64,000 bases of DNA from Rhodopseudomonas sp. AAP120. GTDB lineage: Bacteria > Pseudomonadota > Alphaproteobacteria > Rhizobiales > Xanthobacteraceae. Below the pieces are notes generated by a model. That model was not told where the DNA came from. It worked only from the letters and a program-made list of their open reading frames with translations, and made no database searches. The DNA lies in NCBI RefSeq assembly GCF_001295845.1, contig NZ_LJIC01000015.1, positions 1 through 64,000 on the forward strand, given 5' to 3'. The position numbers and the translations under genes were made by a program. This document shows, piece after piece, positions 1 to 64,000 of this stretch (position 1 is the first letter of the stretch; every line of letters begins with the position of its first letter).

Positions 1-1
1 G

Positions 2-56
2 CCCCCTCACCCGGATTGCTGCGCAATCCGACCTCTCCCCGCACGCGGGGAGAGGT
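2..56. repeat. Palindromic intergenic repeat, family A copy 1
   Basis: The copy consists of two adjacent palindromes: GGATTGCTGCGCAATCC, then a CCTCTCCCCG...CGGGGAGAGG hairpin. Nearly identical copies lie at 224-278 and 3329-3383, so this is a dispersed element and not part of a gene. The transcript could fold into two stem-loops. Elements of this kind are common between genes in Bradyrhizobium and Rhodopseudomonas. I see no coding signal in bases 1-517 apart from such repeats. Confidence 0.85.
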
Positions 57-75
57 CGGGCAGTGCTCGGGGCTC

Positions 76-105
76 TGGATTGCTTCGCTGCGCTCGCAAT
101 GACGG
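76..105. repeat. Half copy of intergenic repeat family C
   Basis: The segment TGGATTGCTTCG...CGCAATGACGG matches one arm of the large inverted repeat at 4593-4678. Only one arm is present here, so it looks like a degenerate or half-length copy of that element. Confidence 0.6.
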
Positions 106-120
106 CCAACACCACGCACG

Positions 121-163
121 GCGCGCTCCCTCTCCCGCTTGCGGGAGAGGGTTGGGGTGAGGG
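121..163. repeat. Palindromic intergenic repeat, family B copy 1
   Basis: The hairpin CCCTCTCCCGC...GCGGGAGAGGG is followed by TTGGGGTGAGGG. A second copy with the same tail is at 3221-3268. In both places it lies next to a family A repeat, so A and B seem to form a composite element that brackets the ABC transporter operon. Confidence 0.75.
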
Positions 164-223
164 CGACGCGAGCACCGCGCTGCTGTTGACGAATAATCAG
201 TAGCACTCGGCCGCGCTGAGGCG

Positions 224-278
224 CCCCCTCACCCGGATTGCTGCGCAATCCGACCTCTCCCCGCCCGCGGGGAGAGGT
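224..278. repeat. Palindromic intergenic repeat, family A copy 2
   Basis: Same two-palindrome structure as at 2-56. The bases just before it (CTCGGCCGCG..GAGRCG) are also shared with the copy at 3329-3383, so the repeated unit is somewhat longer than the hairpins alone. Bases 279-517 hold no recognisable gene; they should contain the promoter and leader of the ABC operon. Confidence 0.85.
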
Positions 279-517
279 TGCGCCGTGCTTGGGGCTGGGC
301 GGACCACAAGTTCGGGGAAGCGGAATAGCGAGAGCCGGAAAGACATTCGCTAACGACTGCAGTTCCAAGAACAACTATCTGCCGATAACGTCTCTACCAG
401 CATGGCCGTTTCTAAAACGACCCTGCTCCGTTTGCGTGCTGGACCACACCGTAGATTTGCTCAAATCTGATCAGATCAGTCCGCTTCGCACCCACGCACG
501 GCCATCGAGAGACACCC

Positions 518-1525
518 ATGCAGACGTCCAACTATCTGTGCGCAGGCAGTCTCGCCGCTGCGCTCGCCGCCGGCACGGCCACCCACGCGCGCGCCGAGAC
601 CGCGCAGCTGCGCATCGCCCAGCAATTCGGCATCGCCTATCTGCCGCTGATCGTCGCCAGCCAGAACGGACTGATCGAAGAGGAAGCCAAGGCGCTCGGC
701 ATCGCGCCGCCGAAGATCGAATGGCTGCGGCTGTCCGGCGCCGCGTCGATGAACGAGGCGCTGATTTCCGGCAGCCTCGACTTTGCGACCGCCGGCATCG
801 CGCCGATGATCCTGACCTGGGACAAGACGCGTAGCACCGCCAAGATCATCGGCGTCGCCGCGCTCGGCTCGATGGCCAACATTCTCACCACCAACAATCC
901 GAACGTCAAAACGCTGGCGGATTTCACCGAGAAGGACCGCATCGCGCTGCCGTCGGTGAAGGTCGGCTTCCAGCCGATCGTGCTGCAGATGGCCGCCGAC
1001 AAGGCGTTCGGCAAATACGACAAGCTGGACGACCTCACCGTCAGCATGCCGCATCCGGACGCCGCGGCGCAGCTGTTGTCGGGCCGCTCCGAGATCACCG
1101 CGCACTTCACCTCGCCGCCGTTCTCGCAGCAGGAGCTCGCCAGCGGCAAGGTGCACCAGGTGCTCAACAGCTACGACGTGCTGGGCGGGCCGCACACCTT
1201 CAACGTGGTGTATGCGACGACCAAGTTCGTCAATGATAACCCCAAGACGATTCAGGCGTTCGTGCGCGGCCTCGACCGCGCCAATGACTGGATCAAGGCC
1301 AACCCGAAGGATGCCGCCGCGCTCTACATCAAGGCCGAGAACTCCAAGCTGGCGCCCGAGCTGATCGAGAGCATCATCCGCGACAAGGACGTCAACTTCA
1401 CCACCGCGCCCGAAGGCGCGCAGAAATTCGCCGACTTCGAGGCCAAGCTCGGCCTGATCAAACAGGCGCCGGCGTCGTGGCGCGATCTGTTCTGGTCCGG
1501 GCTCGGAGAAAAGCCCGGTAGCTGA
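518..1525 (+). CDS. ABC transporter substrate-binding protein, NitT/TauT (SsuA/ThiY-like) type
   Basis: A 335-residue periplasmic binding protein with a Sec signal peptide: small hydrophobic core at residues 8-22 and a likely cut after ALA-type motif HARA, before ETAQLRIA. The mature start (RIAQQFGIAYLPLIVA) and the later 'MNEALISGSLDFATAG' stretch are typical of NMT1/SsuA-like proteins that bind nitrate, sulfonates, taurine or thiamine precursors. It is the first gene of a three-gene operon, one base before the ATPase gene. The ligand cannot be told from the sequence; an organosulfonate or related small anion is a family-level guess. The start ATG follows GAGAGACACCC, a weak ribosome site. 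Confidence 0.9.
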   Translation: MQTSNYLCAGSLAAALAAGTATHARAETAQLRIAQQFGIAYLPLIVASQNGLIEEEAKALGIAPPKIEWLRLSGAASMNEALISGSLDFATAGIAPMILTWDKTRSTAKIIGVAALGSMANILTTNNPNVKTLADFTEKDRIALPSVKVGFQPIVLQMAADKAFGKYDKLDDLTVSMPHPDAAAQLLSGRSEITAHFTSPPFSQQELASGKVHQVLNSYDVLGGPHTFNVVYATTKFVNDNPKTIQAFVRGLDRANDWIKANPKDAAALYIKAENSKLAPELIESIIRDKDVNFTTAPEGAQKFADFEAKLGLIKQAPASWRDLFWSGLGEKPGS

Positions 1526-1526
1526 G

Positions 1527-2339
1527 ATGAACGTCGCGCCGCGCCTCAGCGAGCTGATCGAGAGCACCGCCGCGCCGCTGCTGGTGCTCGACCAAGTGAG
1601 TATCAGCTACGCGACACCCGGCGGCGAGCTGACGGCGGTGGAAGAGGTCGGCTTCACGCTGTCGGCCGGCGAACGGCTGGTGCTGCTCGGTCCGTCCGGC
1701 TGCGGCAAGTCCACGCTGCTGCGCGCGGTCGGCGGCTTCCTCAAGCCGCGCTCCGGCGAGATCCGGCTGAGCGGCCGCCGCATCGTCGCGCCCGGCCCGG
1801 ACCGCATGACGGTGTTTCAGGAGTTCGATCAGCTGCTGCCGTGGCGCAGCGTGGTCGGCAACGTGCGCTACGCGTTGCAGCGTGGAAAGGGGCTGCCGCG
1901 CCGCGAGGCCGACGCGGTGGCGCGGCACTGGCTCGGGCGCGTCGGTTTGAAGAATTTCGCCGAGGCGTTTCCGCACACGCTGTCGGGCGGCATGAAGCAG
2001 CGCGTGGCGATCGCGCGCGCCTTCGCGCTGGAGCCGGCGCTGCTGTTGATGGACGAGCCGTTCGCCGCGCTCGACGCGCTGACCCGCCGGCAAATGCAGG
2101 ACGAATTGTTGAAGCTGGCCGAGGAAACCGGCACGACTACACTGTTCGTCACGCACGGCATCGACGAGGCGATCCGGGTCGGCACCAGGATCATCGCACT
2201 GTCGCCGCTGCCCGGGCGGATCGCCGCGAGTTTCGAGGTGCCGCCCGCCAGCCGCGCCCGCGGCACCGCGAGCTTCGCCGCACTGGAGCAGGAGATCCAG
2301 CAGAGCGTCTTCGCCGATCCGGTCCCTGCGCATGTCTGA
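1527..2339 (+). CDS. ABC transporter ATP-binding protein, NitT/TauT (SsuB/TauB-like) type
   Basis: A 270-residue ATPase that should power the importer encoded around it. Visible motifs in order: Walker A GPSGCGKSTLL near residue 56, Q-loop region VFQEFDQLLPW, signature LSGGMKQRVAIARA near residue 152, Walker B LLLMDEPFAALD, and the H-loop VTHGIDEA. These are the standard motifs of the nitrate/sulfonate/taurine family. It begins one base after the binding-protein stop and its 3' end overlaps the permease start by 8 bp, which implies translational coupling. The N-terminal 17 residues before the conserved domain are slightly longer than usual. Confidence 0.93.
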   Translation: MNVAPRLSELIESTAAPLLVLDQVSISYATPGGELTAVEEVGFTLSAGERLVLLGPSGCGKSTLLRAVGGFLKPRSGEIRLSGRRIVAPGPDRMTVFQEFDQLLPWRSVVGNVRYALQRGKGLPRREADAVARHWLGRVGLKNFAEAFPHTLSGGMKQRVAIARAFALEPALLLMDEPFAALDALTRRQMQDELLKLAEETGTTTLFVTHGIDEAIRVGTRIIALSPLPGRIAASFEVPPASRARGTASFAALEQEIQQSVFADPVPAHV

Positions 2340-3156
2340 CATCGCCGCACCGAAACCGATCCGCGCGCCGGCGCTGCACCGTGCGCTCACCGGCACGCCG
2401 TGGCGGCGCGCCGTGATCCTGATCGGCTTTGCGCTGATCTGGGAGCTGTATGCGCGCTGGCTCGACAATCCGCTGCTGCTGCCGACGATGGGCGCGACCT
2501 TCGCGGCACTGTGGTCGGCGATCCTGTCCGGCGAACTGCCGGACCGGACGGCGACCTCGCTGCGCGTGCTGATCACCGGCTACGCGCTGGGCGTCGCGGT
2601 TGCGGCGGTGCTGACGACGCTGGCGGCACTGTCGCGCTGGGGCAACGAGGCGCTCGGGCTACTCACCTCGATGTTCAACCCGCTGCCGGCGATCGCGCTA
2701 TTGCCGGTCGCGCTGCTGTGGTTCGGCGTCGGCACGCCGAGCCTGATCTTCGTCATCGTGCACTCGGTGCTGTGGCCGGTGGCGCTGGCCTGCTATGGCG
2801 GCTTCCTCGCGGTGCCGCCGACGCTGCGCATGGCCGGGCGCAATCTCGGCCTGTCCGGCGGCCGGTTCGTGGCGGAGATATTAGTGCCGGCGGCCTTCCC
2901 GCAGATCCTGTCCGGGCTGCGGATCGGCTGGGCGTTCGCGTGGCGAACGCTGATCGCGGCCGAACTGGTGTTCGGCGTCAGCGCCCGCTCCGGCGGGCTG
3001 GGCTGGTTCATCTACACCAGCCGCGCCCAACTCGAGACCGCCAGCGTGTTCGCCGGCCTGCTCACCGTCATCCTGATCGGCCTCGTCGTCGAAGGCCTGA
3101 TCTTCCGAACGCTGACGCGATTCACCGTGCAGCGCTGGGGACAGGAGCAGGGGTAG
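2332..3156 (+). CDS. ABC transporter permease, NitT/TauT (SsuC/TauC-like) type
   Basis: A 274-residue inner-membrane permease with about six hydrophobic segments. The BPD_transp_1 coupling region is visible as GRNLGLSGGRFVAEILVPAA followed by FPQILSGLRIG, the EAA loop that docks on the ATPase. Size and topology match SsuC/TauC. It overlaps the ATPase gene by 8 bp and closes the operon; composite palindromic repeats follow at 3221-3383 and probably act as 3' processing or termination signals. Substrate unknown, as for the binding protein. Confidence 0.92.
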   Translation: MSDIAAPKPIRAPALHRALTGTPWRRAVILIGFALIWELYARWLDNPLLLPTMGATFAALWSAILSGELPDRTATSLRVLITGYALGVAVAAVLTTLAALSRWGNEALGLLTSMFNPLPAIALLPVALLWFGVGTPSLIFVIVHSVLWPVALACYGGFLAVPPTLRMAGRNLGLSGGRFVAEILVPAAFPQILSGLRIGWAFAWRTLIAAELVFGVSARSGGLGWFIYTSRAQLETASVFAGLLTVILIGLVVEGLIFRTLTRFTVQRWGQEQG

Positions 3157-3220
3157 TGAGCGCAGAGCCTCCTGCACGAGGTCGTTTCAGGTGTAAGTCG
3201 AAGAACATCGCCGCGCACAG

Positions 3221-3268
3221 CGCGCTCCCTCGCCCCGCTCTTGCGGGGAGAGGGTTGGGGTGAGGGGC
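3221..3268. repeat. Palindromic intergenic repeat, family B copy 2
   Basis: CCCTCGCCCCGC...GCGGGGAGAGGG hairpin with the TTGGGGTGAGGG tail, as at 121-163. It lies between the permease stop and the convergent acyl-CoA dehydrogenase, where it could act as a transcription stop or an mRNA-stabilising structure. Confidence 0.75.
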
Positions 3269-3328
3269 AGGCCGCGAGTCGCTGACTCTCGCTCGTCAAA
3301 CAAACTAACGCTCGGCCGCGGGGAGACG

Positions 3329-3383
3329 CCCCCTCACCCGGATTGCTGCGCAATCCGACCTCTCCCCGCACGCGGGGAGAGGT
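3329..3383. repeat. Palindromic intergenic repeat, family A copy 3
   Basis: Nearly identical to the copies at 2-56 and 224-278. It sits in the convergent gap between the ABC permease and the acyl-CoA dehydrogenase gene that ends at 3408. Confidence 0.85.
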
Positions 3384-3407
3384 GAACGACGCTCATTCCT
3401 GGCGACG

Positions 3408-4562
<1,155 letters not shown>

Positions 4563-4592
4563 CGAGGTTTTGCCTTTTTACTACAGGTTCGG

Positions 4593-4678
4593 CCCCGTCA
4601 TTGCGAGCGAAGCGAAGCAATCCAGCTCAGTGCACCGCGCTGGATTGCTTCGTCGCTTCGCTCCTCGCAATGACGGGG
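4593..4678. repeat. Large inverted intergenic repeat, family C
   Basis: Two arms face each other: CCCCGTCATTGCGAGCGAAG...GCAATCCA and TGGATTGCTTCG...CTCGCAATGACGGGG. They would form a long stem in RNA or cruciform in DNA. It lies in the 123-bp gap between two minus-strand acyl-CoA dehydrogenase genes, where it could separate their expression. One arm recurs at 76-105. Confidence 0.85.
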
Positions 4679-4685
4679 AGATTGA

Positions 4686-5825
4686 TCACAATCCCATCTG
4701 CCGGCTGGCGAGGTCCTTCATGATCTCCTCGGTGCCGCCGCCGATGGCGTTGACCTTGACGTCGCGGTAGATGCGCTCGACCTTGACGCCGCGCATGTAA
4801 CCGGCACCGCCGAAAATCTGCACCGCTTCGGAGGCGCAGAACGCCATGGTCTGCGTCGCCTGGTTCTTCAGCATGCAGATCTCGGCGATCGGGCTCTCAC
4901 CCTGCTGCACGCGCCAGGCCAGCAGCTCCAGCATCGCCTGCGACGCAGCGACCTTCTGCGCCATGTCGACCAGCTTGTGGCGAATTACCTGATGCTTCGA
5001 CAACGGCTTGCCGAAGGTGACGCGCTCCTTGGCGTAGGCGATCGACTCGTCCAGGCAGACCCGCGACGCCGCGATGCAGCCGGCCGCCATCGTCAGGCGC
5101 TCGCTGTTGAAGTTCTGCATGATGATCATGAAGCCGGCGCCTTCCTGCCCGAGCAGGTTGCCGGCCGGCACGCGGCAATTGTCGAAGTGCAGCGTCGCGG
5201 TGTCGGATGCCCACCACCCCATCTTCTTCAGCGACGTCCGGCTCAGCCCGGGCGTATCGCCGGGAATCAGCAGCAGGCTGACGCCGCCCGGCCCGTCGCC
5301 GCCGGTGCGCACCGCGGTGGTGATGTAGTCGGCACGCATGCCGGAGGTGATGAACGTCTTCTCGCCGTTCACCACGTAATGGTCGCCATCGCGCACCGCG
5401 CGGGTGCGCAGATTGGCGACGTCGGAGCCGCCGGACGGCTCGGTGATCGCCAGCGCCGAGATCTTCTTGCCGGACAAAATCTCCGGCAGCACCCGCGCCT
5501 TCAGCTCAGGCGAGCCGGCGCGCGCGATCGGCGGCGCGCCGATCGAATGGCTGTTGAGGCTGGCGCTGACGCCGCCGGCACCTGCCCGTGCCAGTTCCTG
5601 CGTCGCCACGATCCACATGAACTGGTCGGTCGGCGTGCCGCCATATTCTTCGGGGAAGCCGAGCCCCAGCAGCCCGATCGCGGCGGCCTTCTCGTAGAGT
5701 TCGCGGGGAAACCCGCCCGCCTCGTCCCATTCGGTGGCGAACGGTTCGATTTCCTTCTGAACGAAGCGGCGCACGACGTCGCGAAAGGCGACGTGATCGG
5801 CAGTGTAAAACAGCGAGTTGGTCAA
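4686..5825 (-). CDS. Acyl-CoA dehydrogenase (IVD/LCAD-like)
   Basis: A 379-residue acyl-CoA dehydrogenase with the three family domains: N-terminal helices, the beta domain with LAITEPSGGSDVANLRTRAV and FITSGMRADYITTAV, and the C-terminal helical bundle with AKERVTFGKPLSKHQVI. As in its downstream neighbour the canonical C-terminal glutamate is absent (AIGGGTEEIM), and E242 in NSERLTMAAG is the likely catalytic base. The two dehydrogenases are clearly diverged paralogues, so they probably act on different acyl-CoAs of one catabolic route. No dedicated ETF, thiolase or CoA ligase gene is nearby, so the substrate is open. Confidence 0.9.
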   Translation of the reverse strand: MTNSLFYTADHVAFRDVVRRFVQKEIEPFATEWDEAGGFPRELYEKAAAIGLLGLGFPEEYGGTPTDQFMWIVATQELARAGAGGVSASLNSHSIGAPPIARAGSPELKARVLPEILSGKKISALAITEPSGGSDVANLRTRAVRDGDHYVVNGEKTFITSGMRADYITTAVRTGGDGPGGVSLLLIPGDTPGLSRTSLKKMGWWASDTATLHFDNCRVPAGNLLGQEGAGFMIIMQNFNSERLTMAAGCIAASRVCLDESIAYAKERVTFGKPLSKHQVIRHKLVDMAQKVAASQAMLELLAWRVQQGESPIAEICMLKNQATQTMAFCASEAVQIFGGAGYMRGVKVERIYRDVKVNAIGGGTEEIMKDLASRQMGL

Positions 5826-5930
5826 GGCGGCACCCGGCAGTTGCGCGGCGAGGATGCCGGGAAAGCGTCGGCGTCACTTGCGTCGAGACGCTGATGGCGG
5901 ATCGTCGCGATCGGGGAGCGCGCAGATGCC

Positions 5931-6236
5931 TCAGCGCCGCCTCTGCTCCGCAATAAAGGCCGCGATATTCCGTGTCTCGATCCGACTGAGCGCCATGCTC
6001 TCCATCTTGGGATGCGGCTCGAGCAGAAACGTGGCCAACCTGTCCTCGTCAAAGTCGGGCCGCGAAGCGATCGAGGCGAACGAAGGGACCAGATCGTTGC
6101 CCTTGCGCTGATCCTCCGAGACTAAGTGGCAACCGGAGCACCAGCGCTTGGCCAGCGTCTCACCATTCACGGCATCCGCTGCGGGGGCGGCTTGGGGGGC
6201 GAGCAAAAGCAACAGGCTGAGCATCAGTGCACGCAT
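5931..6236 (-). CDS. Small c-type cytochrome, periplasmic
   Basis: About 101 residues from the ATG at 6236: a Sec signal peptide (MRALMLSLLLLLAPQAAPAA), then one haem-binding CSGCH motif and a methionine-containing segment (HPKMESMALSRIE) that may give the distal ligand. Class I single-haem size. The reading frame stays open further upstream, but the signal peptide fixes the start at 6236. It lies 105 bp downstream in sense of nothing obvious and upstream of the acyl-CoA dehydrogenases on the same strand; a shared transcript is possible but not shown. Its redox partner is unknown. Confidence 0.8.
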   Translation of the reverse strand: MRALMLSLLLLLAPQAAPAADAVNGETLAKRWCSGCHLVSEDQRKGNDLVPSFASIASRPDFDEDRLATFLLEPHPKMESMALSRIETRNIAAFIAEQRRR

Positions 6237-6443
6237 CTTCAATCCTCTTGTGCAACGGTCCGCCGGGCGGCCGCGAAATGAGCGGCGGGGCACATGCTAT
6301 TTACTGGAAAGGTTCCACTCACGATAGTTAGACCCTCGACCGGGAATACCGCCAATCCCGCAGCGGCTTGCAAGAGGTTTCGCGCGGCGAAGAAAGATGC
6401 TTAATTGATAATCAATGGCAACTAGTTCCACCGCTTCTCTCCC

Positions 6444-8564
<2,121 letters not shown>

Positions 8565-8567
8565 CAC

Positions 8568-8596
8568 GATGCGGCGGCGCCGGGCGCCGCCGCATC
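8568..8596. terminator. Perfect GC hairpin between convergent genes
   Basis: GATGCGGCGGCGCC and its exact reverse complement are separated by a single base, giving a stem of about 13 bp with a minimal loop. It starts 3 bp after the hybrid kinase stop and lies 34 bp before the end of the convergent Gly/Tyr-rich gene. There is no clear T tract, so efficient intrinsic termination is likely but not certain. Confidence 0.6.
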
Positions 8597-8630
8597 CAGT
8601 TCCAGCCGATCCGTAACGGCTGAGCTTCGC

Positions 8631-9053
8631 TTACCAGTGGCGATGGAAGTGGCCATGGCCGAACCGCGGTCCGCCATAACCAGCGCGGATCACCGGTCCA
8701 CGATAGTAGCCGTAGGACGACCGATAGCCCCCATAGGGGCGATAGCCGCCGTAGTAGACCGCGCGCGGACGGGCGTAATAGCGCGGGCCGCCGTAGCCCC
8801 AGCCGCCGTAATAGCCCGGGCCGCCATAGTAGCCGGCATAGCTCGGGCCATAGCCGTAATACGGGCCGCCGCCGTAATATCCGTAGCCCGGGCCCCAACC
8901 ATAACCGCCGGATGCGGCGCCGGCGATCAACGCGCCAGCAGCGATGCCACCGACGAGGGCCGGCCCCCAGCCGCGTTGCGCATGCGCGGGCGCTGAGGCG
9001 GTGACTACCGCCAGAGTAGCTGCTGCACCGAGAACCAAAGCTGTCTTCTTCAT
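8631..9053 (-). CDS. Secreted glycine/tyrosine-rich protein
   Basis: A 140-residue protein with a clear signal peptide (MKKTALVLGAAATLAVVTAS, cut near AHA-QRG) and a glycine-zipper-like segment GGIAAGALIAGAASGGYG. The rest is low complexity: GYYGG, GPGY and YYGG repeats, then a His-rich end (FGHGHFHRHW). Proteins of this build are common in Bradyrhizobium relatives and are usually called hypothetical or sulfur-globule-like; a role in the envelope, metal binding or a matrix is possible but unproven. Strongly skewed composition means weak homology evidence. Confidence 0.8.
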   Translation of the reverse strand: MKKTALVLGAAATLAVVTASAPAHAQRGWGPALVGGIAAGALIAGAASGGYGWGPGYGYYGGGPYYGYGPSYAGYYGGPGYYGGWGYGGPRYYARPRAVYYGGYRPYGGYRSSYGYYRGPVIRAGYGGPRFGHGHFHRHW

Positions 9054-9216
9054 ATCGACTCCCTTCGCGAGGTTACCGTTGCTTCATAACCGCGCATTAT
9101 TTGAAAGGTTGCTGGAACCACGCGACCGCAGCCCTGCAACACGCAAAGCGTACGGCAACGCTCGCTCGGCGCACCGCAGGCGGAGCCTCGGGGAGGGAGA
9201 GCCTTAGATGGCTCGA

Positions 9217-10029
9217 TCAGGGTTTCGAGACGCCGATCGGCTGAGCGGTGACGATGTTGAATTTGGTCAGTTCGTCCGGTTTGAATACGAACAACCGATC
9301 CTTCGGCGTTTCCATCGCGTGGACCCAGACCTGCAGATCGATGCCCATTTCTCCGAGATAGCGCTGACACCGGGCAGAAATCCGCTGCGCGTCGCTCATC
9401 CCATCGCGCGGCACAGAATCGGCGTCGGCGGACTTCGCCGCAAAAACCTGGTGGACGCCGATCGAGGACTTGTCGCCAGCACGGCGTTCCACGCCTCCGA
9501 AGAACACCAGCGGACAGGACGAGGCACAGTACTTCCCGGCCTCCACGGCGGTCGCGAGTTTGCGCTCGCGGATCAGCCGCCCCATCACCATCGCGTCGCT
9601 GACAGAGCCCCCAGGAGAATTCAGCACCACCGTCTTGATGTACTCGCCGTGCCGCTCGATCGCCGCCGCGAAGGCGCCCGCCGTGCCTGGTGTGATCGTG
9701 CCCGAGGCCATCAACCTGTTGCCGCCGACCAGATCGAACGTCATCGGCTTGCCGAGGGCACCGTCCGGCTGCGGCAGCGGTGCCAGACGATCGCGTCCGG
9801 GCAGCCACGGCGACAGGATCGCGGGCAGCGAAGGTAAGCCCTCCGGGGCCTCACGCTGCGCCGGCGCCACTTCGCCCGCTTCGGTCGCTCCCCAGCCATT
9901 GGCACTGGCGAGATCGAAGCCGAGCGCACCGATCGATAAGACCACCAGACCGCGAAACACCAAGCGCAGCACGGCGTCTTCCGGATTGCCGGACAGCCAG
10001 TCGTGGAAGCGTTGCGTCAGACCGGTCAT
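9217..10029 (-). CDS. Membrane-anchored ClpP/SppA-like serine protease
   Basis: From the ATG at 10029 it encodes 270 residues: a single N-terminal membrane segment (LVFRGLVVLSIGALGFDLAS), a linker, then a crotonase-fold ClpP-like domain. The oxyanion glycine stretch NSPGGSVSDA, the nucleophile motif YCASSCPLVFFGG and the histidine motif SSIGVHQVF line up with the ClpP Gly, Ser and His elements. The cysteines that flank the serine motif (CASSC) suggest a disulfide and thus a periplasmic domain. It follows the membrane protein gene at 10044-11435 by 14 bp and they probably work together. The open frame continues upstream of 10029, but that part overlaps the neighbour and looks non-coding. Confidence 0.78.
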   Translation of the reverse strand: MTGLTQRFHDWLSGNPEDAVLRLVFRGLVVLSIGALGFDLASANGWGATEAGEVAPAQREAPEGLPSLPAILSPWLPGRDRLAPLPQPDGALGKPMTFDLVGGNRLMASGTITPGTAGAFAAAIERHGEYIKTVVLNSPGGSVSDAMVMGRLIRERKLATAVEAGKYCASSCPLVFFGGVERRAGDKSSIGVHQVFAAKSADADSVPRDGMSDAQRISARCQRYLGEMGIDLQVWVHAMETPKDRLFVFKPDELTKFNIVTAQPIGVSKP

Positions 10030-10043
10030 CGATCCGCCAACAC

Positions 10044-11435
10044 TTACTTGTTGTGTCGTGCCGAGGACAGCGCGGTCACATTCTCGTCGGTTGCGACGAC
10101 CGGCTCTGCGGCTGACTCGACTGGCGATGACCTGGCCGGCTCCGCCGTCAATTGGACGGCCCGGCTCGCCTGTTCCACCTCGCGTGCCATCTTCAACGCG
10201 GCCATCATCTCGGCTGCGGTCATCGCCGAGGCACTGGCCGCCGGCAGGCCTTCGCGACGGATCGCCGCGTGCACGACACACAGGATCAGCACCAACACTG
10301 CGGGCATCAGGTCGATCGAGATTGCACCAGCCCAGCTCGGGATGAAGTCGCCGGCATATCGGAGCACGGCCTCGGCCGGCGACATCGCCTGGAAACGGGC
10401 CGGCTCAATCCGCCGCATGTCGAGGATTTTGTCGGCGGCGCTGGCGAGCGACGCCGCCTGCGCAGCGATCGCGGTCTCGACCTTGCCGACCACCGCCGTC
10501 TGCCGCTCGGCAAGATCGACGCTACGGCCGCCGGCCGACGGCGCGATGAAGCTCGATGATAACGAGGTTGCGGCGCGCTTCACCGCAGGAGCGACCGAAG
10601 TCTGCTGCAGATTGGCGATTACCCCCATCAGCGCCAATGACTCAGTAGCGAAACCGTCGCTGCGCTCGCTGATCGGACCGCGATCAGACACCAGCTCCCG
10701 CATCTTGGCGAGGTGCTTGCCGCCCTCTTCGAACAGCACCGCGACGCGCTTGCCCGAGGCTTCGACTTCCTTGCCGAGGCTGTCGAGCTGGGCCGACATC
10801 TGCGTAAGCAATTGCACCACCGTACCCGAGCCGGAAGTGCCGGTCAGCGAGCCCGCGCGCTCGGCGTCGGCGAGCTTCGCGAAGCGCGATGCGGCGATCT
10901 GGATATCCGGCAGAAGTCCCTGCGCAGCGATAGCGTTGGTGTTTGCAGCATCCAGATCGCGCGTGTAGTCCTGCACCGTGATCGAGAGATGCTGGCGGAT
11001 CGCAGCGGCCCCGGCGAGCGCCGACGCGTTCAGCCAGGACGACATCGCCACGATCATCAGCGATCCAAAGATCATGCAGCCGAACATCAGCGCCCGCCCG
11101 GTACGATCCACCACGTGCGGCATAAACTGCATGAGGAACACCCAGAACGCGTAGATCCCGACCGACACCGCAACGGAGTAGATCAGCGCCGCGAAAAACA
11201 CCGTCGTCGGACTGCCGTTGAGCAGCTCGCGCACGCCCAGATAGGTGTAGACGCCCGCGCCGAGCGCGAGGATCGCCGTGGTCAGCTTGAGCATCACTTC
11301 GAGACGGTCGACCCCGCGCGACAAAAGCAGCGACGAGGGAACCAGCTTGCCGGCGTGAGCGGCGGAAGCAGAGGATGACGGAACAGCGGCCGGTTCGGCG
11401 GCAAGGGGCATGAGCATATCCGGATGATGCGACAA
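10044..11435 (-). CDS. Multi-spanning membrane protein with long helical soluble region, function unknown
   Basis: A 463-residue protein I do not recognise. Hydrophobic segments lie at about residues 48-70, 78-103, 113-137 and 370-392. Between the third and fourth there is a region of some 230 residues that is alanine-rich and largely helical (for example QLDSLGKEVEASGKRVAVLF), probably a coiled coil. The C-terminal tail (from ~400) is soluble and alanine-rich. It is 14 bp upstream of the ClpP-like protease gene on the same strand, so a substrate, scaffold or regulator of that protease is a reasonable guess. Topology suggests the coiled-coil part sits on one side of the inner membrane. Confidence 0.7.
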   Translation of the reverse strand: MSHHPDMLMPLAAEPAAVPSSSASAAHAGKLVPSSLLLSRGVDRLEVMLKLTTAILALGAGVYTYLGVRELLNGSPTTVFFAALIYSVAVSVGIYAFWVFLMQFMPHVVDRTGRALMFGCMIFGSLMIVAMSSWLNASALAGAAAIRQHLSITVQDYTRDLDAANTNAIAAQGLLPDIQIAASRFAKLADAERAGSLTGTSGSGTVVQLLTQMSAQLDSLGKEVEASGKRVAVLFEEGGKHLAKMRELVSDRGPISERSDGFATESLALMGVIANLQQTSVAPAVKRAATSLSSSFIAPSAGGRSVDLAERQTAVVGKVETAIAAQAASLASAADKILDMRRIEPARFQAMSPAEAVLRYAGDFIPSWAGAISIDLMPAVLVLILCVVHAAIRREGLPAASASAMTAAEMMAALKMAREVEQASRAVQLTAEPARSSPVESAAEPVVATDENVTALSSARHNK

Positions 11436-11541
11436 TTGCGCACGACCAACGCCCCCCGCGGGTTCATACTCCGCAACGCTTAGTTGTGAATTCGGACCAG
11501 ATTGTGGTGAGGTAGCGTACGCTCTTCACCGCGTCATGACC

Positions 11542-12538
11542 TCAGAAATGTGCGTTGATCCGCAGCATCGCCTGCTGACGCTCGTGATTGTCGAGATCGA
11601 GCCATCGAGCGTCTCCGGCAGCACGCCCCGCGACCTGGATCTGCCAGGTGCCGGACAGTCCAAGTGTGCTGGTGAGACTGTAGGAGAACGTCGGTCCGAC
11701 ATAGACAGCCTCTCCCACGAGGCGATCGAGGCCGCCGCCATCATAGCTGCGGAGGTAGCGGGTCCCGACACCGATCAGCAAGCCGGGTTTCAACTGATAA
11801 GATAGAGCGGCGTGCAGGGCGAACTCGGAGTCGTGGGCGGTCACCCCCGTGGCATGCGTTCGCGTGACGCCCGTCCCGTACCACACGTTGAACGCGGCGA
11901 ACCAGCGATCCTCGACCAGTTCCTTGTCGAACAGCGCCGCGAACTCTGCGCCGTATTGCTCGACGCGCAGACCACTGCCGTCGTCGATCCGGTTCCATCC
12001 CGGCTGCGCATGCAGGGTCAATCCGAAAGGAGCCGTTGCTCTGTCGATCAGCTTGGCGCGAAATTCCAGGGTGGCGCCGTTGAAGCTGACATGGTGGCGA
12101 TCGTCGAAGCCGGCAACCCCATCGATCCGCTGTGCACCGAGCGCGAAGCCGGGCGCGATACGGAAACGATCGGACAGGGTGTATTTGATCTGGTTCAACG
12201 TCGCGAGCGTGGCATAGCGGCCATCACGCTTTCCGAATGCTGCGACATTCTCCATTTCAAGTTCAATCTCGCCGACCCGGCCAATGTCGGACCCCATCGT
12301 GAAACCGAAGATGTGCTCGGTGTCGGCGCCTTCGGCATGTCCAGGCGCCTCGCCGCCTGCTAATGCGAAAAGGCGCGTGCTGCGGCCCCCCTGGGGTTCG
12401 TTGGATCCGCTCTTCCTCGGCAAATGCCGTCGGCGCATCGCAGAGCACCCCGAACGACAGCAAGGCCGCCGACAGCCACGGCGAGATCCGCGTTCCCGGG
12501 GCGCCCGCCAGCGCCTCGTCCCCTAGTCTCCCGGTCAC
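11542..12538 (-). pseudogene. Outer-membrane protein gene with a +1 frameshift in a G6 run
   Basis: The main part (frame ending at 11542) encodes a beta-barrel-like protein of about 280 residues with alternating polar/aromatic strands, ending in INAHF, a typical outer-membrane C-terminus. It lacks a start and signal peptide in its own frame. The signal peptide (ISPWLSAALLSFGVLCDAPT, cut at AFA-EEE) lies in the next frame, behind a GTG at 12538 with GGAGG five bases ahead. Removing one G from the run at 12386-12391 joins the two frames into one protein. So the gene is either recently broken, phase-variable, or carries a sequencing error. The barrel part resembles putative transporter/porin-like proteins; ligand unknown. 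Confidence 0.72.
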
Positions 12539-13116
12539 CCTGACCTCCGCCTTCCCTGAGCCCGCCAAGGCCGCCTATATGCACATGCGACTTATTTGCA
12601 TTAAAAGAACAGATCGATTGGCCGAATGCAACAGTAAAGCGAGAACTGAATGCCGAAGCCGGACAGGAGAAGAAGGAGCCCCGGGGCTGGGCGGGGAAAG
12701 CCCCGGGGCTGGGTCACCGCCGACCGGGGGAGGTCTCGGCGCTGACAAGTCGGTTCGCAACGAGTGCTTCGGGCTTCGACTGAGGGACCGAGCTCGGAGG
12801 CGCGCATTGCGAAGACGAAGGTCCTTGGCTAAGCCGGTGGTCGTCAAAGTGGCTCAACAGGACGATGCTTCTGACGACTGTGATGCACCCGCCGCGGCTG
12901 AAGGAAAAGCCTAAGTTCCAACGGTGGTTGGCCATGCGCTAACCCACCCCGCGCAATCGGTGGGTGCGAATTATCCTCAAATCAACGGGCCAGGCGCGCC
13001 GCAGATCAACTTACCGCCAATCCGACAACCCCGTCGCGGAGCCGGCGCAGGCCAAGCTCTTTACGGCCTCGCGCCCGGCTTCTAACGTCACCTTCAGATC
13101 AGCGAACGCCTTCCGA
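12539..13116. other. Gene-free intergenic region with a short tandem palindrome
   Basis: This divergent gap of 578 bp contains no convincing gene. The one feature is a direct repeat of GCCCCGGGGCTGGG at 12678-12691 and 12700-12713; the unit contains a CCCCGGGG palindrome. It should hold the promoters for the outer-membrane protein gene (leftward) and the acyltransferase gene (rightward), neither of which I can place. Confidence 0.4.
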
Positions 13117-14250
13117 ATGAACCGACCTCAGACTTTCATCCCGCGCCTCGAATCGATGCGCGGCATCGCTGCCCTGTTGGTTGCAGCATCTCATGTGGTG
13201 CAGGCCCCGACGGGTCCAACGACCGAACTGCTGACGCATCCCGGCGTCGAACTCAGCACCGGCAGTCGCGTGCTTTATGCGACGATCGTGCACGCGGTCG
13301 ATGGTCTGCAGGCCGTGATCTTCTTTTTCGTGCTCAGTGGATTTGTCCTGACGCGCTCCCTGCTGCGGGAGCCGAGCCCCTCCCCTGCGCAGGCGGCCGA
13401 ATTCGTCATTGCGCGCCTGTTCCGGTTGTATCCGGCGATCATCTTCGCGATCGGATCGTTCGCTGCCGCGTCAGCGCTGCTCGGCGCACCACCCGCGCTT
13501 TCGACTATCCTCAAGAACATGGCGCTGATCAGTACATCCCTCAACGGCGTGATGTGGTCATTGCAGCTCGAGCTGCTGGCCATTCCCGTGATCTACGTGA
13601 TGTATCTCCTGCTGCTGCGGGGGACACGCCTTGCGGTCATCGCATCGATCACGATTTCACTGAGCCTGGTCGTGATGTCGTTCGATCCGTCCATCCACAA
13701 AATCCTCGGCGAACCGCCGCTGCAGCTGTTCTATGCCTTCACATTCGGCTGTTTCTGCGCCGCGGCCTCCGGCCGCCTGGCGTCGCGGCTGACTCCGATG
13801 CAGGCCAATATCGCGATCGCGATATTCATCATCCTGTTCTTCACGGCGCGTCCGCTGCTCGGACCCGCATCGACCTGGCGATTCCTGGTCAACTCGCTGA
13901 GCGCCTGGGCGATGATCTATCTCGTCGCCTATGGTCCTCGCGCTTCGCTTCTCAACGTGCTCGACCACCCGATCGCGCACTGGCTTGGCAAACTGTCGTT
14001 CAGTTACTACCTGTTTCACTTCCTGACGATCACGCCGGTCTGGAATCACCCCGAGTTCCTGGCCTGGCTGATCGACACGGTGGGGTTGCCGAGACCGGTG
14101 ATCGCCTTGCTGATCTTTGCGGCCAGCACCATGGCGGCGATGGCGTTGGCCTATATCTGCTACAGCTTCGTCGAACTGCCGGGTATTCGTCTCGGGAGGA
14201 GCGTCCGCAGTCTGCTCTCTCCGCGCGTCCGAGGCGTGCCGGCCCGCTGA
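13117..14250 (+). CDS. Acyltransferase 3 (OafA/NodX-type) integral membrane protein
   Basis: A 377-residue protein with about ten membrane helices. The N-terminus RLESMRGIAALLVAASHVV contains the R-G-x-A...H pattern of the acyltransferase-3 family (catalytic H near residue 22), and DGLQAVIFFFVLSGFVLTRS is the hallmark FFxLSGF segment. Family members add acetyl or other acyl groups to surface sugars, peptidoglycan or exopolysaccharide. An in-frame extension to 12964 exists but its sequence looks non-coding, so the ATG at 13117 is chosen. No glycan genes adjoin; a link to the sugar cluster at 35.8-48.4 kb would be speculative. Confidence 0.88.
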   Translation: MNRPQTFIPRLESMRGIAALLVAASHVVQAPTGPTTELLTHPGVELSTGSRVLYATIVHAVDGLQAVIFFFVLSGFVLTRSLLREPSPSPAQAAEFVIARLFRLYPAIIFAIGSFAAASALLGAPPALSTILKNMALISTSLNGVMWSLQLELLAIPVIYVMYLLLLRGTRLAVIASITISLSLVVMSFDPSIHKILGEPPLQLFYAFTFGCFCAAASGRLASRLTPMQANIAIAIFIILFFTARPLLGPASTWRFLVNSLSAWAMIYLVAYGPRASLLNVLDHPIAHWLGKLSFSYYLFHFLTITPVWNHPEFLAWLIDTVGLPRPVIALLIFAASTMAAMALAYICYSFVELPGIRLGRSVRSLLSPRVRGVPAR

Positions 14251-14411
14251 TCATCCGCGGGCGCCGAGTCGGCAGGCACGATCCGAACAGGCCTGTGGGC
14301 CACCGCATCCAGGCCGTCCACCTCGCTGCCGAGATGTCGTAGGTTGCCTTCGATTCGCCGCGCCCTTCAGCGAAGCGTCGACGTCCTTGCCATCGTTCCG
14401 AGAGACTTCCA

Positions 14412-16751
14412 GTGCCGAAAATCGCGTCCATCATCGCCACCGAACTCGCCGTCCGTGAAGAACAGGTTCAGGCTGCCATCGACCTGCTCGACGGTGGGGC
14501 GACCGTCCCGTTCATTGCGCGCTATCGCAAGGAAGCGACCGGCATGCTCGACGACGCGCAATTGCGCACGCTGGAAGAGCGGTTGACCTATCTGCGCGAG
14601 ATGGACGCGCGGCGCCTCGCCATCATCGACAGCATCAAGGAACAGGGCAAGCTGACGCCAGAGATAGAGAAGGCGCTGCTCGCCGCCGACACCAAGGCGC
14701 GGCTCGAGGACATCTATCTGCCGTTCAAGGAGAAGCGCCGCACCAAAGCGCAGATCGCGCGCGAGTGCGGGCTGGAGCCGCTCGCCGATCTGCTGCTGCA
14801 GAATCCCGACAAGGATCCGCAGGCCGAGGCCGCCGCCTATGTAAAGGCCGAGGGCGAGCATCCGGTCGCCGACGTCAAGGCCGCGCTGGAAGGCGCGCGC
14901 GCGATTCTGGTCGAGCGCTTCTCCGAGCACGCCGACCTCACCGGGAGCCTGCGCGAAGCGATGTGGAGCCGCGGTCAGATCAAGGCCAGCGTGCGCGACG
15001 GCAAGAAAACCGCCGGCGCCAAGTTCGCCGATTATTTCGACTTCTCCGAGCCCTACGAAAAGCTGCCGTCGCATCGCATTCTGGCGCTGCTGCGCGGCGA
15101 AAAGGAGGAGATCCTGTCGCTCGATTTCGGCGACGGCGAAGATCCCGACTCCAAAGAGCCGACGCAATACGAGAACCGTATCGCTGCCACGTTCGGGATC
15201 TCGCGCAAGGGCCGGCCGGCCGATGGCTTCCTGTCCGACTGCGTGCGCTGGGCGTGGCGCACCCGGATCAAAACCGGGCTGGCGCTCGACGTCCGAATGC
15301 GGCTGTGGCAGCAGGCGGAGAAGGAAGCGGTACGCGTGTTCGCCGCCAATCTGCGCGACCTGCTGCTCGCCGCCCCGGCCGGTGGCCGCGCCACGCTGGG
15401 CCTCGATCCCGGCTTCCGCACCGGCGTCAAGGTCGCGGTGATCGACCGCACCGGCAAGTTCGTCGATCACACCACGATCTATCCGCACGAGCCGGCGCGG
15501 AAGTGGAACGAGAGCATGCTCGAGCTGGCGCAGCTGTGCGTCAAGCATCGTATCGAGCTGGTGGCGATCGGGAACGGCACCGCGTCGCGCGAGACCGAAA
15601 AGCTGGTCGCGGATCTGATGAAAGCCAAGCCCGACCTCAAGCTCACCAAGGCGATCGTCTCCGAGGCCGGCGCGTCGGTGTACTCCGCGTCCGAATTCGC
15701 CTCGAAGGAATTTCCCGACCTCGACGTCTCGATCCGCGGCGCGGTGTCGATCGCGCGGCGGCTGCAGGATCCACTCGGCGAGTTGGTGAAGGTGCCGCCG
15801 CAGTCGATCGGCGTCGGGCAGTACCAGCACGACCTCAATCAGTACACGCTGTCGCGCGCGCTCGATGCCACTGTGGAAGACTGCGTGAACGCTGTCGGCG
15901 TCGATCTCAACACCGCCTCGGCGCCGCTGCTGGCGCGGGTGTCGGGCATCGGCGAAACGCTCGCGCAGAACATCGTCGCGCATCGTGACGCCAACGGCCC
16001 GTTTCCGAGCCGCGCCAAGCTCAAGGAGGTGCCGCGGCTCGGACCGAAGGCGTTCGAGCAATGCGCCGGCTTCCTGCGCATCCGCGACGGCGAAAATCCG
16101 CTCGACGCCTCCGGCGTGCATCCGGAAGCCTATCCGATCGTCAAGAAGATCCTGGCGGCCACCAAGAGCGACATCAAGGCGCTGATCGGCCAGACCAAGA
16201 CGCTGCAGACGCTGCGGCCGGCAGAGTTCGCCGACGACAAGTTCGGCATCCCGACCGTCACCGACATCATCAAGGAACTCGATAAGCCCGGCCGCGATCC
16301 GCGACCGGAGTTCAAGACCGCGACCTTCCAGGAAGGCGTCGAGAAGATCACCGACCTCAAGCCCGGCATGATCCTCGAAGCCACCATTACCAACGTCGCC
16401 GCGTTCGGCGCCTTCGCCGATATCGGCGTGCATCAGGACGGCCTGATCCACATCTCGGCGATGTCCGAGCGGCGGATCAACGATCCGCGCGAGGTCGTCA
16501 AGCCGGGCCAGGTAGTCAAGGTCAAGGTGCTGGAAGTCGACGTGCCGCGCAATCGCATCGGCCTGACGCTGCGGATGTCCGACCCGATCCCGAAGGCCGG
16601 CGAGCGTCGCCAGTCGGGCGGCGGCGGAGCCGGGGCCAAGCTGATCGATCGCCATCGGCCACGCCCCGAGACCAGCGGAGGTGGTGGTGCTTTCGCGGCC
16701 GCCCTCGCCAAGGCCGCTGAGAGCAGCAAGAATCGGCAGAAATCGAAGTAG
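14412..16751 (+). CDS. tex: Tex-family RNA-binding transcription accessory protein
   Basis: A 779-residue Tex protein of usual length, starting at GTG. In order: N-terminal helical domain (VPFIARYRKEATGMLDD), YqgF/RNase H-like domain (LGLDPGFRTGVKVAVID), helix-hairpin-helix part (VSGIGETLAQNIVAHRDANG) and a C-terminal S1 domain (ILEATITNVAAFGAFADIGV). Tex binds RNA and DNA and affects transcription and ribosome-related processes; it is nearly universal in Proteobacteria. The C-terminal tail is basic and Gly-rich. It appears to be a single-gene unit. A weak inverted repeat (GGAGCCG...CGGCTCC, 16767-16794) follows the stop. Confidence 0.97.
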   Translation: MPKIASIIATELAVREEQVQAAIDLLDGGATVPFIARYRKEATGMLDDAQLRTLEERLTYLREMDARRLAIIDSIKEQGKLTPEIEKALLAADTKARLEDIYLPFKEKRRTKAQIARECGLEPLADLLLQNPDKDPQAEAAAYVKAEGEHPVADVKAALEGARAILVERFSEHADLTGSLREAMWSRGQIKASVRDGKKTAGAKFADYFDFSEPYEKLPSHRILALLRGEKEEILSLDFGDGEDPDSKEPTQYENRIAATFGISRKGRPADGFLSDCVRWAWRTRIKTGLALDVRMRLWQQAEKEAVRVFAANLRDLLLAAPAGGRATLGLDPGFRTGVKVAVIDRTGKFVDHTTIYPHEPARKWNESMLELAQLCVKHRIELVAIGNGTASRETEKLVADLMKAKPDLKLTKAIVSEAGASVYSASEFASKEFPDLDVSIRGAVSIARRLQDPLGELVKVPPQSIGVGQYQHDLNQYTLSRALDATVEDCVNAVGVDLNTASAPLLARVSGIGETLAQNIVAHRDANGPFPSRAKLKEVPRLGPKAFEQCAGFLRIRDGENPLDASGVHPEAYPIVKKILAATKSDIKALIGQTKTLQTLRPAEFADDKFGIPTVTDIIKELDKPGRDPRPEFKTATFQEGVEKITDLKPGMILEATITNVAAFGAFADIGVHQDGLIHISAMSERRINDPREVVKPGQVVKVKVLEVDVPRNRIGLTLRMSDPIPKAGERRQSGGGGAGAKLIDRHRPRPETSGGGGAFAAALAKAAESSKNRQKSK

Positions 16752-16989
16752 TGCGATAGTGGGCGCGGAGCCGGCCGTCCGACACAGCGGCTCCGACTGC
16801 TGCGCATCGAGGCTTGCTGCTCGAGGCGCATCCCGTCGACCCGCCCTCTTCGAACTTGCATTGCGGAGCGACCTGTTCGAGTGATGCGGTTGCAGCATGG
16901 GCGCGGTCCGGCGTGCTGCATCCCGCTAACTGGCGCCGCCCGACGACTTTGGGTAAAGTGGGGCGGATCGGAACATAGCAGCGGGATTC

Positions 16990-17643
16990 ATGACTTCAGC
17001 GGCCGGCCCACTCGTCGTGATCGTCGATGACGATGCCGACATCAGAGAGGCTCTGGCCGGCCTGTTTCTTTCGGTAGGCAACAGAGTTGCGCTGTTCTCT
17101 TCCGCTCAGCAGCTTCTGACGGCGGGCGTGCCAACCGACGCCAATTGCATGATCCTTGATGTCCGCTTACCCGGTACCAGCGGCCTCGACCTCCAGGATA
17201 TCCTATCGCGGCTGAATGTCCGCATCCCGATCATCTTCATGACCGGCTACGGCGATGTCCCCATGACTGTCCGCGGCATGAAGGCCGGAGCCGTGGACTT
17301 TCTCACCAAACCGTTTCGAGATCAGGAGATGCTCGATGCGGTGGCCGCCGCTACCGAACTGGATCGCAAACGTCGCGAGGCAGACGGTAGGCGCGACGAG
17401 ATTCTGCAACGCTTCCGGACGCTGACTCCGCGCGAGAAGCAGATCTTCGAGATGGTCGTAGCCGGATCGATGAACAAGATCGTCGCCGCGGACCTCGGCC
17501 TCAGCGAGATCACCGTCAAGATTCATCGCGGTCGGGTCATGAAAAAGATGAGCGCGCGCTCACTCGCCGATCTGGTGAGAATGGCGGAGTTGATCTGCCG
17601 CGACGCTGGCGGAACCGACATTAAACCATCGTATGACTTATAA
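16990..17643 (+). CDS. FixJ/NarL-type response regulator (receiver + LuxR HTH)
   Basis: A 217-residue two-domain regulator. The receiver has the acidic pair VDDDAD, acceptor D57 in MILDVRLPG, the T/S switch (FMTGYGD) and K in FLTKPFRD. The output domain, about residues 145-205, has the LuxR pattern LTPREKQIFEMVVAGSMNK and SEITVKIHRGRVMKKM. This is the FixJ/TodT-like arrangement. It is followed 39 bp later by a second receiver gene and then the giant kinase, so the three probably form one signalling operon with this protein as the DNA-binding output. ATG at 16990 is preceded by only a weak ribosome site. Confidence 0.92.
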   Translation: MTSAAGPLVVIVDDDADIREALAGLFLSVGNRVALFSSAQQLLTAGVPTDANCMILDVRLPGTSGLDLQDILSRLNVRIPIIFMTGYGDVPMTVRGMKAGAVDFLTKPFRDQEMLDAVAAATELDRKRREADGRRDEILQRFRTLTPREKQIFEMVVAGSMNKIVAADLGLSEITVKIHRGRVMKKMSARSLADLVRMAELICRDAGGTDIKPSYDL

Positions 17644-17682
17644 GGCCACAATGGCTGCCGCACTGTCGGGAGCCGGCGGATC

Positions 17683-18102
17683 GTGCTGGATCGCCCCTTG
17701 AGGATGGCAGACTTGACCATCGGCAAGATCATCTCGGTGATAGACGACGACGAAAATGTCCGGATCGCCATCGAGGGACTGATCAAATCACTCGGCTTCG
17801 AATCCCGTGGCTTTGCTTCGGCGCAGCAATATCTGGAGTCTGGGCTGATCGCCGCGACTGCATGTCTGATCACCGACGTGCAAATGGCCGGCCTCAATGG
17901 CCTCGACCTTTATGCACGATTGGTCGCAGAAGGTGGCGCGCCGCCGGTGATCTTCATCACGGCCTTCCCCGACAAAAGGATTGAGGCACGCGCGCTGGCT
18001 CTCCAAGCCGTCGGCTTCCTGAGCAAGCCTTTCGATCCTCAGGTTCTGGTCCAGTGTATTCATCGCGCGATCACCCCGCAGAGCGGGAGGGGACCGGACT
18101 GA
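17683..18102 (+). CDS. Single-domain response regulator
   Basis: A receiver domain without an output domain: IDDDEN acidic pair, acceptor aspartate in LITDVQMAGLNG (D65 from the GTG at 17683, D58 from the alternative ATG at 17704), FITAFPD switch and K in FLSKPFDP. The GTG has GGGAG about ten bases upstream; the ATG has GAGG too close, so the GTG is slightly preferred. Its stop codon overlaps the start of the giant kinase (TGATG), showing translational coupling. It may act as a phosphate shuttle or sink between the kinase and the LuxR-type regulator. Confidence 0.9.
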   Translation: MLDRPLRMADLTIGKIISVIDDDENVRIAIEGLIKSLGFESRGFASAQQYLESGLIAATACLITDVQMAGLNGLDLYARLVAEGGAPPVIFITAFPDKRIEARALALQAVGFLSKPFDPQVLVQCIHRAITPQSGRGPD

Positions 18103-21100
18103 TGGATCCTGCGCACCACCCAAGCGGATCGGACCCGTTCCGGGTCGTCACGGCTCCCTTGCGGTTCATGAGGCGCAATGGCCGCTATGCCATCTACCAG
18201 GTACAGGACGATCTTGGCCCAGCGTCGCTGCTCCTCATGGGAGAGTCGTGCGATCCCGCCGTCGTGCAGCGACTGGCGCAGGAATTCGCCATCGCGCGCG
18301 ACCTCGACCCGGAGCTCGTCGTTCATCCTCGCGAGTTGGTCTCCGCCGAAGGGCGAATCGGGCTTCTGGTCGACGATCGCGATGCGCGTCCCCTTGCCGA
18401 ACTACTCGATCAGCCTCTCGACGTCGCCCGGTTTCTCCGGCGAGCGGTCGGGCTGGCTCACGCGCTGAGCTACGTCCATCTGCGAGGCTTCATTCACCGC
18501 AATCTGAGTCCGGACACCATCTGGATCGACCCTGCCGACCACGTTTGGCTGACCGGGCTGGCGGGAGCCTCGCGATTTCATCGCGAACGCCCCGATCTCG
18601 CAATCCACGAATCGCTCGTCGAGTCACCGATCTACATGTCGCCGGAACAGACCGGACGCGTAAACCGCTCGATCGACGCTCGCAGCGACCTCTATGTTTT
18701 GGGGATCGTGCTGTATCAGATGATCGCGTCGGGCGACCTGCCGTTTGTCGCCAGCAGCTCCACGCAGTGGATCCACTACCACATCGCCCGAGCTCCCAAT
18801 CCATTTCCCTCCGCGCGTCCCGAGACCGTGGTGATCGAACAGCTGATTTTCCGGCTGCTATCGAAATCGGCCGACGATCGTTACCTCACCGCCGCCACCG
18901 TCGAGCGCGACCTGCGATCCTGCCTCGTCGCCTGGGAAGCGTACCACACGACGGCCGGGGTCAGGCTGACGGCCCAGGACGCCTGCGGCGTCATCCGCAT
19001 GAGCGAGAAGCTCTACGGACGCGACGCCGAGATCAACCGGCTTCTCTCCGCCTATCATCGCGTCGCCTCCACCGGATCGACCGAATGGGTGCTGATCTCC
19101 GGCTATTCGGGCGCGGGCAAATCTTCAGTTGTCAACGAACTACGCAAGACGTTGACGCCGAGCAACGGCTTGTTCATTTCCGGCAAGTTCGATCAGTACA
19201 ACCGCGATATCCCCTTCGCCACGCTGGCGCAGGCGTTCCAATCCTTCGTGCGGCAGATCCTCGGCGAGGACGAGGCGGAGCTGGCACGCTGGCGGGATCG
19301 GCTCTGCGACTCCCTTGGCGCCAACGGCGAACTGATGGTCAATCTCGTTCCAGAGCTGGCGCTGCTGATCGGCGATCAACCCGCAATCCCCGATCTGCCT
19401 CCCCAGGAAAGCCGCGGCGGGTTTCAAGCCGTGCTCAGCCGTTTTCTCGCCGCCCTCGCCAGGCCGGAACATCCGCTGGTTGTGTTTCTGGACGACCTGC
19501 AGTGGTTCGACACCGCGACGGCAGAATTCCTGGTCAGGATCGCGGGCACGCCGGAGATCAGCCACCTCCTGATGATCTGCGCCTACCGCGACAACGAGGT
19601 CGGCGATTCCCACCCCCTCGCCGCGGCGTTGAACGATATCCGACGCCATGCGGCGCACCTGGACGAAGTTCGATTGCCGGCGCTGACCTTCGAGAACGTG
19701 CGGAGCCTCGTCGCCGACGTTTTGCGCAGTGAGCCTGAGCGCGTCTCGCCGCTGGCTGCGCTGATCCACCGCAAGACCGATGGAAATCCATTCTTCGCCA
19801 TTCAATTCTTCTCATCGCTGGTTCACGAGCAGCTTCTCGTATTCGATGCGCTCCGTCACGAGTGGACCTGGAACGTCGATCTGATCGACGCCAAGGGCTA
19901 CACCGACAACGTGGTCGATCTGATGTCACGGCGGCTCGACAAGCTGCCGCCGGTCGCCTTGAAGATCGTCAAGGTATTCTCGTGTCTCGGCATGTATGCC
20001 GACGCCGAAACGCTCGGCCGGCTGTGTGAGTTGCCGGAAGATCGGGTTCACGCTGGTCTGCAGGAACTGGTGGCCAGCGAATTGGTACTACGCGCCGGAT
20101 CCGACTATCGCTTCGTCCACGACCGCGTGAGGGAAGCTGCCTATCGGCTGATACCCGCGGCTGATCTGGCAGCGCAGCATCTGTTCATCGCTCGTCAGCT
20201 GGCGGCCGATGCGGGACTGTCACCATCGTCGGATGTGATTTTTCAGATCGTCAACCACTACAACTCGGGCGCCGCACTCGTCTCGGCGGCGGCGGAGCGG
20301 CTGACGATGGCGAAATACAACCTCGAGGCCGGCAACGCTGCGCGACGGGCGATCGCTCACCAATCCGCATTGATCTACCTGACGGCTGCCCGCTCTCTTC
20401 TGACCAAGCAGGAATGGCGAGAGCACCGCGACCTAGCGTTTCAGATCGAATACCTGCTCGCAGAATCCGAATTCCTCACCGGCCGTCCGACTACCGCCGA
20501 GGCCCGGCTGCGGAGCCTGCGGCCCGAAGCGCCCGACGAAGTCGACAAGGCTGCTGTCGTCGCATTGCAGATCACGCTCTACACCGCGATGGATCGCAGT
20601 GCCGACGCCGTGAGCACTTGCCTCGACTATCTGAGCGAGGTCGGCATCGTTTGGCCCCGACGACCCAGCCGCGACGACGCGCGCGCCGAGTATCAACGCC
20701 TGGCGCGGCGGCTCGACGGCCTCTCGATCGCCGCGCTGCTGGATCTGCCGATCGCGACCGATCCGAAGCATTGCGCCTCTCTCGGCGTCATGACTGCGGC
20801 GCTGGCGCCCGCCTTCTTCACCGATCTCAATCTGGTTTGCCTGATCCTGTGCCGGATGGCGAATCTCAGCATCCACCACGGCAACAGCGACGCTTCCGCC
20901 CTGGCCTATGCGTATCTCGGGATGGTGGCCGGGCCGACCTTCGGCGACTACCGTGCTGCGCTCAGTTTCGGTGAACTCGGCCTTCGTCTCGCCGAACAAC
21001 GCGGCCTCGACAAATACAAAGCACGCGTTGACCTCACCTATGGGGCTCACGTCCTGCCCTGGGCCAGACCACTGACGGAGTCGCAGAAATACCTGCGTCG

Positions 21101-23255
21101 CGCATTCGACGAATCCAACGAGACCGGGGATCTGACGTATGCCGGATTTTCGTCCTGCACGCTGATCACCAACCGCTTGGACGCCGGCGACCTGCTCGAC
21201 GACATCGAGCCCGAAGCGGCGGCCCGGCTCCACCTGATGCAGCGCGCCAAATTCGGATTGATCGTTCACATTATGACGACCCAGCTTCAGCTCGTACGGA
21301 TGCTGAAGGGCGACACCGACGCCTTCGGTTCGCTCAACGATTCCCGTTTCGACGAGACCGAGTTCGAACAGCAACTCTCGACCAATTCCAGCCTCGATAT
21401 CGCGACCTGCTGGTTCTGGATCCGGAAGATGCAGGCTCGCTATTTCGCCGGCGAGTTTGCCGAGGCCTACGTTGCGCTGGAGAAAGCCACGCCTCTTCTG
21501 TGGACCACCTTCGGTCATTTCGAGTACGTCGTCATGTGCTTCTATGGTGGACTTGTTCAGGCCGCCTACTACGACTCCGCGCCCGCGAGCCTGCGCGAGA
21601 CATTGAAGGCTGGACTGGTCGAAGCACATCGCCAGATGTCGGAATGGGAAATCCATTGCCACGAGAATTTCGAGGGCCGCACAGCCGTGCTGGCCGCTGA
21701 GATCGCACGGATCGACAACCGGCCGTTCGACGCAATCCGGTCTTATGATCGCGCCATCTCATCTTCACAGCGCCACCGCTTTCTGCAAATCGAAGCGATC
21801 GCGCACGAACTGGCTTCCCGTCTCTATCATCGCGAGGGCCTGCAAACCGGTTACGAAACGCATCTGCTGCGAGCGCGCGACTGCTATCATCGCTGGGGCG
21901 CCGTCGGGAAGGCGAAGCAGATCGAGCGACAACACCCCGGCCTCGGCCTGCTGGCAGCGCCGACTGTGCCACCGGAATTCGCCGACAGCTTCGACCTGGC
22001 GACCGTGGTCAAGACCTCGGAGGCGGTCTCGAACGAACCGGGCGTTTCTCGTCTGATGGAAACGCTGATGACTCTGGTGATCGAACACGCCGGCGCGCAG
22101 CGCGGTCTGCTGATCATCCCGCAGGGCGACGAGCTGCGTGTGCGCGCGGAAGCCAGAACGAGCCAGGAGGGCATTCGCGTTTCGCTACGCGATGAGAGCG
22201 TGTCGGCCGCCGAATTGCCGATCACGATCGTCAACGTCGTCACCCGCACCGGGGAAGCTGTGATGCTCGACGATGCGCGCGCCAGCGGTGCTTTCGTCGA
22301 CGATTCCTACATCGCCTCCGTCCAATGCCGATCGGTCCTGTGCCTGCCCCTGATTAAACGCACCAAGCTCGTCGGCATCATCTTCCTCGAGAATAATCTC
22401 GCGGCCGGCATTTTTACCCCCGCGAAGCTGACAGTACTCAAGCTTCTGGCGTCGCAGGCTGCGATGTCGTTGAAGAACGCACTGCTAGAGGAGAAGGACG
22501 CGCTCGTCGAAGCGCTGCAGAAATCTCAATCCGAGCTGATGCGGATGTCGCGGCTCACCGCCATCGGCGAATTGGTGATCTCGATCGCGCACGAGATCAA
22601 TCAGCCTTTGACCGCGATCATCACCAATGCCGAGGTCTGCGTGAGATGGCTGAACAACGACAAGCCGTCGACCGAGGAAGCCAGGAATGCGGCCCGCCGG
22701 GTGATCGAAAACGGCCGCCGCGCCGCGGACGTGGTTCAAACCATCCGAGGCCTCGCAGTCAAATCGTCGCCCAAGATGTCCGCCGTGGATATCAACGATG
22801 TCGTCATCGAAATGCTTTCGATCATCCAAAGCGAGCTTCGCCAGCACACCGTTCAACTCGAGACGGACCTCACCGATACCGACAGCACGGTGCTGGGGAA
22901 CAGAGTCCAGCTCCAGCAGGTTTTGCTCAATCTGACGATGAATGCCATCGAGTCGACAGCGGCGATCGAAGGCCGGCGAACGCTCCACGTCGCGACGCGG
23001 TCGGCCGAAAGCGACACCATCATGGTCACCGTCGCCGACAACGGCCTCGGCTTCGATGAAGACCGCATCGATCAGCTGTTTGAGGCGTTGGTGACGACTA
23101 AACCGCACGGCATGGGCATGGGGCTGTCGATCAGCAAGTCGATCGTGGAAGCACACGGCGGCCGACTTTGGGCGACGTCGGTCAAGCCGCGCGGCGCCGC
23201 CTTTCACTTTTCGCTGCCCCGGTCATCGCCTGATCCGGGCGATCGCATCGAGTGA
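18102..23255 (+). CDS. Multi-domain signalling kinase: Ser/Thr (pseudo)kinase, AAA ATPase, TPR-like region, GAF, histidine kinase
   Basis: A 1717-residue cytoplasmic protein without membrane segments. Residues 20-280 form a protein kinase-like domain; its catalytic loop reads HRNLSPDTIW (N134 where the kinase Asp should be) and the DFG site reads TGL, so phosphotransfer looks lost. Residues 310-620 are an AAA_16/predictive ATPase with P-loop GYSGAGKSS at 334 and Walker B VVFLDDLQWFD. A long alpha-helical TPR-like region follows (about 700-1290), then a GAF domain (about 1305-1465) and a HisKA/HATPase module with H1497 in IAHEINQPL, NAIES, DNGLGFD and MGMGLSISKS. Such kinases are known in Proteobacteria and cyanobacteria. 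GGGAGGGG precedes the ATG, which overlaps the upstream receiver gene. Confidence 0.92.
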   Translation: MDPAHHPSGSDPFRVVTAPLRFMRRNGRYAIYQVQDDLGPASLLLMGESCDPAVVQRLAQEFAIARDLDPELVVHPRELVSAEGRIGLLVDDRDARPLAELLDQPLDVARFLRRAVGLAHALSYVHLRGFIHRNLSPDTIWIDPADHVWLTGLAGASRFHRERPDLAIHESLVESPIYMSPEQTGRVNRSIDARSDLYVLGIVLYQMIASGDLPFVASSSTQWIHYHIARAPNPFPSARPETVVIEQLIFRLLSKSADDRYLTAATVERDLRSCLVAWEAYHTTAGVRLTAQDACGVIRMSEKLYGRDAEINRLLSAYHRVASTGSTEWVLISGYSGAGKSSVVNELRKTLTPSNGLFISGKFDQYNRDIPFATLAQAFQSFVRQILGEDEAELARWRDRLCDSLGANGELMVNLVPELALLIGDQPAIPDLPPQESRGGFQAVLSRFLAALARPEHPLVVFLDDLQWFDTATAEFLVRIAGTPEISHLLMICAYRDNEVGDSHPLAAALNDIRRHAAHLDEVRLPALTFENVRSLVADVLRSEPERVSPLAALIHRKTDGNPFFAIQFFSSLVHEQLLVFDALRHEWTWNVDLIDAKGYTDNVVDLMSRRLDKLPPVALKIVKVFSCLGMYADAETLGRLCELPEDRVHAGLQELVASELVLRAGSDYRFVHDRVREAAYRLIPAADLAAQHLFIARQLAADAGLSPSSDVIFQIVNHYNSGAALVSAAAERLTMAKYNLEAGNAARRAIAHQSALIYLTAARSLLTKQEWREHRDLAFQIEYLLAESEFLTGRPTTAEARLRSLRPEAPDEVDKAAVVALQITLYTAMDRSADAVSTCLDYLSEVGIVWPRRPSRDDARAEYQRLARRLDGLSIAALLDLPIATDPKHCASLGVMTAALAPAFFTDLNLVCLILCRMANLSIHHGNSDASALAYAYLGMVAGPTFGDYRAALSFGELGLRLAEQRGLDKYKARVDLTYGAHVLPWARPLTESQKYLRRAFDESNETGDLTYAGFSSCTLITNRLDAGDLLDDIEPEAAARLHLMQRAKFGLIVHIMTTQLQLVRMLKGDTDAFGSLNDSRFDETEFEQQLSTNSSLDIATCWFWIRKMQARYFAGEFAEAYVALEKATPLLWTTFGHFEYVVMCFYGGLVQAAYYDSAPASLRETLKAGLVEAHRQMSEWEIHCHENFEGRTAVLAAEIARIDNRPFDAIRSYDRAISSSQRHRFLQIEAIAHELASRLYHREGLQTGYETHLLRARDCYHRWGAVGKAKQIERQHPGLGLLAAPTVPPEFADSFDLATVVKTSEAVSNEPGVSRLMETLMTLVIEHAGAQRGLLIIPQGDELRVRAEARTSQEGIRVSLRDESVSAAELPITIVNVVTRTGEAVMLDDARASGAFVDDSYIASVQCRSVLCLPLIKRTKLVGIIFLENNLAAGIFTPAKLTVLKLLASQAAMSLKNALLEEKDALVEALQKSQSELMRMSRLTAIGELVISIAHEINQPLTAIITNAEVCVRWLNNDKPSTEEARNAARRVIENGRRAADVVQTIRGLAVKSSPKMSAVDINDVVIEMLSIIQSELRQHTVQLETDLTDTDSTVLGNRVQLQQVLLNLTMNAIESTAAIEGRRTLHVATRSAESDTIMVTVADNGLGFDEDRIDQLFEALVTTKPHGMGMGLSISKSIVEAHGGRLWATSVKPRGAAFHFSLPRSSPDPGDRIE

Positions 23256-23347
23256 ATGTTCAAGCCACCGTGCGAACCGACAAGAGACGCCGCTCAGTGT
23301 GCTCTAGATAAGCTGCGATGCATTCGATCCCGAGCAGGAAATCACAC

Positions 23348-24055
23348 ATGAGCAGCCCCACGTCGTCCCCCACCGTCGTTCTCGTCCACGGCGCCTGGGC
23401 CGACGGATCGAGTTGGCGGCTTGTCGTTCCTCTTCTGATCAAAAAGGGCATTCCGGTGGTCGCGGTCCAGAACCCGACGACGTCCCTCGCGGCCGATGTC
23501 GAGGCGACAAAGCTGGTGCTTGATGCGATCGAGGGGCCGATCGTGCTGGTCGGCCATAGTTGGGGCGGCGCGGTGATCGCAGAGGCCGGAAACGACCCGA
23601 AGGTCGAGGCGCTTGTGTTCGTCGCCGCTCTGCCGCCGAAGGTCGGCGAGTCGGTCGGAGATCTCGTCGGCTCGCATCCGGCGCCGCCCGGCCTGAGCCA
23701 AATCGTCAAGGCCGGCCCCGGGCTGCTTAAGCTCAGCCCCGAGGGCTGGATCAGCGACGTCGCGCAGGACCTATCGGAGGACGATGCGCGCGTGCTCGCG
23801 GTGGTGCAGCCGCCGCTGCCGGAATCGACCTTTGGCGACAAGATCACTGAAGCCGCGTGGGCCACCCGGCCGAACTGGTACATCGTCTCAGCGAACGACC
23901 GCGTGGTCAGTGTCGACTTGCAGCGCGAACTCGCGAAACGCCTCAGCGCCACCACCACCGAGCTGCAGTCCAGCCATCTCTCGATCCTGTCACAGCCACA
24001 AGCGGTTGCCGATGTTATCATCGAAGCGGTCGGCGCCGTGGCTGCGGCATCGTGA
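23348..24055 (+). CDS. Alpha/beta hydrolase (esterase-like)
   Basis: A 235-residue alpha/beta-fold hydrolase. Visible: oxyanion HGAW near residue 15, nucleophile S71 in GHSWGG, and a C-terminal histidine in SSHLSIL. This short [10 protein letters not shown]...GHSWGG type is widespread in Proteobacteria as a putative esterase (often salicylate esterase-like, or EstA-like), without an assigned substrate. Start chosen at the ATG at 23348, which has AGGA eight bases ahead; the frame is open to 23318. A second hydrolase gene follows 28 bp later. Confidence 0.85.
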
Positions 24056-24083
24056 CCTGCTCCTCGCCCTCCCGGAGGTTGAC

Positions 24084-25100
24084 GTGACCAAAACCGCCGC
24101 CGACGATGGCGTCAGACTACCCGATGCCCACGCGCAGCACGGTCCTTTACTCTCCCGCCGGGAGATGATGGCCGGTGCCGCCTGTATCGCACTTTTGCCA
24201 GGCAGCGCCGTCGCGCAGCCTGCGCATCCTTCTGGCCCCTCGCATGGAGACCACCCGATGAGCAGCGGATTTGTGAAGACCAAGGACGGCGTCGACATCT
24301 TCTACAAGGATTGGGGCCCGAAATCGGCGCAGCCGATCGTGTTTCATCACGGCTGGCCGCTATCGTCCGATGACTGGGATGCGCAGATGCTGTTCTTCCG
24401 CGCCCACGGCTATCGCGTCGTTGCCCATGACCGCCGCGGCCATGGCCGGTCGGCGCAGGTCGACACCGGCCACGACATGGATCACTACGCGGCCGACGCT
24501 TTCGCGGTCGCCGAACATCTCGACCTCAAGAAGGCAGTGCATATCGGCCACTCCACCGGCGGCGGCGAAGTCGCCCGCTACGTCGCGAAGTTCGGCGAGC
24601 CGCACGGCCGCGTCGCGAAAGCCGTGCTGGTGTCGGCGGTGCCACCGCTGATGCTGAAGACCGAGAAGAACCCCGGCGGTCTGCCGATCGAGGTGTTCGA
24701 CGGTTTCCGCAAGGCGCTCGCCGACAACCGCGCGCAGTTCTTTGTCGATGTGCCGGCCGGCCCGTTCTACGGCTTCAACCGCGACGGCGTAAAAACCATG
24801 CCGGGCGTCGTCGACAATTGGTGGCGGCAAGGCATGATGGGCGGCGCCAACGCGCACTACGACGGCATCAAGGCGTTCTCCGAGACCGACCAGACCGACG
24901 ATCTCAAGGCGATCAGCGTGCCGACGTTGGTGCTGCACGGCGAGGACGATCAGATCGTGCCGATCGACGACTCCGCCCGCCTCTCGGTCAAGCTGCTGAA
25001 GAACGGCAAGCTCAAGACCTATCCGGGCTATCCGCACGGCATGCTAACCACCCATGCCGACGTGCTCAACGCCGATCTACTGGCCTTTGTCAAAGAGTGA
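24084..25100 (+). CDS. Tat-exported alpha/beta hydrolase (non-haem chloroperoxidase/arylesterase-like)
   Basis: A 338-residue protein starting at a GTG with GGAGG five bases upstream. The N-terminus carries a twin-arginine signal ([20 protein letters not shown]), which predicts export in folded form. The catalytic domain has [11 protein letters not shown], nucleophile S157 in [12 protein letters not shown], the acid in HGEDDQIVP and histidine in YPHGMLTTH, the pattern of cofactor-free haloperoxidases and aryl esterases. These enzymes hydrolyse esters or form peracids. Closest cytoplasmic relatives start at the internal [11 protein letters not shown], so the export signal is an added element here. 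Confidence 0.88.
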
Positions 25101-25110
25101 GCGACTGAGA

Positions 25111-25138
25111 GGCCGGAGCCAGATCCCTCTCTCCGGCC
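25111..25138. terminator. Possible stem-loop after hydrolase gene
   Basis: GGCCGGAG and CTCCGGCC are separated by 12 bases, ten bases after the stop codon of the exported hydrolase. No T tract follows, so the terminator role is tentative. Confidence 0.4.
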
Positions 25139-25170
25139 GGCCCTTCCGTCGCCCAGGCGCTCACGAACTC

Positions 25171-25261
25171 GTCATGGCCGGGCTTGTCCCAGCCATCCAC
25201 GCCATTCCTGCATTTCCTTCAGCAAGGCGTGGATGCCCGGCACAAGGCCGGGCATCCGGCG
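25171..25261. repeat. Intergenic repeat, GTCATGGCCGGGC type
   Basis: Contains GTCATGGCCGGGCTTGTCCC, GCCATCCACGCC and, further on, the inverted counterpart GGCGTGGATGCCCGGCAC and AAGGCCGGGCATCC. It would fold into a long stem. I know this sequence style from Bradyrhizobium-group genomes as a dispersed repeat; no second copy is in this window. Confidence 0.6.
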
Positions 25262-25287
25262 CCAACATTCAGCTTCGCAACAAGCAC

Positions 25288-25395
25288 GACCTCATGGTGA
25301 GGAGGCGCGAAGCGCCGTCTCGAACCATGCGCCGCAGGCGCTCGTGGCCCATCCTTCGAGACGCCCGGCTGCGCCGGGCTCCTCAGGATGAGGAC
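25288..25395. repeat. Intergenic repeat, CTCATGGTGAGGAG type
   Basis: Begins with ACCTCATGGTGAGGAGGCGC and ends with GGGCTCCTCAGGATGAGG, with internal hairpins GGCGCGAAGCGCC, GCGCCGCAGGCGC and GCCCGGCTGCGCCGGGC. Together with the preceding repeat it fills the 306-bp convergent gap 25101-25406, in which I see nothing else. This is again a style of dispersed element known from the Bradyrhizobium group. Confidence 0.6.
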
Positions 25396-25406
25396 TGGTA
25401 CACTGA

Positions 25407-26834
25407 TCACCACCCATACTGCAATTGCGCGCCGAGATAGTCGCTGCTGCGTCCGCCGGCGTTGCGAAGCGTGTCGCCGATCTCGAAATGCACCGCCTCG
25501 ATCGCGCCGGTGAGGTGCGCATCGAAAGCGTAGTCGACGCGGAGTTGGCCGTAGGCGCCGGTCCAGCTGCTGCCGGTGCCGGCCGTTCCGGGCACCGGAT
25601 TACTCGGCTGGACGTACACCGCGTCCGCCGTCGTTGTGCGCCATTGCAAGCCGGCCGCCGCCATCACCTTCAACTTGGCGGCAGGGCTGATGGTGAGCGA
25701 TGGCTTGAGGTGAACCAGGTTCGCATAGCCGGTGTAGCCCGCTAGCGTGAAGTAATAGCCGTTCGGGAACAGCGGATTGAAGGTGCCGAGCACGCCGTCG
25801 CCGGGCCGATTGTCGCCCGAGGCCGCGTCGAACTGCAGCCCCAGTCGCGGCTGCCAAGTCGCGTTCAACGTGTAGCCGGCGCGCGCGCCGACCGCCCAGG
25901 CCCGCGCCGTGCTGGCGCCGACCTGGCCGAGCTGCCCCATCGCCTCGAGATCCCAGTCGAGCTGCTCGGCCTTGCCGGCGAATCGGATATCGAACACATG
26001 ACGCCGTTCGTCGCCGAAAGCGTCGAGATATTTGGCGCCTGCTTTTTCGTAGAACGAGTAATAGCCGGACAGTTCATCACTTCCGAACACCTTGCGCTCG
26101 ATGCGGATCGTGCTGAAGCGGAACTGATCGTTGGAGCGATCGTCGAATGGGCGCTCGTCGAAATACTGCACCGGCCGGCTGACGAAGCCGATGAACCGCC
26201 ACGCCCCCGTCTCCCAGTCCGCCCAGATCGCGTCGAATGACTGCCGCACGTTCGGGCCGTCGCGCGACGACACGAAGCGCTGCAGGTCGAACGCGAAATC
26301 CTGCCGGCCGATGCGCGCCTTGAGCAGACCGCTGTCGAACTGCCGCGTGTATTCCAAAAATGCCAGCCGCAGATCGGCGCGGTCCTGGTCGGCCGAGGTG
26401 ACCACCAGCTTATCGAGGGCACGGTCGTCCTCGAGCTGGACGAAAGCCCGCCAGTTTTCGTCGAAATGCACGTCGGCGTGCACCTGCAGACGCTGGATGA
26501 AATAGCTGTCCGAGCGCGTCCCGGCCGTGCCGAAGCCGGCCGCATCGTTGGACTCGAAGCGTTGCCGGAAGGTGGCGCCGAGCGAGACGTAGCTCTTCGG
26601 ATCGCTCGCCCACAGCGGGATATATTTCAGTGCATCGAGCGGCTCGGTGCGCAGCTTGGGGTCGGCCAGCACCGACCAGTCCTCTGCCCAGCGATTGGAT
26701 TGAATCGCAGGACGCGTCGCCGGCGCGGGCGTCGCGGCAGCCGCGTCGTCGGCAGCGTGCGCAGGAACGGCCAGCGCCAGCGCACCTGCCAGGGGCAGCA
26801 CGCGCATGGCACCAGTCTTGATCCGTCCCCTCAC
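25407..26834 (-). CDS. Alginate-export-type outer-membrane porin
   Basis: A 475-residue outer-membrane protein with a signal peptide (hydrophobic core LPLAGALALAVPAHA) and a barrel with AlgE-like features: YVSLGATFRQRFESND, RADLRLAFLEYTRQFDSG, ARIGRQDFAFDLQRFVSSRD, and a C-terminal aromatic end QLQYGW. Many 'alginate export' domain porins outside Pseudomonas transport unrelated small molecules or are linked to catabolic clusters. GTG at 26834 is taken as start; an ATG at 26807 is the alternative and gives a shorter n-region. It is last in a minus-strand operon 28 bp after the VOC gene, so it may bring in that operon's substrate. Confidence 0.85.
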   Translation of the reverse strand: MRGRIKTGAMRVLPLAGALALAVPAHAADDAAAATPAPATRPAIQSNRWAEDWSVLADPKLRTEPLDALKYIPLWASDPKSYVSLGATFRQRFESNDAAGFGTAGTRSDSYFIQRLQVHADVHFDENWRAFVQLEDDRALDKLVVTSADQDRADLRLAFLEYTRQFDSGLLKARIGRQDFAFDLQRFVSSRDGPNVRQSFDAIWADWETGAWRFIGFVSRPVQYFDERPFDDRSNDQFRFSTIRIERKVFGSDELSGYYSFYEKAGAKYLDAFGDERRHVFDIRFAGKAEQLDWDLEAMGQLGQVGASTARAWAVGARAGYTLNATWQPRLGLQFDAASGDNRPGDGVLGTFNPLFPNGYYFTLAGYTGYANLVHLKPSLTISPAAKLKVMAAAGLQWRTTTADAVYVQPSNPVPGTAGTGSSWTGAYGQLRVDYAFDAHLTGAIEAVHFEIGDTLRNAGGRSSDYLGAQLQYGW

Positions 26835-26862
26835 CTCGCGCTCTTCCGCACCCGGTCCCCCA

Positions 26863-27771
26863 TCACTTTGCCGCGGCGTGCTTGGCAGTCACCGCGTGAA
26901 TCTCCGCCACATAGCCACCGGGAAACTGCACCATGGCGGACTTCCGATCCTCGAATGCCACCGGTTCACCCAGCACTGTTACGCCGGCCGCCTTCGCCTT
27001 CGCGAGGGTCGCGTCGAGATCCGCGACCTCGTAGCCGGTGGTCTCGTGCCCGTAAGGATAAGGCAGATGGCCGTCGGTGACGAGCACCACCATCTTGCCG
27101 AACGCGGATTCAATTCGCACCCGCTTGATAGACGCGGCCGGCTTGCCGACCTCAGCGCCGGCCGCCTTGTCCGTCTCCGATACGATCTTGCCGCGCGAGA
27201 AGGCCAGGAAGCTTCGCACGAAGGCGTCGGCGCGGTCCGCCGGCACATAGACTCGGTTCTCCGGAATTTTCTCGAACGCCGCGTAGTCCGGCTTGGTCGT
27301 GTGCCAGTACAGCTGCATGTTGACGCCGCCGGGCCACTGCACCACCGCGTCGCGCCCGATCGGGTCTGGGAAGGTCGATACGACCACCGAAGCGCCGGCG
27401 GCTCGTGCCTGCTTGATCGCCACATCGATGTCGCTAACCAGATAGCCGTTACGTTCGGCGCCGAACGGATACGGAATCGGCGTCTTGAAGCCGAACAGCG
27501 AGACCGTGCCGACCGGGGTCTGCAACAGCTGCGACGTGGTGCTGCTCGGGGTCGGCGTCACCGTGGCGACCACCTGCTTGGTGCTCTTGCCGCCAAAGGT
27601 CGCCAGGAAGCTCGCCACGAACTTGTCGACGTCATCGGGGGCCACATAGACGTGCGTGGTGTCGTATTGCGGCGCCACCGCCACGGCAGGCTTGGCTTGC
27701 TTCGCCGCCACCGGCGAACTCAGCGCCGCGGCGAGGGCCAGCAGCAGAATCGGTTTCGACAGCTGTTTCAT
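26863..27771 (-). CDS. Secreted two-domain VOC (glyoxalase/bleomycin resistance-like) protein, internal start
   Basis: 302 residues from the ATG at 27771, which has AAGGAG six bases upstream and a signal peptide directly after. The mature part holds two related VOC domains, about residues 35-165 and 170-300: each has an N-terminal THVYVAPDDVDKFV / NRVYVPADRADAFV strand, YPFGAERNGYLVSDIDVAI / YPYGHETTGYEVADLDATLA, and an end ...DAVVQWPGGVNMQLYWH / SAMVQFPGGYVAEIHAV. The E/H positions at the ends of these motifs could bind metal. Substrate unknown. This is the likely mature product whether or not the DoxX part is also translated in fusion. Confidence 0.75.
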   Translation of the reverse strand: MKQLSKPILLLALAAALSSPVAAKQAKPAVAVAPQYDTTHVYVAPDDVDKFVASFLATFGGKSTKQVVATVTPTPSSTTSQLLQTPVGTVSLFGFKTPIPYPFGAERNGYLVSDIDVAIKQARAAGASVVVSTFPDPIGRDAVVQWPGGVNMQLYWHTTKPDYAAFEKIPENRVYVPADRADAFVRSFLAFSRGKIVSETDKAAGAEVGKPAASIKRVRIESAFGKMVVLVTDGHLPYPYGHETTGYEVADLDATLAKAKAAGVTVLGEPVAFEDRKSAMVQFPGGYVAEIHAVTAKHAAAK

Positions 27772-28215
27772 AGAAGTCTCCTTGCAAATGTCAGGACGCC
27801 GGCCGCATCCGGAGGACAGCATCGCCACCAGGACAAATCCGGCGATCAGTCCGAGATGTTCGAAGAAGGCATTGGTCAGCATCCAGCGGTCCGCGGCCGG
27901 AGCTGTCCAGAACGCATTCGCCGCCAGCATCGCCACCAAAGTCAGCACGCCCAGCGCGCCGGCGCCGAGCCAGACCAGACGATCGGCGAGCACCAGCGCC
28001 GAGCCCCCGAGTTCGATCCCGATCGCCAGCGACGCCCACAACCAGCCGGGACGCAGGCCGAATGCCTCTTGCTCGGCGACGGCGCCGGCGAAGTCGAGCA
28101 GCTTCACGACGCCGCCGAGCAGATAGGCGGAGACCAGCGCGAGCCTTGCGGCGTGCCACAGCAGCGGCGACGCCAGCAGCGTCGCCACCCACCGCGGCTG
28201 GTCCGCCGGTCTCAC
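26863..28215 (-). CDS. DoxX-like membrane domain fused in frame to a secreted double-VOC (glyoxalase-like) protein
   Basis: The frame is open from GTG 28215 through 26863 (450 residues). Residues 1-145 are a DoxX-like four-helix membrane domain (ARLALVSAYLLGGVVKLLDF, FEHLGLIAGFVLVAML). Then comes a perfect internal gene start: AAGGAG, six bases, ATG at 27771, and a signal peptide (MKQLSKPILLLALAAALSS). The rest is two VOC/glyoxalase domains. No stop codon separates the two parts. Either a single fused protein, or two proteins from two starts with the DoxX stop lost, or a small frameshift near 27790-27860. A normal gene pair with a 4-bp overlap would result from a one-base change, because TGA is present in the other frame at the ATGA. 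Confidence 0.6.
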   Translation of the reverse strand: MRPADQPRWVATLLASPLLWHAARLALVSAYLLGGVVKLLDFAGAVAEQEAFGLRPGWLWASLAIGIELGGSALVLADRLVWLGAGALGVLTLVAMLAANAFWTAPAADRWMLTNAFFEHLGLIAGFVLVAMLSSGCGRRPDICKETSMKQLSKPILLLALAAALSSPVAAKQAKPAVAVAPQYDTTHVYVAPDDVDKFVASFLATFGGKSTKQVVATVTPTPSSTTSQLLQTPVGTVSLFGFKTPIPYPFGAERNGYLVSDIDVAIKQARAAGASVVVSTFPDPIGRDAVVQWPGGVNMQLYWHTTKPDYAAFEKIPENRVYVPADRADAFVRSFLAFSRGKIVSETDKAAGAEVGKPAASIKRVRIESAFGKMVVLVTDGHLPYPYGHETTGYEVADLDATLAKAKAAGVTVLGEPVAFEDRKSAMVQFPGGYVAEIHAVTAKHAAAK

Positions 28216-28216
28216 C

Positions 28217-30097
28217 TCACACCGCCCAGCACGCGCAGCCGAGCGCGCCCCAGAAGCTCTTGAGGTCGGCGATCGGCAGCTTGCTCGACCATGCTGTCGC
28301 ATGATCGTGGCCGTGAACGCCGCAGGAATTGGCGCAACCGCAGGAGGCGATCGCCTGCCGCGCTACCGCGTTGCCCGAGGCGGGCTCGTCCGCCCAGGCC
28401 GCATAGCCACCGAACCGCCGCACCGGCGACCAGTCCGGCATCGCCGGCGGCGGGGCGGAGTCGTCGAGCTTGGCGAAATCACCGGCGCCATACACCACCT
28501 TGCCGCCGACCACCGTCAGCAGCGACGTCGTGTCGGCGATCTCCGCCTCGCTGCAGGCGAAGTAATCGCGGTCAGGAACCACCACATCGGCGAGCTGGCC
28601 GACGGCAATGCGGCCCTTCTTGCCTTCTTCATTGGAGAACCAGGTGACGTTCTCGGTCCACATCCGCAGCGCCGTCTCGCGATCCAGGCAGTTGCGCTGC
28701 GGTGTGATCCGCAGGCCGCCGACGGTGCGGCCGGTGACCAGCCAGGACAGCGACACCCACGGATTATACGACGCCACGCGGGTCGCGTCGGTGCCGGCCG
28801 ACACCTTGACGCCCTTGTCGAGGATCTTCTTCACCGGCGGCGTCGCTTCCGCCGCGCCGAGGCCATAGCGTTCGACGAAATACTCGCCCTGGTAGGCCAT
28901 GCGGTGCTGCACCGCAATGCCGCCGCCGAGCGCGGCGATGCGGTCGATCGACTGATCGGAAATCGTTTCAGCGTGATCGAAGAACCAGTGCAGCCCCTCC
29001 AGCGGCATCTCCTGATTCACCTTCTCGAACACGTCGAGCGCCCGCGAGATGGTCTCGTCATAGGTCGCGTGCAGCCGCCACGGCCATTTGTTCTGCACCA
29101 GGACGCGCACGACCTCCTCGAGCTCGCCCTCCATTTCCGGCGGCATGTCGGGCCGCGGCACGCGGAAATCCTCGAAGTCCGCCGCCGAGAACACCAGCAT
29201 CTCGCCGGCGCCGTTGTGGCGGAAGTAGTCGTTGCCCTGCTGGTATTTCGACGTCTTGGTCCAGTTGAGAAAGTCGTCCTTCTCGCCCTTCGGCTTCTGC
29301 GTGAACAGATTGTAGGCAAGCCGGATCGTCAGCTGCCCTTCCTCGTCGAGCTTCTGGATCACCGCATAATCGTCGGGATAATTCTGGAAGCCACCGCCGG
29401 CATCGATCGCGCCGGTGACGCCGAGCCGATTGAGCTCGCGCATGAAATGCCGGGTCGAGTTGACCTGATAGTCGAACGGCAGCTTCGGGCCCTTTGCCAG
29501 GGTCGCGTAGAGGATGTTGGCGTTCGGCTTGGCGAGCAGCAGACCCGTCGGATTGCCGGCGGCGTCGCGGATGATCTCGCCGCCGGGCGGCTCCGGCGTA
29601 TCCTTGGTGTAGCCGACGGCGCGCAGCGCCGCGCCATTGAGGAGCGCGCGGTCGTAGAGATGCAGCAGGAACACCGGCGTATCCGGCGCCACCGCGTTGA
29701 GCTCGTCGATGGTCGGCAGCCGCTTCTCTTCGAACTGATGCTCGGTGAAGCCGCCGACAACGCGCACCCATTGCGGCGGCGGGGTGATCGCCACCTGGCG
29801 CTTCAGCATGTTCATCGCGTCGGCGAGCGAGCGCACGCCGTCCCAGCGCAGCTCCATGTTGAAGTTGAGACCGCCGCGGATGATGTGGAGATGGTTGTCG
29901 ATCAGGCCCGGCAGCACACGCCGGCCCTTGAGGTCGATCACCTTGGTCGACGGCCCGGCCAGCGGCAGCACCTCGTGATCGTGTCCCACCGCGACGAAGC
30001 GGCCGCCGCTGATTGCCACCGCGCTGGCAGTCGGGTTGGAGCGGTCGAGCGTCGTGAACAGGCCGCGGTGCAGAATGAGATCCGGTGCATCGGTCAT
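28217..30097 (-). CDS. Amidohydrolase (YtcJ-like metal-dependent hydrolase) with Cys/His-rich C-terminal tail
   Basis: 626 residues from ATG 30097, with GGAGA ahead. The fold is that of YtcJ-like amidohydrolases: an N-terminal composite beta domain (ILHRGLFTTLDRSNPTA), VLPGLIDNHLHIIRGG with the HxH metal pair, HWFFDHAETIS and VSAGTDATRVASYNPW with the late Asp, and a C-terminal beta part (GQLADVVVPDRDYF). The family hydrolyses amide or imide bonds in cyclic or linear substrates. Unusual: the last 45 residues hold SCGCANSCGVHGHDH and later ALGCACWAV, likely to bind a metal. It overlaps the XapX gene by 4 bp and ends 1 bp before the DoxX-VOC start. Confidence 0.87.
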   Translation of the reverse strand: MTDAPDLILHRGLFTTLDRSNPTASAVAISGGRFVAVGHDHEVLPLAGPSTKVIDLKGRRVLPGLIDNHLHIIRGGLNFNMELRWDGVRSLADAMNMLKRQVAITPPPQWVRVVGGFTEHQFEEKRLPTIDELNAVAPDTPVFLLHLYDRALLNGAALRAVGYTKDTPEPPGGEIIRDAAGNPTGLLLAKPNANILYATLAKGPKLPFDYQVNSTRHFMRELNRLGVTGAIDAGGGFQNYPDDYAVIQKLDEEGQLTIRLAYNLFTQKPKGEKDDFLNWTKTSKYQQGNDYFRHNGAGEMLVFSAADFEDFRVPRPDMPPEMEGELEEVVRVLVQNKWPWRLHATYDETISRALDVFEKVNQEMPLEGLHWFFDHAETISDQSIDRIAALGGGIAVQHRMAYQGEYFVERYGLGAAEATPPVKKILDKGVKVSAGTDATRVASYNPWVSLSWLVTGRTVGGLRITPQRNCLDRETALRMWTENVTWFSNEEGKKGRIAVGQLADVVVPDRDYFACSEAEIADTTSLLTVVGGKVVYGAGDFAKLDDSAPPPAMPDWSPVRRFGGYAAWADEPASGNAVARQAIASCGCANSCGVHGHDHATAWSSKLPIADLKSFWGALGCACWAV

Positions 30098-30384
30098 GAG
30101 GTCTTCTCCGGTGGATTGGGATGCGCGGCTGACTTGGACGATGCGTCGTCCTGGCCCGGCAGCATCCCGAACATGTGCGGCGCGCATTTCGCCTGCCGCC
30201 AAGCGGCAGCGAGGCCGTGACCGGCCATCACCTGCCGCGCCACCGGCACGATCTGTTCGCCCGCCAGAATCCCGAGCAGCCCGACCAGCGCCACCAGAGG
30301 TGGCGCCGGCGAGCGCACGTTGATCAGGCTGTAGATGACGCCGACCAGCAGGCCGGCGCCGAGGGACAGCAGATAGACTTTCAT
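30094..30384 (-). CDS. XapX (DUF1427) small membrane protein
   Basis: 96 residues from ATG 30384. Residues 1-50 are the XapX domain: MKVYLLSLGAGLLVGVIYSL, INVRSPAPPLVALVGLLGIL, two short membrane helices. The soluble tail (51-96) ends PEKTS and overlaps the amidohydrolase start (ATGA). XapX proteins are small, poorly understood inner-membrane proteins, often next to hydrolase genes like those here. The open frame extends to 30450 but that part overlaps the upstream gene. Confidence 0.85.
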   Translation of the reverse strand: MKVYLLSLGAGLLVGVIYSLINVRSPAPPLVALVGLLGILAGEQIVPVARQVMAGHGLAAAWRQAKCAPHMFGMLPGQDDASSKSAAHPNPPEKTS

Positions 30385-30409
30385 CGCGCTCTCCCGCGTG
30401 AAGCCGGAG

Positions 30410-31060
30410 TTACGCGGCCTTGGTGCCGCCCTCGGAGGCATGCTCGCCAAGCGCCCACTTCGAGAAGCGAACCTGGATACCGTAGGGCGAATGCGCGCGC
30501 AGGATGTCCATCATGCCGTCGTAGGTCTCCGAGCGCGCCCAATCCTGCTGCAATTCGAAGGCGTACTGGCACGAGGTGATCGGCACCGCGCCGGCCTGGA
30601 TCGCCCGCTCCATCGCGCGATTGTGCGCTTCGATCGACAGGTCGCCGCACGCATCGGCCGGGATGTAGATCTCGTAGCCTTCCTTGAGCATGTCGAGCGT
30701 GGGGAACATCACGCAGGCCTCGGTCCAAAGGCCGGCGATGACGAACTTCTTGCGGCCGGTGGCGGCCACCGCCTTGCGGAAGTTCGGGTCGAGCCACGAG
30801 TTCATCGAGGTGCGGTCAATGATGTCGTGGTTCGGAAACAGGTCGGTGACTTCCGGCATGAACGGGCCAGAGAACGAATCCTTGGCGACCGTCGAGATCA
30901 CCGTCGGGATCTTGAACAGCTTCGCCGCCTTGGCGAGAATCTGGATGTTGTTGAACACGCCCAGGCGATCGTGGGACTGCACGCCCTGATACATCGCCGG
31001 CTGATAATCGATCAACGCGATCGCGCTGTTGTCGGGCGTCAGCATATCCAGTTTCGACAT
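30410..31060 (-). CDS. Isochorismatase-like cysteine hydrolase (YcaC-type)
   Basis: 216 residues from ATG 31060 (MSKLDMLTPDNSAIALIDYQ). Catalytic Asp is in LIDYQPAM, and the Cys nucleophile in IAGLWTEACVMFPTLDML, as in YcaC-like hydrolases. Members act on amides, imides or N-carbamoyl compounds; the true substrate of this group is largely unknown. It is the first gene of a leftward operon (hydrolase, XapX, amidohydrolase, DoxX-VOC, porin) and lies divergent from an MFS exporter, which fits a catabolic or detoxification unit that imports, cleaves and exports related compounds. Confidence 0.87.
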   Translation of the reverse strand: MSKLDMLTPDNSAIALIDYQPAMYQGVQSHDRLGVFNNIQILAKAAKLFKIPTVISTVAKDSFSGPFMPEVTDLFPNHDIIDRTSMNSWLDPNFRKAVAATGRKKFVIAGLWTEACVMFPTLDMLKEGYEIYIPADACGDLSIEAHNRAMERAIQAGAVPITSCQYAFELQQDWARSETYDGMMDILRAHSPYGIQVRFSKWALGEHASEGGTKAA

Positions 31061-31306
31061 CGAAGGTCTCCAAGTGGGGTGAGCGACGCGGCTGCGCCAG
31101 GTTCGTTCACTACCTTGCGCAAGATCGACGTACAGGGCTTGGACGAACCCGTCGCCGATTGCACGAACGCGCGGTGGGCGCGGATCACCCAAACGTTCAA
31201 ACCATCGCAGAAGCCTGCAAGTCTGCGATCGGCGGCGCCGATACTCTGCCGAGAACGACCGCCAACCCCTGCCGCACGGCCGCGGCGTTCGCCGATCGAG
31301 GACCGC

Positions 31307-32941
31307 ATGCAGCCAGCCGGCGAACGCTCAACCCAGGTCGAGGCCAGCAACTCGGCGTGGGTGGCGTTTCGCCACACCGCTTTTACGGTGGTGTGGACCG
31401 CGACCGTTGTCGCCAATGTCGGCACCTGGATGTACAACGCGGCGTCCGGCTGGCTGATGACCAGTCTGGAGGCCGATCCCCTCACCGTCTCGCTGGTGCA
31501 AGTCGCATCCAGCCTGCCAATGTTTCTGTTCGCGATCCCGGCCGGCGCACTATCGGACATCATCGACAAGCGGCACTTCCTGATTCTGATCGAGATCGTC
31601 CTCACCGTGTTCGCCGTCGCCAGCGCGCTGCTGGTGTGGCTCGGACTGATGAACCCGACGCTGCTGTTGCTGTTCACTTTCCTGCTCGGCGCCGGCGCGG
31701 CGTTCGCGGCACCGGCCTGGCAGGCGATCGTGCCGGATCTGGTGCCGAAGCAGGACCTTGCCTCGGCGGTCGCCAGCAACGGCGTCGGCATTAATATCAG
31801 CCGCGCCCTCGGCCCGGCGCTCGGCGGCGTGGTGATCGGCGTGATGGGCATGGCGGCGCCGTTCTGGATCAACGCGCTCAGCAATTTCGCGGTGATCGGC
31901 GCGCTGCTGTGGTGGCGTCCGGTGTCGACGCGGACTGCCAATCTGCCGGCGGAGCGGCTGATGAGCGCGATCGTGATCGGTTTCCGCCACGCGCGCTACA
32001 ACCCCGATCTGCGCGCCACGCTGGTACGCGCGGTGGCGTTCTTCTTCTTCGCCAGCGCCTATTGGGCGCTGCTGCCGCTGGTCGCGCGACGGCAGATCGC
32101 TGGCGGTCCCGAACTCTACGGCATCCTGCTCGGCGCGATCGGGCTCGGCGCCATCGTCGGCGCCTTCCTGCTGCCTTCGTTGAAGAAGCGCCTCGGCCCG
32201 GACCGCATGGTCGCCGCCGGCACGCTCGGCACCGCGATCAGTTTGGTGCTGCTCGGCAGCGTCACAAGGGTCGAACTCGGCTTCGCTGCCTGCATGCTGG
32301 CCGGCATCTCGTGGATCGCAGTGCTAGCCAATCTCAACGTCTCGGTCCAGGTCTCCCTGCCCGATTGGGTGCGTGGCCGCGGCCTCGCCATGTTCGTCAC
32401 GGTGTTTTTCGGCGCGATGACGGCCGGCAGCGCGCTCTGGGGCCAGCTCGCTTCATCCTACGGTCTGCCGCTCGCGCATTTCCTGGCGGCCGCCGGCGCG
32501 GTGCTCGGCGTGGCGCTGACCTGGCGCTGGAAACTGCGCGGCGGTGCTACGCGGGATCTGGCGCCGTCGATGCATTGGCCTGCGCCGGTGCTGGCGATCG
32601 ACGCCGAGCCCGATCAGGGCCCGGTGCTGATCACGGTCGAGTACCGTATCGCTGCGGACGAGCGCGACGACTTCCTGCGCGCGCTGCACAAGCTCAGCCA
32701 TCAGCGCCGCCGCGACGGCGCCTACGCCTGGGACGTGTTCGAGGACGCCGCCGACAAGGGACGCTTTCTGGAAGTGTTTCAGGTCGCGTCATGGCTCGAA
32801 CATCTGCGCCAGCACCAGCGCGTCACCAATGCGGATCGCATCGTCCAAGATTCAGTGCGGCGCTTTCACGCCGCCGCCGAGCCGAAGGTCACGCATTTGC
32901 TTGCCGCGTCGTTTCCCTCCGACGCGAGCCGCCGTTTCTGA
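31307..32941 (+). CDS. MFS exporter (EntS-like, MFS_3) with C-terminal monooxygenase-like domain
   Basis: 544 residues from the ATG at 31307 (GAGG five bases ahead). About residues 20-410 form the transporter of the MFS_3/EntS type: WVAFRHTAFTVVWTATVVAN, NGVGINISRALGPALGGVVI and ALWGQLASSYGLPLAHFLAA. After a linker a soluble domain of about 110 residues follows (VLITVEYRIAADERDDFL ... GRFLEVFQVASWLEHLRQHQ) that resembles antibiotic-biosynthesis-monooxygenase/ferredoxin-like folds. This combination is known in MFS_3 proteins of Proteobacteria. Divergently placed from the isochorismatase operon with a gap of 246 bp, suggesting joint control. The frame remains open far upstream, but that is antisense to the operon. 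Confidence 0.87.
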   Translation: MQPAGERSTQVEASNSAWVAFRHTAFTVVWTATVVANVGTWMYNAASGWLMTSLEADPLTVSLVQVASSLPMFLFAIPAGALSDIIDKRHFLILIEIVLTVFAVASALLVWLGLMNPTLLLLFTFLLGAGAAFAAPAWQAIVPDLVPKQDLASAVASNGVGINISRALGPALGGVVIGVMGMAAPFWINALSNFAVIGALLWWRPVSTRTANLPAERLMSAIVIGFRHARYNPDLRATLVRAVAFFFFASAYWALLPLVARRQIAGGPELYGILLGAIGLGAIVGAFLLPSLKKRLGPDRMVAAGTLGTAISLVLLGSVTRVELGFAACMLAGISWIAVLANLNVSVQVSLPDWVRGRGLAMFVTVFFGAMTAGSALWGQLASSYGLPLAHFLAAAGAVLGVALTWRWKLRGGATRDLAPSMHWPAPVLAIDAEPDQGPVLITVEYRIAADERDDFLRALHKLSHQRRRDGAYAWDVFEDAADKGRFLEVFQVASWLEHLRQHQRVTNADRIVQDSVRRFHAAAEPKVTHLLAASFPSDASRRF

Positions 32942-32953
32942 TCGGCAGCGCCG

Positions 32954-33424
32954 TCAGAACAGCCCGTGCACGCCGCCCACGGCGCCGGCGACGGTGATCA
33001 GCGCCAGCGTGCTCAGCACGCGGTGGCCGCGCAGCGCGACGCGAAATGCGCCATCAGGATCCCGGCGCGCACGGGCGTCGAACCAGGCGTGTAGAAACAG
33101 CGGCTCGGCGACGAACAGCATCAGCATGAACATCGCCCACAACGCGATCATGGCGTGGAGCCACCAGAAGCCCGCATCGGTGATGCGATCCCAATGGCCG
33201 AACACAGCGAACAAATAGAAGCCGGAGATTCCCGCCAGCAGCACCGAGATGCGCGCCTGCCAGGCAAAGCGCCGCTCCAGCGCGTCGAACACCGCAAGCC
33301 GGCGCTCGACCTCGAACTCGCGCAAGCTCGGCAGGATGACAAAGGTCACGAACGCCAGCCCGCCGATCCAATGCACGACGGACAACACATGAACGGCGCG
33401 GGCTGCGGCGGGCCAGTCAATCAT
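32954..33424 (-). CDS. Small integral membrane protein (CopD/DUF2269-like)
   Basis: 156 residues from ATG 33424 with four hydrophobic helices: AVHVLSVVHWIGGLAFVTFV, ARISVLLAGISGFYLFAVF, FWWLHAMIALWAMFMLMLFV, and LSTLALITVAGAVGGVHGLF. The H..HW-GG pattern in the first helix and further histidines recall CopD-like and related haem- or copper-linked membrane proteins. It is convergent with the MFS gene (12 bp gap). Function unknown. Confidence 0.75.
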   Translation of the reverse strand: MIDWPAAARAVHVLSVVHWIGGLAFVTFVILPSLREFEVERRLAVFDALERRFAWQARISVLLAGISGFYLFAVFGHWDRITDAGFWWLHAMIALWAMFMLMLFVAEPLFLHAWFDARARRDPDGAFRVALRGHRVLSTLALITVAGAVGGVHGLF

Positions 33425-33721
33425 TTGATCACATGCCGACGGCCTCGCTGTTGGCAGGCAAGTGTCGTCGTCCCCTGTCGAAGCAATAGCGTCGCGCACT
33501 CACCGTCATGGCACACCGCTTTGACGGCAGAACTCGCTTAATCTAGCTCAGGAACGCCCCTCGCGTTTGCGCCTGCGCAAACTCCGCAGCGGCTAGGCGT
33601 CGCGGCCGACTGCTGCACCCACGAGGTGACGCGAATATCAAGGCCCGCTCGCACGGTGGCGCACCGACCTGGGTCGGATGGTTCCAACCGGAACGACCTG
33701 CGCTGACAGTGTCACAAGTTA

Positions 33722-34591
33722 ATGACGCAGACGACCGAACGACTACTCTGCCGCGACATTTTGGTCGTCGGTTGGAACAATCAGCAGATGCAGTCGGGTT
33801 TCGCATTCTCTCAATTCGCCAAACGACTGACGAGCCTCGCGGACCTGACCGATTCCGACTTGCAATTGCTGGCGGAGATGCCGGCTGCGATCCATCACTT
33901 CGCGCCGCGCGAAATCCTGCTGCGCAAAGGCGATCGGGCCGAGCACTGCTGTGTGCTGCTACAAGGCTATCTGTGCTGGCGCGACGGCAGCGGGCGAGAC
34001 CGCCAGATCACCGCAATCCACGTCCCGGGCGATGTTCCGGATCTGCACGCGATACTGATGCCCTGCGCCGACGCCACCCTGACGGCGCTCGGGCCGGCCG
34101 TGGTGGCCCTGGTGCCGCATGTGTTCTTCCACCGCATCGCCGGGCAGTCCCGCAAGATGGCGCATGCGCTGTCGATGCTCAGCCTCGCCGATATCGGCGT
34201 GCTGCGCAACTGGGTGGTGAATCTCGGCACCCGCAACGCGATGATGCGGGTCACGCATCTTCTATGTGAAATCGTCACTCGCCTTCAAGCCGTCGGCCAC
34301 GCCGGCAATTACCAGTTCCCGTCGCCGTTCACGCAGTCGGATCTCGCCGCGGCGTGTGGGATCTCCGCCGTCCACGCCAATCGAATCGTCCAGGACCTGC
34401 GCCGCGCCGGCTCGCTGCAGTGGCGCTCGAAAACGATCACCATCACCGATTGGAACGCGCTGCTGCGGCTGTCGGGTTTCACGCCGGATTACCTGCAGTT
34501 GCGCGGCACCGAGACAATAGGTGCGGCATCGCCGCGGGAAACGGCAGCGCAGCGACCTCGCCTCGGTGACTTCAGCCTCGCGCTGCCATGA
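33722..34591 (+). CDS. Crp/Fnr-family transcriptional regulator
   Basis: 289 residues from 33722, or 267 from the ATG at 33788 (MQSGFAFSQFAKRL), which may be the true start. A cyclic-nucleotide-binding-like domain (HFAPREILLRKGDRAEHCCV, LLQGYLCWRDG, VPGDVPDLHAIL) is followed by a winged helix: FTQSDLAAACGISAVHANRI. Neither the FNR iron-sulfur cysteines nor the cAMP-contact residues of CRP are obvious, so the ligand is unknown. Its end overlaps the convergent GT9-like gene by 20 bp. A related regulator gene lies at 50006-50968. Confidence 0.88.
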   Translation: MTQTTERLLCRDILVVGWNNQQMQSGFAFSQFAKRLTSLADLTDSDLQLLAEMPAAIHHFAPREILLRKGDRAEHCCVLLQGYLCWRDGSGRDRQITAIHVPGDVPDLHAILMPCADATLTALGPAVVALVPHVFFHRIAGQSRKMAHALSMLSLADIGVLRNWVVNLGTRNAMMRVTHLLCEIVTRLQAVGHAGNYQFPSPFTQSDLAAACGISAVHANRIVQDLRRAGSLQWRSKTITITDWNALLRLSGFTPDYLQLRGTETIGAASPRETAAQRPRLGDFSLALP

Positions 34592-35504
34592 GCGCCGCGC
34601 GCACCTCGATTACAACGCTCGACCAGTCCCCCGGCTCGGGCTGGTGGAACAAACGTAAGCTCGGATACCAAATCGAACGCTCGCCAGTCAGCGGCCATCG
34701 CCAATCGCAGTCGGCATGCAACATCACCCAACACGGCCGCCCCAGCGCGCCGGCCAAGTGCGCAACCATCGTGTCGACCGTGATCACCAGATCGAGCTCG
34801 CAGATCCGCTGCGCGAGAGCCATCAGATCCGATGTGCTGATATCGAGCGCCCCGATCTGAGCCGCCGCGGCGCCTCCACCCAGTTGCAGCGAATACAAAG
34901 CCACTCCACCGATGTTCAACATCGCGAGTTGATCGGGCGGCACGGCGCGCCGCTTGTCCCAGTTGCCGACCTCCCACATCAGTCCGACGGCAAAACAGTC
35001 TTTGGCAACCGCCGATGACGCGGTCGACGTCGTCGGCAGTCGCAGATAAGGCTGCCGCATGCCGACCAGGTCGGCGTCGGCACGGATCGCGTGCGGGATC
35101 TCCATGATCTCGATGTCGACGTCGAATGCGACGTCCGGAGTGCCGTCATGCAGTGGCACCACACGCCCCGATGCAACGGCTTGCATCAGCGGCAGCAACT
35201 CCGGCTGGCACCACACGATCACCTCCGCGGCGATGTCGCTAAGCGCCGGCAGGAACCGCGCGAACTGCATGGTGTCGCCGAGCCCATGATAACAGCGCAC
35301 CAGCACGCGCCGGCCCGCCAGCGGTTCGCCGCGCCAGATCCGCTGCAGATGCCGAGGCCCGGCATGCTTGTCCGGTGCCGCGAGGCATAGTTCCGGCAGG
35401 TCGCGATCGGTGATGTGCCAGGCGCGCGCAAAATCGCCCGCGCGCATTGCGGCGGTCCAATCACCGCCCTCCTCGCCGCTCTGCGCTTCACCTGGGATGC
35501 TCAT
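34572..35504 (-). CDS. GT9/heptosyltransferase-like protein
   Basis: 310 residues from ATG 35504. The N-terminal part (RRVLVRCYHGLGDTMQFARF) has the GxGDxxxx pattern of GT9 glycosyltransferases and of the TPR-linked GT9-like proteins of alphaproteobacteria; the C-terminal part (LVITVDTMVAHLAGALGRPC, then WVML) matches the nucleotide-sugar-binding region with the D-T-x-x-x-H-L-A-G-A-L-G signature. It should transfer a sugar in cell-surface glycan synthesis or a related reaction. It points away from the inositol/glycan cluster that starts at 35799 and may belong to it in function. Confidence 0.75.
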   Translation of the reverse strand: MSIPGEAQSGEEGGDWTAAMRAGDFARAWHITDRDLPELCLAAPDKHAGPRHLQRIWRGEPLAGRRVLVRCYHGLGDTMQFARFLPALSDIAAEVIVWCQPELLPLMQAVASGRVVPLHDGTPDVAFDVDIEIMEIPHAIRADADLVGMRQPYLRLPTTSTASSAVAKDCFAVGLMWEVGNWDKRRAVPPDQLAMLNIGGVALYSLQLGGGAAAAQIGALDISTSDLMALAQRICELDLVITVDTMVAHLAGALGRPCWVMLHADCDWRWPLTGERSIWYPSLRLFHQPEPGDWSSVVIEVRAALMAARG

Positions 35505-35713
35505 CGCCACTCGAACGCGGTGCAATCGGGTTTGTTCTAGCGCGGCGCAACGAAGCTGACGCCCTCGCGTGCAGCTTCTTCTACTACAATGTCGCGGCAG
35601 TCGGCCCACGCGCATCTTCTACTTAGCTCGCCGGCAAACTTATCCGGCGTTAAGTTATGGCGCGGATTCATCGCTGGTGAGCCTGACGCGGCCGATTTGC
35701 CGCCTTCGCGATA

Positions 35714-35738
35714 GGAACGATCGCAAGATGCTCACGTT
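35714..35738 (+). promoter_or_regulatory. EcfG-type promoter GGAAC-N16-CGTT for the inositol/glycan cluster
   Basis: -35 GGAAC at 35714-35718, 16 bases, -10 CGTT at 35735-35738. This is a full match to the promoter consensus of the alphaproteobacterial general stress sigma factor EcfG. Transcription would begin about 35745, some 55 bases before the ino1-type ATG at 35799. The 294-bp gap 35505-35798 shows no gene otherwise. Confidence 0.8.
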
Positions 35739-35798
35739 CGCGAAGGTACTTACCTTGTCCACGGCCGCTCCGTGCTGCCATTCGGAGGGCGTCCCGCG

Positions 35799-36893
35799 AT
35801 GCATTCACGTCTCCAAGACCGGCGCCGCGTCCGGGTCGGCATCGTCGGCGTCGGCAATTGCGCGAGTTCGTTCGTCCAGGGCTTATCCTACTACAGCGAC
35901 GCGCGGTCGAACGAGCCGGTGCCCGGCCTGATGCACGTCGATCTCGGCGGCTACCACATCAGCGACATCGAGATCGCCGCGGCGTTCGACATCCACGCCG
36001 ACAAGGTCGGCCGCGACGTCGCCGACGCAATCCTGATCAAACCCAACAACACGCATCGTTTCGCGCAGGTGCCGCCGACCGGAACCATCGTGGCCCGCGG
36101 CCCGACGCTCGACGGCGTCGGCCGCTACATGGACGACGACATTCCGCTCTCCGACGCCGCCGAAGCCGATGTCGTGGATACGCTGCGCAAGTCACGCACG
36201 GATGTGCTGGTCTCCTATCTGCCGGTCGGCTCGCAGAAGGCGACCGAATGGTACGCCGAGCGCGCGCTCCACGCCGGCTGCGCCTTCGTCAACTGCATTC
36301 CGGTGTTCATCGCCTCGGATCCGGCCTGGCGCGCGCGCTTCGAGGTCGCCAATCTGCCGATCGTCGGCGACGACATCAAAAGCCAGCTCGGCGCCACCAT
36401 CCTGCATCGCATGCTCGCCAATTTGTTCCGCGAGCGCGGGGTCCAGCTCGACCGCACCTACCAGCTCAATGTCGGCGGCAACGCCGACTTCAAGAACATG
36501 CTGGAGCGTGAGCGGCTGGCGTCGAAGAAAATCTCCAAGACCCAGGCGGTCACCAGCCAGTTCGACGTGCCGCTCGAGGCGGACAACGTCCACGTCGGCC
36601 CGAGCGACTTCGTGCCGTGGCTGAGCGATCGCAAGCTCGCTTACATCCGGCTCGAAGGCACCACCTTCGGCGGCGTGCCGCTCAGCGCCGAGCTCAAGCT
36701 GGAAGTGTGGGATTCGCCGAACTCCGCCGGCGTGGTGATCGACGCGGTGCGCTGCGCCAAGCTGGCGATGGATCGCGGCATCGGCGGCGCCCTCACCGGC
36801 CCGTCGAGCTATTTCATGAAGTCGCCGCCGCGCCAGTTCACCGACGAAGAAGCCCGCCTCGCCACCCAGGATTTCATCGAGGGCAAGGCGTGA
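35799..36893 (+). CDS. ino1: Inositol-3-phosphate synthase
   Basis: 364 residues from the ATG at 35799, which has GGAGGG nine bases ahead. NAD-binding [16 protein letters not shown] at the N-terminus, then [33 protein letters not shown] and [20 protein letters not shown]. These are the signatures of the prokaryotic (actinobacterial-type) myo-inositol-1-phosphate synthases, which convert glucose 6-phosphate to L-myo-inositol 1-phosphate. In Proteobacteria the enzyme is uncommon. The start of a twelve-gene cluster for sugar transfer suggests that inositol (or its phosphate) becomes part of a glycan or lipid. The next gene could encode the matching phosphatase. Confidence 0.93.
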
Positions 36894-36900
36894 GGCCGCG

Positions 36901-37494
36901 ATGGTGAAGGTCATGCACCTCGTCCGCCACGGTCATCACGCCCTGCTCGGCAAGAAGCTGTGCGGCCGGATGCCCGGCGTCGATCTCGACGATTGCGGCC
37001 GCGAGCAGATGTGGCGCTGCGCCGAGCTGATGACGCCGCCGCCCGACGCGATCCAGAGCAGCCCGCAGCCGCGCACCCGGCAGTCCGCTTCGCTGCTGGC
37101 GGCGCAATTCGATCTGCCGATCGAGATCGTCGGCGCCGCGGACGAGATTGATGTCGGCGCCTGGACGGGAGTGGGGTTCGCCGATCTGGCGCGCGATCCC
37201 AGATGGCGGACATGGAACGAGCAGCGCGGCACGGCCCGCCCGCCCGGTGGTGAAAGCATGGCCGAGTTGCAGCGCCGGATCGTCCGGCACATCGAGGCGC
37301 TACGCGACGACCCCAGCGACACGATCGCGATCGTCAGCCATGCCGAGCCGATCCGCGCGGCGCTGCTGTACTACCTGAACCGATCGCTCGACGACTTCCT
37401 GTCGGTCGAGGTCGAGCCCGCCAGCATCTCGACGCTGCTGGTCTGGCCGGACCGGATCAGCATCCGCGACATCAACCGGCAGGTCCCGGCGTGA
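36901..37494 (+). CDS. Histidine phosphatase superfamily protein
   Basis: 197 residues. The N-terminus MHLVRHGHHALLGKKLCGR holds the catalytic RHG; TRQSASLLAAQF and AIVSHAEPIRAAL (second histidine) complete the phosphoglycerate-mutase-like active site. It begins 7 bp after the inositol-3-phosphate synthase stop, so dephosphorylation of inositol phosphate or of another sugar phosphate in the pathway is a sensible guess. Classical inositol monophosphatases belong to another family; this would be a replacement. Confidence 0.88.
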   Translation: MVKVMHLVRHGHHALLGKKLCGRMPGVDLDDCGREQMWRCAELMTPPPDAIQSSPQPRTRQSASLLAAQFDLPIEIVGAADEIDVGAWTGVGFADLARDPRWRTWNEQRGTARPPGGESMAELQRRIVRHIEALRDDPSDTIAIVSHAEPIRAALLYYLNRSLDDFLSVEVEPASISTLLVWPDRISIRDINRQVPA

Positions 37495-37540
37495 TGCTGC
37501 GGCTGATCTGACGCCCCACTGCCAACGGCGGGAGCCTGAC

Positions 37541-38305
37541 ATGACAACCACTTTGTCGATCGAAGAAATTCGCCGCCGCGTCAGCGAGCTGGGGCCGTGG
37601 TTTCACAATATCGAGCTGAACGGCGTTCCGACCGCGCCGAAGCATTTCCTCGGCGATTATCCGCGGGTGAAATGGCAGCGCTTCGCCGGCGTCATCCCCG
37701 ACACGCTCGCCGGCAAGACGGTGCTCGACATCGGCTGCAACGCGGGTTTCTACGCCATGGAGATGAAGCGCCGCGGCGCCGATCGTGTGCTGGGTCTCGA
37801 CACCGACGACGAATATCTGGCGCAGGCGAAGTTCGCCGCCGACGTCAACGGCCTCGACATCGAGTTTCGCAAGATGTCGACTTACGACGTCGGTCAGCTC
37901 GGCGAGACCTTCGACCTCGTGATCTTCATGGGCGTGCTCTACCACCTGCGTCACCCATTGCTGGCGCTCGACCTGATCCGCGAACACGTCGCCGGCGACA
38001 TGATGCTGTTCCAGTCGATGCTGCGCGGCAGCCCGCAGGTCGATGCCGTCGATGCCGACTATGATTTCTGGACGGTGTCGCAGTTCGACAGCCCCGGCTA
38101 TCCGAAGATGCACTTCATCGAGCAGCGCTACGCCGAGGATCCCACCAATTGGTGGGCGCCGAACCGCGCCTGCGTTGAAGCCATGCTGCGCAGCGCCGGC
38201 TTTGCGATCGCCGCGCATCCGGAAGAGGAAGTCTATCTGTGCCGGACCGCGCCGCGCCCGCAGGCCGACGGGGCCGTCTATCCCGCGCGAAGGAGCCACG
38301 GATGA
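37541..38305 (+). CDS. SAM-dependent methyltransferase of the glycan cluster
   Basis: 254 residues. SAM-binding motif GKTVLDIGCNAGFYAMEM near residues 62-80, then GLDTDDEYLAQAKFAA and FDLVIFMGVLYHLRHPLLAL. The fold resembles CmoB/tRNA uridine-5-oxyacetate methyltransferase-like proteins (VKWQRFAGVIPDTLAGKTV). From memory this matches the TIGRFAM group TIGR04290 (Rta_06860 family), which sits in a conserved cluster with a B12-binding radical SAM enzyme; I cannot check this here. It would methylate a sugar, cyclitol or lipid part of the product. Overlaps the next gene by 4 bp. Confidence 0.87.
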   Translation: MTTTLSIEEIRRRVSELGPWFHNIELNGVPTAPKHFLGDYPRVKWQRFAGVIPDTLAGKTVLDIGCNAGFYAMEMKRRGADRVLGLDTDDEYLAQAKFAADVNGLDIEFRKMSTYDVGQLGETFDLVIFMGVLYHLRHPLLALDLIREHVAGDMMLFQSMLRGSPQVDAVDADYDFWTVSQFDSPGYPKMHFIEQRYAEDPTNWWAPNRACVEAMLRSAGFAIAAHPEEEVYLCRTAPRPQADGAVYPARRSHG

Positions 38306-39246
38306 TCGAAGCCGCCAAGATCTGGAACGAGCCCAACAACAAATCGCATTGGGATCTCGAACTCGACCCGGCCTGGGAGAAATTCGCCGAGATGGCGATC
38401 GCGGCGGGGCGTGCGATCCGCGCGGTGCATCCGACGCTGCCGCGCGTGCTCGGCGGCATTTCGCCGATCGATCCGGCCTTCATCATCAACATGAAGGAAC
38501 GCGGCGTCCTCGAGCATGTCGACGTCGTCGCGGTGCACGGCTTCCCGCTCGACTGGAATCTCTGGCAGATCGACGAATGGCCGGCGAAGCTCGCCGAGAT
38601 CCAGGCGCTGGTGGCACTGCCGGTGTGGGTGACCGAGGTTGGCGTGTCGTCGTTCGGCGCCGAAGAAGTCCAAGCCTGGGGCCTGCAACGCACCGCGGAA
38701 CTGCTCGGCGGCCGTGCGCCGCGGATCCACTGGTACAGCCTGTATGATCTGCCGACCGCGTGGGAAGCGACCACGCGGCATCGCGAAGCCGAAGGCTCCA
38801 GTTATTATCGGCACTTCCACATGGGGCTGCTGCGCGAAGACGGCACCCCGAAGAAGGCGCTGAGCGTGTACGAGCAGCATGCGCATGCCATCGGCCTGTG
38901 CCAGTGGTTTCACTATCAGGACCACCGCCTCGACGAGGCGGTGCGCTGGCTGCGCCGTCTCGGCGTGAAGCAATTGCGGACCGGGCTGTCCTGGGCCGAC
39001 AGCTTCCGTCCCGATGCGCTGTCCTGGTTCGACCGGCAGATGGAGGCGCTGGCCGAATTCGACGTCACTGTCACGTTCTGCTTCACGCCCGAACATCTCG
39101 GCGTCGCGCCGCATCACACCAGCGCGCCGAAGCAGCCCGAAGCATTCGCGGAGTTCTGCGGCCGGATGATCGAGCGCTATTGCGATAGCAGCACCCGCGC
39201 CAGCGCCCCACCCGTTCCAATCCTGGCCGATGCGCCAGCGCCGTGA
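38302..39246 (+). CDS. Glycoside hydrolase-like protein (clan A TIM barrel) with apparently permuted order
   Basis: 314 residues from the ATG at 38302 (AAGGAG ahead, ATGA overlap with the methyltransferase). It begins directly with beta-strand 4 of a clan-A glycosidase, AAKIWNEPNNKSHWD with acid/base E10; VWVTEVGVSSFG with E112 is the likely nucleophile strand. After the usual barrel end (YRHFHMGLLREDGTPKKAL) the chain continues with what looks like strands 1-3: DEAVRWLRRLGVKQLRTGLS and FDVTVTFCFTPEHLGVAPHH, up to FAEFCGRMIERYC and a Pro/Ala tail. In standard beta-xylosidase-like enzymes these lie before the NEP strand. So the barrel seems circularly permuted, or the gene is a rearranged piece. 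Beta-xylosidase-like (GH39) relation is a guess from motifs. Confidence 0.7.
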   Translation: MIEAAKIWNEPNNKSHWDLELDPAWEKFAEMAIAAGRAIRAVHPTLPRVLGGISPIDPAFIINMKERGVLEHVDVVAVHGFPLDWNLWQIDEWPAKLAEIQALVALPVWVTEVGVSSFGAEEVQAWGLQRTAELLGGRAPRIHWYSLYDLPTAWEATTRHREAEGSSYYRHFHMGLLREDGTPKKALSVYEQHAHAIGLCQWFHYQDHRLDEAVRWLRRLGVKQLRTGLSWADSFRPDALSWFDRQMEALAEFDVTVTFCFTPEHLGVAPHHTSAPKQPEAFAEFCGRMIERYCDSSTRASAPPVPILADAPAP

Positions 39247-39425
39247 ACTTCACTCAGGTTAGTAAACCAGATGAAGGAAGCGTCAGATCAGCTGTTCGAT
39301 AGGAACGAACACACCGCCGCTCTCTTCTCACCTTCATGTAAGTACCACGATGCGTGCGCCGAGCACGAGCGTTCGCGCCCTCCCAGGGTGCGTGCAAAGT
39401 TTCAACGACAAGGGAGATGCGCGCA

Positions 39426-40538
39426 GTGGCACGGGTGCTGATTACAGGAGGCGCTGGGTTCATCGGTTCGCACGCCGCCGACGCTCTGCTGGGTGCCGGC
39501 TACGATATCCGCGTGCTCGATAATCTGTCGCCGCAGGTGCACGGCACGACGCGCAAGCGGCCCGACTATCTGGCCGACGATGCCGAGCTGATCGTCGGCG
39601 ATGTCACCGATCCGATCGCGGTGGAACGCGCGCTGCGCGGGGTCGACAAGGTGCTGCACCTCGCCTCCGCGGTCGGCGTCGGCCAGAGCATGTACGACAT
39701 CGCATCCTACGTGCAGATCAACGAGCTCGGCACTGCGGTGCTGCTCGAAGCGCTGGCCAAGCGCCCGGTCGGCAAACTCGTCGTCGCCTCGTCGATGAGC
39801 ATCTACGGCGAAGGGCTGTGCCGCGCATCGGACGGCACGACGGTTGCCCCTGCCGAGCGGCCGATCGGCCGACTACGCCAGGGCGATTGGGAGCTACATG
39901 CCGACGACGGCCAGCCGCTCGAGCCAGTTCCGACCCCGGAAACCAAGCAACCTGCGCTCAGCTCGATCTACGCGCTCAACAAATACGCGCAGGAGCGGAT
40001 GAGCCTGATCACCGGCAAGGCCTACGGCATCTCCACCCTGGCGCTGCGATTCTTCAACGTGTTCGGCCCGCGCCAGGCGCTGTCAAATCCCTACACCGGC
40101 GTGCTGGCGATCTTCGCATCGCGGCTGCTCAACGAGCGCCCGCCTCTCGTATTCGAAGACGGCCTGCAGCGGCGCGACTTCGTGCATGTCCGCGACGTCG
40201 CCCGCGCCTGCGTGCTGGCGCTGGAAAGCCAGCAGACCGACGCGGTCTACAACGTCGGCTCGGGTCAGTCCCGGTCGATTCTGTCGATCGCGCAGGACCT
40301 CGCTCGGGTGATGGGACGGCCGAACCTGCAGGCCGAGGTCACCGGCAAGTATCGTGCCGGCGACATTCGGCATTGCTTCGCCGACATCAGCCACAGCAAG
40401 GCAGAACTTGGCTTCGCCCCCAGCGTTTCGTTCGATACAGGGCTCGACGAACTCGCCACCTATCTGGCCGATCAGATCGCCGAAGATCGCGCCGAACAGG
40501 CCACCGAAGAGTTGCTGCGTCGGGGATTAGTCGCGTGA
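39426..40538 (+). CDS. NAD-dependent nucleotide-sugar epimerase/dehydratase 1
   Basis: 370 residues from GTG 39426 (AAGGGAG nine bases ahead); an ATG at 39417 is directly after the AAGGGAG and so less likely. Extended SDR: VLITGGAGFIGSHAADALLG at the N-terminus, SSMSIYGEG, and the catalytic YALNK. RFFNVFGPRQALSNPYTGVL and RRDFVHVRDVARACVLAL are typical of UDP-glucose 4-epimerase-like enzymes. It should interconvert or dehydrate a nucleotide sugar for the pathway. It is the first gene after the only sizeable gap in the cluster (39247-39425), where a GGAAC at 39302 lacks a good -10, so an internal promoter is possible but unproven. Overlaps the next gene by 4 bp. Confidence 0.88.
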   Translation: MARVLITGGAGFIGSHAADALLGAGYDIRVLDNLSPQVHGTTRKRPDYLADDAELIVGDVTDPIAVERALRGVDKVLHLASAVGVGQSMYDIASYVQINELGTAVLLEALAKRPVGKLVVASSMSIYGEGLCRASDGTTVAPAERPIGRLRQGDWELHADDGQPLEPVPTPETKQPALSSIYALNKYAQERMSLITGKAYGISTLALRFFNVFGPRQALSNPYTGVLAIFASRLLNERPPLVFEDGLQRRDFVHVRDVARACVLALESQQTDAVYNVGSGQSRSILSIAQDLARVMGRPNLQAEVTGKYRAGDIRHCFADISHSKAELGFAPSVSFDTGLDELATYLADQIAEDRAEQATEELLRRGLVA

Positions 40539-41599
40539 ACCGGCATGACCTCGACAAACCGACCCTGATCACCGGCGGCTGCGGCTTCATCGGCTGCAAT
40601 CTGGCGGATCGTCTCGCCGGCCAGGGTGGCCGCGTCATCGCGCTGGACAGCTTTGCCCGCGCCGGCGTGCAGGAAAACGCGACCTGGCTGAAGGCGCGCC
40701 ATGGCGATCGCGTCGAGATCGTCCATGCCGACATTCGCGATCCGACCCCGTTGATCGACGCGGTGCGCGACAGCCGTGCCGTCCTGCATCTCGCCGCGCA
40801 AGTCGCGGTCACCGACAGTGTCGACGACCCGGTGACGGATTTCGAGATCAACGCCCGCGGCACGCTGAATGTACTCGAGGCGATCCGGCTGCATAATCCC
40901 GATGCTCCACTGCTGTTCGCGTCGACCAACAAGGTCTACGGCCGCCTGATCGAGGATTCCGAAGTCGAGCGCCGCGGCGACCGCTACGTGCCCCGCGCCG
41001 AAGCGCTGGCGAACGGCGTCTCGGAAGCCACCCCGCTCGACTTTTACAGCCCCTATGGCTGCTCGAAAGGCACCGCTGATCAATACGTACACGACTATGC
41101 CCGCGTTTACGGGCTGACAACGATCGTGCTGCGGATGAGCTGCATCTACGGGCCGCGGCAATTCGGCACGGAAGATCAGGGCTGGATCGCGCACTTCCTG
41201 CTCAGCGTCTTGCGGGGCCAGCCGCTGACGATCTTCGGCGACGGCTATCAGGTGCGCGATGCCCTGCACGTCGCGGAGGCCGTCGACGCCTGGCTCGGCG
41301 CGCTGGAGCATGCCGAGCGGCTCAGAGGCCGCGTGTTCAATCTCGGCGGCGGGCCGGCGCACTCCACCAGTCTGCGCGAGCTGATTGCGGGGATCGCCCG
41401 CATGACCGGGCGCGAGGTGCAGCACTCCTTCGCCGAGTGGCGCCCCGGCGACCAGCCTTGGTACGTCACCGACACTCGCGCGCTCGAGGACGCGCTAAGC
41501 TGGCGCCCGCAGATCGGCCTGTCTGAAGGCCTCGCATCGCTGCACGACTGGCTCTCCACCCGGTTCGGCTCCTCTTCAAAGCGCGAGGCCAGCGCATGA
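40535..41599 (+). CDS. NAD-dependent nucleotide-sugar epimerase 2 (CDP-paratose/tyvelose epimerase-like)
   Basis: 354 residues from GTG 40535, overlapping the previous stop (GTGA). N-terminal TLITGGCGFIGCNLADRLAG, then STNKVYGRL, catalytic YGCSK in DFYSPYGCSKGTADQYVHDY, and LRMSCIYGPRQFGTEDQGWI. The TNKVYG and PYGCSKG patterns are those of CDP-paratose 2-epimerase (RfbE)-like enzymes, which act on deoxy sugars; exact substrate unknown. Two different epimerases in tandem suggest that at least one rare sugar is made here. Confidence 0.87.
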   Translation: MNRHDLDKPTLITGGCGFIGCNLADRLAGQGGRVIALDSFARAGVQENATWLKARHGDRVEIVHADIRDPTPLIDAVRDSRAVLHLAAQVAVTDSVDDPVTDFEINARGTLNVLEAIRLHNPDAPLLFASTNKVYGRLIEDSEVERRGDRYVPRAEALANGVSEATPLDFYSPYGCSKGTADQYVHDYARVYGLTTIVLRMSCIYGPRQFGTEDQGWIAHFLLSVLRGQPLTIFGDGYQVRDALHVAEAVDAWLGALEHAERLRGRVFNLGGGPAHSTSLRELIAGIARMTGREVQHSFAEWRPGDQPWYVTDTRALEDALSWRPQIGLSEGLASLHDWLSTRFGSSSKREASA

Positions 41600-42882
41600 G
41601 CCGTGTCGCGCTGATCAACCCGCATTGGCAGTTCGAAGGCAGCATCTATTTCGGCTGCCGCTCGCCGCATTTGCCGATCGAACTCGGCGTCTCGCAGCAT
41701 CTGCTGCAGCGGGCCGGTCACGCGACGCTGCTGCTCGACGCCCACATGTTCGAGCTGACCACCTCCGACATTCGCGCCGAGCTGGCGTCGTTCGAGCCGG
41801 ATCTGGTGGTCATCACCACCGCGCCGACCTATCTGTTCTGGCGCTGTGCGCCGCCCGAACTTCGCGTGCCGCAGCAGCTGATCACGGCGATCCGCGATCT
41901 GGCGCCAACGATCGTCGCGGTCGGCCCGCACGGCTCGACCACGCCCCGCGCCGCATTGCGCAAGCTCGGCGCCGAGTTCGTGGTGATGGGCGAATGCGAG
42001 CACTCGGTGCTGCGGCTGGCCAATGGCGAACGCGGCTTCGCCGGCCTGTGCTACGCCGAAGGTGAGGACGTCCGCGTCAATGGCGGCCCGCAAGCGGCGC
42101 CTTTCATCGACCAGCCGGCATTGAGCTGGCCGGACGAGATGATCCGGCGCCATCACCATCATCATCACCGCTTCGAGGCGGAGCCGGTCGGTCCCGGCGC
42201 CGAGGTCGAGGCTTCGCGCGGTTGCCCATATCACTGCACGTTCTGCGCCAAGGAGAATTTCCGCGACGCCTATCGCCGGCGCCCGCCCGCCGTGGTGCTG
42301 GACGAGGTTGCGGCGCTACGCGACCAGGGCACCGAATATGTGTACTTCATCGACGAGATCTTCCTTCCGAACGCCGAGCTGTTGCAGGGCCTGGTCGGCC
42401 GCGGCCTGAAGTTTGGCGTGCAGACCCGGATCGATCTCTGGAAGCCCGAAATGCTCCAATTGCTCGGCCGCGCCGGCTGCGTCTCGATCGAAGCCGGCAT
42501 CGAGAGCCTGACGCCCGAGGGCCGCGAGGCGCTCGCCAAGAATTGCCGGATGACCACCAATCAGCTCGCCGACCGCCTCATCGAGGCGCGGCGGCACGTG
42601 CCGTTCGTGCAGGCCAATCTGATCGAGATGCCGCAGGACGACGACCCCGTGGTGCAGCGCTGGCGCGCCCGGATGCTCGACGCCGGGGTGTGGGCCAACG
42701 ATCCGGTGCCGCTGTATCCCTACCCGGGCTCGCCGGACTATCGCAAGCTGTGGGGCATGCCCGACGACTCCGCCTGGGAGCGCGCGCATCAGCATTATCT
42801 TGCGCTGTTTGATCGCTTCAGCGACGTGCAGGAGCAGCGTCCCGTGCCGCTCGCCGAACTCGAATTGCAGGCCGCGCGATGA
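41596..42882 (+). CDS. B12-binding-domain radical SAM enzyme
   Basis: 428 residues. N-terminal B12-binding-like Rossmann domain (residues 1-170; MSRVALINPHWQFEGSIYFG, ELGVSQHLLQRAGHATLLLD). Radical SAM core from about 195: RGCPYHCTFC gives cluster cysteines C210, C214 and C217, followed by YVYFIDEIFLPN, FGVQTRIDLW and SIEAGIESLTPEGREALAKN. Such enzymes carry out methylations, cyclisations or rearrangements on unreactive carbons. From memory, TIGR04295 describes B12-radical SAM enzymes of a conserved rhizobial cluster of this make-up, to be checked. The linker between the domains holds six histidines in a row (186-191). Overlaps neighbours by 4 bp at both ends. Confidence 0.9.
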   Translation: MSRVALINPHWQFEGSIYFGCRSPHLPIELGVSQHLLQRAGHATLLLDAHMFELTTSDIRAELASFEPDLVVITTAPTYLFWRCAPPELRVPQQLITAIRDLAPTIVAVGPHGSTTPRAALRKLGAEFVVMGECEHSVLRLANGERGFAGLCYAEGEDVRVNGGPQAAPFIDQPALSWPDEMIRRHHHHHHRFEAEPVGPGAEVEASRGCPYHCTFCAKENFRDAYRRRPPAVVLDEVAALRDQGTEYVYFIDEIFLPNAELLQGLVGRGLKFGVQTRIDLWKPEMLQLLGRAGCVSIEAGIESLTPEGREALAKNCRMTTNQLADRLIEARRHVPFVQANLIEMPQDDDPVVQRWRARMLDAGVWANDPVPLYPYPGSPDYRKLWGMPDDSAWERAHQHYLALFDRFSDVQEQRPVPLAELELQAAR

Positions 42883-43982
42883 ACGGCTCACCCCTCACGC
42901 TGCTGATGACGGCCGACACCGTGGGCGGCGTGTGGACCTATGCGGCGAGCCTGGCCCGCGCGCTGGCGCAGCGCGACGTCAAGGTTCACCTGGTGACGAT
43001 GGGACCGCCGGCGCGGCCGGATCAGCGGGCGATGATCTCCGATGCGCGGATCGAGTTGATCGACAGCGAACTCGACCTGGAGTGGCGCGATCCCGGCGGC
43101 GACGATGTCGCACGGGCGCGCGGTTTGTTGCGCCGGATCGAGCCGCGGGTGCGGCCAGCCGTCGTCCACCTCAACAGCTTCCGCGAAGCCAGCTACGACT
43201 GGCATGCGCCGACCTTGCTCGTCGCGCATTCCTGCGTCAACTCCTGGTCCCGCGCCTGCGGCGACGGCGGATGGCTGCAGCAGCCGCACTGGCGGAACTA
43301 CACGCACGCGGTGGCGGCCGGCCTCGCCGCTGCGAACGCCTGGGTCGCCCCCACGACCGCTCTGCGCAAAGAGATCCTTGCGATCTATCAGCCGGGCTCG
43401 CCGAGCGAGGTGATTTGGAACGGCATCGATCATACCTTGGCGGCGATGCCGCCTAAGCGCAACTTTATCCTGGCGGCCGGCCGGATGTGGGATGCGGCGA
43501 AGAATTTGTCGGCGCTCGCCGAGGCTGCCGCCGGCCTGCCGTGGCCGGTGCTGGTCGCCGGCGACGAGTCATCGGAACCCGCGAGCGCGGAAAATCTGGC
43601 GTGCCTTGGTAGGTTGCCGCACGCGGCTCTCACGGCCCGGATGCAGCGCGCGGCGATCTTCGCCAGCCCCGCCAAGTACGAGCCGTTCGGCCTCGCGGTT
43701 CTCGAAGCGGCGGCCGCTGGCTGCGCGCTGGTGCTGTCCGACATCGCCAGCTTCCGCGAATTATGGGACGGCGCGGCGCGGTTTGTGCCGGCGTCAGATC
43801 CCCAGGTGCTCCACAAGGCGCTGGCGGAGCTGTGCGCCGACCGGGCCGAGCGCGAGCGTCTGCAGTACGCGGCCGCCGAGCGCGCCCGCCGCTATGCCCT
43901 CACCCGCACGGCCGACGCGTATCACGCGCTGTATCACAGGCTCGTCGCCGCAGCCGCCCGCGATCTCAAGGTGCCCGCATGA
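42879..43982 (+). CDS. Glycosyltransferase family 4 (GT-B)
   Basis: 367 residues. N-terminal TADTVGGVWTYAASLARALA is the acceptor-side start of GT4 enzymes; the donor side has NFILAAGRMWDAAKNLSAL, ASPAKYEPFGLAVLEAAAAG with the E-x7-E motif, and CALVLSDIASFRELWDGAAR. It should add a sugar from a nucleotide donor to the growing glycan. Position between the radical SAM enzyme and three CgeB-like transferases, with 4-bp overlaps on both sides, shows tight co-expression. Confidence 0.9.
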   Translation: MNGSPLTLLMTADTVGGVWTYAASLARALAQRDVKVHLVTMGPPARPDQRAMISDARIELIDSELDLEWRDPGGDDVARARGLLRRIEPRVRPAVVHLNSFREASYDWHAPTLLVAHSCVNSWSRACGDGGWLQQPHWRNYTHAVAAGLAAANAWVAPTTALRKEILAIYQPGSPSEVIWNGIDHTLAAMPPKRNFILAAGRMWDAAKNLSALAEAAAGLPWPVLVAGDESSEPASAENLACLGRLPHAALTARMQRAAIFASPAKYEPFGLAVLEAAAAGCALVLSDIASFRELWDGAARFVPASDPQVLHKALAELCADRAERERLQYAAAERARRYALTRTADAYHALYHRLVAAAARDLKVPA

Positions 43983-45100
43983 AATGCGTCCTGTTCTATC
44001 ACGCCTTCAGCTCCTGCTGGAATAACGGCAACGCGCACTTTGTCCGCGGCGTCGCGCGGGAGCTCGCCAGTCTCGGCCACCAGGTCGTGGTGTATGAGCC
44101 TGGCGACGGCTGGAGCCGCAGCAATGCGCTGGCGGATGGCGGTGCAGACGCGTTGGTTGAAGTGACGGAGTTGTTCGCCGACGTCGAAATCCGGGTCTAC
44201 GAACCGACGCTCGACCTCGATGAGGCCCTCGACGGCGCTGATCTCGTGCTCGTCCATGAGTGGAATCCCCCGGAGCTGATCGCCGAGATCGGCCGCCGGC
44301 GACTGAGCGGCTCGTTCGTGGCGCTGTTTCACGACACCCACCACCGCGCCGTCACCGCGCCCGACGAGATGGCGCGGTTCGAGCTCGACGGCTTCGATGG
44401 CGTGCTGGCGTTTGGTGAGGCGCTGCGGCAGATCTATCAGCAGCGCGGCTGGGCGCGGCGCGCTTTCACCTGGCACGAAGCCGCCGACACCGCGCTGTAT
44501 CACCCGCTGCCCGACGTCGCCCGCACCGACGATCTGGTGTGGATCGGCAACTGGGGCGACGGCGAGCGCAGCGCCGAGCTCGCGGAGTTTTTGATTGGTC
44601 CGGTCGCAGCGCTCGGCCTGCGCGCCGCGATCCACGGCGTGCGCTACTCGCGCGAGGCGCTCAGCGCCATCAAAGCCGCCGGCATCGCCTATCGCGGCTG
44701 GCTGCCGGCGCACCGCGTGCCCGAGGCCTTCGCAGCCGCGCACGTCACCGTGCATGTGCCGCGCGCGCCTTACGCCAAGGCACTGCCGGGTATCCCGACC
44801 ATCCGGATGTTCGAGGCGATGGCTTGCGGCATCCCGCTGGTGTCGGCGCCATGGGACGACGCGGAAGGATTGTTTCCGGACGGCAGCTACCTGAAGGCGC
44901 GGACCGGCCGCGAGATGCAAGATGTGCTGCGGACGCTGCTCGCCGACCCGGACCTTGCGACCGACATCTCCGCCGCAGGCCTGCAGGTCATCGCAGAGCG
45001 GCACTCCTGCCGCCACCGCGCCCTCGAATTGCTGACGCTGACCGAGAATATTCGCGGCCGGCAGGCACGGCCCACGCGACTTGAAGAGGCTCACCTATGA
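43979..45100 (+). CDS. CgeB-like glycosyltransferase 1
   Basis: 373 residues from ATG 43979 (ATGA overlap). Starts MKCVLFYHAFSSCWNNGNAH; C-terminal GT-B part has YRGWLPAHRVPEAFAAAHVT, VPRAPYAKALPGIPTIRMFE and AMACGIPLVSAPWDDAEGLF. The build (DUF3880-like N-terminus plus Glyco_trans_1_2) is that of CgeB/spore-maturation-type transferases. The first of three such paralogues in tandem, each ~365-373 residues, all beginning with a strand-SxxSxWxNG.A motif. They probably act one after another on one oligosaccharide. Confidence 0.87.
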   Translation: MKCVLFYHAFSSCWNNGNAHFVRGVARELASLGHQVVVYEPGDGWSRSNALADGGADALVEVTELFADVEIRVYEPTLDLDEALDGADLVLVHEWNPPELIAEIGRRRLSGSFVALFHDTHHRAVTAPDEMARFELDGFDGVLAFGEALRQIYQQRGWARRAFTWHEAADTALYHPLPDVARTDDLVWIGNWGDGERSAELAEFLIGPVAALGLRAAIHGVRYSREALSAIKAAGIAYRGWLPAHRVPEAFAAAHVTVHVPRAPYAKALPGIPTIRMFEAMACGIPLVSAPWDDAEGLFPDGSYLKARTGREMQDVLRTLLADPDLATDISAAGLQVIAERHSCRHRALELLTLTENIRGRQARPTRLEEAHL

Positions 45101-46188
45101 GAATCGCATTCTTCGGCTCGAGCCTGGTCTCCTCCTACTGGAACGGCGCGGCGACCTATTATCGCGGCATGCTCAAGGAGATCGCGGCGCTCGGCCACAG
45201 CATCACGTTCTACGAGCCGGACGCGTTTGACCGCCAGGCTAACCGCGACATCCCGGACCCGAGCTACGCGCGCGTTCACGTCTACCCGGCCACCAAAGAC
45301 GGCTGGCAGCGTGCGCTGGCCGAGGCGGTCGGCTCCGCCGATCTGTTGATCAAGGCCAGCGGCGTCGGCGTGTTCGATGCCGACCTCGAAACTGCCATCG
45401 CACAGGCGCCCGGCCCGGCGATGCGGTTCTATTGGGACGTCGACGCGCCGGCGACGCTCGACGCCATCGAGCGCGATGCCATGCACCATCTGCGCGACGC
45501 CATTCCGCGCTTCGATCTAGTGTTGACTTACGGCGGCGGCGAGCCGGTGATCAGCGCCTATCGCCGCTTCGGCGCGCGCGACTGCGTGCCGCTGTACAAC
45601 GCGCTCGACCCGGCGACGCATTTTCCCGCCACCCCCGATCCGCGCTTCGCCTGCGACCTTGGCCTGCTCGCCAATCGCTTGCCCGATCGCGAGACGCGGA
45701 TCGAGCGGTTCTTCTTCGACGTCGCGCAGCAATTGCCGGACAAGCAGTTCGTGCTCGGCGGCTCTGGCTGGGCGTCGAAGGCGATGCCGTCCAATGTGCG
45801 AGCGGTCGGCCACGTCGGCACCGGCGATCACAACGCGTTCTTTGCGTCGGGGCGCGCGACGCTCAACGTCAATCGCGACAGCATGGCCCGATACGGCTTC
45901 TCGCCACCCACCCGGGTGTTCGAGGCGATCGGCTGCGGCGCCTGCCTGATCACCGACGCCTGGGAAGGTGTCGAGCTGTTTCTCGACCCCGGCCGCGACG
46001 TGCTGGTCGCAGCCAGCACGGACGACGTGGTGCGGCATCTGCGCGAGCTGAGCCCGCAGCGCGCTGCCGAGATCGCCGAGCGAGCCCGGCGGCGCATCCT
46101 GGCCGACCACACCTACGCCCGCCGCGCGCAACAGTTCAATCGCCTGTTCAAGGGCGCCACCCTGGCAACCACCGAGGCCGCCGAATGA
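45097..46188 (+). CDS. CgeB-like glycosyltransferase 2
   Basis: 363 residues. N-terminus MRIAFFGSSLVSSYWNGAAT, TYYRGMLKEIAALGHSITFY; C-terminal DHNAFFASGRATLNVNRDSM and RYGFSPPTRVFEAIGCGACL, ITDAWEGVELF, the CgeB-like donor domain. Closest in the window to the gene that follows (shared ending RRRILADHTYARRAQQFN / RRRILADHTPAHRARQLV), so these two look like the products of a recent duplication. Overlaps both neighbours by 4 bp. Confidence 0.88.
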   Translation: MRIAFFGSSLVSSYWNGAATYYRGMLKEIAALGHSITFYEPDAFDRQANRDIPDPSYARVHVYPATKDGWQRALAEAVGSADLLIKASGVGVFDADLETAIAQAPGPAMRFYWDVDAPATLDAIERDAMHHLRDAIPRFDLVLTYGGGEPVISAYRRFGARDCVPLYNALDPATHFPATPDPRFACDLGLLANRLPDRETRIERFFFDVAQQLPDKQFVLGGSGWASKAMPSNVRAVGHVGTGDHNAFFASGRATLNVNRDSMARYGFSPPTRVFEAIGCGACLITDAWEGVELFLDPGRDVLVAASTDDVVRHLRELSPQRAAEIAERARRRILADHTYARRAQQFNRLFKGATLATTEAAE

Positions 46189-47306
46189 ACCTCGACATCG
46201 TCATCATCGGATTATCCGTCACCTCGTCGTGGGGCAACGGCCATGCCACGACCTTCCGCGCGCTGATCAACGCATTGGCGCGCGAAGGCCATCGCGCGAC
46301 CTTCCTGGAGCGTGACGTGCCGTGGTATCGGTCGCATCGCGATCTGGTCGAACCGGCAGACTGGAACATCGAGCTGTACGAGACCCTGCCCGAGCTGCCG
46401 CAGCGTCACACCGCGCTGATCCGCGACGCCGACCTGGTGATCGTCGGCTCCTACGTGCCGGACGGCATCGCTATCGCCGACTGGGTGACATGTACCGCCC
46501 AAGGCGTCACCGCATTCTACGATATCGACACGCCGGTGACGTTGGCGGGGCTGCCACGTGGGCTGAGCTATCTCACCGCGCCGCTGATCCCACGATTCGA
46601 TCTCTATCTCTCGTTCGCGGGCGGCCCGATCCCCGAACTCCTCGAAAAACAGTACGGCAGCCCGCTTGCATGCGTGCTCCCCTGCAGTGCCGATCCGGAT
46701 CTCTATCAGCCTCGTCAGATCGCAAAGCGGTGGTCTCTCGGCTATCTCGGCACCTACAGTGACGACCGTCAGTCCGGACTAGAGAGTTTGTTGATCGCGC
46801 CCGCCACGTCGCTCGACGATCAGAATTTCGTCGTCGCCGGGTCGCAATATCCGCCTGCGATCATTTGGCCGGAGAATGTCGAGCGCATCGCGCACCTGTC
46901 TCCCGATCATCACGCCGATTTCTATGGAGCGCAGCGTTTCACACTGAACCTCACCCGCGCCGACATGCGCGCTCTTGGCTATTCTCCCAGCGTGCGTCTG
47001 TTCGAAGCCGCGGCTTGCGGCGTGCCGGTGATCTCCGACCGTTGGCCAGGACTGGAGACGGTTTTCAAGCCGGCGAGCGAAATCCTGCTCGCGTCCGAGG
47101 CCCGCGACGTGATCGAGATCCTTCGCGACATGCCCGACGAACGACGATCAGCCATTGGCGAAGCCGCCAGACGACGCATCCTGGCCGACCACACACCCGC
47201 TCATCGTGCTCGCCAGTTGGTCGCCTACTACGCCGAAGCCTCAGGCCGTCGCCGCACGAAGTCGCTTCGTCCGGTCGAGCGCCCGATGCAAGCGGCCGAA
47301 CTCTGA
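46185..47306 (+). CDS. CgeB-like glycosyltransferase 3
   Basis: 373 residues from ATG 46185. N-terminus MNLDIVIIGLSVTSSWGNGH, ATTFRALINALAREGHRATF; C-terminal HADFYGAQRFTLNLTRADMR, LGYSPSVRLFEAAACGVPVI and SDRWPGLETVF. Same family as the two preceding genes. The codon use toward its 3' end and in the following UXS gene is slightly less GC-biased than upstream, but not enough to argue for transfer. The UDP-xylose synthase gene follows 10 bp later. Confidence 0.88.
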   Translation: MNLDIVIIGLSVTSSWGNGHATTFRALINALAREGHRATFLERDVPWYRSHRDLVEPADWNIELYETLPELPQRHTALIRDADLVIVGSYVPDGIAIADWVTCTAQGVTAFYDIDTPVTLAGLPRGLSYLTAPLIPRFDLYLSFAGGPIPELLEKQYGSPLACVLPCSADPDLYQPRQIAKRWSLGYLGTYSDDRQSGLESLLIAPATSLDDQNFVVAGSQYPPAIIWPENVERIAHLSPDHHADFYGAQRFTLNLTRADMRALGYSPSVRLFEAAACGVPVISDRWPGLETVFKPASEILLASEARDVIEILRDMPDERRSAIGEAARRRILADHTPAHRARQLVAYYAEASGRRRTKSLRPVERPMQAAEL

Positions 47307-47316
47307 AGGAGGCGTG

Positions 47317-48381
47317 ATGACAATCCAATATCGAAACGGGCACGCACGAGCGGATCACGCTCGTCGAACGCTAGTGACAGGCGGCGCCGGCTTTATCGGA
47401 TCGCATCTGTGCGATTCGCTGCTGCAGCGGGGCGACACGGTCGTATGCCTGGACAATCTCTTCACCGGCACGATGCACAATATTCGGCCGCTCCTCAATC
47501 ACCCGAACTTCCAATTCATCGAGCACGACGTTCGCGAACCGCTTGAACTCGACGGCGAGTTCGATCGCATCTTCAATATGGCCTGTCCGGCGTCGCCGCG
47601 GCATTATCAACGCGATCCGGTGGGAACGATGAAGACATGCGTTCTCGGCACCATCAACGTGCTGGACCTCGCGCGGGCAAAAGGCTCTCGGGTGCTGCAA
47701 GCTTCCACCAGCGAAATTTACGGCGATCCCGAAGTCCATCCGCAGACCGAAGACTATGTCGGGCACGTCAATGCCACGGGTCCGCGTGCTTGCTACGACG
47801 AGGGCAAGCGTGCCGCCGAGACCCTGATGTTCGACTACCATCGTGTCCACGGCGTCGAGATCAAGGTGGCGCGCATCTTCAATACCTATGGACCCCGAAT
47901 GCTGGAGAACGACGGTCGGGTCGTTTCCAACTTCATCGTTCAGGCGCTGCGGGGCGAGCCGATTACGATATACGGCAACGGATCACAGACACGCAGCTTC
48001 TGTTTCGTCGCGGATCTGATTCGAGGCCTGGAGCTTCTGATGGAATCGCCCGCCGAAGTCATAGGCCCCTGCAATCTCGGCAATCCGCACGAGGTGACCG
48101 TCGAGGCGATCGCCCGCGAGATCGTCGAACGCACGCAATCGACGTCGCTTTTGCAGTTCGAGCCGCTCCCGGTGGACGATCCCAAGCGCCGCAAGCCGGC
48201 GATCGACACCGCCATGCGAACCCTGGGCTGGCGGCCGGAAGTGGCTCTCCAAGACGGGCTAGAGGCAACGATCGCCCACTTTGCGCTGCGCATCGCAACG
48301 CCGGACGCCTCGGTGCCACCGGCAGATCATCGTTCCGGGAAAGCGGTGCGCCGGCGACTTTCCCTCGCCAGCAAGACATAG
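47317..48381 (+). CDS. uxs: UDP-glucuronic acid decarboxylase (UDP-xylose synthase)
   Basis: 354 residues from ATG 47317 with AAGGAGG five bases ahead. RTLVTGGAGFIGSHLCDSLL, NLFTGTMHNI, ACPASPRHYQRDPVGTMKTC, STSEIYGDP, catalytic YDEGK and RIFNTYGPRMLENDGRVVSN are the diagnostic UXS motifs. It turns UDP-glucuronate into UDP-xylose. As the last gene of the cluster it supplies a pentose donor, presumably for one of the four glycosyltransferases upstream, and fits the xylosidase-like protein at 38302. A C-terminal tail of about 25 residues exceeds the usual length. Confidence 0.92.
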   Translation: MTIQYRNGHARADHARRTLVTGGAGFIGSHLCDSLLQRGDTVVCLDNLFTGTMHNIRPLLNHPNFQFIEHDVREPLELDGEFDRIFNMACPASPRHYQRDPVGTMKTCVLGTINVLDLARAKGSRVLQASTSEIYGDPEVHPQTEDYVGHVNATGPRACYDEGKRAAETLMFDYHRVHGVEIKVARIFNTYGPRMLENDGRVVSNFIVQALRGEPITIYGNGSQTRSFCFVADLIRGLELLMESPAEVIGPCNLGNPHEVTVEAIAREIVERTQSTSLLQFEPLPVDDPKRRKPAIDTAMRTLGWRPEVALQDGLEATIAHFALRIATPDASVPPADHRSGKAVRRRLSLASKT

Positions 48382-48416
48382 ACAGGACGTTGCCGGTCCG
48401 CGGACTACTGTCGCTC

Positions 48417-48962
48417 TCAGATGCTGATCAGACCTTTCATTACGGCGAGCGCCAGCACGCCGAGATGCGTCTGCTCGCAGAATTGCCCCGACAGCGCCGC
48501 TTCGCGCACCTCTGCGGCCGTAGCAAGGATGACGCCGACACCCTCCTCCTCGATAAAGCTCGGTTGGCGCTCGCGGGTGCGAATAAAATACGAATGAGTG
48601 ATGTTGCTGATCCGGCTCGAGCAGGTTGCCCCTTGTCCGAGGAGCTCAATCGAACCTGTTGTGTAGCCGGTCTCCTCCCTCAATTCCCGGACCATCGCGT
48701 CGGCCGGGTCCTCGCCGTGCTCAAGCAGCCCCGCCGGCAGTTCGAGCGACATTCGCTCGATTGCCGGACGATACTGTCGGACCAACAAAATCTCCGATTG
48801 CGGGGTAACCGCGAGCGCAACGATATAGTCTCGCTGGCCGATCGCGTAGTACGTCTCGGCTGGCGTCTCCGGCCCGAACTGAACCTCGCGTGTGATGATC
48901 TCCAGCCAGGGTGAAACCGCCGTTCGGGCCCGTCCAACAATCCTTGGCCATCCCTCCGTCAT
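48417..48962 (-). CDS. Nudix hydrolase (ADP-ribose pyrophosphatase-like)
   Basis: 181 residues. The Nudix box G-x5-E-x7-REUxEExGU is seen as GLLEHGEDPADAMVRELREE followed by TGYT; just before it is the SLELPAG strand that marks ADP-ribose/NDP-sugar pyrophosphatases. It would cleave ADP-ribose or nucleotide sugars to a monophosphate and sugar phosphate. It converges on the UDP-xylose synthase gene (35-bp gap) and stands head to head with the DUF1003 gene. No GGAAC-type promoter is seen for it. Confidence 0.88.
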   Translation of the reverse strand: MTEGWPRIVGRARTAVSPWLEIITREVQFGPETPAETYYAIGQRDYIVALAVTPQSEILLVRQYRPAIERMSLELPAGLLEHGEDPADAMVRELREETGYTTGSIELLGQGATCSSRISNITHSYFIRTRERQPSFIEEEGVGVILATAAEVREAALSGQFCEQTHLGVLALAVMKGLISI

Positions 48963-49045
48963 CGTCCCTCCTCACTACGATTACCAAATCAACGAGCACC
49001 ACAATTTCGTTACAGCCCGGCGCCGCCGGCTTTCAGAGACAACAT

Positions 49046-49070
49046 GGAACGGCGGCGGTGAACTGTATTT
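49046..49070 (+). promoter_or_regulatory. Weak EcfG-like promoter for DUF1003 gene
   Basis: GGAAC at 49046-49050 and, after 16 bases, ATTT at 49067-49070. The -35 matches fully but the -10 lacks the GTT of the consensus. The distance to the start at 49102 is right, so it is listed at low confidence. Confidence 0.3.
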
Positions 49071-49101
49071 GTCCCACTTCACGAAGGACCGGAGCGGTCG
49101 A

Positions 49102-49608
49102 ATGAATCAGCGCCATCAATCGGCGGGCCTAAGCGCCACGCTGCACCACAATATCGATGCTCTCCGCGAAAAACGGCGTCAAGAGCATCTGGCCATGGGA
49201 CTCGAAGAGAAGGTCGCCGCTGCGATCACGTCCTTTACGGGCAGCATGAGGTTCGTGTACTTGCACTTGCTGATCTACGGCTCGTGGATCGTCTTCAACG
49301 TCCTCCCGGGCCTGCCGCATTTCGATCCGTCATTTGTCATGCTGGCGATGGTGGCTTCTGTCGAGGCTATCTTCCTGTCGACCTTCGTTCTGATCAGCCA
49401 GAATCGGGCAATGAAGGCGACGGACAAGCGCGACGATCTCGATCTTCACATCAACCTGCTCGCCGAACACGAACTTACCACCTTGATCAGACTGGTGAAT
49501 GCCATCGCCGAGAAATTGGAAGTTGCGCTTGCAGACCGCAACGGCGATTTGGCTGAGGTGACAAAGGACGTGGCGCCGGAGGCGGTCATGCGCGAGATCG
49601 AGAAATGA
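49102..49608 (+). CDS. DUF1003 membrane protein
   Basis: 168 residues from ATG 49102 (GGAG eight bases ahead). Residues 25-110 are the DUF1003 domain: two membrane helices (SMRFVYLHLLIYGSWIVFNV and FVMLAMVASVEAIFLSTFVL) followed by the conserved ISQNRAMKATDKRDDLDLHI. The C-terminal third is helical (LLAEHELTTLIRLVNAIAEK). DUF1003 proteins are of unknown function and common among stress-induced genes of Alphaproteobacteria. It opens the stress island. Confidence 0.88.
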   Translation: MNQRHQSAGLSATLHHNIDALREKRRQEHLAMGLEEKVAAAITSFTGSMRFVYLHLLIYGSWIVFNVLPGLPHFDPSFVMLAMVASVEAIFLSTFVLISQNRAMKATDKRDDLDLHINLLAEHELTTLIRLVNAIAEKLEVALADRNGDLAEVTKDVAPEAVMREIEK

Positions 49609-49638
49609 GATGAAGCGCGCCGCCGTAGCCGGGGTGAC

Positions 49639-49869
49639 CTAAGTTCGCCGACCGCGGCCCGGACCAGAGTGCCGCTGGTTGGCAGATCGCTCCACGACGA
49701 CGGCGACAGGGCCGAGGTCCTCGTCCGCCCTGGCTGCCCACTTGCGCGCCTCAGCGGTCCAGAATGCGCGCCGTGCCGGCTCCACTTCTGCGCGCTGCAG
49801 GCAGAGCTCCGCTTGATGAAGGCAGGCACGGCGTCGATCCATCGTCATCTGCAGCGTTCCATCGAGCAT
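49639..49869 (-). CDS. Possible small hypothetical protein
   Basis: 76 residues, helical and charged: RRRACLHQAELCLQRAEVEP, ARRAFWTAEARKWAARADED. The pattern resembles small conserved proteins of the Bradyrhizobium group with 'A-E-x-W-x-x-L-A' helices, but I cannot confirm a family. The ribosome site is weak. The whole 397-bp stretch 49609-50005 between the DUF1003 and Crp genes has no other candidate. Confidence 0.35.
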   Translation of the reverse strand: MLDGTLQMTMDRRRACLHQAELCLQRAEVEPARRAFWTAEARKWAARADEDLGPVAVVVERSANQRHSGPGRGRRT

Positions 49870-50005
49870 CCATCATATTCCAGCCTTCGATCCGGCTCGG
49901 CGCAGCAGGCTCGCGGCAGTTGTCCCGACCGGATCATCGCCGATTGGAGCGGGAACCGCATTAACGTGAGATGTGGAATCGCGACGGCGCCACGCGGCCA
50001 AGCGA

Positions 50006-50968
50006 CTACTGATCGGGCGACGTGCGGATTTCCGCCGCGCCAAACCGGCTGCTCGGTCTCCGTGCAAGTTCCGGTGGCGCCGCGTGAAGATAGCCCGGAT
50101 CAAACTCGGCGATGGCGAACAATTGCCGGCTGCGAATGGTCAAACGACCTTGCACCAGCTCGATCAGCTCCATGCTTCGAAGCTGCTGCAGGACGCGGTT
50201 GATGTGGACGTAAGACAGGCCCAAGGCGTCGGCAAGCTGGCGCTGGGTGAAAGGAAACGCTACCGCCTCCTGGCTCCCGCTCCATTGCTGCATCCGATAC
50301 GAAACCTCACATAGGAAGTGAGCGAGCCGCGCTTGCGCCGAGCGGCGACCAAGCCAGATCAGCCATTCGCGCTGAATGGCGGCCTGCAGCGCGGTCTCGC
50401 ACCATAACCCCCTGATGATCGCCGGGCGGCTGTCCATCAACGGCAGCAGCTCACCGTGGGGCACCTCCAGCACGACCGCGGAAGCCGAAGCGTAGATCGA
50501 GACCCTCGCGCCCCCTAAGACAGGGTCGCCCGGATTGAGAATATCGCCCGGCAGAAAGACGGCCACAATCTGCTGGTTCCCGTCCTCCAGCGTCCGCACC
50601 GCATATGCGGTGCCGGAGCACAGGAAGATCAGTGCCGAAGCACGCGTACCCTCGTGTGTGACGAACTCACCCTTTTCAAAGAGACGGGCGGGACGGGCAA
50701 CCGACAGCAATGCCGCCTGGTCGGGCTCCGGCAAGCCCAATCTCCCAGCCACCTTGGCGAGAAACGGGGCGAACCGATGCGGCCTGCGGCTCGGGACCGC
50801 ATCCGGCCCGTGAAATCCGGAGCGTTCTGAGACGCCGAACCCCGACGATCCGTGGCCAGCCGACCGCACTTCCTTAGGTAAGCCGCGGGCCGCTGTCGCC
50901 TCGGAGTTCTCGAAGACCCGGCGCTCGCGTGCGGCAGGCCGTGTTTCGCCTGGAGTTCTATCGTTCAT
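50006..50968 (-). CDS. Crp/Fnr-family transcriptional regulator of the stress island
   Basis: 320 residues, with an N-terminal disordered extension of about 65 residues that is not found in usual Crp/Fnr proteins. The cNMP-binding-like domain is seen as LFEKGEFVTHEGTRASALIF and VAVFLPGDILNPGDPVLGGA, and the winged helix as FTQRQLADALGLSYVHINRV. No FNR-type cysteine set. It has an exact EcfG-type promoter (51010-51034), so it is probably a second-tier regulator induced in the general stress response. Confidence 0.9.
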   Translation of the reverse strand: MNDRTPGETRPAARERRVFENSEATAARGLPKEVRSAGHGSSGFGVSERSGFHGPDAVPSRRPHRFAPFLAKVAGRLGLPEPDQAALLSVARPARLFEKGEFVTHEGTRASALIFLCSGTAYAVRTLEDGNQQIVAVFLPGDILNPGDPVLGGARVSIYASASAVVLEVPHGELLPLMDSRPAIIRGLWCETALQAAIQREWLIWLGRRSAQARLAHFLCEVSYRMQQWSGSQEAVAFPFTQRQLADALGLSYVHINRVLQQLRSMELIELVQGRLTIRSRQLFAIAEFDPGYLHAAPPELARRPSSRFGAAEIRTSPDQ

Positions 50969-51009
50969 GATGTGGCCTGCAACATGATCGAAGCCTCCGA
51001 ACAGGAAAC

Positions 51010-51034
51010 AACGCGGCCCGAACCGGGACGTTCC
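51010..51034 (-). promoter_or_regulatory. EcfG-type promoter GGAAC-N16-CGTT for the Crp/Fnr gene
   Basis: Read on the minus strand: GGAAC at 51034-51030, 16 bases, CGTT at 51013-51010. Expected start of transcription near 51003, 35 bases upstream of the ATG at 50968. Confidence 0.8.
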
Positions 51035-51078
51035 GCGCGGGGAGACCGCCGCTAACCACGTCGAACCTGACGCCGACG

Positions 51079-51939
51079 TCAGATAAACGGTCTTCCCCCT
51101 GTGACCGCCACGGTCGTGCCCGACGTGTAGCTCGACAACGGGTCGGCCAGCATCACATAGGCAGTGGCGAGTTCAGCTGGCTGCCCGGCGCGCTGCATCG
51201 GCACGTTCTTGCCGAAATTAGCGACCGAGTCTTCCGACATCGTCGACGGGATCAACGGCGTCCAGATCGGCCCTGGCGCCACCGCATTGGCGCGAATACC
51301 CTTCTCGGCCAGCATCTGTGCCAATCCGGCGGTGAAGTTTTGGATCGCGCCCTTGGTGGTCGCATAGGCAAGCAGGGATGGATTCGGCATATCGGAATTG
51401 ACCGACGCCGTGTTGACGATGGCGCTGCCCGGCTTCATGTGCGGCACAGCCGCCTTCGTCAGGTAGAACATCGCATGGATGTTGACGCGGAACGTCAGCT
51501 CCCACTCCTCATCGCTGATCTCGCCGATGTCACCGAAGGTCGCCTGATGCGCAGCGTTGTTGACCAGGATGTCCACACCGCCGAGTTCGTCGATCGCCTT
51601 CTGCACCACGTCCCGACAGTGCGCCGCGTTCTGCAGATCACCCTCGACCAGAACCGCTTTGCGGCCCTCCCGCTCGATCAACGCTTTGACCTCGGCGGCA
51701 TCCTCGCCCTCGTTCAGATAGGAAATGAGCACGTCAGCGCCTTCTCGGGCATAAGCGATCGCCACCGCACGACCGATACCGCTGTCGCCACCGGTAATGA
51801 TCGCCTTCAAACCCTGCAGCCGCCCCGACCCTTTGTAGCTGGTTTCGCCGTGATCCGGCCGCGGGTTCATTGCCGCAGTAGATCCGGGCATTGGCTGCTG
51901 TTGCTTGGGAAACGGCGGGGTCGGATAGTTTTGCGTCAT
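51079..51939 (-). CDS. SDR-family oxidoreductase (general stress, YhdF/YgmF-like)
   Basis: 286 residues from ATG 51939 (GGAG six bases upstream). After a Pro/Gln-rich N-terminus of about 40 residues comes the SDR fold: KAIITGGDSGIGRAVAIAYA, LVNNAAHQ, catalytic Ser in NTASVNSDMPNPSL, YATTK with the catalytic Tyr and Lys, and APGPIWTPLIPSTM. The N-terminal extension (TPPFPKQQQPMPGSTAAMNP) is typical of the stress-type SDRs known from Bacillus YhdF/YhxC/YdaD. Substrate unknown. A GGAAC element lies 46 bases upstream. Confidence 0.9.
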   Translation of the reverse strand: MTQNYPTPPFPKQQQPMPGSTAAMNPRPDHGETSYKGSGRLQGLKAIITGGDSGIGRAVAIAYAREGADVLISYLNEGEDAAEVKALIEREGRKAVLVEGDLQNAAHCRDVVQKAIDELGGVDILVNNAAHQATFGDIGEISDEEWELTFRVNIHAMFYLTKAAVPHMKPGSAIVNTASVNSDMPNPSLLAYATTKGAIQNFTAGLAQMLAEKGIRANAVAPGPIWTPLIPSTMSEDSVANFGKNVPMQRAGQPAELATAYVMLADPLSSYTSGTTVAVTGGRPFI

Positions 51940-51964
51940 GGCGGACTCCGTTGGATGCCGTATC

Positions 51965-51989
51965 AATTGATCAATGCGAGCGTCGTTCC
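51965..51989 (-). promoter_or_regulatory. Weak EcfG-like promoter for the SDR gene
   Basis: Minus strand GGAAC at 51989-51985, 16 bases, AATT at 51968-51965. The -10 is poor. The palindrome ATCAATTGAT (51962-51971) covers the -10 position and recurs at 54160-54169. Confidence 0.35.
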
Positions 51990-51999
51990 TTGCATCGGA

Positions 52000-52731
52000 T
52001 CAGCGCGATCCGAGCATCTGCTGCAGCCGCAGCGCGTCGAGCGGCGCCGCACTCTTTTGGTCGTTATCGAAGAAGACGAAGACGTCGTATCCCCGTCCCC
52101 GCCAGCCCCTGATCGACGTGGACCAGTCTTCGAGGGTCTGTCGGCTGTAGCGCCCGTGATAACGACCATCTGGACCATGGCCGCGGACATAAACAAAGTC
52201 TGCGGTGCGCCTCCACGGCGCAGGCGCGTCGTGATGGTCCGACAGGCAGAGCGACACGTTGGCGCGCCGAAGCAGTCGCTGGATGTTCCCGGCGTACCAA
52301 CTGGCGTGACGGAACTCGAAAGCGTAGCGTCGCCCGGGCGAGAGCATCCCGAGAAAGGATTCCAATCGCGGCTCGTCGACGACAAATTGAGGTGGAAGCT
52401 GAAACAGGATGGGTCCAACTTTATTGCCGAGCAGGCTCAGCCGAGCCTCCATCAGGGCGAGACTGTTGGCGCAGGCCGGCGATAAGCGTTTCCAATGCGT
52501 GATGAACTTCGACGCTTTCCAGGCGAAAACAAAATCGTCGCCGGTCGTGTCATGCCAGCCTGACACCGCAGCTGGGGTCGGCGTCCGATAGAAGACGCCG
52601 TTGAGTTCGGCCGCGCTGAACTGGCTGGCGTAGTATTGCAGTTGCCGGTTCACCGGCATTCCGGCCGGATAGAACGGTCCGCGCCAGGATGGATAATGCC
52701 ATCCCGACGTGCCGATCAGAACACGCGCCAT
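52000..52731 (-). CDS. DUF72 family protein
   Basis: 243 residues, the usual DUF72 length: MARVLIGTSGWHYPSWRGPF, FSAAELNGVFYRTP, FVFAWKASKFITHWKRL, GPILFQLPPQF, YAFEFRHASWY and FVYVRGHGPDGRYHGRYS. The family forms a TIM barrel of unknown function. Its start follows the alcohol dehydrogenase stop by 3 bp on the same strand, so the two are co-transcribed. Confidence 0.92.
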   Translation of the reverse strand: MARVLIGTSGWHYPSWRGPFYPAGMPVNRQLQYYASQFSAAELNGVFYRTPTPAAVSGWHDTTGDDFVFAWKASKFITHWKRLSPACANSLALMEARLSLLGNKVGPILFQLPPQFVVDEPRLESFLGMLSPGRRYAFEFRHASWYAGNIQRLLRRANVSLCLSDHHDAPAPWRRTADFVYVRGHGPDGRYHGRYSRQTLEDWSTSIRGWRGRGYDVFVFFDNDQKSAAPLDALRLQQMLGSR

Positions 52732-52734
52732 CGA

Positions 52735-53904
52735 TCAGGGCTTCATGACCACCTTGATACATCCGTCCTGCTTGTCGCGAAACGTCTTGTAGAGCTCGGG
52801 GCCTTCCTCGAGCGTCGCCCGATGTGTAATCACGAACGTCGGATCGATCTCGCCCTTTTCGATCCGCCCCAGCAACTGCGGCAAATAGCGCTGGACGGGT
52901 GTCTGGGCCATACGGAAGGTCAATCCGCGATTGACCGCAGATCCCATCGGGATCTTGTCGAGAAGGCCGCCATAGACCCCGACGACGGAAACGATTCCGA
53001 AGTTTCGGCAGCAATGAATGGCCTGACGCAGGACGTGAGGTCGATCCGTTCCCATGAACGTCGCCACCTTCACACGGTCGACCACAGCGTGGAAGCCCGA
53101 GGCCGTATCTGGCTCGGTACCGACCGCATCGATGCAGGCATCGGCGCCACGACCGCTGGTCAGATCCTGAATGCGATCGTACACGTCGTCGGCCCTGAAA
53201 TCGATCGTAATGGCGCCGGAGGCACGCGCCATTTCAAGACGCTCTGGCACCGTATCGATCGCGATCACGCGCTCAGCACCAAGCATGAAGGCGCTCTTGA
53301 TGGCGAACTGACCGACCGGCCCACAACCCCAGATCGCCACGGTTTCGCCGCCCTTCAGCTCACAGAAGTCAGCCGCCATAAACCCGGTCGGGAAAATATC
53401 GGACAAGAACAGCACCTGCTCGTCGGTGAGGCCGTCGGGCACCTTGATTGGACCGACATCCGCATAGGGGACGCGCATGTACTCGGCCTGCCCGCCCGCG
53501 TAGCCGCCGAGCAGATGTGAGTAGCCGAACAATCCTGCGGGCGAATGCCCCCACAACTTTTCCGCCTTCTCGGCATCCCGGTTCGACCGCTCGCATCCAC
53601 TGAAAAAGCCGTTTTTGCAGAAGAAGCATTCGCCGCAGGAGATGGTGAACGGCACCACGACCCGGTCGCCGACCTTCAGCTTCTTATTATCGGGACCGAC
53701 CTCGACGACCTCGCCCATCGTTTCGTGGCCGAGCACGTCGCCGCTCTTCATCTGCGGCATCACCCCGTCGAACAAATGCAGATCGGACCCACAGATAGCA
53801 CAGGCGGTCACTCGGATAATCGCGTCGCGGCCGTGCTCGATCTTCGGGTCCGGTACACTCTCGCATCGGATATCGCTCTTGCCATGCCAAGTCAGCGCCT
53901 TCAT
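52735..53904 (-). CDS. Zinc-dependent alcohol dehydrogenase (glutathione-independent formaldehyde dehydrogenase-like)
   Basis: 389 residues from ATG 53904 (GGAG six bases upstream; another ATG at 53910 is too close to that site). Catalytic zinc ligands in [14 protein letters not shown] and GHETMGEVV; the structural zinc loop is [19 protein letters not shown] with four cysteines; NAD-binding [20 protein letters not shown]. The long insertion after the zinc loop ([20 protein letters not shown]) is typical of the FDH/threonine-dehydrogenase-like stress group. First gene of a pair with DUF72. A GGAAC-N15-CGTT element lies just upstream. Confidence 0.92.
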
Positions 53905-53937
53905 CGTCATCTCCGAGTGTGTGCGTTGCCGGTGACA

Positions 53938-53961
53938 AACGTCGGCGATGTCGGTTGTTCC
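53938..53961 (-). promoter_or_regulatory. EcfG-like promoter with 15-bp spacer for the alcohol dehydrogenase operon
   Basis: Minus strand GGAAC at 53961-53957, 15 bases, CGTT at 53941-53938. Both hexamer cores are exact but the spacer is one base shorter than at the other sites in this window. Located 34 bases before the ATG. Confidence 0.55.
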
Positions 53962-54087
53962 TATCGACGGACCGCTACACCGGGCCGCCTGCCCCGGCGC
54001 GGAGTGCCTCGGCCGACGGGCGGCTAACTAAGGATGGTGAGCATGGCGCGCAGGGTCGCAGATGGCCTTAGGCGTCCGACCTCAGGT

Positions 54088-54112
54088 GGAACATTGCGGT
54101 GCGGCTGCCGTT
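54088..54112 (+). promoter_or_regulatory. EcfG-type promoter GGAAC-N16-CGTT for the DUF4142 gene
   Basis: GGAAC at 54088-54092, 16 bases, CGTT at 54109-54112. The leader to the ATG at 54205 is about 85 bases and contains the palindrome ATCAATTGAT at 54160-54169. Confidence 0.8.
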
Positions 54113-54204
54113 GGGCGGAAAACTGCCCACAAGATCTTTCTGCTGCAAAGCCCGGTCAGATCAATTGATACGTCACCCCGTCCCGCCGAGTGGAGGATGC
54201 CACT

Positions 54205-54768
54205 ATGAAACCAACCACGATCCTGTTGAGCTGTCTCCTGCTCGCTTCCCCTGCGCTGGCTGACCGCGCTGCGGCCCAAACCAATGCTGCTACCGCGCCG
54301 GCCGTCAGCCCGGCGACGCAGCAGTTCATCACCCGTGTGGCAGTCTCGGACTTGTTCGAAATTGCCACCGCGCGCTTGGCTCTGGCGCGGGGGACCGAGG
54401 CGCAGAAGGCGTTCGCCAATCAGATGATCGAAGACCACGGCAAAACGTCCTCCGAGTTGCGTCAGATCATGGTTGTGCGGTCGGTGAATGTCGACCTCCC
54501 GAGTCAGCTCGACAGCGCGCATCAAGCCAAATACGACCGGCTGAACGACGCGCGCGGCCAAGATTTTGCTGTCCTCTATACCGAGCAACAGGTCGAAGCC
54601 CATAAGGAAGCGATCGCGCAATTCCAGCGTTACGCGCAGGCAGGCGACATCCCTGAATTGAAGGAATGGGCATCCAAGACACTGCCAGCACTGAAGCATC
54701 ACCTCGAAATGGCAGAAGCGCTGGGCGTGAAAAATGCTGCGCCGACCAGCGGCCAATCCACCAAGTAA
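54205..54768 (+). CDS. DUF4142 periplasmic protein
   Basis: 187 residues from ATG 54205 (GGAGG eight bases upstream). Signal peptide KPTTILLSCLLLASPALA, then a ferritin-like four-helix DUF4142 domain: TQQFITRVAVSDLFEIATAR, EAQKAFANQMIEDHGKTSSE, LYTEQQVEAHKEAIAQFQRY and LKEWASKTLPALKHHLEMAE. The repeated D/E-H pairs on the helices recall metal-binding. DUF4142 proteins are frequent members of the alphaproteobacterial general stress regulon; function unknown. Confidence 0.92.
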   Translation: MKPTTILLSCLLLASPALADRAAAQTNAATAPAVSPATQQFITRVAVSDLFEIATARLALARGTEAQKAFANQMIEDHGKTSSELRQIMVVRSVNVDLPSQLDSAHQAKYDRLNDARGQDFAVLYTEQQVEAHKEAIAQFQRYAQAGDIPELKEWASKTLPALKHHLEMAEALGVKNAAPTSGQSTK

Positions 54769-54797
54769 CGGGTGCCCACGCCCGGATTAGGACCAAA

Positions 54798-54821
54798 GCG
54801 TCCGGCGACCTGGCCGGACGC
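54798..54821. terminator. Stem-loop after the DUF4142 gene
   Basis: GCGTCCGGC, loop of six bases, GCCGGACGC: a 9-bp GC-rich stem 29 bases after the DUF4142 stop and 23 bases before the small gene at 54845. No T tract, so it may only reduce read-through. Confidence 0.5.
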
Positions 54822-54844
54822 CTGTACGACCAAGGGTTTTCGGC

Positions 54845-55006
54845 ATGCCTCTGGACCGCTCTAAATGGATCGACCTGCTCCAACACTTGCAGCAAGCCAT
54901 CGCTCTGGCGCGCGAGTTGGAGTTGCGTCATCTGGAATACCTGCTGACGATGGCAGAACTCGAAAGTCACGACCGGATCGGGACTGTCCGGGACAGTAGC
55001 GTGTAG
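54845..55006 (+). CDS. Possible small helical protein of 53 residues
   Basis: ATG at 54845 with AAGGG eight bases upstream, stop TAG at 55004-55006. The product starts MPLDRSKWIDLLQHLQQAIA and continues LARELELRHLEYLLTMAELE, an amphipathic helix rich in Leu, Glu and His, followed by a short polar end. No known family that I recognise. It lies between the DUF4142 gene and a bidirectional terminator, so it would be the second gene of that stress-induced transcript. Confidence 0.5.
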   Translation: MPLDRSKWIDLLQHLQQAIALARELELRHLEYLLTMAELESHDRIGTVRDSSV

Positions 55007-55070
55007 GCGCGCTTCGGGACGATCGCTGATCAGAGCGCAAAGAACAGGCCAACACAGACAAACCGAAATA

Positions 55071-55101
55071 GAAAGGCGCGGCCGTCGAGGCCGCGCCTTT
55101 C
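55071..55101. terminator. Bidirectional intrinsic terminator
   Basis: GAAAGGCGCGGCC, loop GTCGA, GGCCGCGCCTTTC: a perfect 13-bp stem whose A- and T-rich ends serve as U tracts in both directions. It lies between the rightward small gene (ends 55006) and the leftward DUF892 gene (ends 55129). Confidence 0.85.
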
Positions 55102-55128
55102 TCCATCACTCGATTGCCCGCGGCCGCA

Positions 55129-55623
55129 TCATGCGGCCTGTGCGACACGGACATAAGACCGCGTGACGTTGTCGATGTTCTTGTCGATCCAGGCGGCCAT
55201 CGCCTCTTCTTCTTTCAACGACGCTTCGAGCAGCGGCTTCGCCGACGACATACCCGTGAGGTCGGCCAGCGAGAGCAGCGACTTGTAGGCAGCGATCTCG
55301 AATTGCTCGAACGCATTGTTGGCAAACGTATTCTTGAGGATTTCGTCGGGCATCACGGTGTGAGCCAACGCCGCCATGTTGCCCATCAGTGATTGCGTCG
55401 CGTCCTTCATCGTCGAAGCGGTCTCGCCGCACGAGGCGAGACACTCGTCGAGCCGCTTCAGCTGCGTCTCGGTTTCGCGCAGATGCTCCTGAACACGCGC
55501 CTTGACATCCGGGTACTCGTCCAGCCGCTCGGACTGCCGCTCCATCATCTCGCGCGCCTGGGTCTCCATCGCATGAGCATTGCGCAGACCGGTGATGAAG
55601 ATGTCTCGTACGTCCTGTGCCAT
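55129..55623 (-). CDS. DUF892 ferritin-like protein (YciE/YciF type)
   Basis: 164 residues forming a ferritin-like bundle: VRDIFITGLRNAHAMETQAR, EMMERQSERLDEYPDVKARV, QEHLRETETQLKRLDECLAS, AFEQFEIAAYKSLLSLADLT and LLEASLKEEEAMAAWIDKNI. The E-x-x-H/E residues on successive helices are those of the di-metal site of YciF-like proteins. Usual length for the family. Stress-induced by expectation, and the gene has an exact EcfG-type promoter. Confidence 0.93.
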   Translation of the reverse strand: MAQDVRDIFITGLRNAHAMETQAREMMERQSERLDEYPDVKARVQEHLRETETQLKRLDECLASCGETASTMKDATQSLMGNMAALAHTVMPDEILKNTFANNAFEQFEIAAYKSLLSLADLTGMSSAKPLLEASLKEEEAMAAWIDKNIDNVTRSYVRVAQAA

Positions 55624-55661
55624 GTTGTCTCCGTGGCCATGGTGAAAGTGGATCGCGCTTC

Positions 55662-55686
55662 AACGTGCCCTGAACCCGACAGTTCC
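55662..55686 (-). promoter_or_regulatory. EcfG-type promoter GGAAC-N16-CGTT for the DUF892 gene
   Basis: Minus strand GGAAC at 55686-55682, 16 bases, CGTT at 55665-55662. Transcription start expected near 55655, about 32 bases before the ATG at 55623. Confidence 0.8.
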
Positions 55687-55690
55687 TGTG

Positions 55691-56326
55691 TCAAACCGGT
55701 CCAAACGCCGCGTCGCGCTCCGGCCTCCACAGTTCGGACAGCTGGTCGATGGAGACGAGGTCGATCTGTTCGTGGAACCGGGTGCGATACATGGTCATCA
55801 GTGCATCGTGCCCGGGATCCGACGAACTACACAGCGCGTCCTCGACCAGAACGACCCGATAGCCGAGATCCACCGCGTCCAGCACCGTGGCGAGAACGCA
55901 CACGTCGGTTTCGGCGCCGGTGACAACGACGGTCCCGATGCCTAGCCGCCCCAGCAGAGCGGCAAGACCCGAGTGTTTGAATCCGGAATACACGGGCTTG
56001 TCGACCACGACGCCGGGCGGCACCAGGCGCGCCAGCTCCGGAACGAGGTCGAGCTGATCCGGCGGCAATTGCTCGCGGGTCGCGGCTTTCCAACGCTCAT
56101 AGTAGCGTCGCCAGCGTCCGGCACAATCTTCCGCCCGTTCAGGGGGAATGAAGCGCGTGAAGATCGTCCGATGCCGATAGCGAGATGCGACGTCGACGAT
56201 CGCCGGCCCGACCCGAGCCATCCAGGGAGTTTCCCACACCCCGCCCACCGAAAAGATGCGCTGCATGTCGATGCACAGATGTGCGGCGTCCCTGATCGGC
56301 TCAACTGCCTCGGGCGTCTTGGTCAT
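55691..56326 (-). CDS. Isochorismatase-like cysteine hydrolase (nicotinamidase-like)
   Basis: 211 residues from ATG 56326, overlapping the upstream stop (ATGA). Catalytic Asp in HLCIDMQRIFS, Lys in VVDKPVYSGFKHSGLAALLG, and Cys nucleophile in VVVTGAETDVCVLATVLDAV. These three form the isochorismatase/nicotinamidase triad; metal-binding histidines of true nicotinamidases are not evident. It forms an operon with the small membrane protein gene upstream, under an EcfG-type promoter. Substrate unknown. Confidence 0.88.
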   Translation of the reverse strand: MTKTPEAVEPIRDAAHLCIDMQRIFSVGGVWETPWMARVGPAIVDVASRYRHRTIFTRFIPPERAEDCAGRWRRYYERWKAATREQLPPDQLDLVPELARLVPPGVVVDKPVYSGFKHSGLAALLGRLGIGTVVVTGAETDVCVLATVLDAVDLGYRVVLVEDALCSSSDPGHDALMTMYRTRFHEQIDLVSIDQLSELWRPERDAAFGPV

Positions 56327-56694
56327 GGCGCTCGGCCGCGGATCTCGGGAGCTGGCGAACCCGGTCGCCGCTCGGTGATCAAGACCAGAATCCAGGCCAG
56401 GATCCCTATCGCAACGACAAGCCAGACATAGCCCGGCAGGTCCAACACGGCCGCCAGGACCACCATGGCGGCTCCGAAGATCGCATCGAGCGCCAGATGC
56501 AGCGGCATCGGCAGCACGCGAACCACGCCCCATTCGTAGTCGGTCATCAGGCTATAGGCGATGCCCAGGCCGCCGAGAGCGATGAAGCTCCAACGCGCAG
56601 CGCCGTGCCACCCTGCGACGAACGGCAGCGCGATCACCAGCATGGAGACGAGATAATCGAGCAATCCGTGTAGTCGGGTCGGCAAAATCTGCAA
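56323..56694 (-). CDS. Small four-helix membrane protein (SPW-repeat-like)
   Basis: 123 residues from a TTG at 56694 that has GAGGAG six to seven bases upstream. The frame is open to a GTG at 56736, but that lies upstream of the expected transcription start, so the TTG is preferred. N-terminus LPTRLHGLLDYLVSMLVIAL with PFVAGW, then FIALGGLGIAYSLMTDYEWG, LHLALDAIFGAAMVVLAAVL and YVWLVVAIGILAWILVLI. The 'PTR-x-HG-x-LDY' start is typical of small inner-membrane proteins of the SPW/DUF-type. Function unknown. Confidence 0.8.
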   Translation of the reverse strand: MQILPTRLHGLLDYLVSMLVIALPFVAGWHGAARWSFIALGGLGIAYSLMTDYEWGVVRVLPMPLHLALDAIFGAAMVVLAAVLDLPGYVWLVVAIGILAWILVLITERRPGSPAPEIRGRAP

Positions 56695-56722
56695 ATCGTC
56701 TCTCCTCACTCGGCGTCGGAGC

Positions 56723-56747
56723 AACCCCCACCCCACACCGGCGTTCC
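56723..56747 (-). promoter_or_regulatory. EcfG-type promoter GGAAC-N16-GGTT, leftward
   Basis: Minus strand GGAAC at 56747-56743, 16 bases, GGTT at 56726-56723. It drives the membrane protein/isochorismatase pair. A second EcfG-type promoter points the other way 30 bp to the right, forming a divergent pair. Confidence 0.7.
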
Positions 56748-56776
56748 TGTCAGCTGAAACTGAGACGCGACGAATT

Positions 56777-56801
56777 GGAACAGCTCAACTGCGGCCTCGT
56801 T
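56777..56801 (+). promoter_or_regulatory. EcfG-type promoter GGAAC-N16-CGTT, rightward
   Basis: GGAAC at 56777-56781, 16 bases, CGTT at 56798-56801, 25 bases ahead of the ATG at 56826. Drives the small membrane protein/patatin pair. Confidence 0.8.
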
Positions 56802-56825
56802 GCGGCCAGACAGAAGGAGATCGGC

Positions 56826-57242
56826 ATGACCAAGGCTTCCCTGCAGATGACCTCGACAGAATCGCGTCAACTGGCGCGGGCGCTCGGGTGGTTCTCGCTC
56901 GCGCTCGGCGCCGCCGAGTTGATCGCGCCAAACCGCCTTACGCGCGCATTGGGAATGCGGGGCAGCGAAGGCCTGGTCCAACTCTACGGACTCCGGGAAA
57001 TCGCCAGCGGCGTGTCGATCCTATCGACCGAGTCCGCGGCATCGGTCTGGAGCCGGGTTGCCGGCGACGCGCTGGACGTCGGCACGCTGGCCCTTCATCT
57101 GCGCGATGACAATCGTAAAAAGGCGAATGTTGCAGTCGCCATCGCCGCCGTTGGCGGCATTGCGTTGCTCGATTTGGCGTGCGCGGCGGGCCTCTCCAAG
57201 AACGAAGCGCACGACAGAGCCGACGCGCGAGCCCTCCGTTGA
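56826..57242 (+). CDS. Small membrane protein (DUF4267-like), stress-linked
   Basis: 138 residues from ATG 56826 (AAGGAG six bases upstream). Hydrophobic segments: LGWFSLALGAAELIAPNRLT and VAVAIAAVGGIALLDLACAA. The motif RLTRALGMRGSEGLVQLYGL, REIASGV is shared with many alphaproteobacterial 'cyclase/dehydrase' or DUF4267-like proteins of unknown function. The stop overlaps a TTG start of the patatin gene. Confidence 0.8.
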   Translation: MTKASLQMTSTESRQLARALGWFSLALGAAELIAPNRLTRALGMRGSEGLVQLYGLREIASGVSILSTESAASVWSRVAGDALDVGTLALHLRDDNRKKANVAVAIAAVGGIALLDLACAAGLSKNEAHDRADARALR

Positions 57243-58288
57243 CCGACCGACCGTCACCCACGCGGCCAGATCGGTCCGGCATCGACGGCCCCGTCACGGC
57301 GCTAGTCTTCGGCGGCGGCCTCAGCCTGGCCGCATATCATGGCGGCGCTTATCAGGCTTTCGCAAATCACCGTCTACCGCTGCACTGGGTAGCCGGGTCG
57401 TCAGCAGGCGCGATCACTGCCGCCCTGATAGCCGGGAACGCGGCCGAGCATCGAGTGCCTCGCCTGTTGGAGTTCTGGGGCATCGCCGCCGAGGCTTCGG
57501 TCGCCAGCCCGTTCGCGCATTTTGAAGGGTGGGTGAGCGCCCTCCGCGCCCACGTGGTCGGCGACATGGCGCACTTCTATCCGCGTTTTCCGTCCCCTCT
57601 GCTGTTTCACAGCCTGTACGATCTGGCGCCGATGCGACGCCGCTTGTCCGGCCTGATCGATTTCGCGCGGCTGAACGGCGGAGAAACACGACTATCGGTC
57701 GCGACCACCGACCTGCGCAGCGGCGACCCGGTGATCTTCGACACGGCGTGCGATCGGATCGAATTGGATCATCTGCTTGCAAGCTGCGGTTTTCTTCCAG
57801 AGTTTGCACCGGTCACGATCGGAACGAGGACCTTGGGCGACGGCGGTCTGTCGCTCAATGCGCCGTTCGATCCCATCATGCAGGAATGCCTCGCACCGCT
57901 GCGTCTGTTCGTGCTCGATCTCTACGCGCGCGACGATCGGCTTCCGAGCAGCTTGGAAGCTGCGCTGGAACGCAAGAACGACCTGCTGTTTGGAAACCAG
58001 ACTTATCTGCGCCTCAAGGACAAGATCAGCATCCGGCATCTGCAACGGCAGAGAGACGGCACGTCCCGGGGCGACGATGAAATCTCTCTGTTGAGCTACC
58101 GTGCCGGAGCGGATGAGCCCGGGCCGGAGAAGAGCTTCAACTTCTCTCGGGCCGCCCTCTCCCGCCGCTGGCGGACCGGCCGCCTCGACATGGAGGCGGC
58201 GCTATACGGCGCTCTGGGCGGCCGGGACGGCCTGCGTATCATCCGACGCGAAGCAGGCACGGTTACCGACGAGCGCGAGCGCCGGTGA
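57239..58288 (+). CDS. Patatin-like phospholipase
   Basis: 349 residues if started at TTG 57239, which overlaps the previous stop (TTGA); a GTG at 57179 in frame is the alternative. The patatin signatures are complete: anion hole GGGLSLAAYHGGAYQA, nucleophile Ser in GSSAGAIT, and catalytic Asp in LGDGGLSLNAP. It should hydrolyse acyl ester bonds of phospholipids or other lipids. No signal peptide, so it is probably cytoplasmic or membrane-associated. Co-transcribed with the small membrane protein from an EcfG-type promoter, which suggests a role in lipid turnover under stress. Confidence 0.88.
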   Translation: MTDRPSPTRPDRSGIDGPVTALVFGGGLSLAAYHGGAYQAFANHRLPLHWVAGSSAGAITAALIAGNAAEHRVPRLLEFWGIAAEASVASPFAHFEGWVSALRAHVVGDMAHFYPRFPSPLLFHSLYDLAPMRRRLSGLIDFARLNGGETRLSVATTDLRSGDPVIFDTACDRIELDHLLASCGFLPEFAPVTIGTRTLGDGGLSLNAPFDPIMQECLAPLRLFVLDLYARDDRLPSSLEAALERKNDLLFGNQTYLRLKDKISIRHLQRQRDGTSRGDDEISLLSYRAGADEPGPEKSFNFSRAALSRRWRTGRLDMEAALYGALGGRDGLRIIRREAGTVTDERERR

Positions 58289-58514
58289 ACGATGCCAAGT
58301 CGACCTCATCGGTCGACATGAAGCCCCCGGCGCGGCGCATCGCGGCGTCCTTCAGCTACTTATCAGGCCGATCTTCCGTGCAACTGGTGACGGGCGGCGT
58401 GCGCCGTAATCGCGAGACGTAGATGGCGTTGAGCGCCCAGGTGGTGATAGGCGCCTCTATGAACTCTTCGGCGCTCTGCGAGCAGAGCATGCCATCCCTG
58501 AGGCCGTGACTTGC

Positions 58515-59300
58515 CTAGCTGTTGGCGCTGCCAGGCTCGGCCATTCTGCGGTGTTGGCTGGCCAATACGCCGGACGGGACCACGTTTGCGGCAGCAGACA
58601 TCACCTTGTTCTTCCAACCGCTGACCACGTCGCCTTCTCCGCTCATCATCGCGTCGAACCCGATCTGAGCCACCTCACCAGCATCGTCCTTTTCGGCAGC
58701 ACCCACCTTGGTATCGAGCATATCGGCGCGGCGGAAGAAATCCGTCTCCGTCGCGCCCGGCATCAGGCAGGTGACCGTAACAGCGCTGTCTCGCAGCTCT
58801 TCGCGCAGGGCGAAGGAGAACGAATTGAGGAAGGCCTTGGAGGCGTTGTAGACCGCCTGAAAACTGCCCGGCGTGAAGCCGGCAATCGAGCCTGTAATCA
58901 GAATCCGTCCGGAATTTCGACGACGCATCTCATTGCCGATCCGGTGGATCAGGTACAGCGTCCCTGTCACGTTGGTGTCGATGACCTTGCGCACGTCGGG
59001 AAAGTTCTGCTCGAGAAAAGCGTGCCCAAGACCTCGCCCCGCATTGGCCAACAAGGCGTCCACAGGTCGGCCTTTCGCTGCTTCGCACAGCCGGTTGACG
59101 CCCTCCTCGGTGGCCAGGTCCGCCTGCACCGCTTCCACCGAGCGACCGCCCGTCCGCAGCTCGACCGCCGCCGCCTCGATCGCAGGCTCGTCAGCCGCGA
59201 TCAAAAGGTCAAATCCCGCCTTGGAGCAGCACCGCGCCAACTCCAGCCCGATGCCCGTGGAAGCTCCAGTAACGATCGCAAAGGGAGTTTGTCCGGTCAT
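58515..59300 (-). CDS. SDR-family NAD(P)-dependent oxidoreductase
   Basis: 261 residues from ATG 59300 (GGAG five bases upstream). FAIVTGASTGIGLELARCCS for the cofactor, LLANAGRG, catalytic Ser in LITGSIAGFTPG, YNASK with Tyr and Lys, and MPGATETDFFRRADM. A classical SDR of the DltE/short-chain type; substrate unknown. The gene has a GGAAC-N16-GGTT promoter. The 226-bp convergent gap to the patatin gene (58289-58514) shows nothing. Confidence 0.9.
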   Translation of the reverse strand: MTGQTPFAIVTGASTGIGLELARCCSKAGFDLLIAADEPAIEAAAVELRTGGRSVEAVQADLATEEGVNRLCEAAKGRPVDALLANAGRGLGHAFLEQNFPDVRKVIDTNVTGTLYLIHRIGNEMRRRNSGRILITGSIAGFTPGSFQAVYNASKAFLNSFSFALREELRDSAVTVTCLMPGATETDFFRRADMLDTKVGAAEKDDAGEVAQIGFDAMMSGEGDVVSGWKNKVMSAAANVVPSGVLASQHRRMAEPGSANS

Positions 59301-59334
59301 GCGCGCTCCGTTTATCTGCTGGATTTGGCTCGAC

Positions 59335-59359
59335 AACCACCTCCGCTGCGACGCGTTCC
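59335..59359 (-). promoter_or_regulatory. EcfG-type promoter GGAAC-N16-GGTT for the SDR gene
   Basis: Minus strand GGAAC at 59359-59355, 16 bases, GGTT at 59338-59335, 34 bases before the ATG at 59300. Confidence 0.7.
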
Positions 59360-59496
59360 TCGTTAGCCAAAGGCCTAAACGGCGGTCGGCCGTTACTCAT
59401 CGACCGCCGCTTCTACACGTCGATCGTCCAGCCATTGCTTCGGATGCCCCGGCATTTCGCTGCGACGACAAGACACTTGCCCGATCGGCGTGATTA

Positions 59497-59521
59497 GGAA
59501 CAGGCGCACAATACGCATGTT
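59497..59521 (+). promoter_or_regulatory. EcfG-type promoter GGAAC-N16-TGTT for the DUF378 gene
   Basis: GGAAC at 59497-59501, 16 bases, TGTT at 59518-59521, 31 bases ahead of the ATG at 59553. The stretch GATTAGGAAC is shared with the manganese catalase promoter at 61367. Confidence 0.65.
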
Positions 59522-59552
59522 GACCGACCTCTCACATCTCTTGGAGAACGCC

Positions 59553-59801
59553 ATGCGCATCGTCAACATCATCACTCTTTTACTCGTTATTGTCGGCGGC
59601 CTGAATTGGGGGCTGGTCGGGTTGTTCGATTTCGATCTCGTCACTGCAATTCTCGGCAACGGAGCAGCCGAAACTGCGACATCATCGGCTGCTGCGCGCG
59701 TGGTTTACATTCTGGTAGCGGTCTCGGCGCTGTATCAGATCACGACGCTGACACGCCTCCTCTCGGCACGATCGACCGCATACGGAACCGGCACTTACTA
59801 G
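59553..59801 (+). CDS. DUF378 small membrane protein
   Basis: 82 residues from ATG 59553 (GGAG six bases upstream). Two membrane helices: IVNIITLLLVIVGGLNWGLV and ARVVYILVAVSALYQITTLT; the GGLNWGLVG core and FDFDLV are the DUF378 signature. Function unknown; common in stress regulons. The hydrolase-like gene follows 21 bp later, probably on the same transcript. Confidence 0.9.
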   Translation: MRIVNIITLLLVIVGGLNWGLVGLFDFDLVTAILGNGAAETATSSAAARVVYILVAVSALYQITTLTRLLSARSTAYGTGTY

Positions 59802-59822
59802 ACGAGCGGGACCCCAAACGAG

Positions 59823-60560
59823 ATGTCCCGAATGGACGGAGACGATGGATTTCGCCGGATCGTCGGCAACGACGATCGCGGCGGGATCTACTTTCTGCCT
59901 TGGCGGACGAGCTTTCGGACGGCCGTCCGTTTCGGCCTTCTCGGCTTGCGCCGGTGGCGGCTCTGCTATCAGCTACCGATCAGCATTGTCTCGCCGGATC
60001 CGGAGCGGGCCGCCGCCTCGATCCGGCGCGTCCTCGCAGACGCCACCGAGCAGATCGAGCGCGGGGGTCCGCCGTCGCTACTGATCGGCCTGAGTATGGG
60101 CTCGGTGCCGGCAACCGTGCTCGCCGGACGCCACCGGACGCGGCTCTGGAGCTTCGCATCCGCAGATCGGGGCGACCTCATGATCTGGCAAAGCCCGGCG
60201 GCACGAGCCGTGCGCCATGCAGCCGAGGCACGCGGGCTGACGCTGGACGACTATACGCGCGCGCTGACTGGCCTTAACCCTGTCGAATGGTTGGACCGCA
60301 TCGATCCCCGCAGCCGCTTCTCGATCGGCGCCTTCGATCGTTTCGTGCCGCTCTCGCGGCGATACGAATTGATGAAACGGGCCGCGAAAACTATTCCGAT
60401 GCAGAATGTCCTGATCGAGCCGCTCGGCCATCTCGGGGTGATGGCTCTCAGCCCCTGGCGGCAGCGGCAATGGGCGCGCGCGGCGCAGCGTCAGTCGAGC
60501 AGCCAGTCGAGCGATTTCTGCAAGCGTGCCGTGCCGTTGGTCTCGAACCAACGCCCGTGA
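59823..60560 (+). CDS. Alpha/beta hydrolase-like protein, function unknown
   Basis: 245 residues. The segment LLIGLSMGSVPATVLAGRH has the G-x-S-x-G nucleophile elbow of alpha/beta hydrolases; a C-terminal GHLGVM may give the histidine and FDRFVPLSRRYE the acid region. The oxyanion HG motif is missing, and the N-terminal third (GGIYFLPWRTSFRTAVRFGL) does not match known families. The 3' 70 bp overlap the convergent DUF4336 gene tail to tail. The last 30 residues (QRQSSSQSSDFCKRAVPL) look unusual and may only exist because of that overlap. Confidence 0.7.
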   Translation: MSRMDGDDGFRRIVGNDDRGGIYFLPWRTSFRTAVRFGLLGLRRWRLCYQLPISIVSPDPERAAASIRRVLADATEQIERGGPPSLLIGLSMGSVPATVLAGRHRTRLWSFASADRGDLMIWQSPAARAVRHAAEARGLTLDDYTRALTGLNPVEWLDRIDPRSRFSIGAFDRFVPLSRRYELMKRAAKTIPMQNVLIEPLGHLGVMALSPWRQRQWARAAQRQSSSQSSDFCKRAVPLVSNQRP

Positions 60561-61228
60561 GCAAAAAGCACACGTTCGGGACGCCATTGCTCCACAAGTT
60601 CGCGCGCGACCGCTTGCGCGGCGGCGCGGTTTCGGTTGATCGCAAACCGATAGTACACCGGGGCGCGACCATTCGGTCCCACCACGCCGACCATGCGCGC
60701 CAGCGGACGAACCAACGGCGCGATTCTATCCGGCTCGAAATTCTGAACAAGATCGACGAGAATCGCGGTCTGGGTCGGCAGATGCTGAAAGATCACTTCG
60801 GTCACGCCGAAGCCTCCGGTCAGCACTCTTTGCTTGAGGACGTCCGACCATATAGCCGGGGCACGCTCGCCAAGATCCTCGTCGATCCGCAGCCCGGATT
60901 TCTTCACTGCACCACGCTTCCGTAAACCAGGCGAGGCCCACGTCATAGCGTCTGGGTGCCGCGCCTGCCATTCCTGCATGAAAGTCCAATGCGCCACGCT
61001 CGGCGCCACCAGATGCCCGATCACACCTAATTTCGAAAGCTCTGCGTTCAAAGCGTCGGACCAACGCGTCGGCGAGTGCAACATGATCTGCCCGTTCGGG
61101 AGCCGGATTACTGTCATGCGGACCGGCAATGGAATCCCCATCGCCGACATCGGCCCACTGTCGACCAGCCACAGTCCCTCGGCCACCTGCTTCAGCGTGT
61201 CGAGTGGAGGATAGGTGACGCGGCTCAT
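60491..61228 (-). CDS. DUF4336 protein (metallo-beta-lactamase-like fold)
   Basis: 245 residues. MTVIRLPNGQIMLHSPTRWS, GHLVAPSVAHWTFMQEWQAR, WSDVLKQRVLTGGFGVTEVI and ERVLFAHGRWFETNGTARLQ match the DUF4336 pattern. The fold resembles metallo-hydrolases, but the classical HxHxDH is not present (HSPTRW, APSVAHW), so activity is uncertain. Has a GGAAC-N16-TGTT promoter and overlaps the preceding hydrolase gene by 70 bp at the 3' end. Confidence 0.87.
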   Translation of the reverse strand: MSRVTYPPLDTLKQVAEGLWLVDSGPMSAMGIPLPVRMTVIRLPNGQIMLHSPTRWSDALNAELSKLGVIGHLVAPSVAHWTFMQEWQARHPDAMTWASPGLRKRGAVKKSGLRIDEDLGERAPAIWSDVLKQRVLTGGFGVTEVIFQHLPTQTAILVDLVQNFEPDRIAPLVRPLARMVGVVGPNGRAPVYYRFAINRNRAAAQAVARELVEQWRPERVLFAHGRWFETNGTARLQKSLDWLLD

Positions 61229-61279
61229 TGGCAGGCTCCGATCATGTCGTGGACGGTGCTGAGATCGATCCCGCTTCCG

Positions 61280-61304
61280 AACAACCGCCGTCTGAGCCGG
61301 TTCC
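61280..61304 (-). promoter_or_regulatory. EcfG-type promoter GGAAC-N16-TGTT for the DUF4336 gene
   Basis: Minus strand GGAAC at 61304-61300, 16 bases, TGTT at 61283-61280, 51 bases before the ATG at 61228. Divergent from the catalase promoter 63 bp to the right. Confidence 0.65.
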
Positions 61305-61366
61305 TAACGTTGCTACGCCTAGGACGCGCGGCTTCCACCTGCGCTCCGCGAAGCGGTGAGCGATTA

Positions 61367-61391
61367 GGAACAATGCGAAATGCGACCGGTT
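61367..61391 (+). promoter_or_regulatory. EcfG-type promoter GGAAC-N16-GGTT for manganese catalase
   Basis: GGAAC at 61367-61371, 16 bases, GGTT at 61388-61391, 79 bases ahead of the ATG at 61471. Confidence 0.7.
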
Positions 61392-61470
61392 TGCGCAGCA
61401 CCCTGAGAGAGCACTTTCTTCACCGCTCTCAGGTCATCCAGCGACCGACTAAGCTTGAAAGGAACGACCA

Positions 61471-62346
61471 ATGTACTATCACGACAAGCGGCTGCAGTAT
61501 CCAGTTCGCGTCGAGAAGCCGGACCCGCTGTTTGCCCGGCAACTCCAGCAGGCAATCGGCGGCGTGGAAGGCGAAATCCGCGTCTGCATGCAATACTTCT
61601 TCCAAGCATGGGGCGCGCGCGGCCCAACTAACAAGTATCGCGACCTGCTGCTCAACACCGCGACCGAGGAGATCGGGCATATCGAAATGCTCGCCACCGC
61701 AGTGGCGCTCAACCTCGAGAACGCGCCGTTGAGCGCTCAGGAAGAAGGCGCTGCCGACAAGATGGTCGGCGCGGTGATGGGGGGCGAGAACAGCCGGCAG
61801 ACCATCGAGGGTATGCTGCAGCGGCATCTGCTATCGACCGGCCTCGCTGCGTTCCCGGCGAACGCCGAAGGTGTGCCGTTCGACTGTTCGCACATCTATG
61901 CCAGTGGCAATTTGGCCGCCGATATGTACTGCAACGTGGCGGCGGAAGCGACCGGCCGGACACTCGCGGTCCGCCTGTTCAATTCGACCTCCGATCCGGG
62001 CATGCGCGACATGCTGCATTTCATGATTGCGCGCGACACGATGCATCAGCAACAGTGGTTGGCGGTGATCGAGGAAATGGGAGGCGCCGCCGCGCTTCCG
62101 ATCCCGAACAGTTTCGATCAGAGCCAGGAGCACCAGCGCTTCAGCTACTTCATGATGGGCACCGGCCGCGATGGCGATCCGCTGCCTGAAGGCCGCTTCT
62201 CGTCGGGCCCCTCGATGGATGGACGCGGCGAATTCTACGCCGGGCACTTCGAGCCGCTCGGCGAAGAACCGGTCCTGGGCCCAGCTCGGCCCTTGTCCGG
62301 CGCACAGGCCGAACAGATCGACCCGACTGGAGCCAAGGTCAAGTAA
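61471..62346 (+). CDS. Manganese catalase
   Basis: 291 residues, normal length. The di-manganese ligands are all in place: E35 in GGVEGEIRV, E67 and H70 in TEEIGHIEM, E159 in AAEATGR and H192 in RDTMHQQQW. It breaks hydrogen peroxide down to water and oxygen without haem. C-terminal segment GRDGDPLPEGRFSSGPSMDG and FEPLGEEPVLGPA is also conserved in the family. Ribosome site GAAAGGA is seven bases ahead. A stress-regulated non-haem catalase fits its EcfG-type promoter. Confidence 0.96.
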   Translation: MYYHDKRLQYPVRVEKPDPLFARQLQQAIGGVEGEIRVCMQYFFQAWGARGPTNKYRDLLLNTATEEIGHIEMLATAVALNLENAPLSAQEEGAADKMVGAVMGGENSRQTIEGMLQRHLLSTGLAAFPANAEGVPFDCSHIYASGNLAADMYCNVAAEATGRTLAVRLFNSTSDPGMRDMLHFMIARDTMHQQQWLAVIEEMGGAAALPIPNSFDQSQEHQRFSYFMMGTGRDGDPLPEGRFSSGPSMDGRGEFYAGHFEPLGEEPVLGPARPLSGAQAEQIDPTGAKVK

Positions 62347-62359
62347 TAGCCGGCCGACT

Positions 62360-62393
62360 GCGATGCCGTGGGTGCAGCGCCCCCCGGCATCGC
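62360..62393. terminator. Stem-loop between convergent genes
   Basis: GCGATGCCG and CGGCATCGC are separated by 16 bases; a 9-bp stem 13 bases after the catalase stop and 12 bases before the end of the convergent small gene. No T tract. Confidence 0.5.
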
Positions 62394-62405
62394 GACCGTG
62401 GCGCC

Positions 62406-62633
62406 TCACTCAGTACGCAAGGCCTCGCGTCGCAGGCCGCTCCGGTTGGCCGCAGCATGACCCGCAGCCTCCAGGTCTTGCAAAGAACAGGCTCCCGCTC
62501 GCGCGCATTCGGCGATTTTTGCAGCGAGATGGGCCCGCACGGCGTGCTCTTCGCCATTCTCCAGAGTTCCGCAAACACGATCGAGGGCCATGCTCATGTT
62601 GGCCAGAGTCCGGGCGTCGAAATCGTCCATCAT
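62406..62633 (-). CDS. Small hypothetical protein
   Basis: 75 residues from ATG 62633, which has GGAGG eight bases upstream. MDDFDARTLANMSMALDRVC, GTLENGEEHAVRAHLAAKIA, ECARAGACSLQDLEAAGHAA. I recall similar small proteins (A-N-M-x-x-A-L-[DE]-x-x-C) in Bradyrhizobium and Rhodopseudomonas, without function. No GGAAC-type promoter seen. The 293-bp gap 62634-62926 holds the malQ promoter and nothing else I can support. Confidence 0.75.
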   Translation of the reverse strand: MMDDFDARTLANMSMALDRVCGTLENGEEHAVRAHLAAKIAECARAGACSLQDLEAAGHAAANRSGLRREALRTE

Positions 62634-62819
62634 TGGTTGTTCCTCCAGCGCGAGCCTCATTCGCTCGTCAAGTCGTTACAGGCGATCCAGACAGGACGAT
62701 GCTAGCCCGGCTTCGAGGTCCCGTCTCTAACCTATGGCAAAAGCTTGTCGCCAGGGCGGCGGCTTCTCACCCGTGCGGTAGGGATGACGCCTTGGCTTGG
62801 CTACGCCGGGGGGACGCTC

Positions 62820-62844
62820 GGAACACTGAGCACAGCTTCGGGTT
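62820..62844 (+). promoter_or_regulatory. EcfG-type promoter GGAAC-N16-GGTT for malQ
   Basis: GGAAC at 62820-62824, 16 bases, GGTT at 62841-62844, 82 bases ahead of the GTG at 62927. Confidence 0.7.
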
Positions 62845-62926
62845 GACCAGCCAGCGTCGAGAACTCGGGCATCGCAACACGATCGTGCAACGCCATAGGT
62901 GGCCTCCGACGCCGGCAGGAGCACTC

Positions 62927-64000
62927 GTGGACGCAGAACAGATTAAATGCCTCGCCTCGCGCTACGGGATAGCGCTCACCTTCGAGGATGCCCGCGGCAA
63001 CACCGTCGAGACCGATATCGAGGTCATCCGCAAGCTGCTGATCAGCATGGGAGTGCTGCCCCCGCACGGTGATCTGGCAGACCAAGCGGACCTCTCCCCC
63101 TTTCCGCCCGCGCTGGTGCTCCGCCCCCGGAATGGCGCGATTACGATCGATCTCGCCCCCGGTGTTCAAGAGCCCGGTTCGAAGTGGCAACTCGTCCTCG
63201 AGGATGGCACGACGCGGCGGGGCCGCACCGCGACAACCGCCGCGACCGGGACGTCCTCAGCTCGCCTGGTCCTGGCCGACGTCCCCTACGGCTATCATCA
63301 ATTTACACTGGGCGGGTCCGGGGCACAGACGACGCTCATTGTTACGCCCGGCACTTGCTGGCTGCCCGACAGCTTCGAACGCAACGAGCCGAGCTACGGG
63401 CTGTCGCTCCAGCTTTATCTTCTGCGGACAGAGCGCAACTGGGGGATCGGAGACTTCACCGACCTGGGGCAGATGGTCCGACTTGCAGCGGCTCGCGGTT
63501 GCGATGTTCTCGGCCTGAATCCGTTGCATCAAATGTTCACCGACAACCCGGAGCACGCCAGCCCCTATTCGCCGGCCAGCCGGCGCTTTCTGAATATTCT
63601 CTACATTGATGTCACGGCGGTCCCGGAATATCGAGCATCGCGGATGACGCAAGAGCTGGTGACGTCGTCTGGCTTCCAGGAGCGGATCGAACAGGCGCGG
63701 CGGTCTTCCCAAGTCGACTACGCGCTTGTCGCCACCCTCAAGCTGGAAGCACTGCGCCTCCTCCACGCCGAGTTCCACAAGCAGGCGAACGCAACCCGGC
63801 GCGCCGACTACGAGCGGTTCGTTGCAAGCGAAGGCGAGAGCTTGGCGAGCGCTTCGCTGTTCCAGGCTTTGCGGGACCATTTCGCCTCGGTCGAGCCGGC
63901 TGCCGTGGACTGGCATCATTGGCCCGACGCCTACCGCTCTCCGACCGCAGAGGGCGCGCGCGCTTTCGCTCGCGAACATTCAGACAAGGTGGATTTCCAT
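62927..64000 (+). CDS. malQ: 4-alpha-glucanotransferase (amylomaltase), partial at window edge
   Basis: The first 358 codons are in the window; the gene runs off the right edge. Start GTG 62927 has AGGAG five bases ahead. After an N-terminal helical/beta domain (CLASRYGIALTFEDARGNTV, VPYGYHQFTLGG) the GH77 barrel starts: PSYGLSLQLYLLRTERNWGI, GDFTDLGQMVRLAAARGCDV, LGLNPLHQMFTDNPEHASPY and SPASRRFLN are diagnostic. The enzyme moves maltosyl units between glucans and takes part in glycogen or trehalose metabolism. The stress-type promoter suggests a neighbouring trehalose/glycogen operon beyond the window. Confidence 0.93.
   Translation, partial: MDAEQIKCLASRYGIALTFEDARGNTVETDIEVIRKLLISMGVLPPHGDLADQADLSPFPPALVLRPRNGAITIDLAPGVQEPGSKWQLVLEDGTTRRGRTATTAATGTSSARLVLADVPYGYHQFTLGGSGAQTTLIVTPGTCWLPDSFERNEPSYGLSLQLYLLRTERNWGIGDFTDLGQMVRLAAARGCDVLGLNPLHQMFTDNPEHASPYSPASRRFLNILYIDVTAVPEYRASRMTQELVTSSGFQERIEQARRSSQVDYALVATLKLEALRLLHAEFHKQANATRRADYERFVASEGESLASASLFQALRDHFASVEPAAVDWHHWPDAYRSPTAEGARAFAREHSDKVDFH

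Follow-up and report, generated by a model that had tools for sequence, protein, structure and literature searches.

A twelve-gene cluster with a B12-binding radical SAM enzyme and a circularly permuted glycosidase, preceded by an EcfG-type site: probable source of an undescribed methylated sugar compound

The DNA that we analyzed, a 64,000-nucleotide stretch of the soil bacterium Rhodopseudomonas sp. AAP120 (hereafter, the window), carries twelve reading frames on the + strand at 35799-48381, preceded by a promoter-like site. The features are listed below, with profile scores in brackets.

35714..35738, +, EcfG-type (general stress sigma factor) promoter-like site, GGAAC-N16-CGTT
35799..36893, +, ino1, inositol-3-phosphate synthase of the mycothiol type (TIGR03450, 532 bits, under the equivalog cut-off of 638; PF01658 over its cut-off)
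36901..37494, +, histidine phosphatase / phosphomutase-like protein (PF00300; TIGR03848, 117 of 204 bits)
37541..38305, +, TIGR04290 methyltransferase (381.7 bits, cut-off 300)
38302..39246, +, gh, circularly permuted GH39/PslG-like glycosidase (sub-threshold PF11790 only; conserved Glu10 as predicted acid/base, conserved Glu112 as putative nucleophile)
39417..40538, +, epi1, GalE-like NDP-sugar epimerase (SDR family match)
40535..41599, +, epi2, TyvE-like (CDP-tyvelose 2-epimerase-like) SDR; its counterparts in other lineages carry a fused GH domain
41596..42882, +, TIGR04295 B12-binding radical SAM enzyme (734.1 bits, cut-off 400; conserved RHxHHHHRF motif)
42879..43982, +, GT4 glycosyltransferase (profile match)
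43979..45100, +, CgeB-like glycosyltransferase 1 (PF13524)
45097..46188, +, CgeB-like glycosyltransferase 2 (PF13524)
46185..47306, +, CgeB-like glycosyltransferase 3 (PF13524)
47317..48381, +, UDP-glucuronate decarboxylase (UDP-xylose synthase, UXS; best solved-structure match 1.3e-110)

All twelve frames are present, in the order and on the single strand given by the first-pass annotation, whose mostly 4-bp overlaps correspond to seven of the eleven gene junctions; the remaining four are gaps of 7, 46, 170 and 10 nt. That annotation made no mention of the glycosidase permutation described below and did not name a promoter, though it began the cluster at 35714, the first base of the promoter-like site (the first coding base is at about 35799). 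Its UDP-xylose synthase is genuine, matching solved UDP-glucuronate decarboxylases at 1e-110, and its assignment to the TIGR04290/TIGR04295 system holds, both proteins being over their cut-offs. It was also right that no polymerase, flippase or lipid-carrier transferase is included: profile searches with such models gave no match among the twelve proteins. Neither were Wzx, Wzy, Wzm/Wzt or an initiating transferase found among them, and with these defining families absent the cluster itself does not fall among the Wzx/Wzy- or ABC-dependent polysaccharide clusters. No Rfam family reached its gathering score in 35000-49500.

Gene presence at the loci was taken from tblastn and public annotation, because the gene caller used here errs. 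Co-occurrence was counted in a class sample of 290 Alphaproteobacteria genomes and a family sample of 196 genomes. Every carrier of the radical SAM gene also has the TIGR04290 methyltransferase, both in the class sample (11/11; Fisher p = 5e-19) and in the family sample (16/16), and the glycosidase is present in all 16 carriers of the latter. These samples are a better base than the locus counts given below, which come from a set with 80 of 135 loci kept from a genome contig scan and are not independent, many loci being from Bradyrhizobium. Regarding the remaining genes, only four of the 11 class-sample carriers have ino1, the other seven giving no Ino1 match genome-wide, and UXS is absent from some clusters, such as that of Azospirillum Az39. 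Hence, neither inositol nor xylose can count as the core of the product, and inositol as a universal core is rejected. The main families do co-occur as the first-pass annotation expected, but all twelve do not always do so.

The gene set is instead made up of two modules that can separate. Module B, the conserved core, contains epi1, epi2, the radical SAM enzyme, GT4 and the three CgeB-like transferases, and is also found in Acidobacteriota and Cyanobacteriota. Module A consists of the methyltransferase and the permuted GH39-like glycosidase, usually with ino1 and the phosphatase, and elsewhere also with a nucleotidyltransferase and a fourth CgeB transferase. By tblastn across loci, the modules occur in three relative arrangements and, given also the carriers without ino1 or UXS, we rejected a fixed twelve-gene unit. 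In Bradyrhizobium the cluster has 15 genes, three of which are missing from the window, where no remnants of them were found. A search of the strain's own genome, run without a positive control, found no DeoB homologue, and the only nucleotidyltransferase match there (28%) lies on another contig. A phage link was rejected, a single phage, present as two records, having given a match that was weak and partial.

One could argue that the transferases decorate an inner-leaflet membrane lipid (a hopanoid, a phosphatidylinositol-like lipid or lipid A), which would make a flippase or polymerase unnecessary. The absence of export genes among the twelve is consistent with such a glycolipid, as is the presence here of Ino1, an enzyme that in other bacteria provides the inositol of inositol lipids, and GT4 and CgeB3 weakly match models for glycolipid synthases, NF053787 and NF053513 among them. 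However, at 34 of 480 and 33 of 460 bits these matches fall far short of their cut-offs, none of the twelve genes encodes an acyltransferase, a phosphatidyltransferase or a prenyl carrier function, and seven of the 11 radical SAM carriers lack ino1. We consider a glycolipid unlikely.

The product of gh is, by its chain order, a circular permutant of the GH39/PslG-like domain that is fused to epi2 in other lineages. The two halves are swapped in all 61 orthologues, and rotating the sequence yields a single continuous domain (205.8 bits). The rotated sequence matches PslG, a GH39-family endoglycosidase from the Psl exopolysaccharide cluster (according to the accessible text of PMC11912335), at 1.3e-5 over residues 9-157 in canonical order, whereas the native order gives no match at 0.01; an epi2-fused GH domain matches PslG at 0.0039. 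N9-E10-P11 and E112 are conserved in at least 97% of the 61 orthologues, giving the Asn-Glu-Pro acid/base motif and second glutamate of GH39, and by analogy with GH39/PslG we infer Glu10 as acid/base and Glu112 as the second catalytic glutamate (putative nucleophile). The canonical beta1-beta8 strand order is permuted in 61/61, and PF01229 stays below its gathering cut-off of 26 in the native (11.7) and rotated (15.7) sequences; of the Pfam glycosidase models, none attains its cut-off with the native, rotated or fused sequences. The predicted structure has a low-confidence acid/base loop (residues 11-15 below 50) and gave only weak barrel matches in Foldseek, a result that speaks neither for nor against a GH39 relation because the aligner needs sequential order.

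The permuted gene and the fused domain seem to replace each other. Permuted gh is present in all four genomes where the fused GH domain is broken and absent from the three searched where it is intact; this comparison used ten rows in which a pattern search had picked out a GH-type motif, leaving L074 and L079 unclassified. Among the 11 class-sample carriers, five have permuted gh and six have a fused-order GH domain and no permuted gh. Matches to permuted gh on the draft genomes G298, G292, G301, G260 and G373 contain in-frame stops; at L071, which is G301, its frame is complete. On a radical SAM tree, the 'unfused' state requires four changes or more, five of the 38 rows having been kept out of the grouping. 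The glycosidase step may formerly have been carried out by an epi2 domain, with the stand-alone permuted gene taking over, probably several times. A fused canonical and a stand-alone permuted form of one enzyme, seemingly interchangeable in the same pathway, would make a rare natural experiment.

The structural model of the radical SAM enzyme matched TsrM, OxsB, MgmA, AprD4, CysS and TokK in Foldseek. It shares with them the two-domain fold (best E-values 2e-19 to 4e-12) and the CxxxCxxC motif, but identity is 13-21% and the cluster enzyme carries the conserved RHxHHHHRF run. Its score for the B12-binding Pfam family is under cut-off (28.3 of 32.1).

In Alphaproteobacteria, the general stress response controls many genes of unknown product, and this cluster is apparently switched on by its regulator, judging from the promoter-like site. 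The published EcfG motif is GGAAC-N17-20-GTT, according to the available portion of PMC6599016, and the site at 35714-35738, ahead of the first gene, fits the GGAAC-N16/17-CGTT form. Counting sites up to 150 nt upstream of a gene, we found one ahead of ino1 in 48 of 60 loci, including 43/43 from Bradyrhizobium, while mononucleotide shuffles produced it in 15 of 12,000. The 12 loci lacking the strict site there include five from Methylobacteriaceae, four from Belnapia, L082, L085 and the nearest relative, L004, which has just a GGTT variant. The site also precedes epi1 (10/81 loci) and cgeb1 (4/84, all Belnapia), and within the same distance was never found ahead of pgm, mt, gh, epi2, rsam, gt4, cgeb2, cgeb3 or uxs. 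Neighbors in annotated relatives include stress-type genes, all infrequent among 97 loci: topoisomerase IB (6), DUF1003 (5), Mn catalase (5), treZ (3), Ku (1) and LigD (1). Ku and topoisomerase IB are also listed in the table of EcfG-dependent genes of Sphingomonas (PMC6599016, in the part available). The promoter site, present in 43/43 Bradyrhizobium loci, provides a growth condition in which to seek the compound, which opens a long-standing annotation puzzle to direct testing in harmless soil bacteria, including some that serve as inoculants.

The modules could also be separate stress pathways, neighbors with shared regulation, A making a methylated inositol glycoside and B another glycan. 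Two genomes, one in each sample (G242 and G478), have the methyltransferase and the glycosidase without a radical SAM gene, with ino1 adjoining them in G242, so module A may serve a use of its own; the three arrangements, and the loci L040, L041 and L044, in which each module has its own EcfG site, point the same way. Nevertheless, the modules are tied together by the permuted gene accompanying a broken fused domain in 4/4 cases and by the methyltransferase, which still follows module B in two lineages with the GH-epi2 fusion. Two independent pathways are thus quite improbable in our view.

Another explanation is a surface polysaccharide or LPS decoration exported by housekeeping machinery encoded elsewhere; in Bradyrhizobium it might be related to the inositol-fused sugar bradyrhizose. 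In line with this, PslG, the nearest solved relative of rotated gh, belongs to an exopolysaccharide cluster (PMC11912335, accessible text), and among the genes that depend on EcfG in Sphingomonas are some for glycosyltransferases and one for a protein of exopolysaccharide biosynthesis (PMC6599016, part available). Against it, ino1 is accessory, module B extends to Acidobacteriota and Cyanobacteriota, and the twelve genes lack the export and initiation families named above, although genes elsewhere could still export. An exported product is therefore not what we expect.

The twelve genes probably make an undescribed methylated sugar compound. Our main reading, to which we assign a probability of about 0.4, is a small, methylated oligosaccharide or glycoside, induced by general stress and most likely kept inside the cell; a housekeeping exporter encoded elsewhere could move it out, the export scan having covered the cluster. 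UXS would supply UDP-xylose, and epi1 and epi2 other activated sugars, the latter by C2 epimerization. GT4 would begin the chain, which the three CgeB enzymes would each lengthen by roughly one sugar. The cobalamin radical SAM enzyme might C-methylate or otherwise rearrange a sugar, the TIGR04290 enzyme would contribute an O-methyl group, and the glycosidase would trim or recycle the chain, like MmpH for the mycobacterial methylmannose polysaccharide or PslG beside the Psl pathway. The acceptor in this lineage may be the inositol from Ino1, making the product inositol-linked; lineages without Ino1 would need another. Of the first-pass interpretation, the families, the TIGR assignment, UXS and the absence of export and polymerase genes are kept, a fixed twelve-gene unit is abandoned, and inositol and xylose are not taken as the core. 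More tentatively, and with rather lower confidence, these clusters may define an undescribed class of stress-protective, radically modified, methylated oligosaccharides common to Alphaproteobacteria, Acidobacteriota and Cyanobacteria, synthesized in the cytosol, with the general stress response in control in Alphaproteobacteria; in their pathway, a natural circular permutant encoded in a mobile module of its own would have taken the place of the glycosidase more than once.

Among the closest known systems is that of TIGR04290/TIGR04295, called 'rhizo-twelve' in the first-pass annotation, a term that a literature search found in no paper. Both defining proteins lie here within a contiguous twelve-gene run; the two models are NCBIfam hypothetical equivalogs that name no product. 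The search found no published product either, in agreement with the first-pass annotation, and nothing found there describes the division into two modules, the glycosidase permutation or the EcfG site. Inositol and the Rta_068/069 locus tags are both absent from the main text of the Ramlibacter genome paper (PMC3164672), and in the accessible text of the B. diazoefficiens root exudate study (PMC5591287) 'glycosyltransferase' and 'radical SAM' are absent and inositol is named just as a carbon source or within references. The cluster resembles the mycothiol pathway in that the mycothiol-type model is the best match of Ino1 and MSMEG_4193 that of the phosphatase, and in having a GT4, but all three are under curated cut-offs (532 of 638, 117 of 204 and, for MshA TIGR03449, 36 of 462 bits); with the Ino1 and MshA scores below the equivalog cut-offs, we rejected a mycothiol-like product as a claim of membership. 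According to the available portion of PMC9883506, the mycobacterial methylmannose polysaccharide cluster (MeT1, MmpH, pMeT3 and ManT) is likewise small and combines a glycosyltransferase, methyltransferase and dedicated glycosidase; however, none of its four genes encodes a radical SAM enzyme, an epimerase, UXS or Ino1, and MmpH is an (alpha/alpha)6 barrel, in contrast to the predicted permuted TIM barrel of gh. Finally, gh, whose catalysis is predicted, differs from PslG in its permuted chain order and in the lack of polymer export genes in its cluster, but PslG is related in sequence to rotated gh and both sit in glycan biosynthesis clusters (PMC11912335, accessible text).

On the + strand, between positions 35799 and 48381, we found a run of twelve genes with 4-bp overlaps at 7 of the 11 junctions, matching the tightly packed one-strand arrangement described in the first-pass annotation. 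The genes, in order, are:

Genes 1-4 (+): ino1, histidine phosphatase, TIGR04290 methyltransferase, glycosidase-like protein
Genes 5-8 (+): two epimerase-type SDR proteins (epi1 and epi2), TIGR04295 B12-binding radical SAM protein, GT4 transferase
Genes 9-12 (+): three PF13524 (CgeB-like) transferases, UDP-glucuronate decarboxylase

The genome carrying them comprises 6.16 Mb in 228 contigs. A locus scan gave 135 relatives, of which 80 were kept for analysis, spanning Bradyrhizobium, Rhodopseudomonas, Azospirillum, Methylorubrum, Belnapia, Skermanella, Acidobacteriota, Cyanobacteria and others; the closest radical SAM relative found is that of Rhodopseudomonas pentothenatexigens (84%).

The glycosidase begins just ahead of an Asn-Glu-Pro motif, which marks the end of strand 4 in related clan A glycosidase barrels. 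In other lineages, epi2 carries a GH39/PslG-like domain at its N-terminus. When the glycosidase was compared with seven epi2 proteins extended in this way, its halves matched in swapped order in five; in L046 a single half matched, and in L058 neither did. A profile derived from six of these fused domains matched 61 of 61 glycosidase orthologues as two swapped pieces. Rotating the sequence by script produced a single continuous match (profile positions 20-305 of 330), as well as a match in canonical order to the endoglycosidase PslG at 1.3e-5; the native order gave nothing at 0.01. No Pfam glycosidase model exceeded its cut-off with either the native or the rotated sequence, nor did any match the four fused domains tried. 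The AlphaFold2 model contains eight strands (mean pLDDT 81.4), and Glu10 and Glu112 are conserved among orthologues. According to these results, we consider the glycosidase a circular permutant, with a probability of about 0.97.

Regarding the fused domains, we recognised ten, with the pair of GH-type motifs kept in six and lost in four. The permuted gene was present in all four genomes with a broken domain and absent from the three searched genomes with an intact one (Fisher p = 0.03; intact-domain loci L080, L086 and L087 are outside this count). Among the eleven radical SAM carriers of the class sample, six have the fused order only and five the permuted gene, one of the latter (G260) with an additional partial match. 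The radical SAM tree requires at least four changes for the unfused state. Most simply read, the permuted gene assumed the role of the fused domain on more than one occasion.

The first-pass annotation suggested checking whether all twelve families occur together across genomes; they do not always do so. In 290 Alphaproteobacteria, the radical SAM gene was over cut-off in 11 genomes and the methyltransferase in 12, with both in 11/11 radical SAM carriers. In 196 genomes of the window's taxonomic family, the counts were 16, 17 and, for the glycosidase, 18 (one partial), with all three in 16/16 radical SAM carriers. Ino1, in contrast, was found (E <= 0.001) in 22 of the 290 genomes but in only 4 of the 11 carriers; inositol is accessory to the cluster. 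Ino1 tends to co-occur with the permuted glycosidase, being present in 15 of 19 genomes with that gene vs 1 of 11 without it (Fisher p = 4e-4; 11 class-sample carriers plus 19 genomes of loci, two sets that might overlap). That inositol serves as acceptor in this lineage is a tentative suggestion.

Two modules make up the cluster. Gene order is mostly preserved in module B (epi1, epi2, radical SAM, GT4, three CgeB and often the decarboxylase). Module A (ino1, phosphatase, methyltransferase and glycosidase) is located upstream of it in Bradyrhizobium, with both on one strand; it is divergent in Belnapia and lies downstream in Methylorubrum. Of 12 stretches examined around a glycosidase gene at a distance, 11 have the methyltransferase adjoining it. 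In two genomes, G242 (ino1 adjoining) and G478, methyltransferase and glycosidase are present but the radical SAM gene is not. Bradyrhizobium has three extra genes, for a fourth CgeB transferase, a sugar-type nucleotidyltransferase and a phosphopentomutase (510 bits, cut-off 256); they are absent from the window and its nearest relative, with no remnant detected in the window. Beside module A of Azospirillum (L085:7296-9050, -) lies a 584-aa protein with no Pfam or NCBIfam match, and its relatives lie near the clusters of Chelatococcus (L073 near 5745) and Bryobacterales (L101 near 3103).

Only 2 of the 15 genomes listed for the genus (the window's own and G332) have the cluster, which thus shows a patchy distribution. 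Among the 20 plasmid records listed, of 62 matching, nine carry a near full-length relative at >=58% identity. In Bradyrhizobium sp. 195, the cluster is present twice, on two conjugative plasmids (L084, L088). Bradyrhizobium sp. 164 also has the cluster twice, on two contigs (L011, L032).

A GGAAC-N16-CGTT site begins at 35714, where the first-pass annotation had placed the start of the cluster. Of 60 loci with ino1, 48 have the strict pattern (GGAAC-N16/17-CGTT) in the 150 nt ahead of that gene, namely 43/43 in Bradyrhizobium plus L040, L041, L044, L073 and the window, while mononucleotide shuffles yield 15 in 12,000. It is missing before ino1 in L004, where a GGTT variant stands instead, and in five Methylobacteriaceae, four Belnapia, L082 and L085. 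It also precedes epi1 in 10 of 81 loci, seven of them without module A directly upstream, and cgeb1 in 4 of 84, and is absent within 150 nt upstream of the nine other genes. The five Acidobacteriota/Cyanobacteria loci have no site before epi1, as one would expect if the general stress sigma factor EcfG is alphaproteobacterial. The published EcfG motif of Sphingomonas agrees with our site, and the EcfG-dependent genes of that organism include Ku and topoisomerase IB (PMC6599016); in relatives, these are neighbours of the cluster in no more than 1 and 6 of 97 loci, respectively. Judged from these sites, EcfG very probably controls the cluster in Rhodopseudomonas and Bradyrhizobium. The surroundings hold the following features, and the downstream region may be a stress island:

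30398-32941 (+): 847-aa protein, MFS transporter domain starting only near residue 325
33722-34591 (+): Crp/Fnr-family regulator, likewise upstream of one copy in Bradyrhizobium sp. 195
48417-48962 (-) and 48892-49608 (+): NUDIX and DUF1003 genes, directly downstream; DUF1003 likewise follows the cluster in Azospirillum Az39
50006-50968 (-): Crp/Fnr-family regulator
51034 (-), 54088 (+), 55686 (-), 56777 (+): four more sites of EcfG type; close by are a Crp/Fnr regulator, a DUF4142 gene, an unassigned ORF and a patatin-like gene

Epi2 is probably a C2 epimerase, since it is closest to CDP-tyvelose 2-epimerase (4e-81, vs 5e-37 for the next solved protein). The radical SAM protein (41596-42882) has a CxxxCxxC motif, preceded by about 20 residues by an RHxHHHHRF run (residues 185-193). 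The longest natural His run is six in 67 of 86 orthologues, four in 17, three in one and two in one, so that 84 of 86, from three phyla, have four to six. Its structural model (pLDDT 88.7) most closely resembles cobalamin radical SAM enzymes and AprD4, which supports a putative role in radical C-methylation or rearrangement alike.

Existing models list the protein families as hypothetical equivalogs, with TIGR04295 named B12_rSAM_oligo. In the parts of the openly licensed literature reached by our searches, including those for 'rhizo-twelve' and the family accessions, no paper dealing with the product or its regulation turned up, in agreement with the earlier impression of an undescribed product; within that scope, we likewise found no description of the permutation, the two-module arrangement or the promoter.

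By its predicted functions, the cluster covers the steps required for assembling a short glycan and modifying it. None of the twelve genes is recognisable as serving polymerisation or export, and the absence of polymerase and flippase noted earlier is thereby borne out. We propose that the product would be a stress-induced and mostly intracellular methylated oligosaccharide, which the cluster's own glycosidase would turn over. We lean towards a methylated oligosaccharide or glycoside, and give its retention in the cell an even chance. The proposed turnover would resemble that by the dedicated glycosidase of the mycobacterial methylmannose system (PMC9883506).
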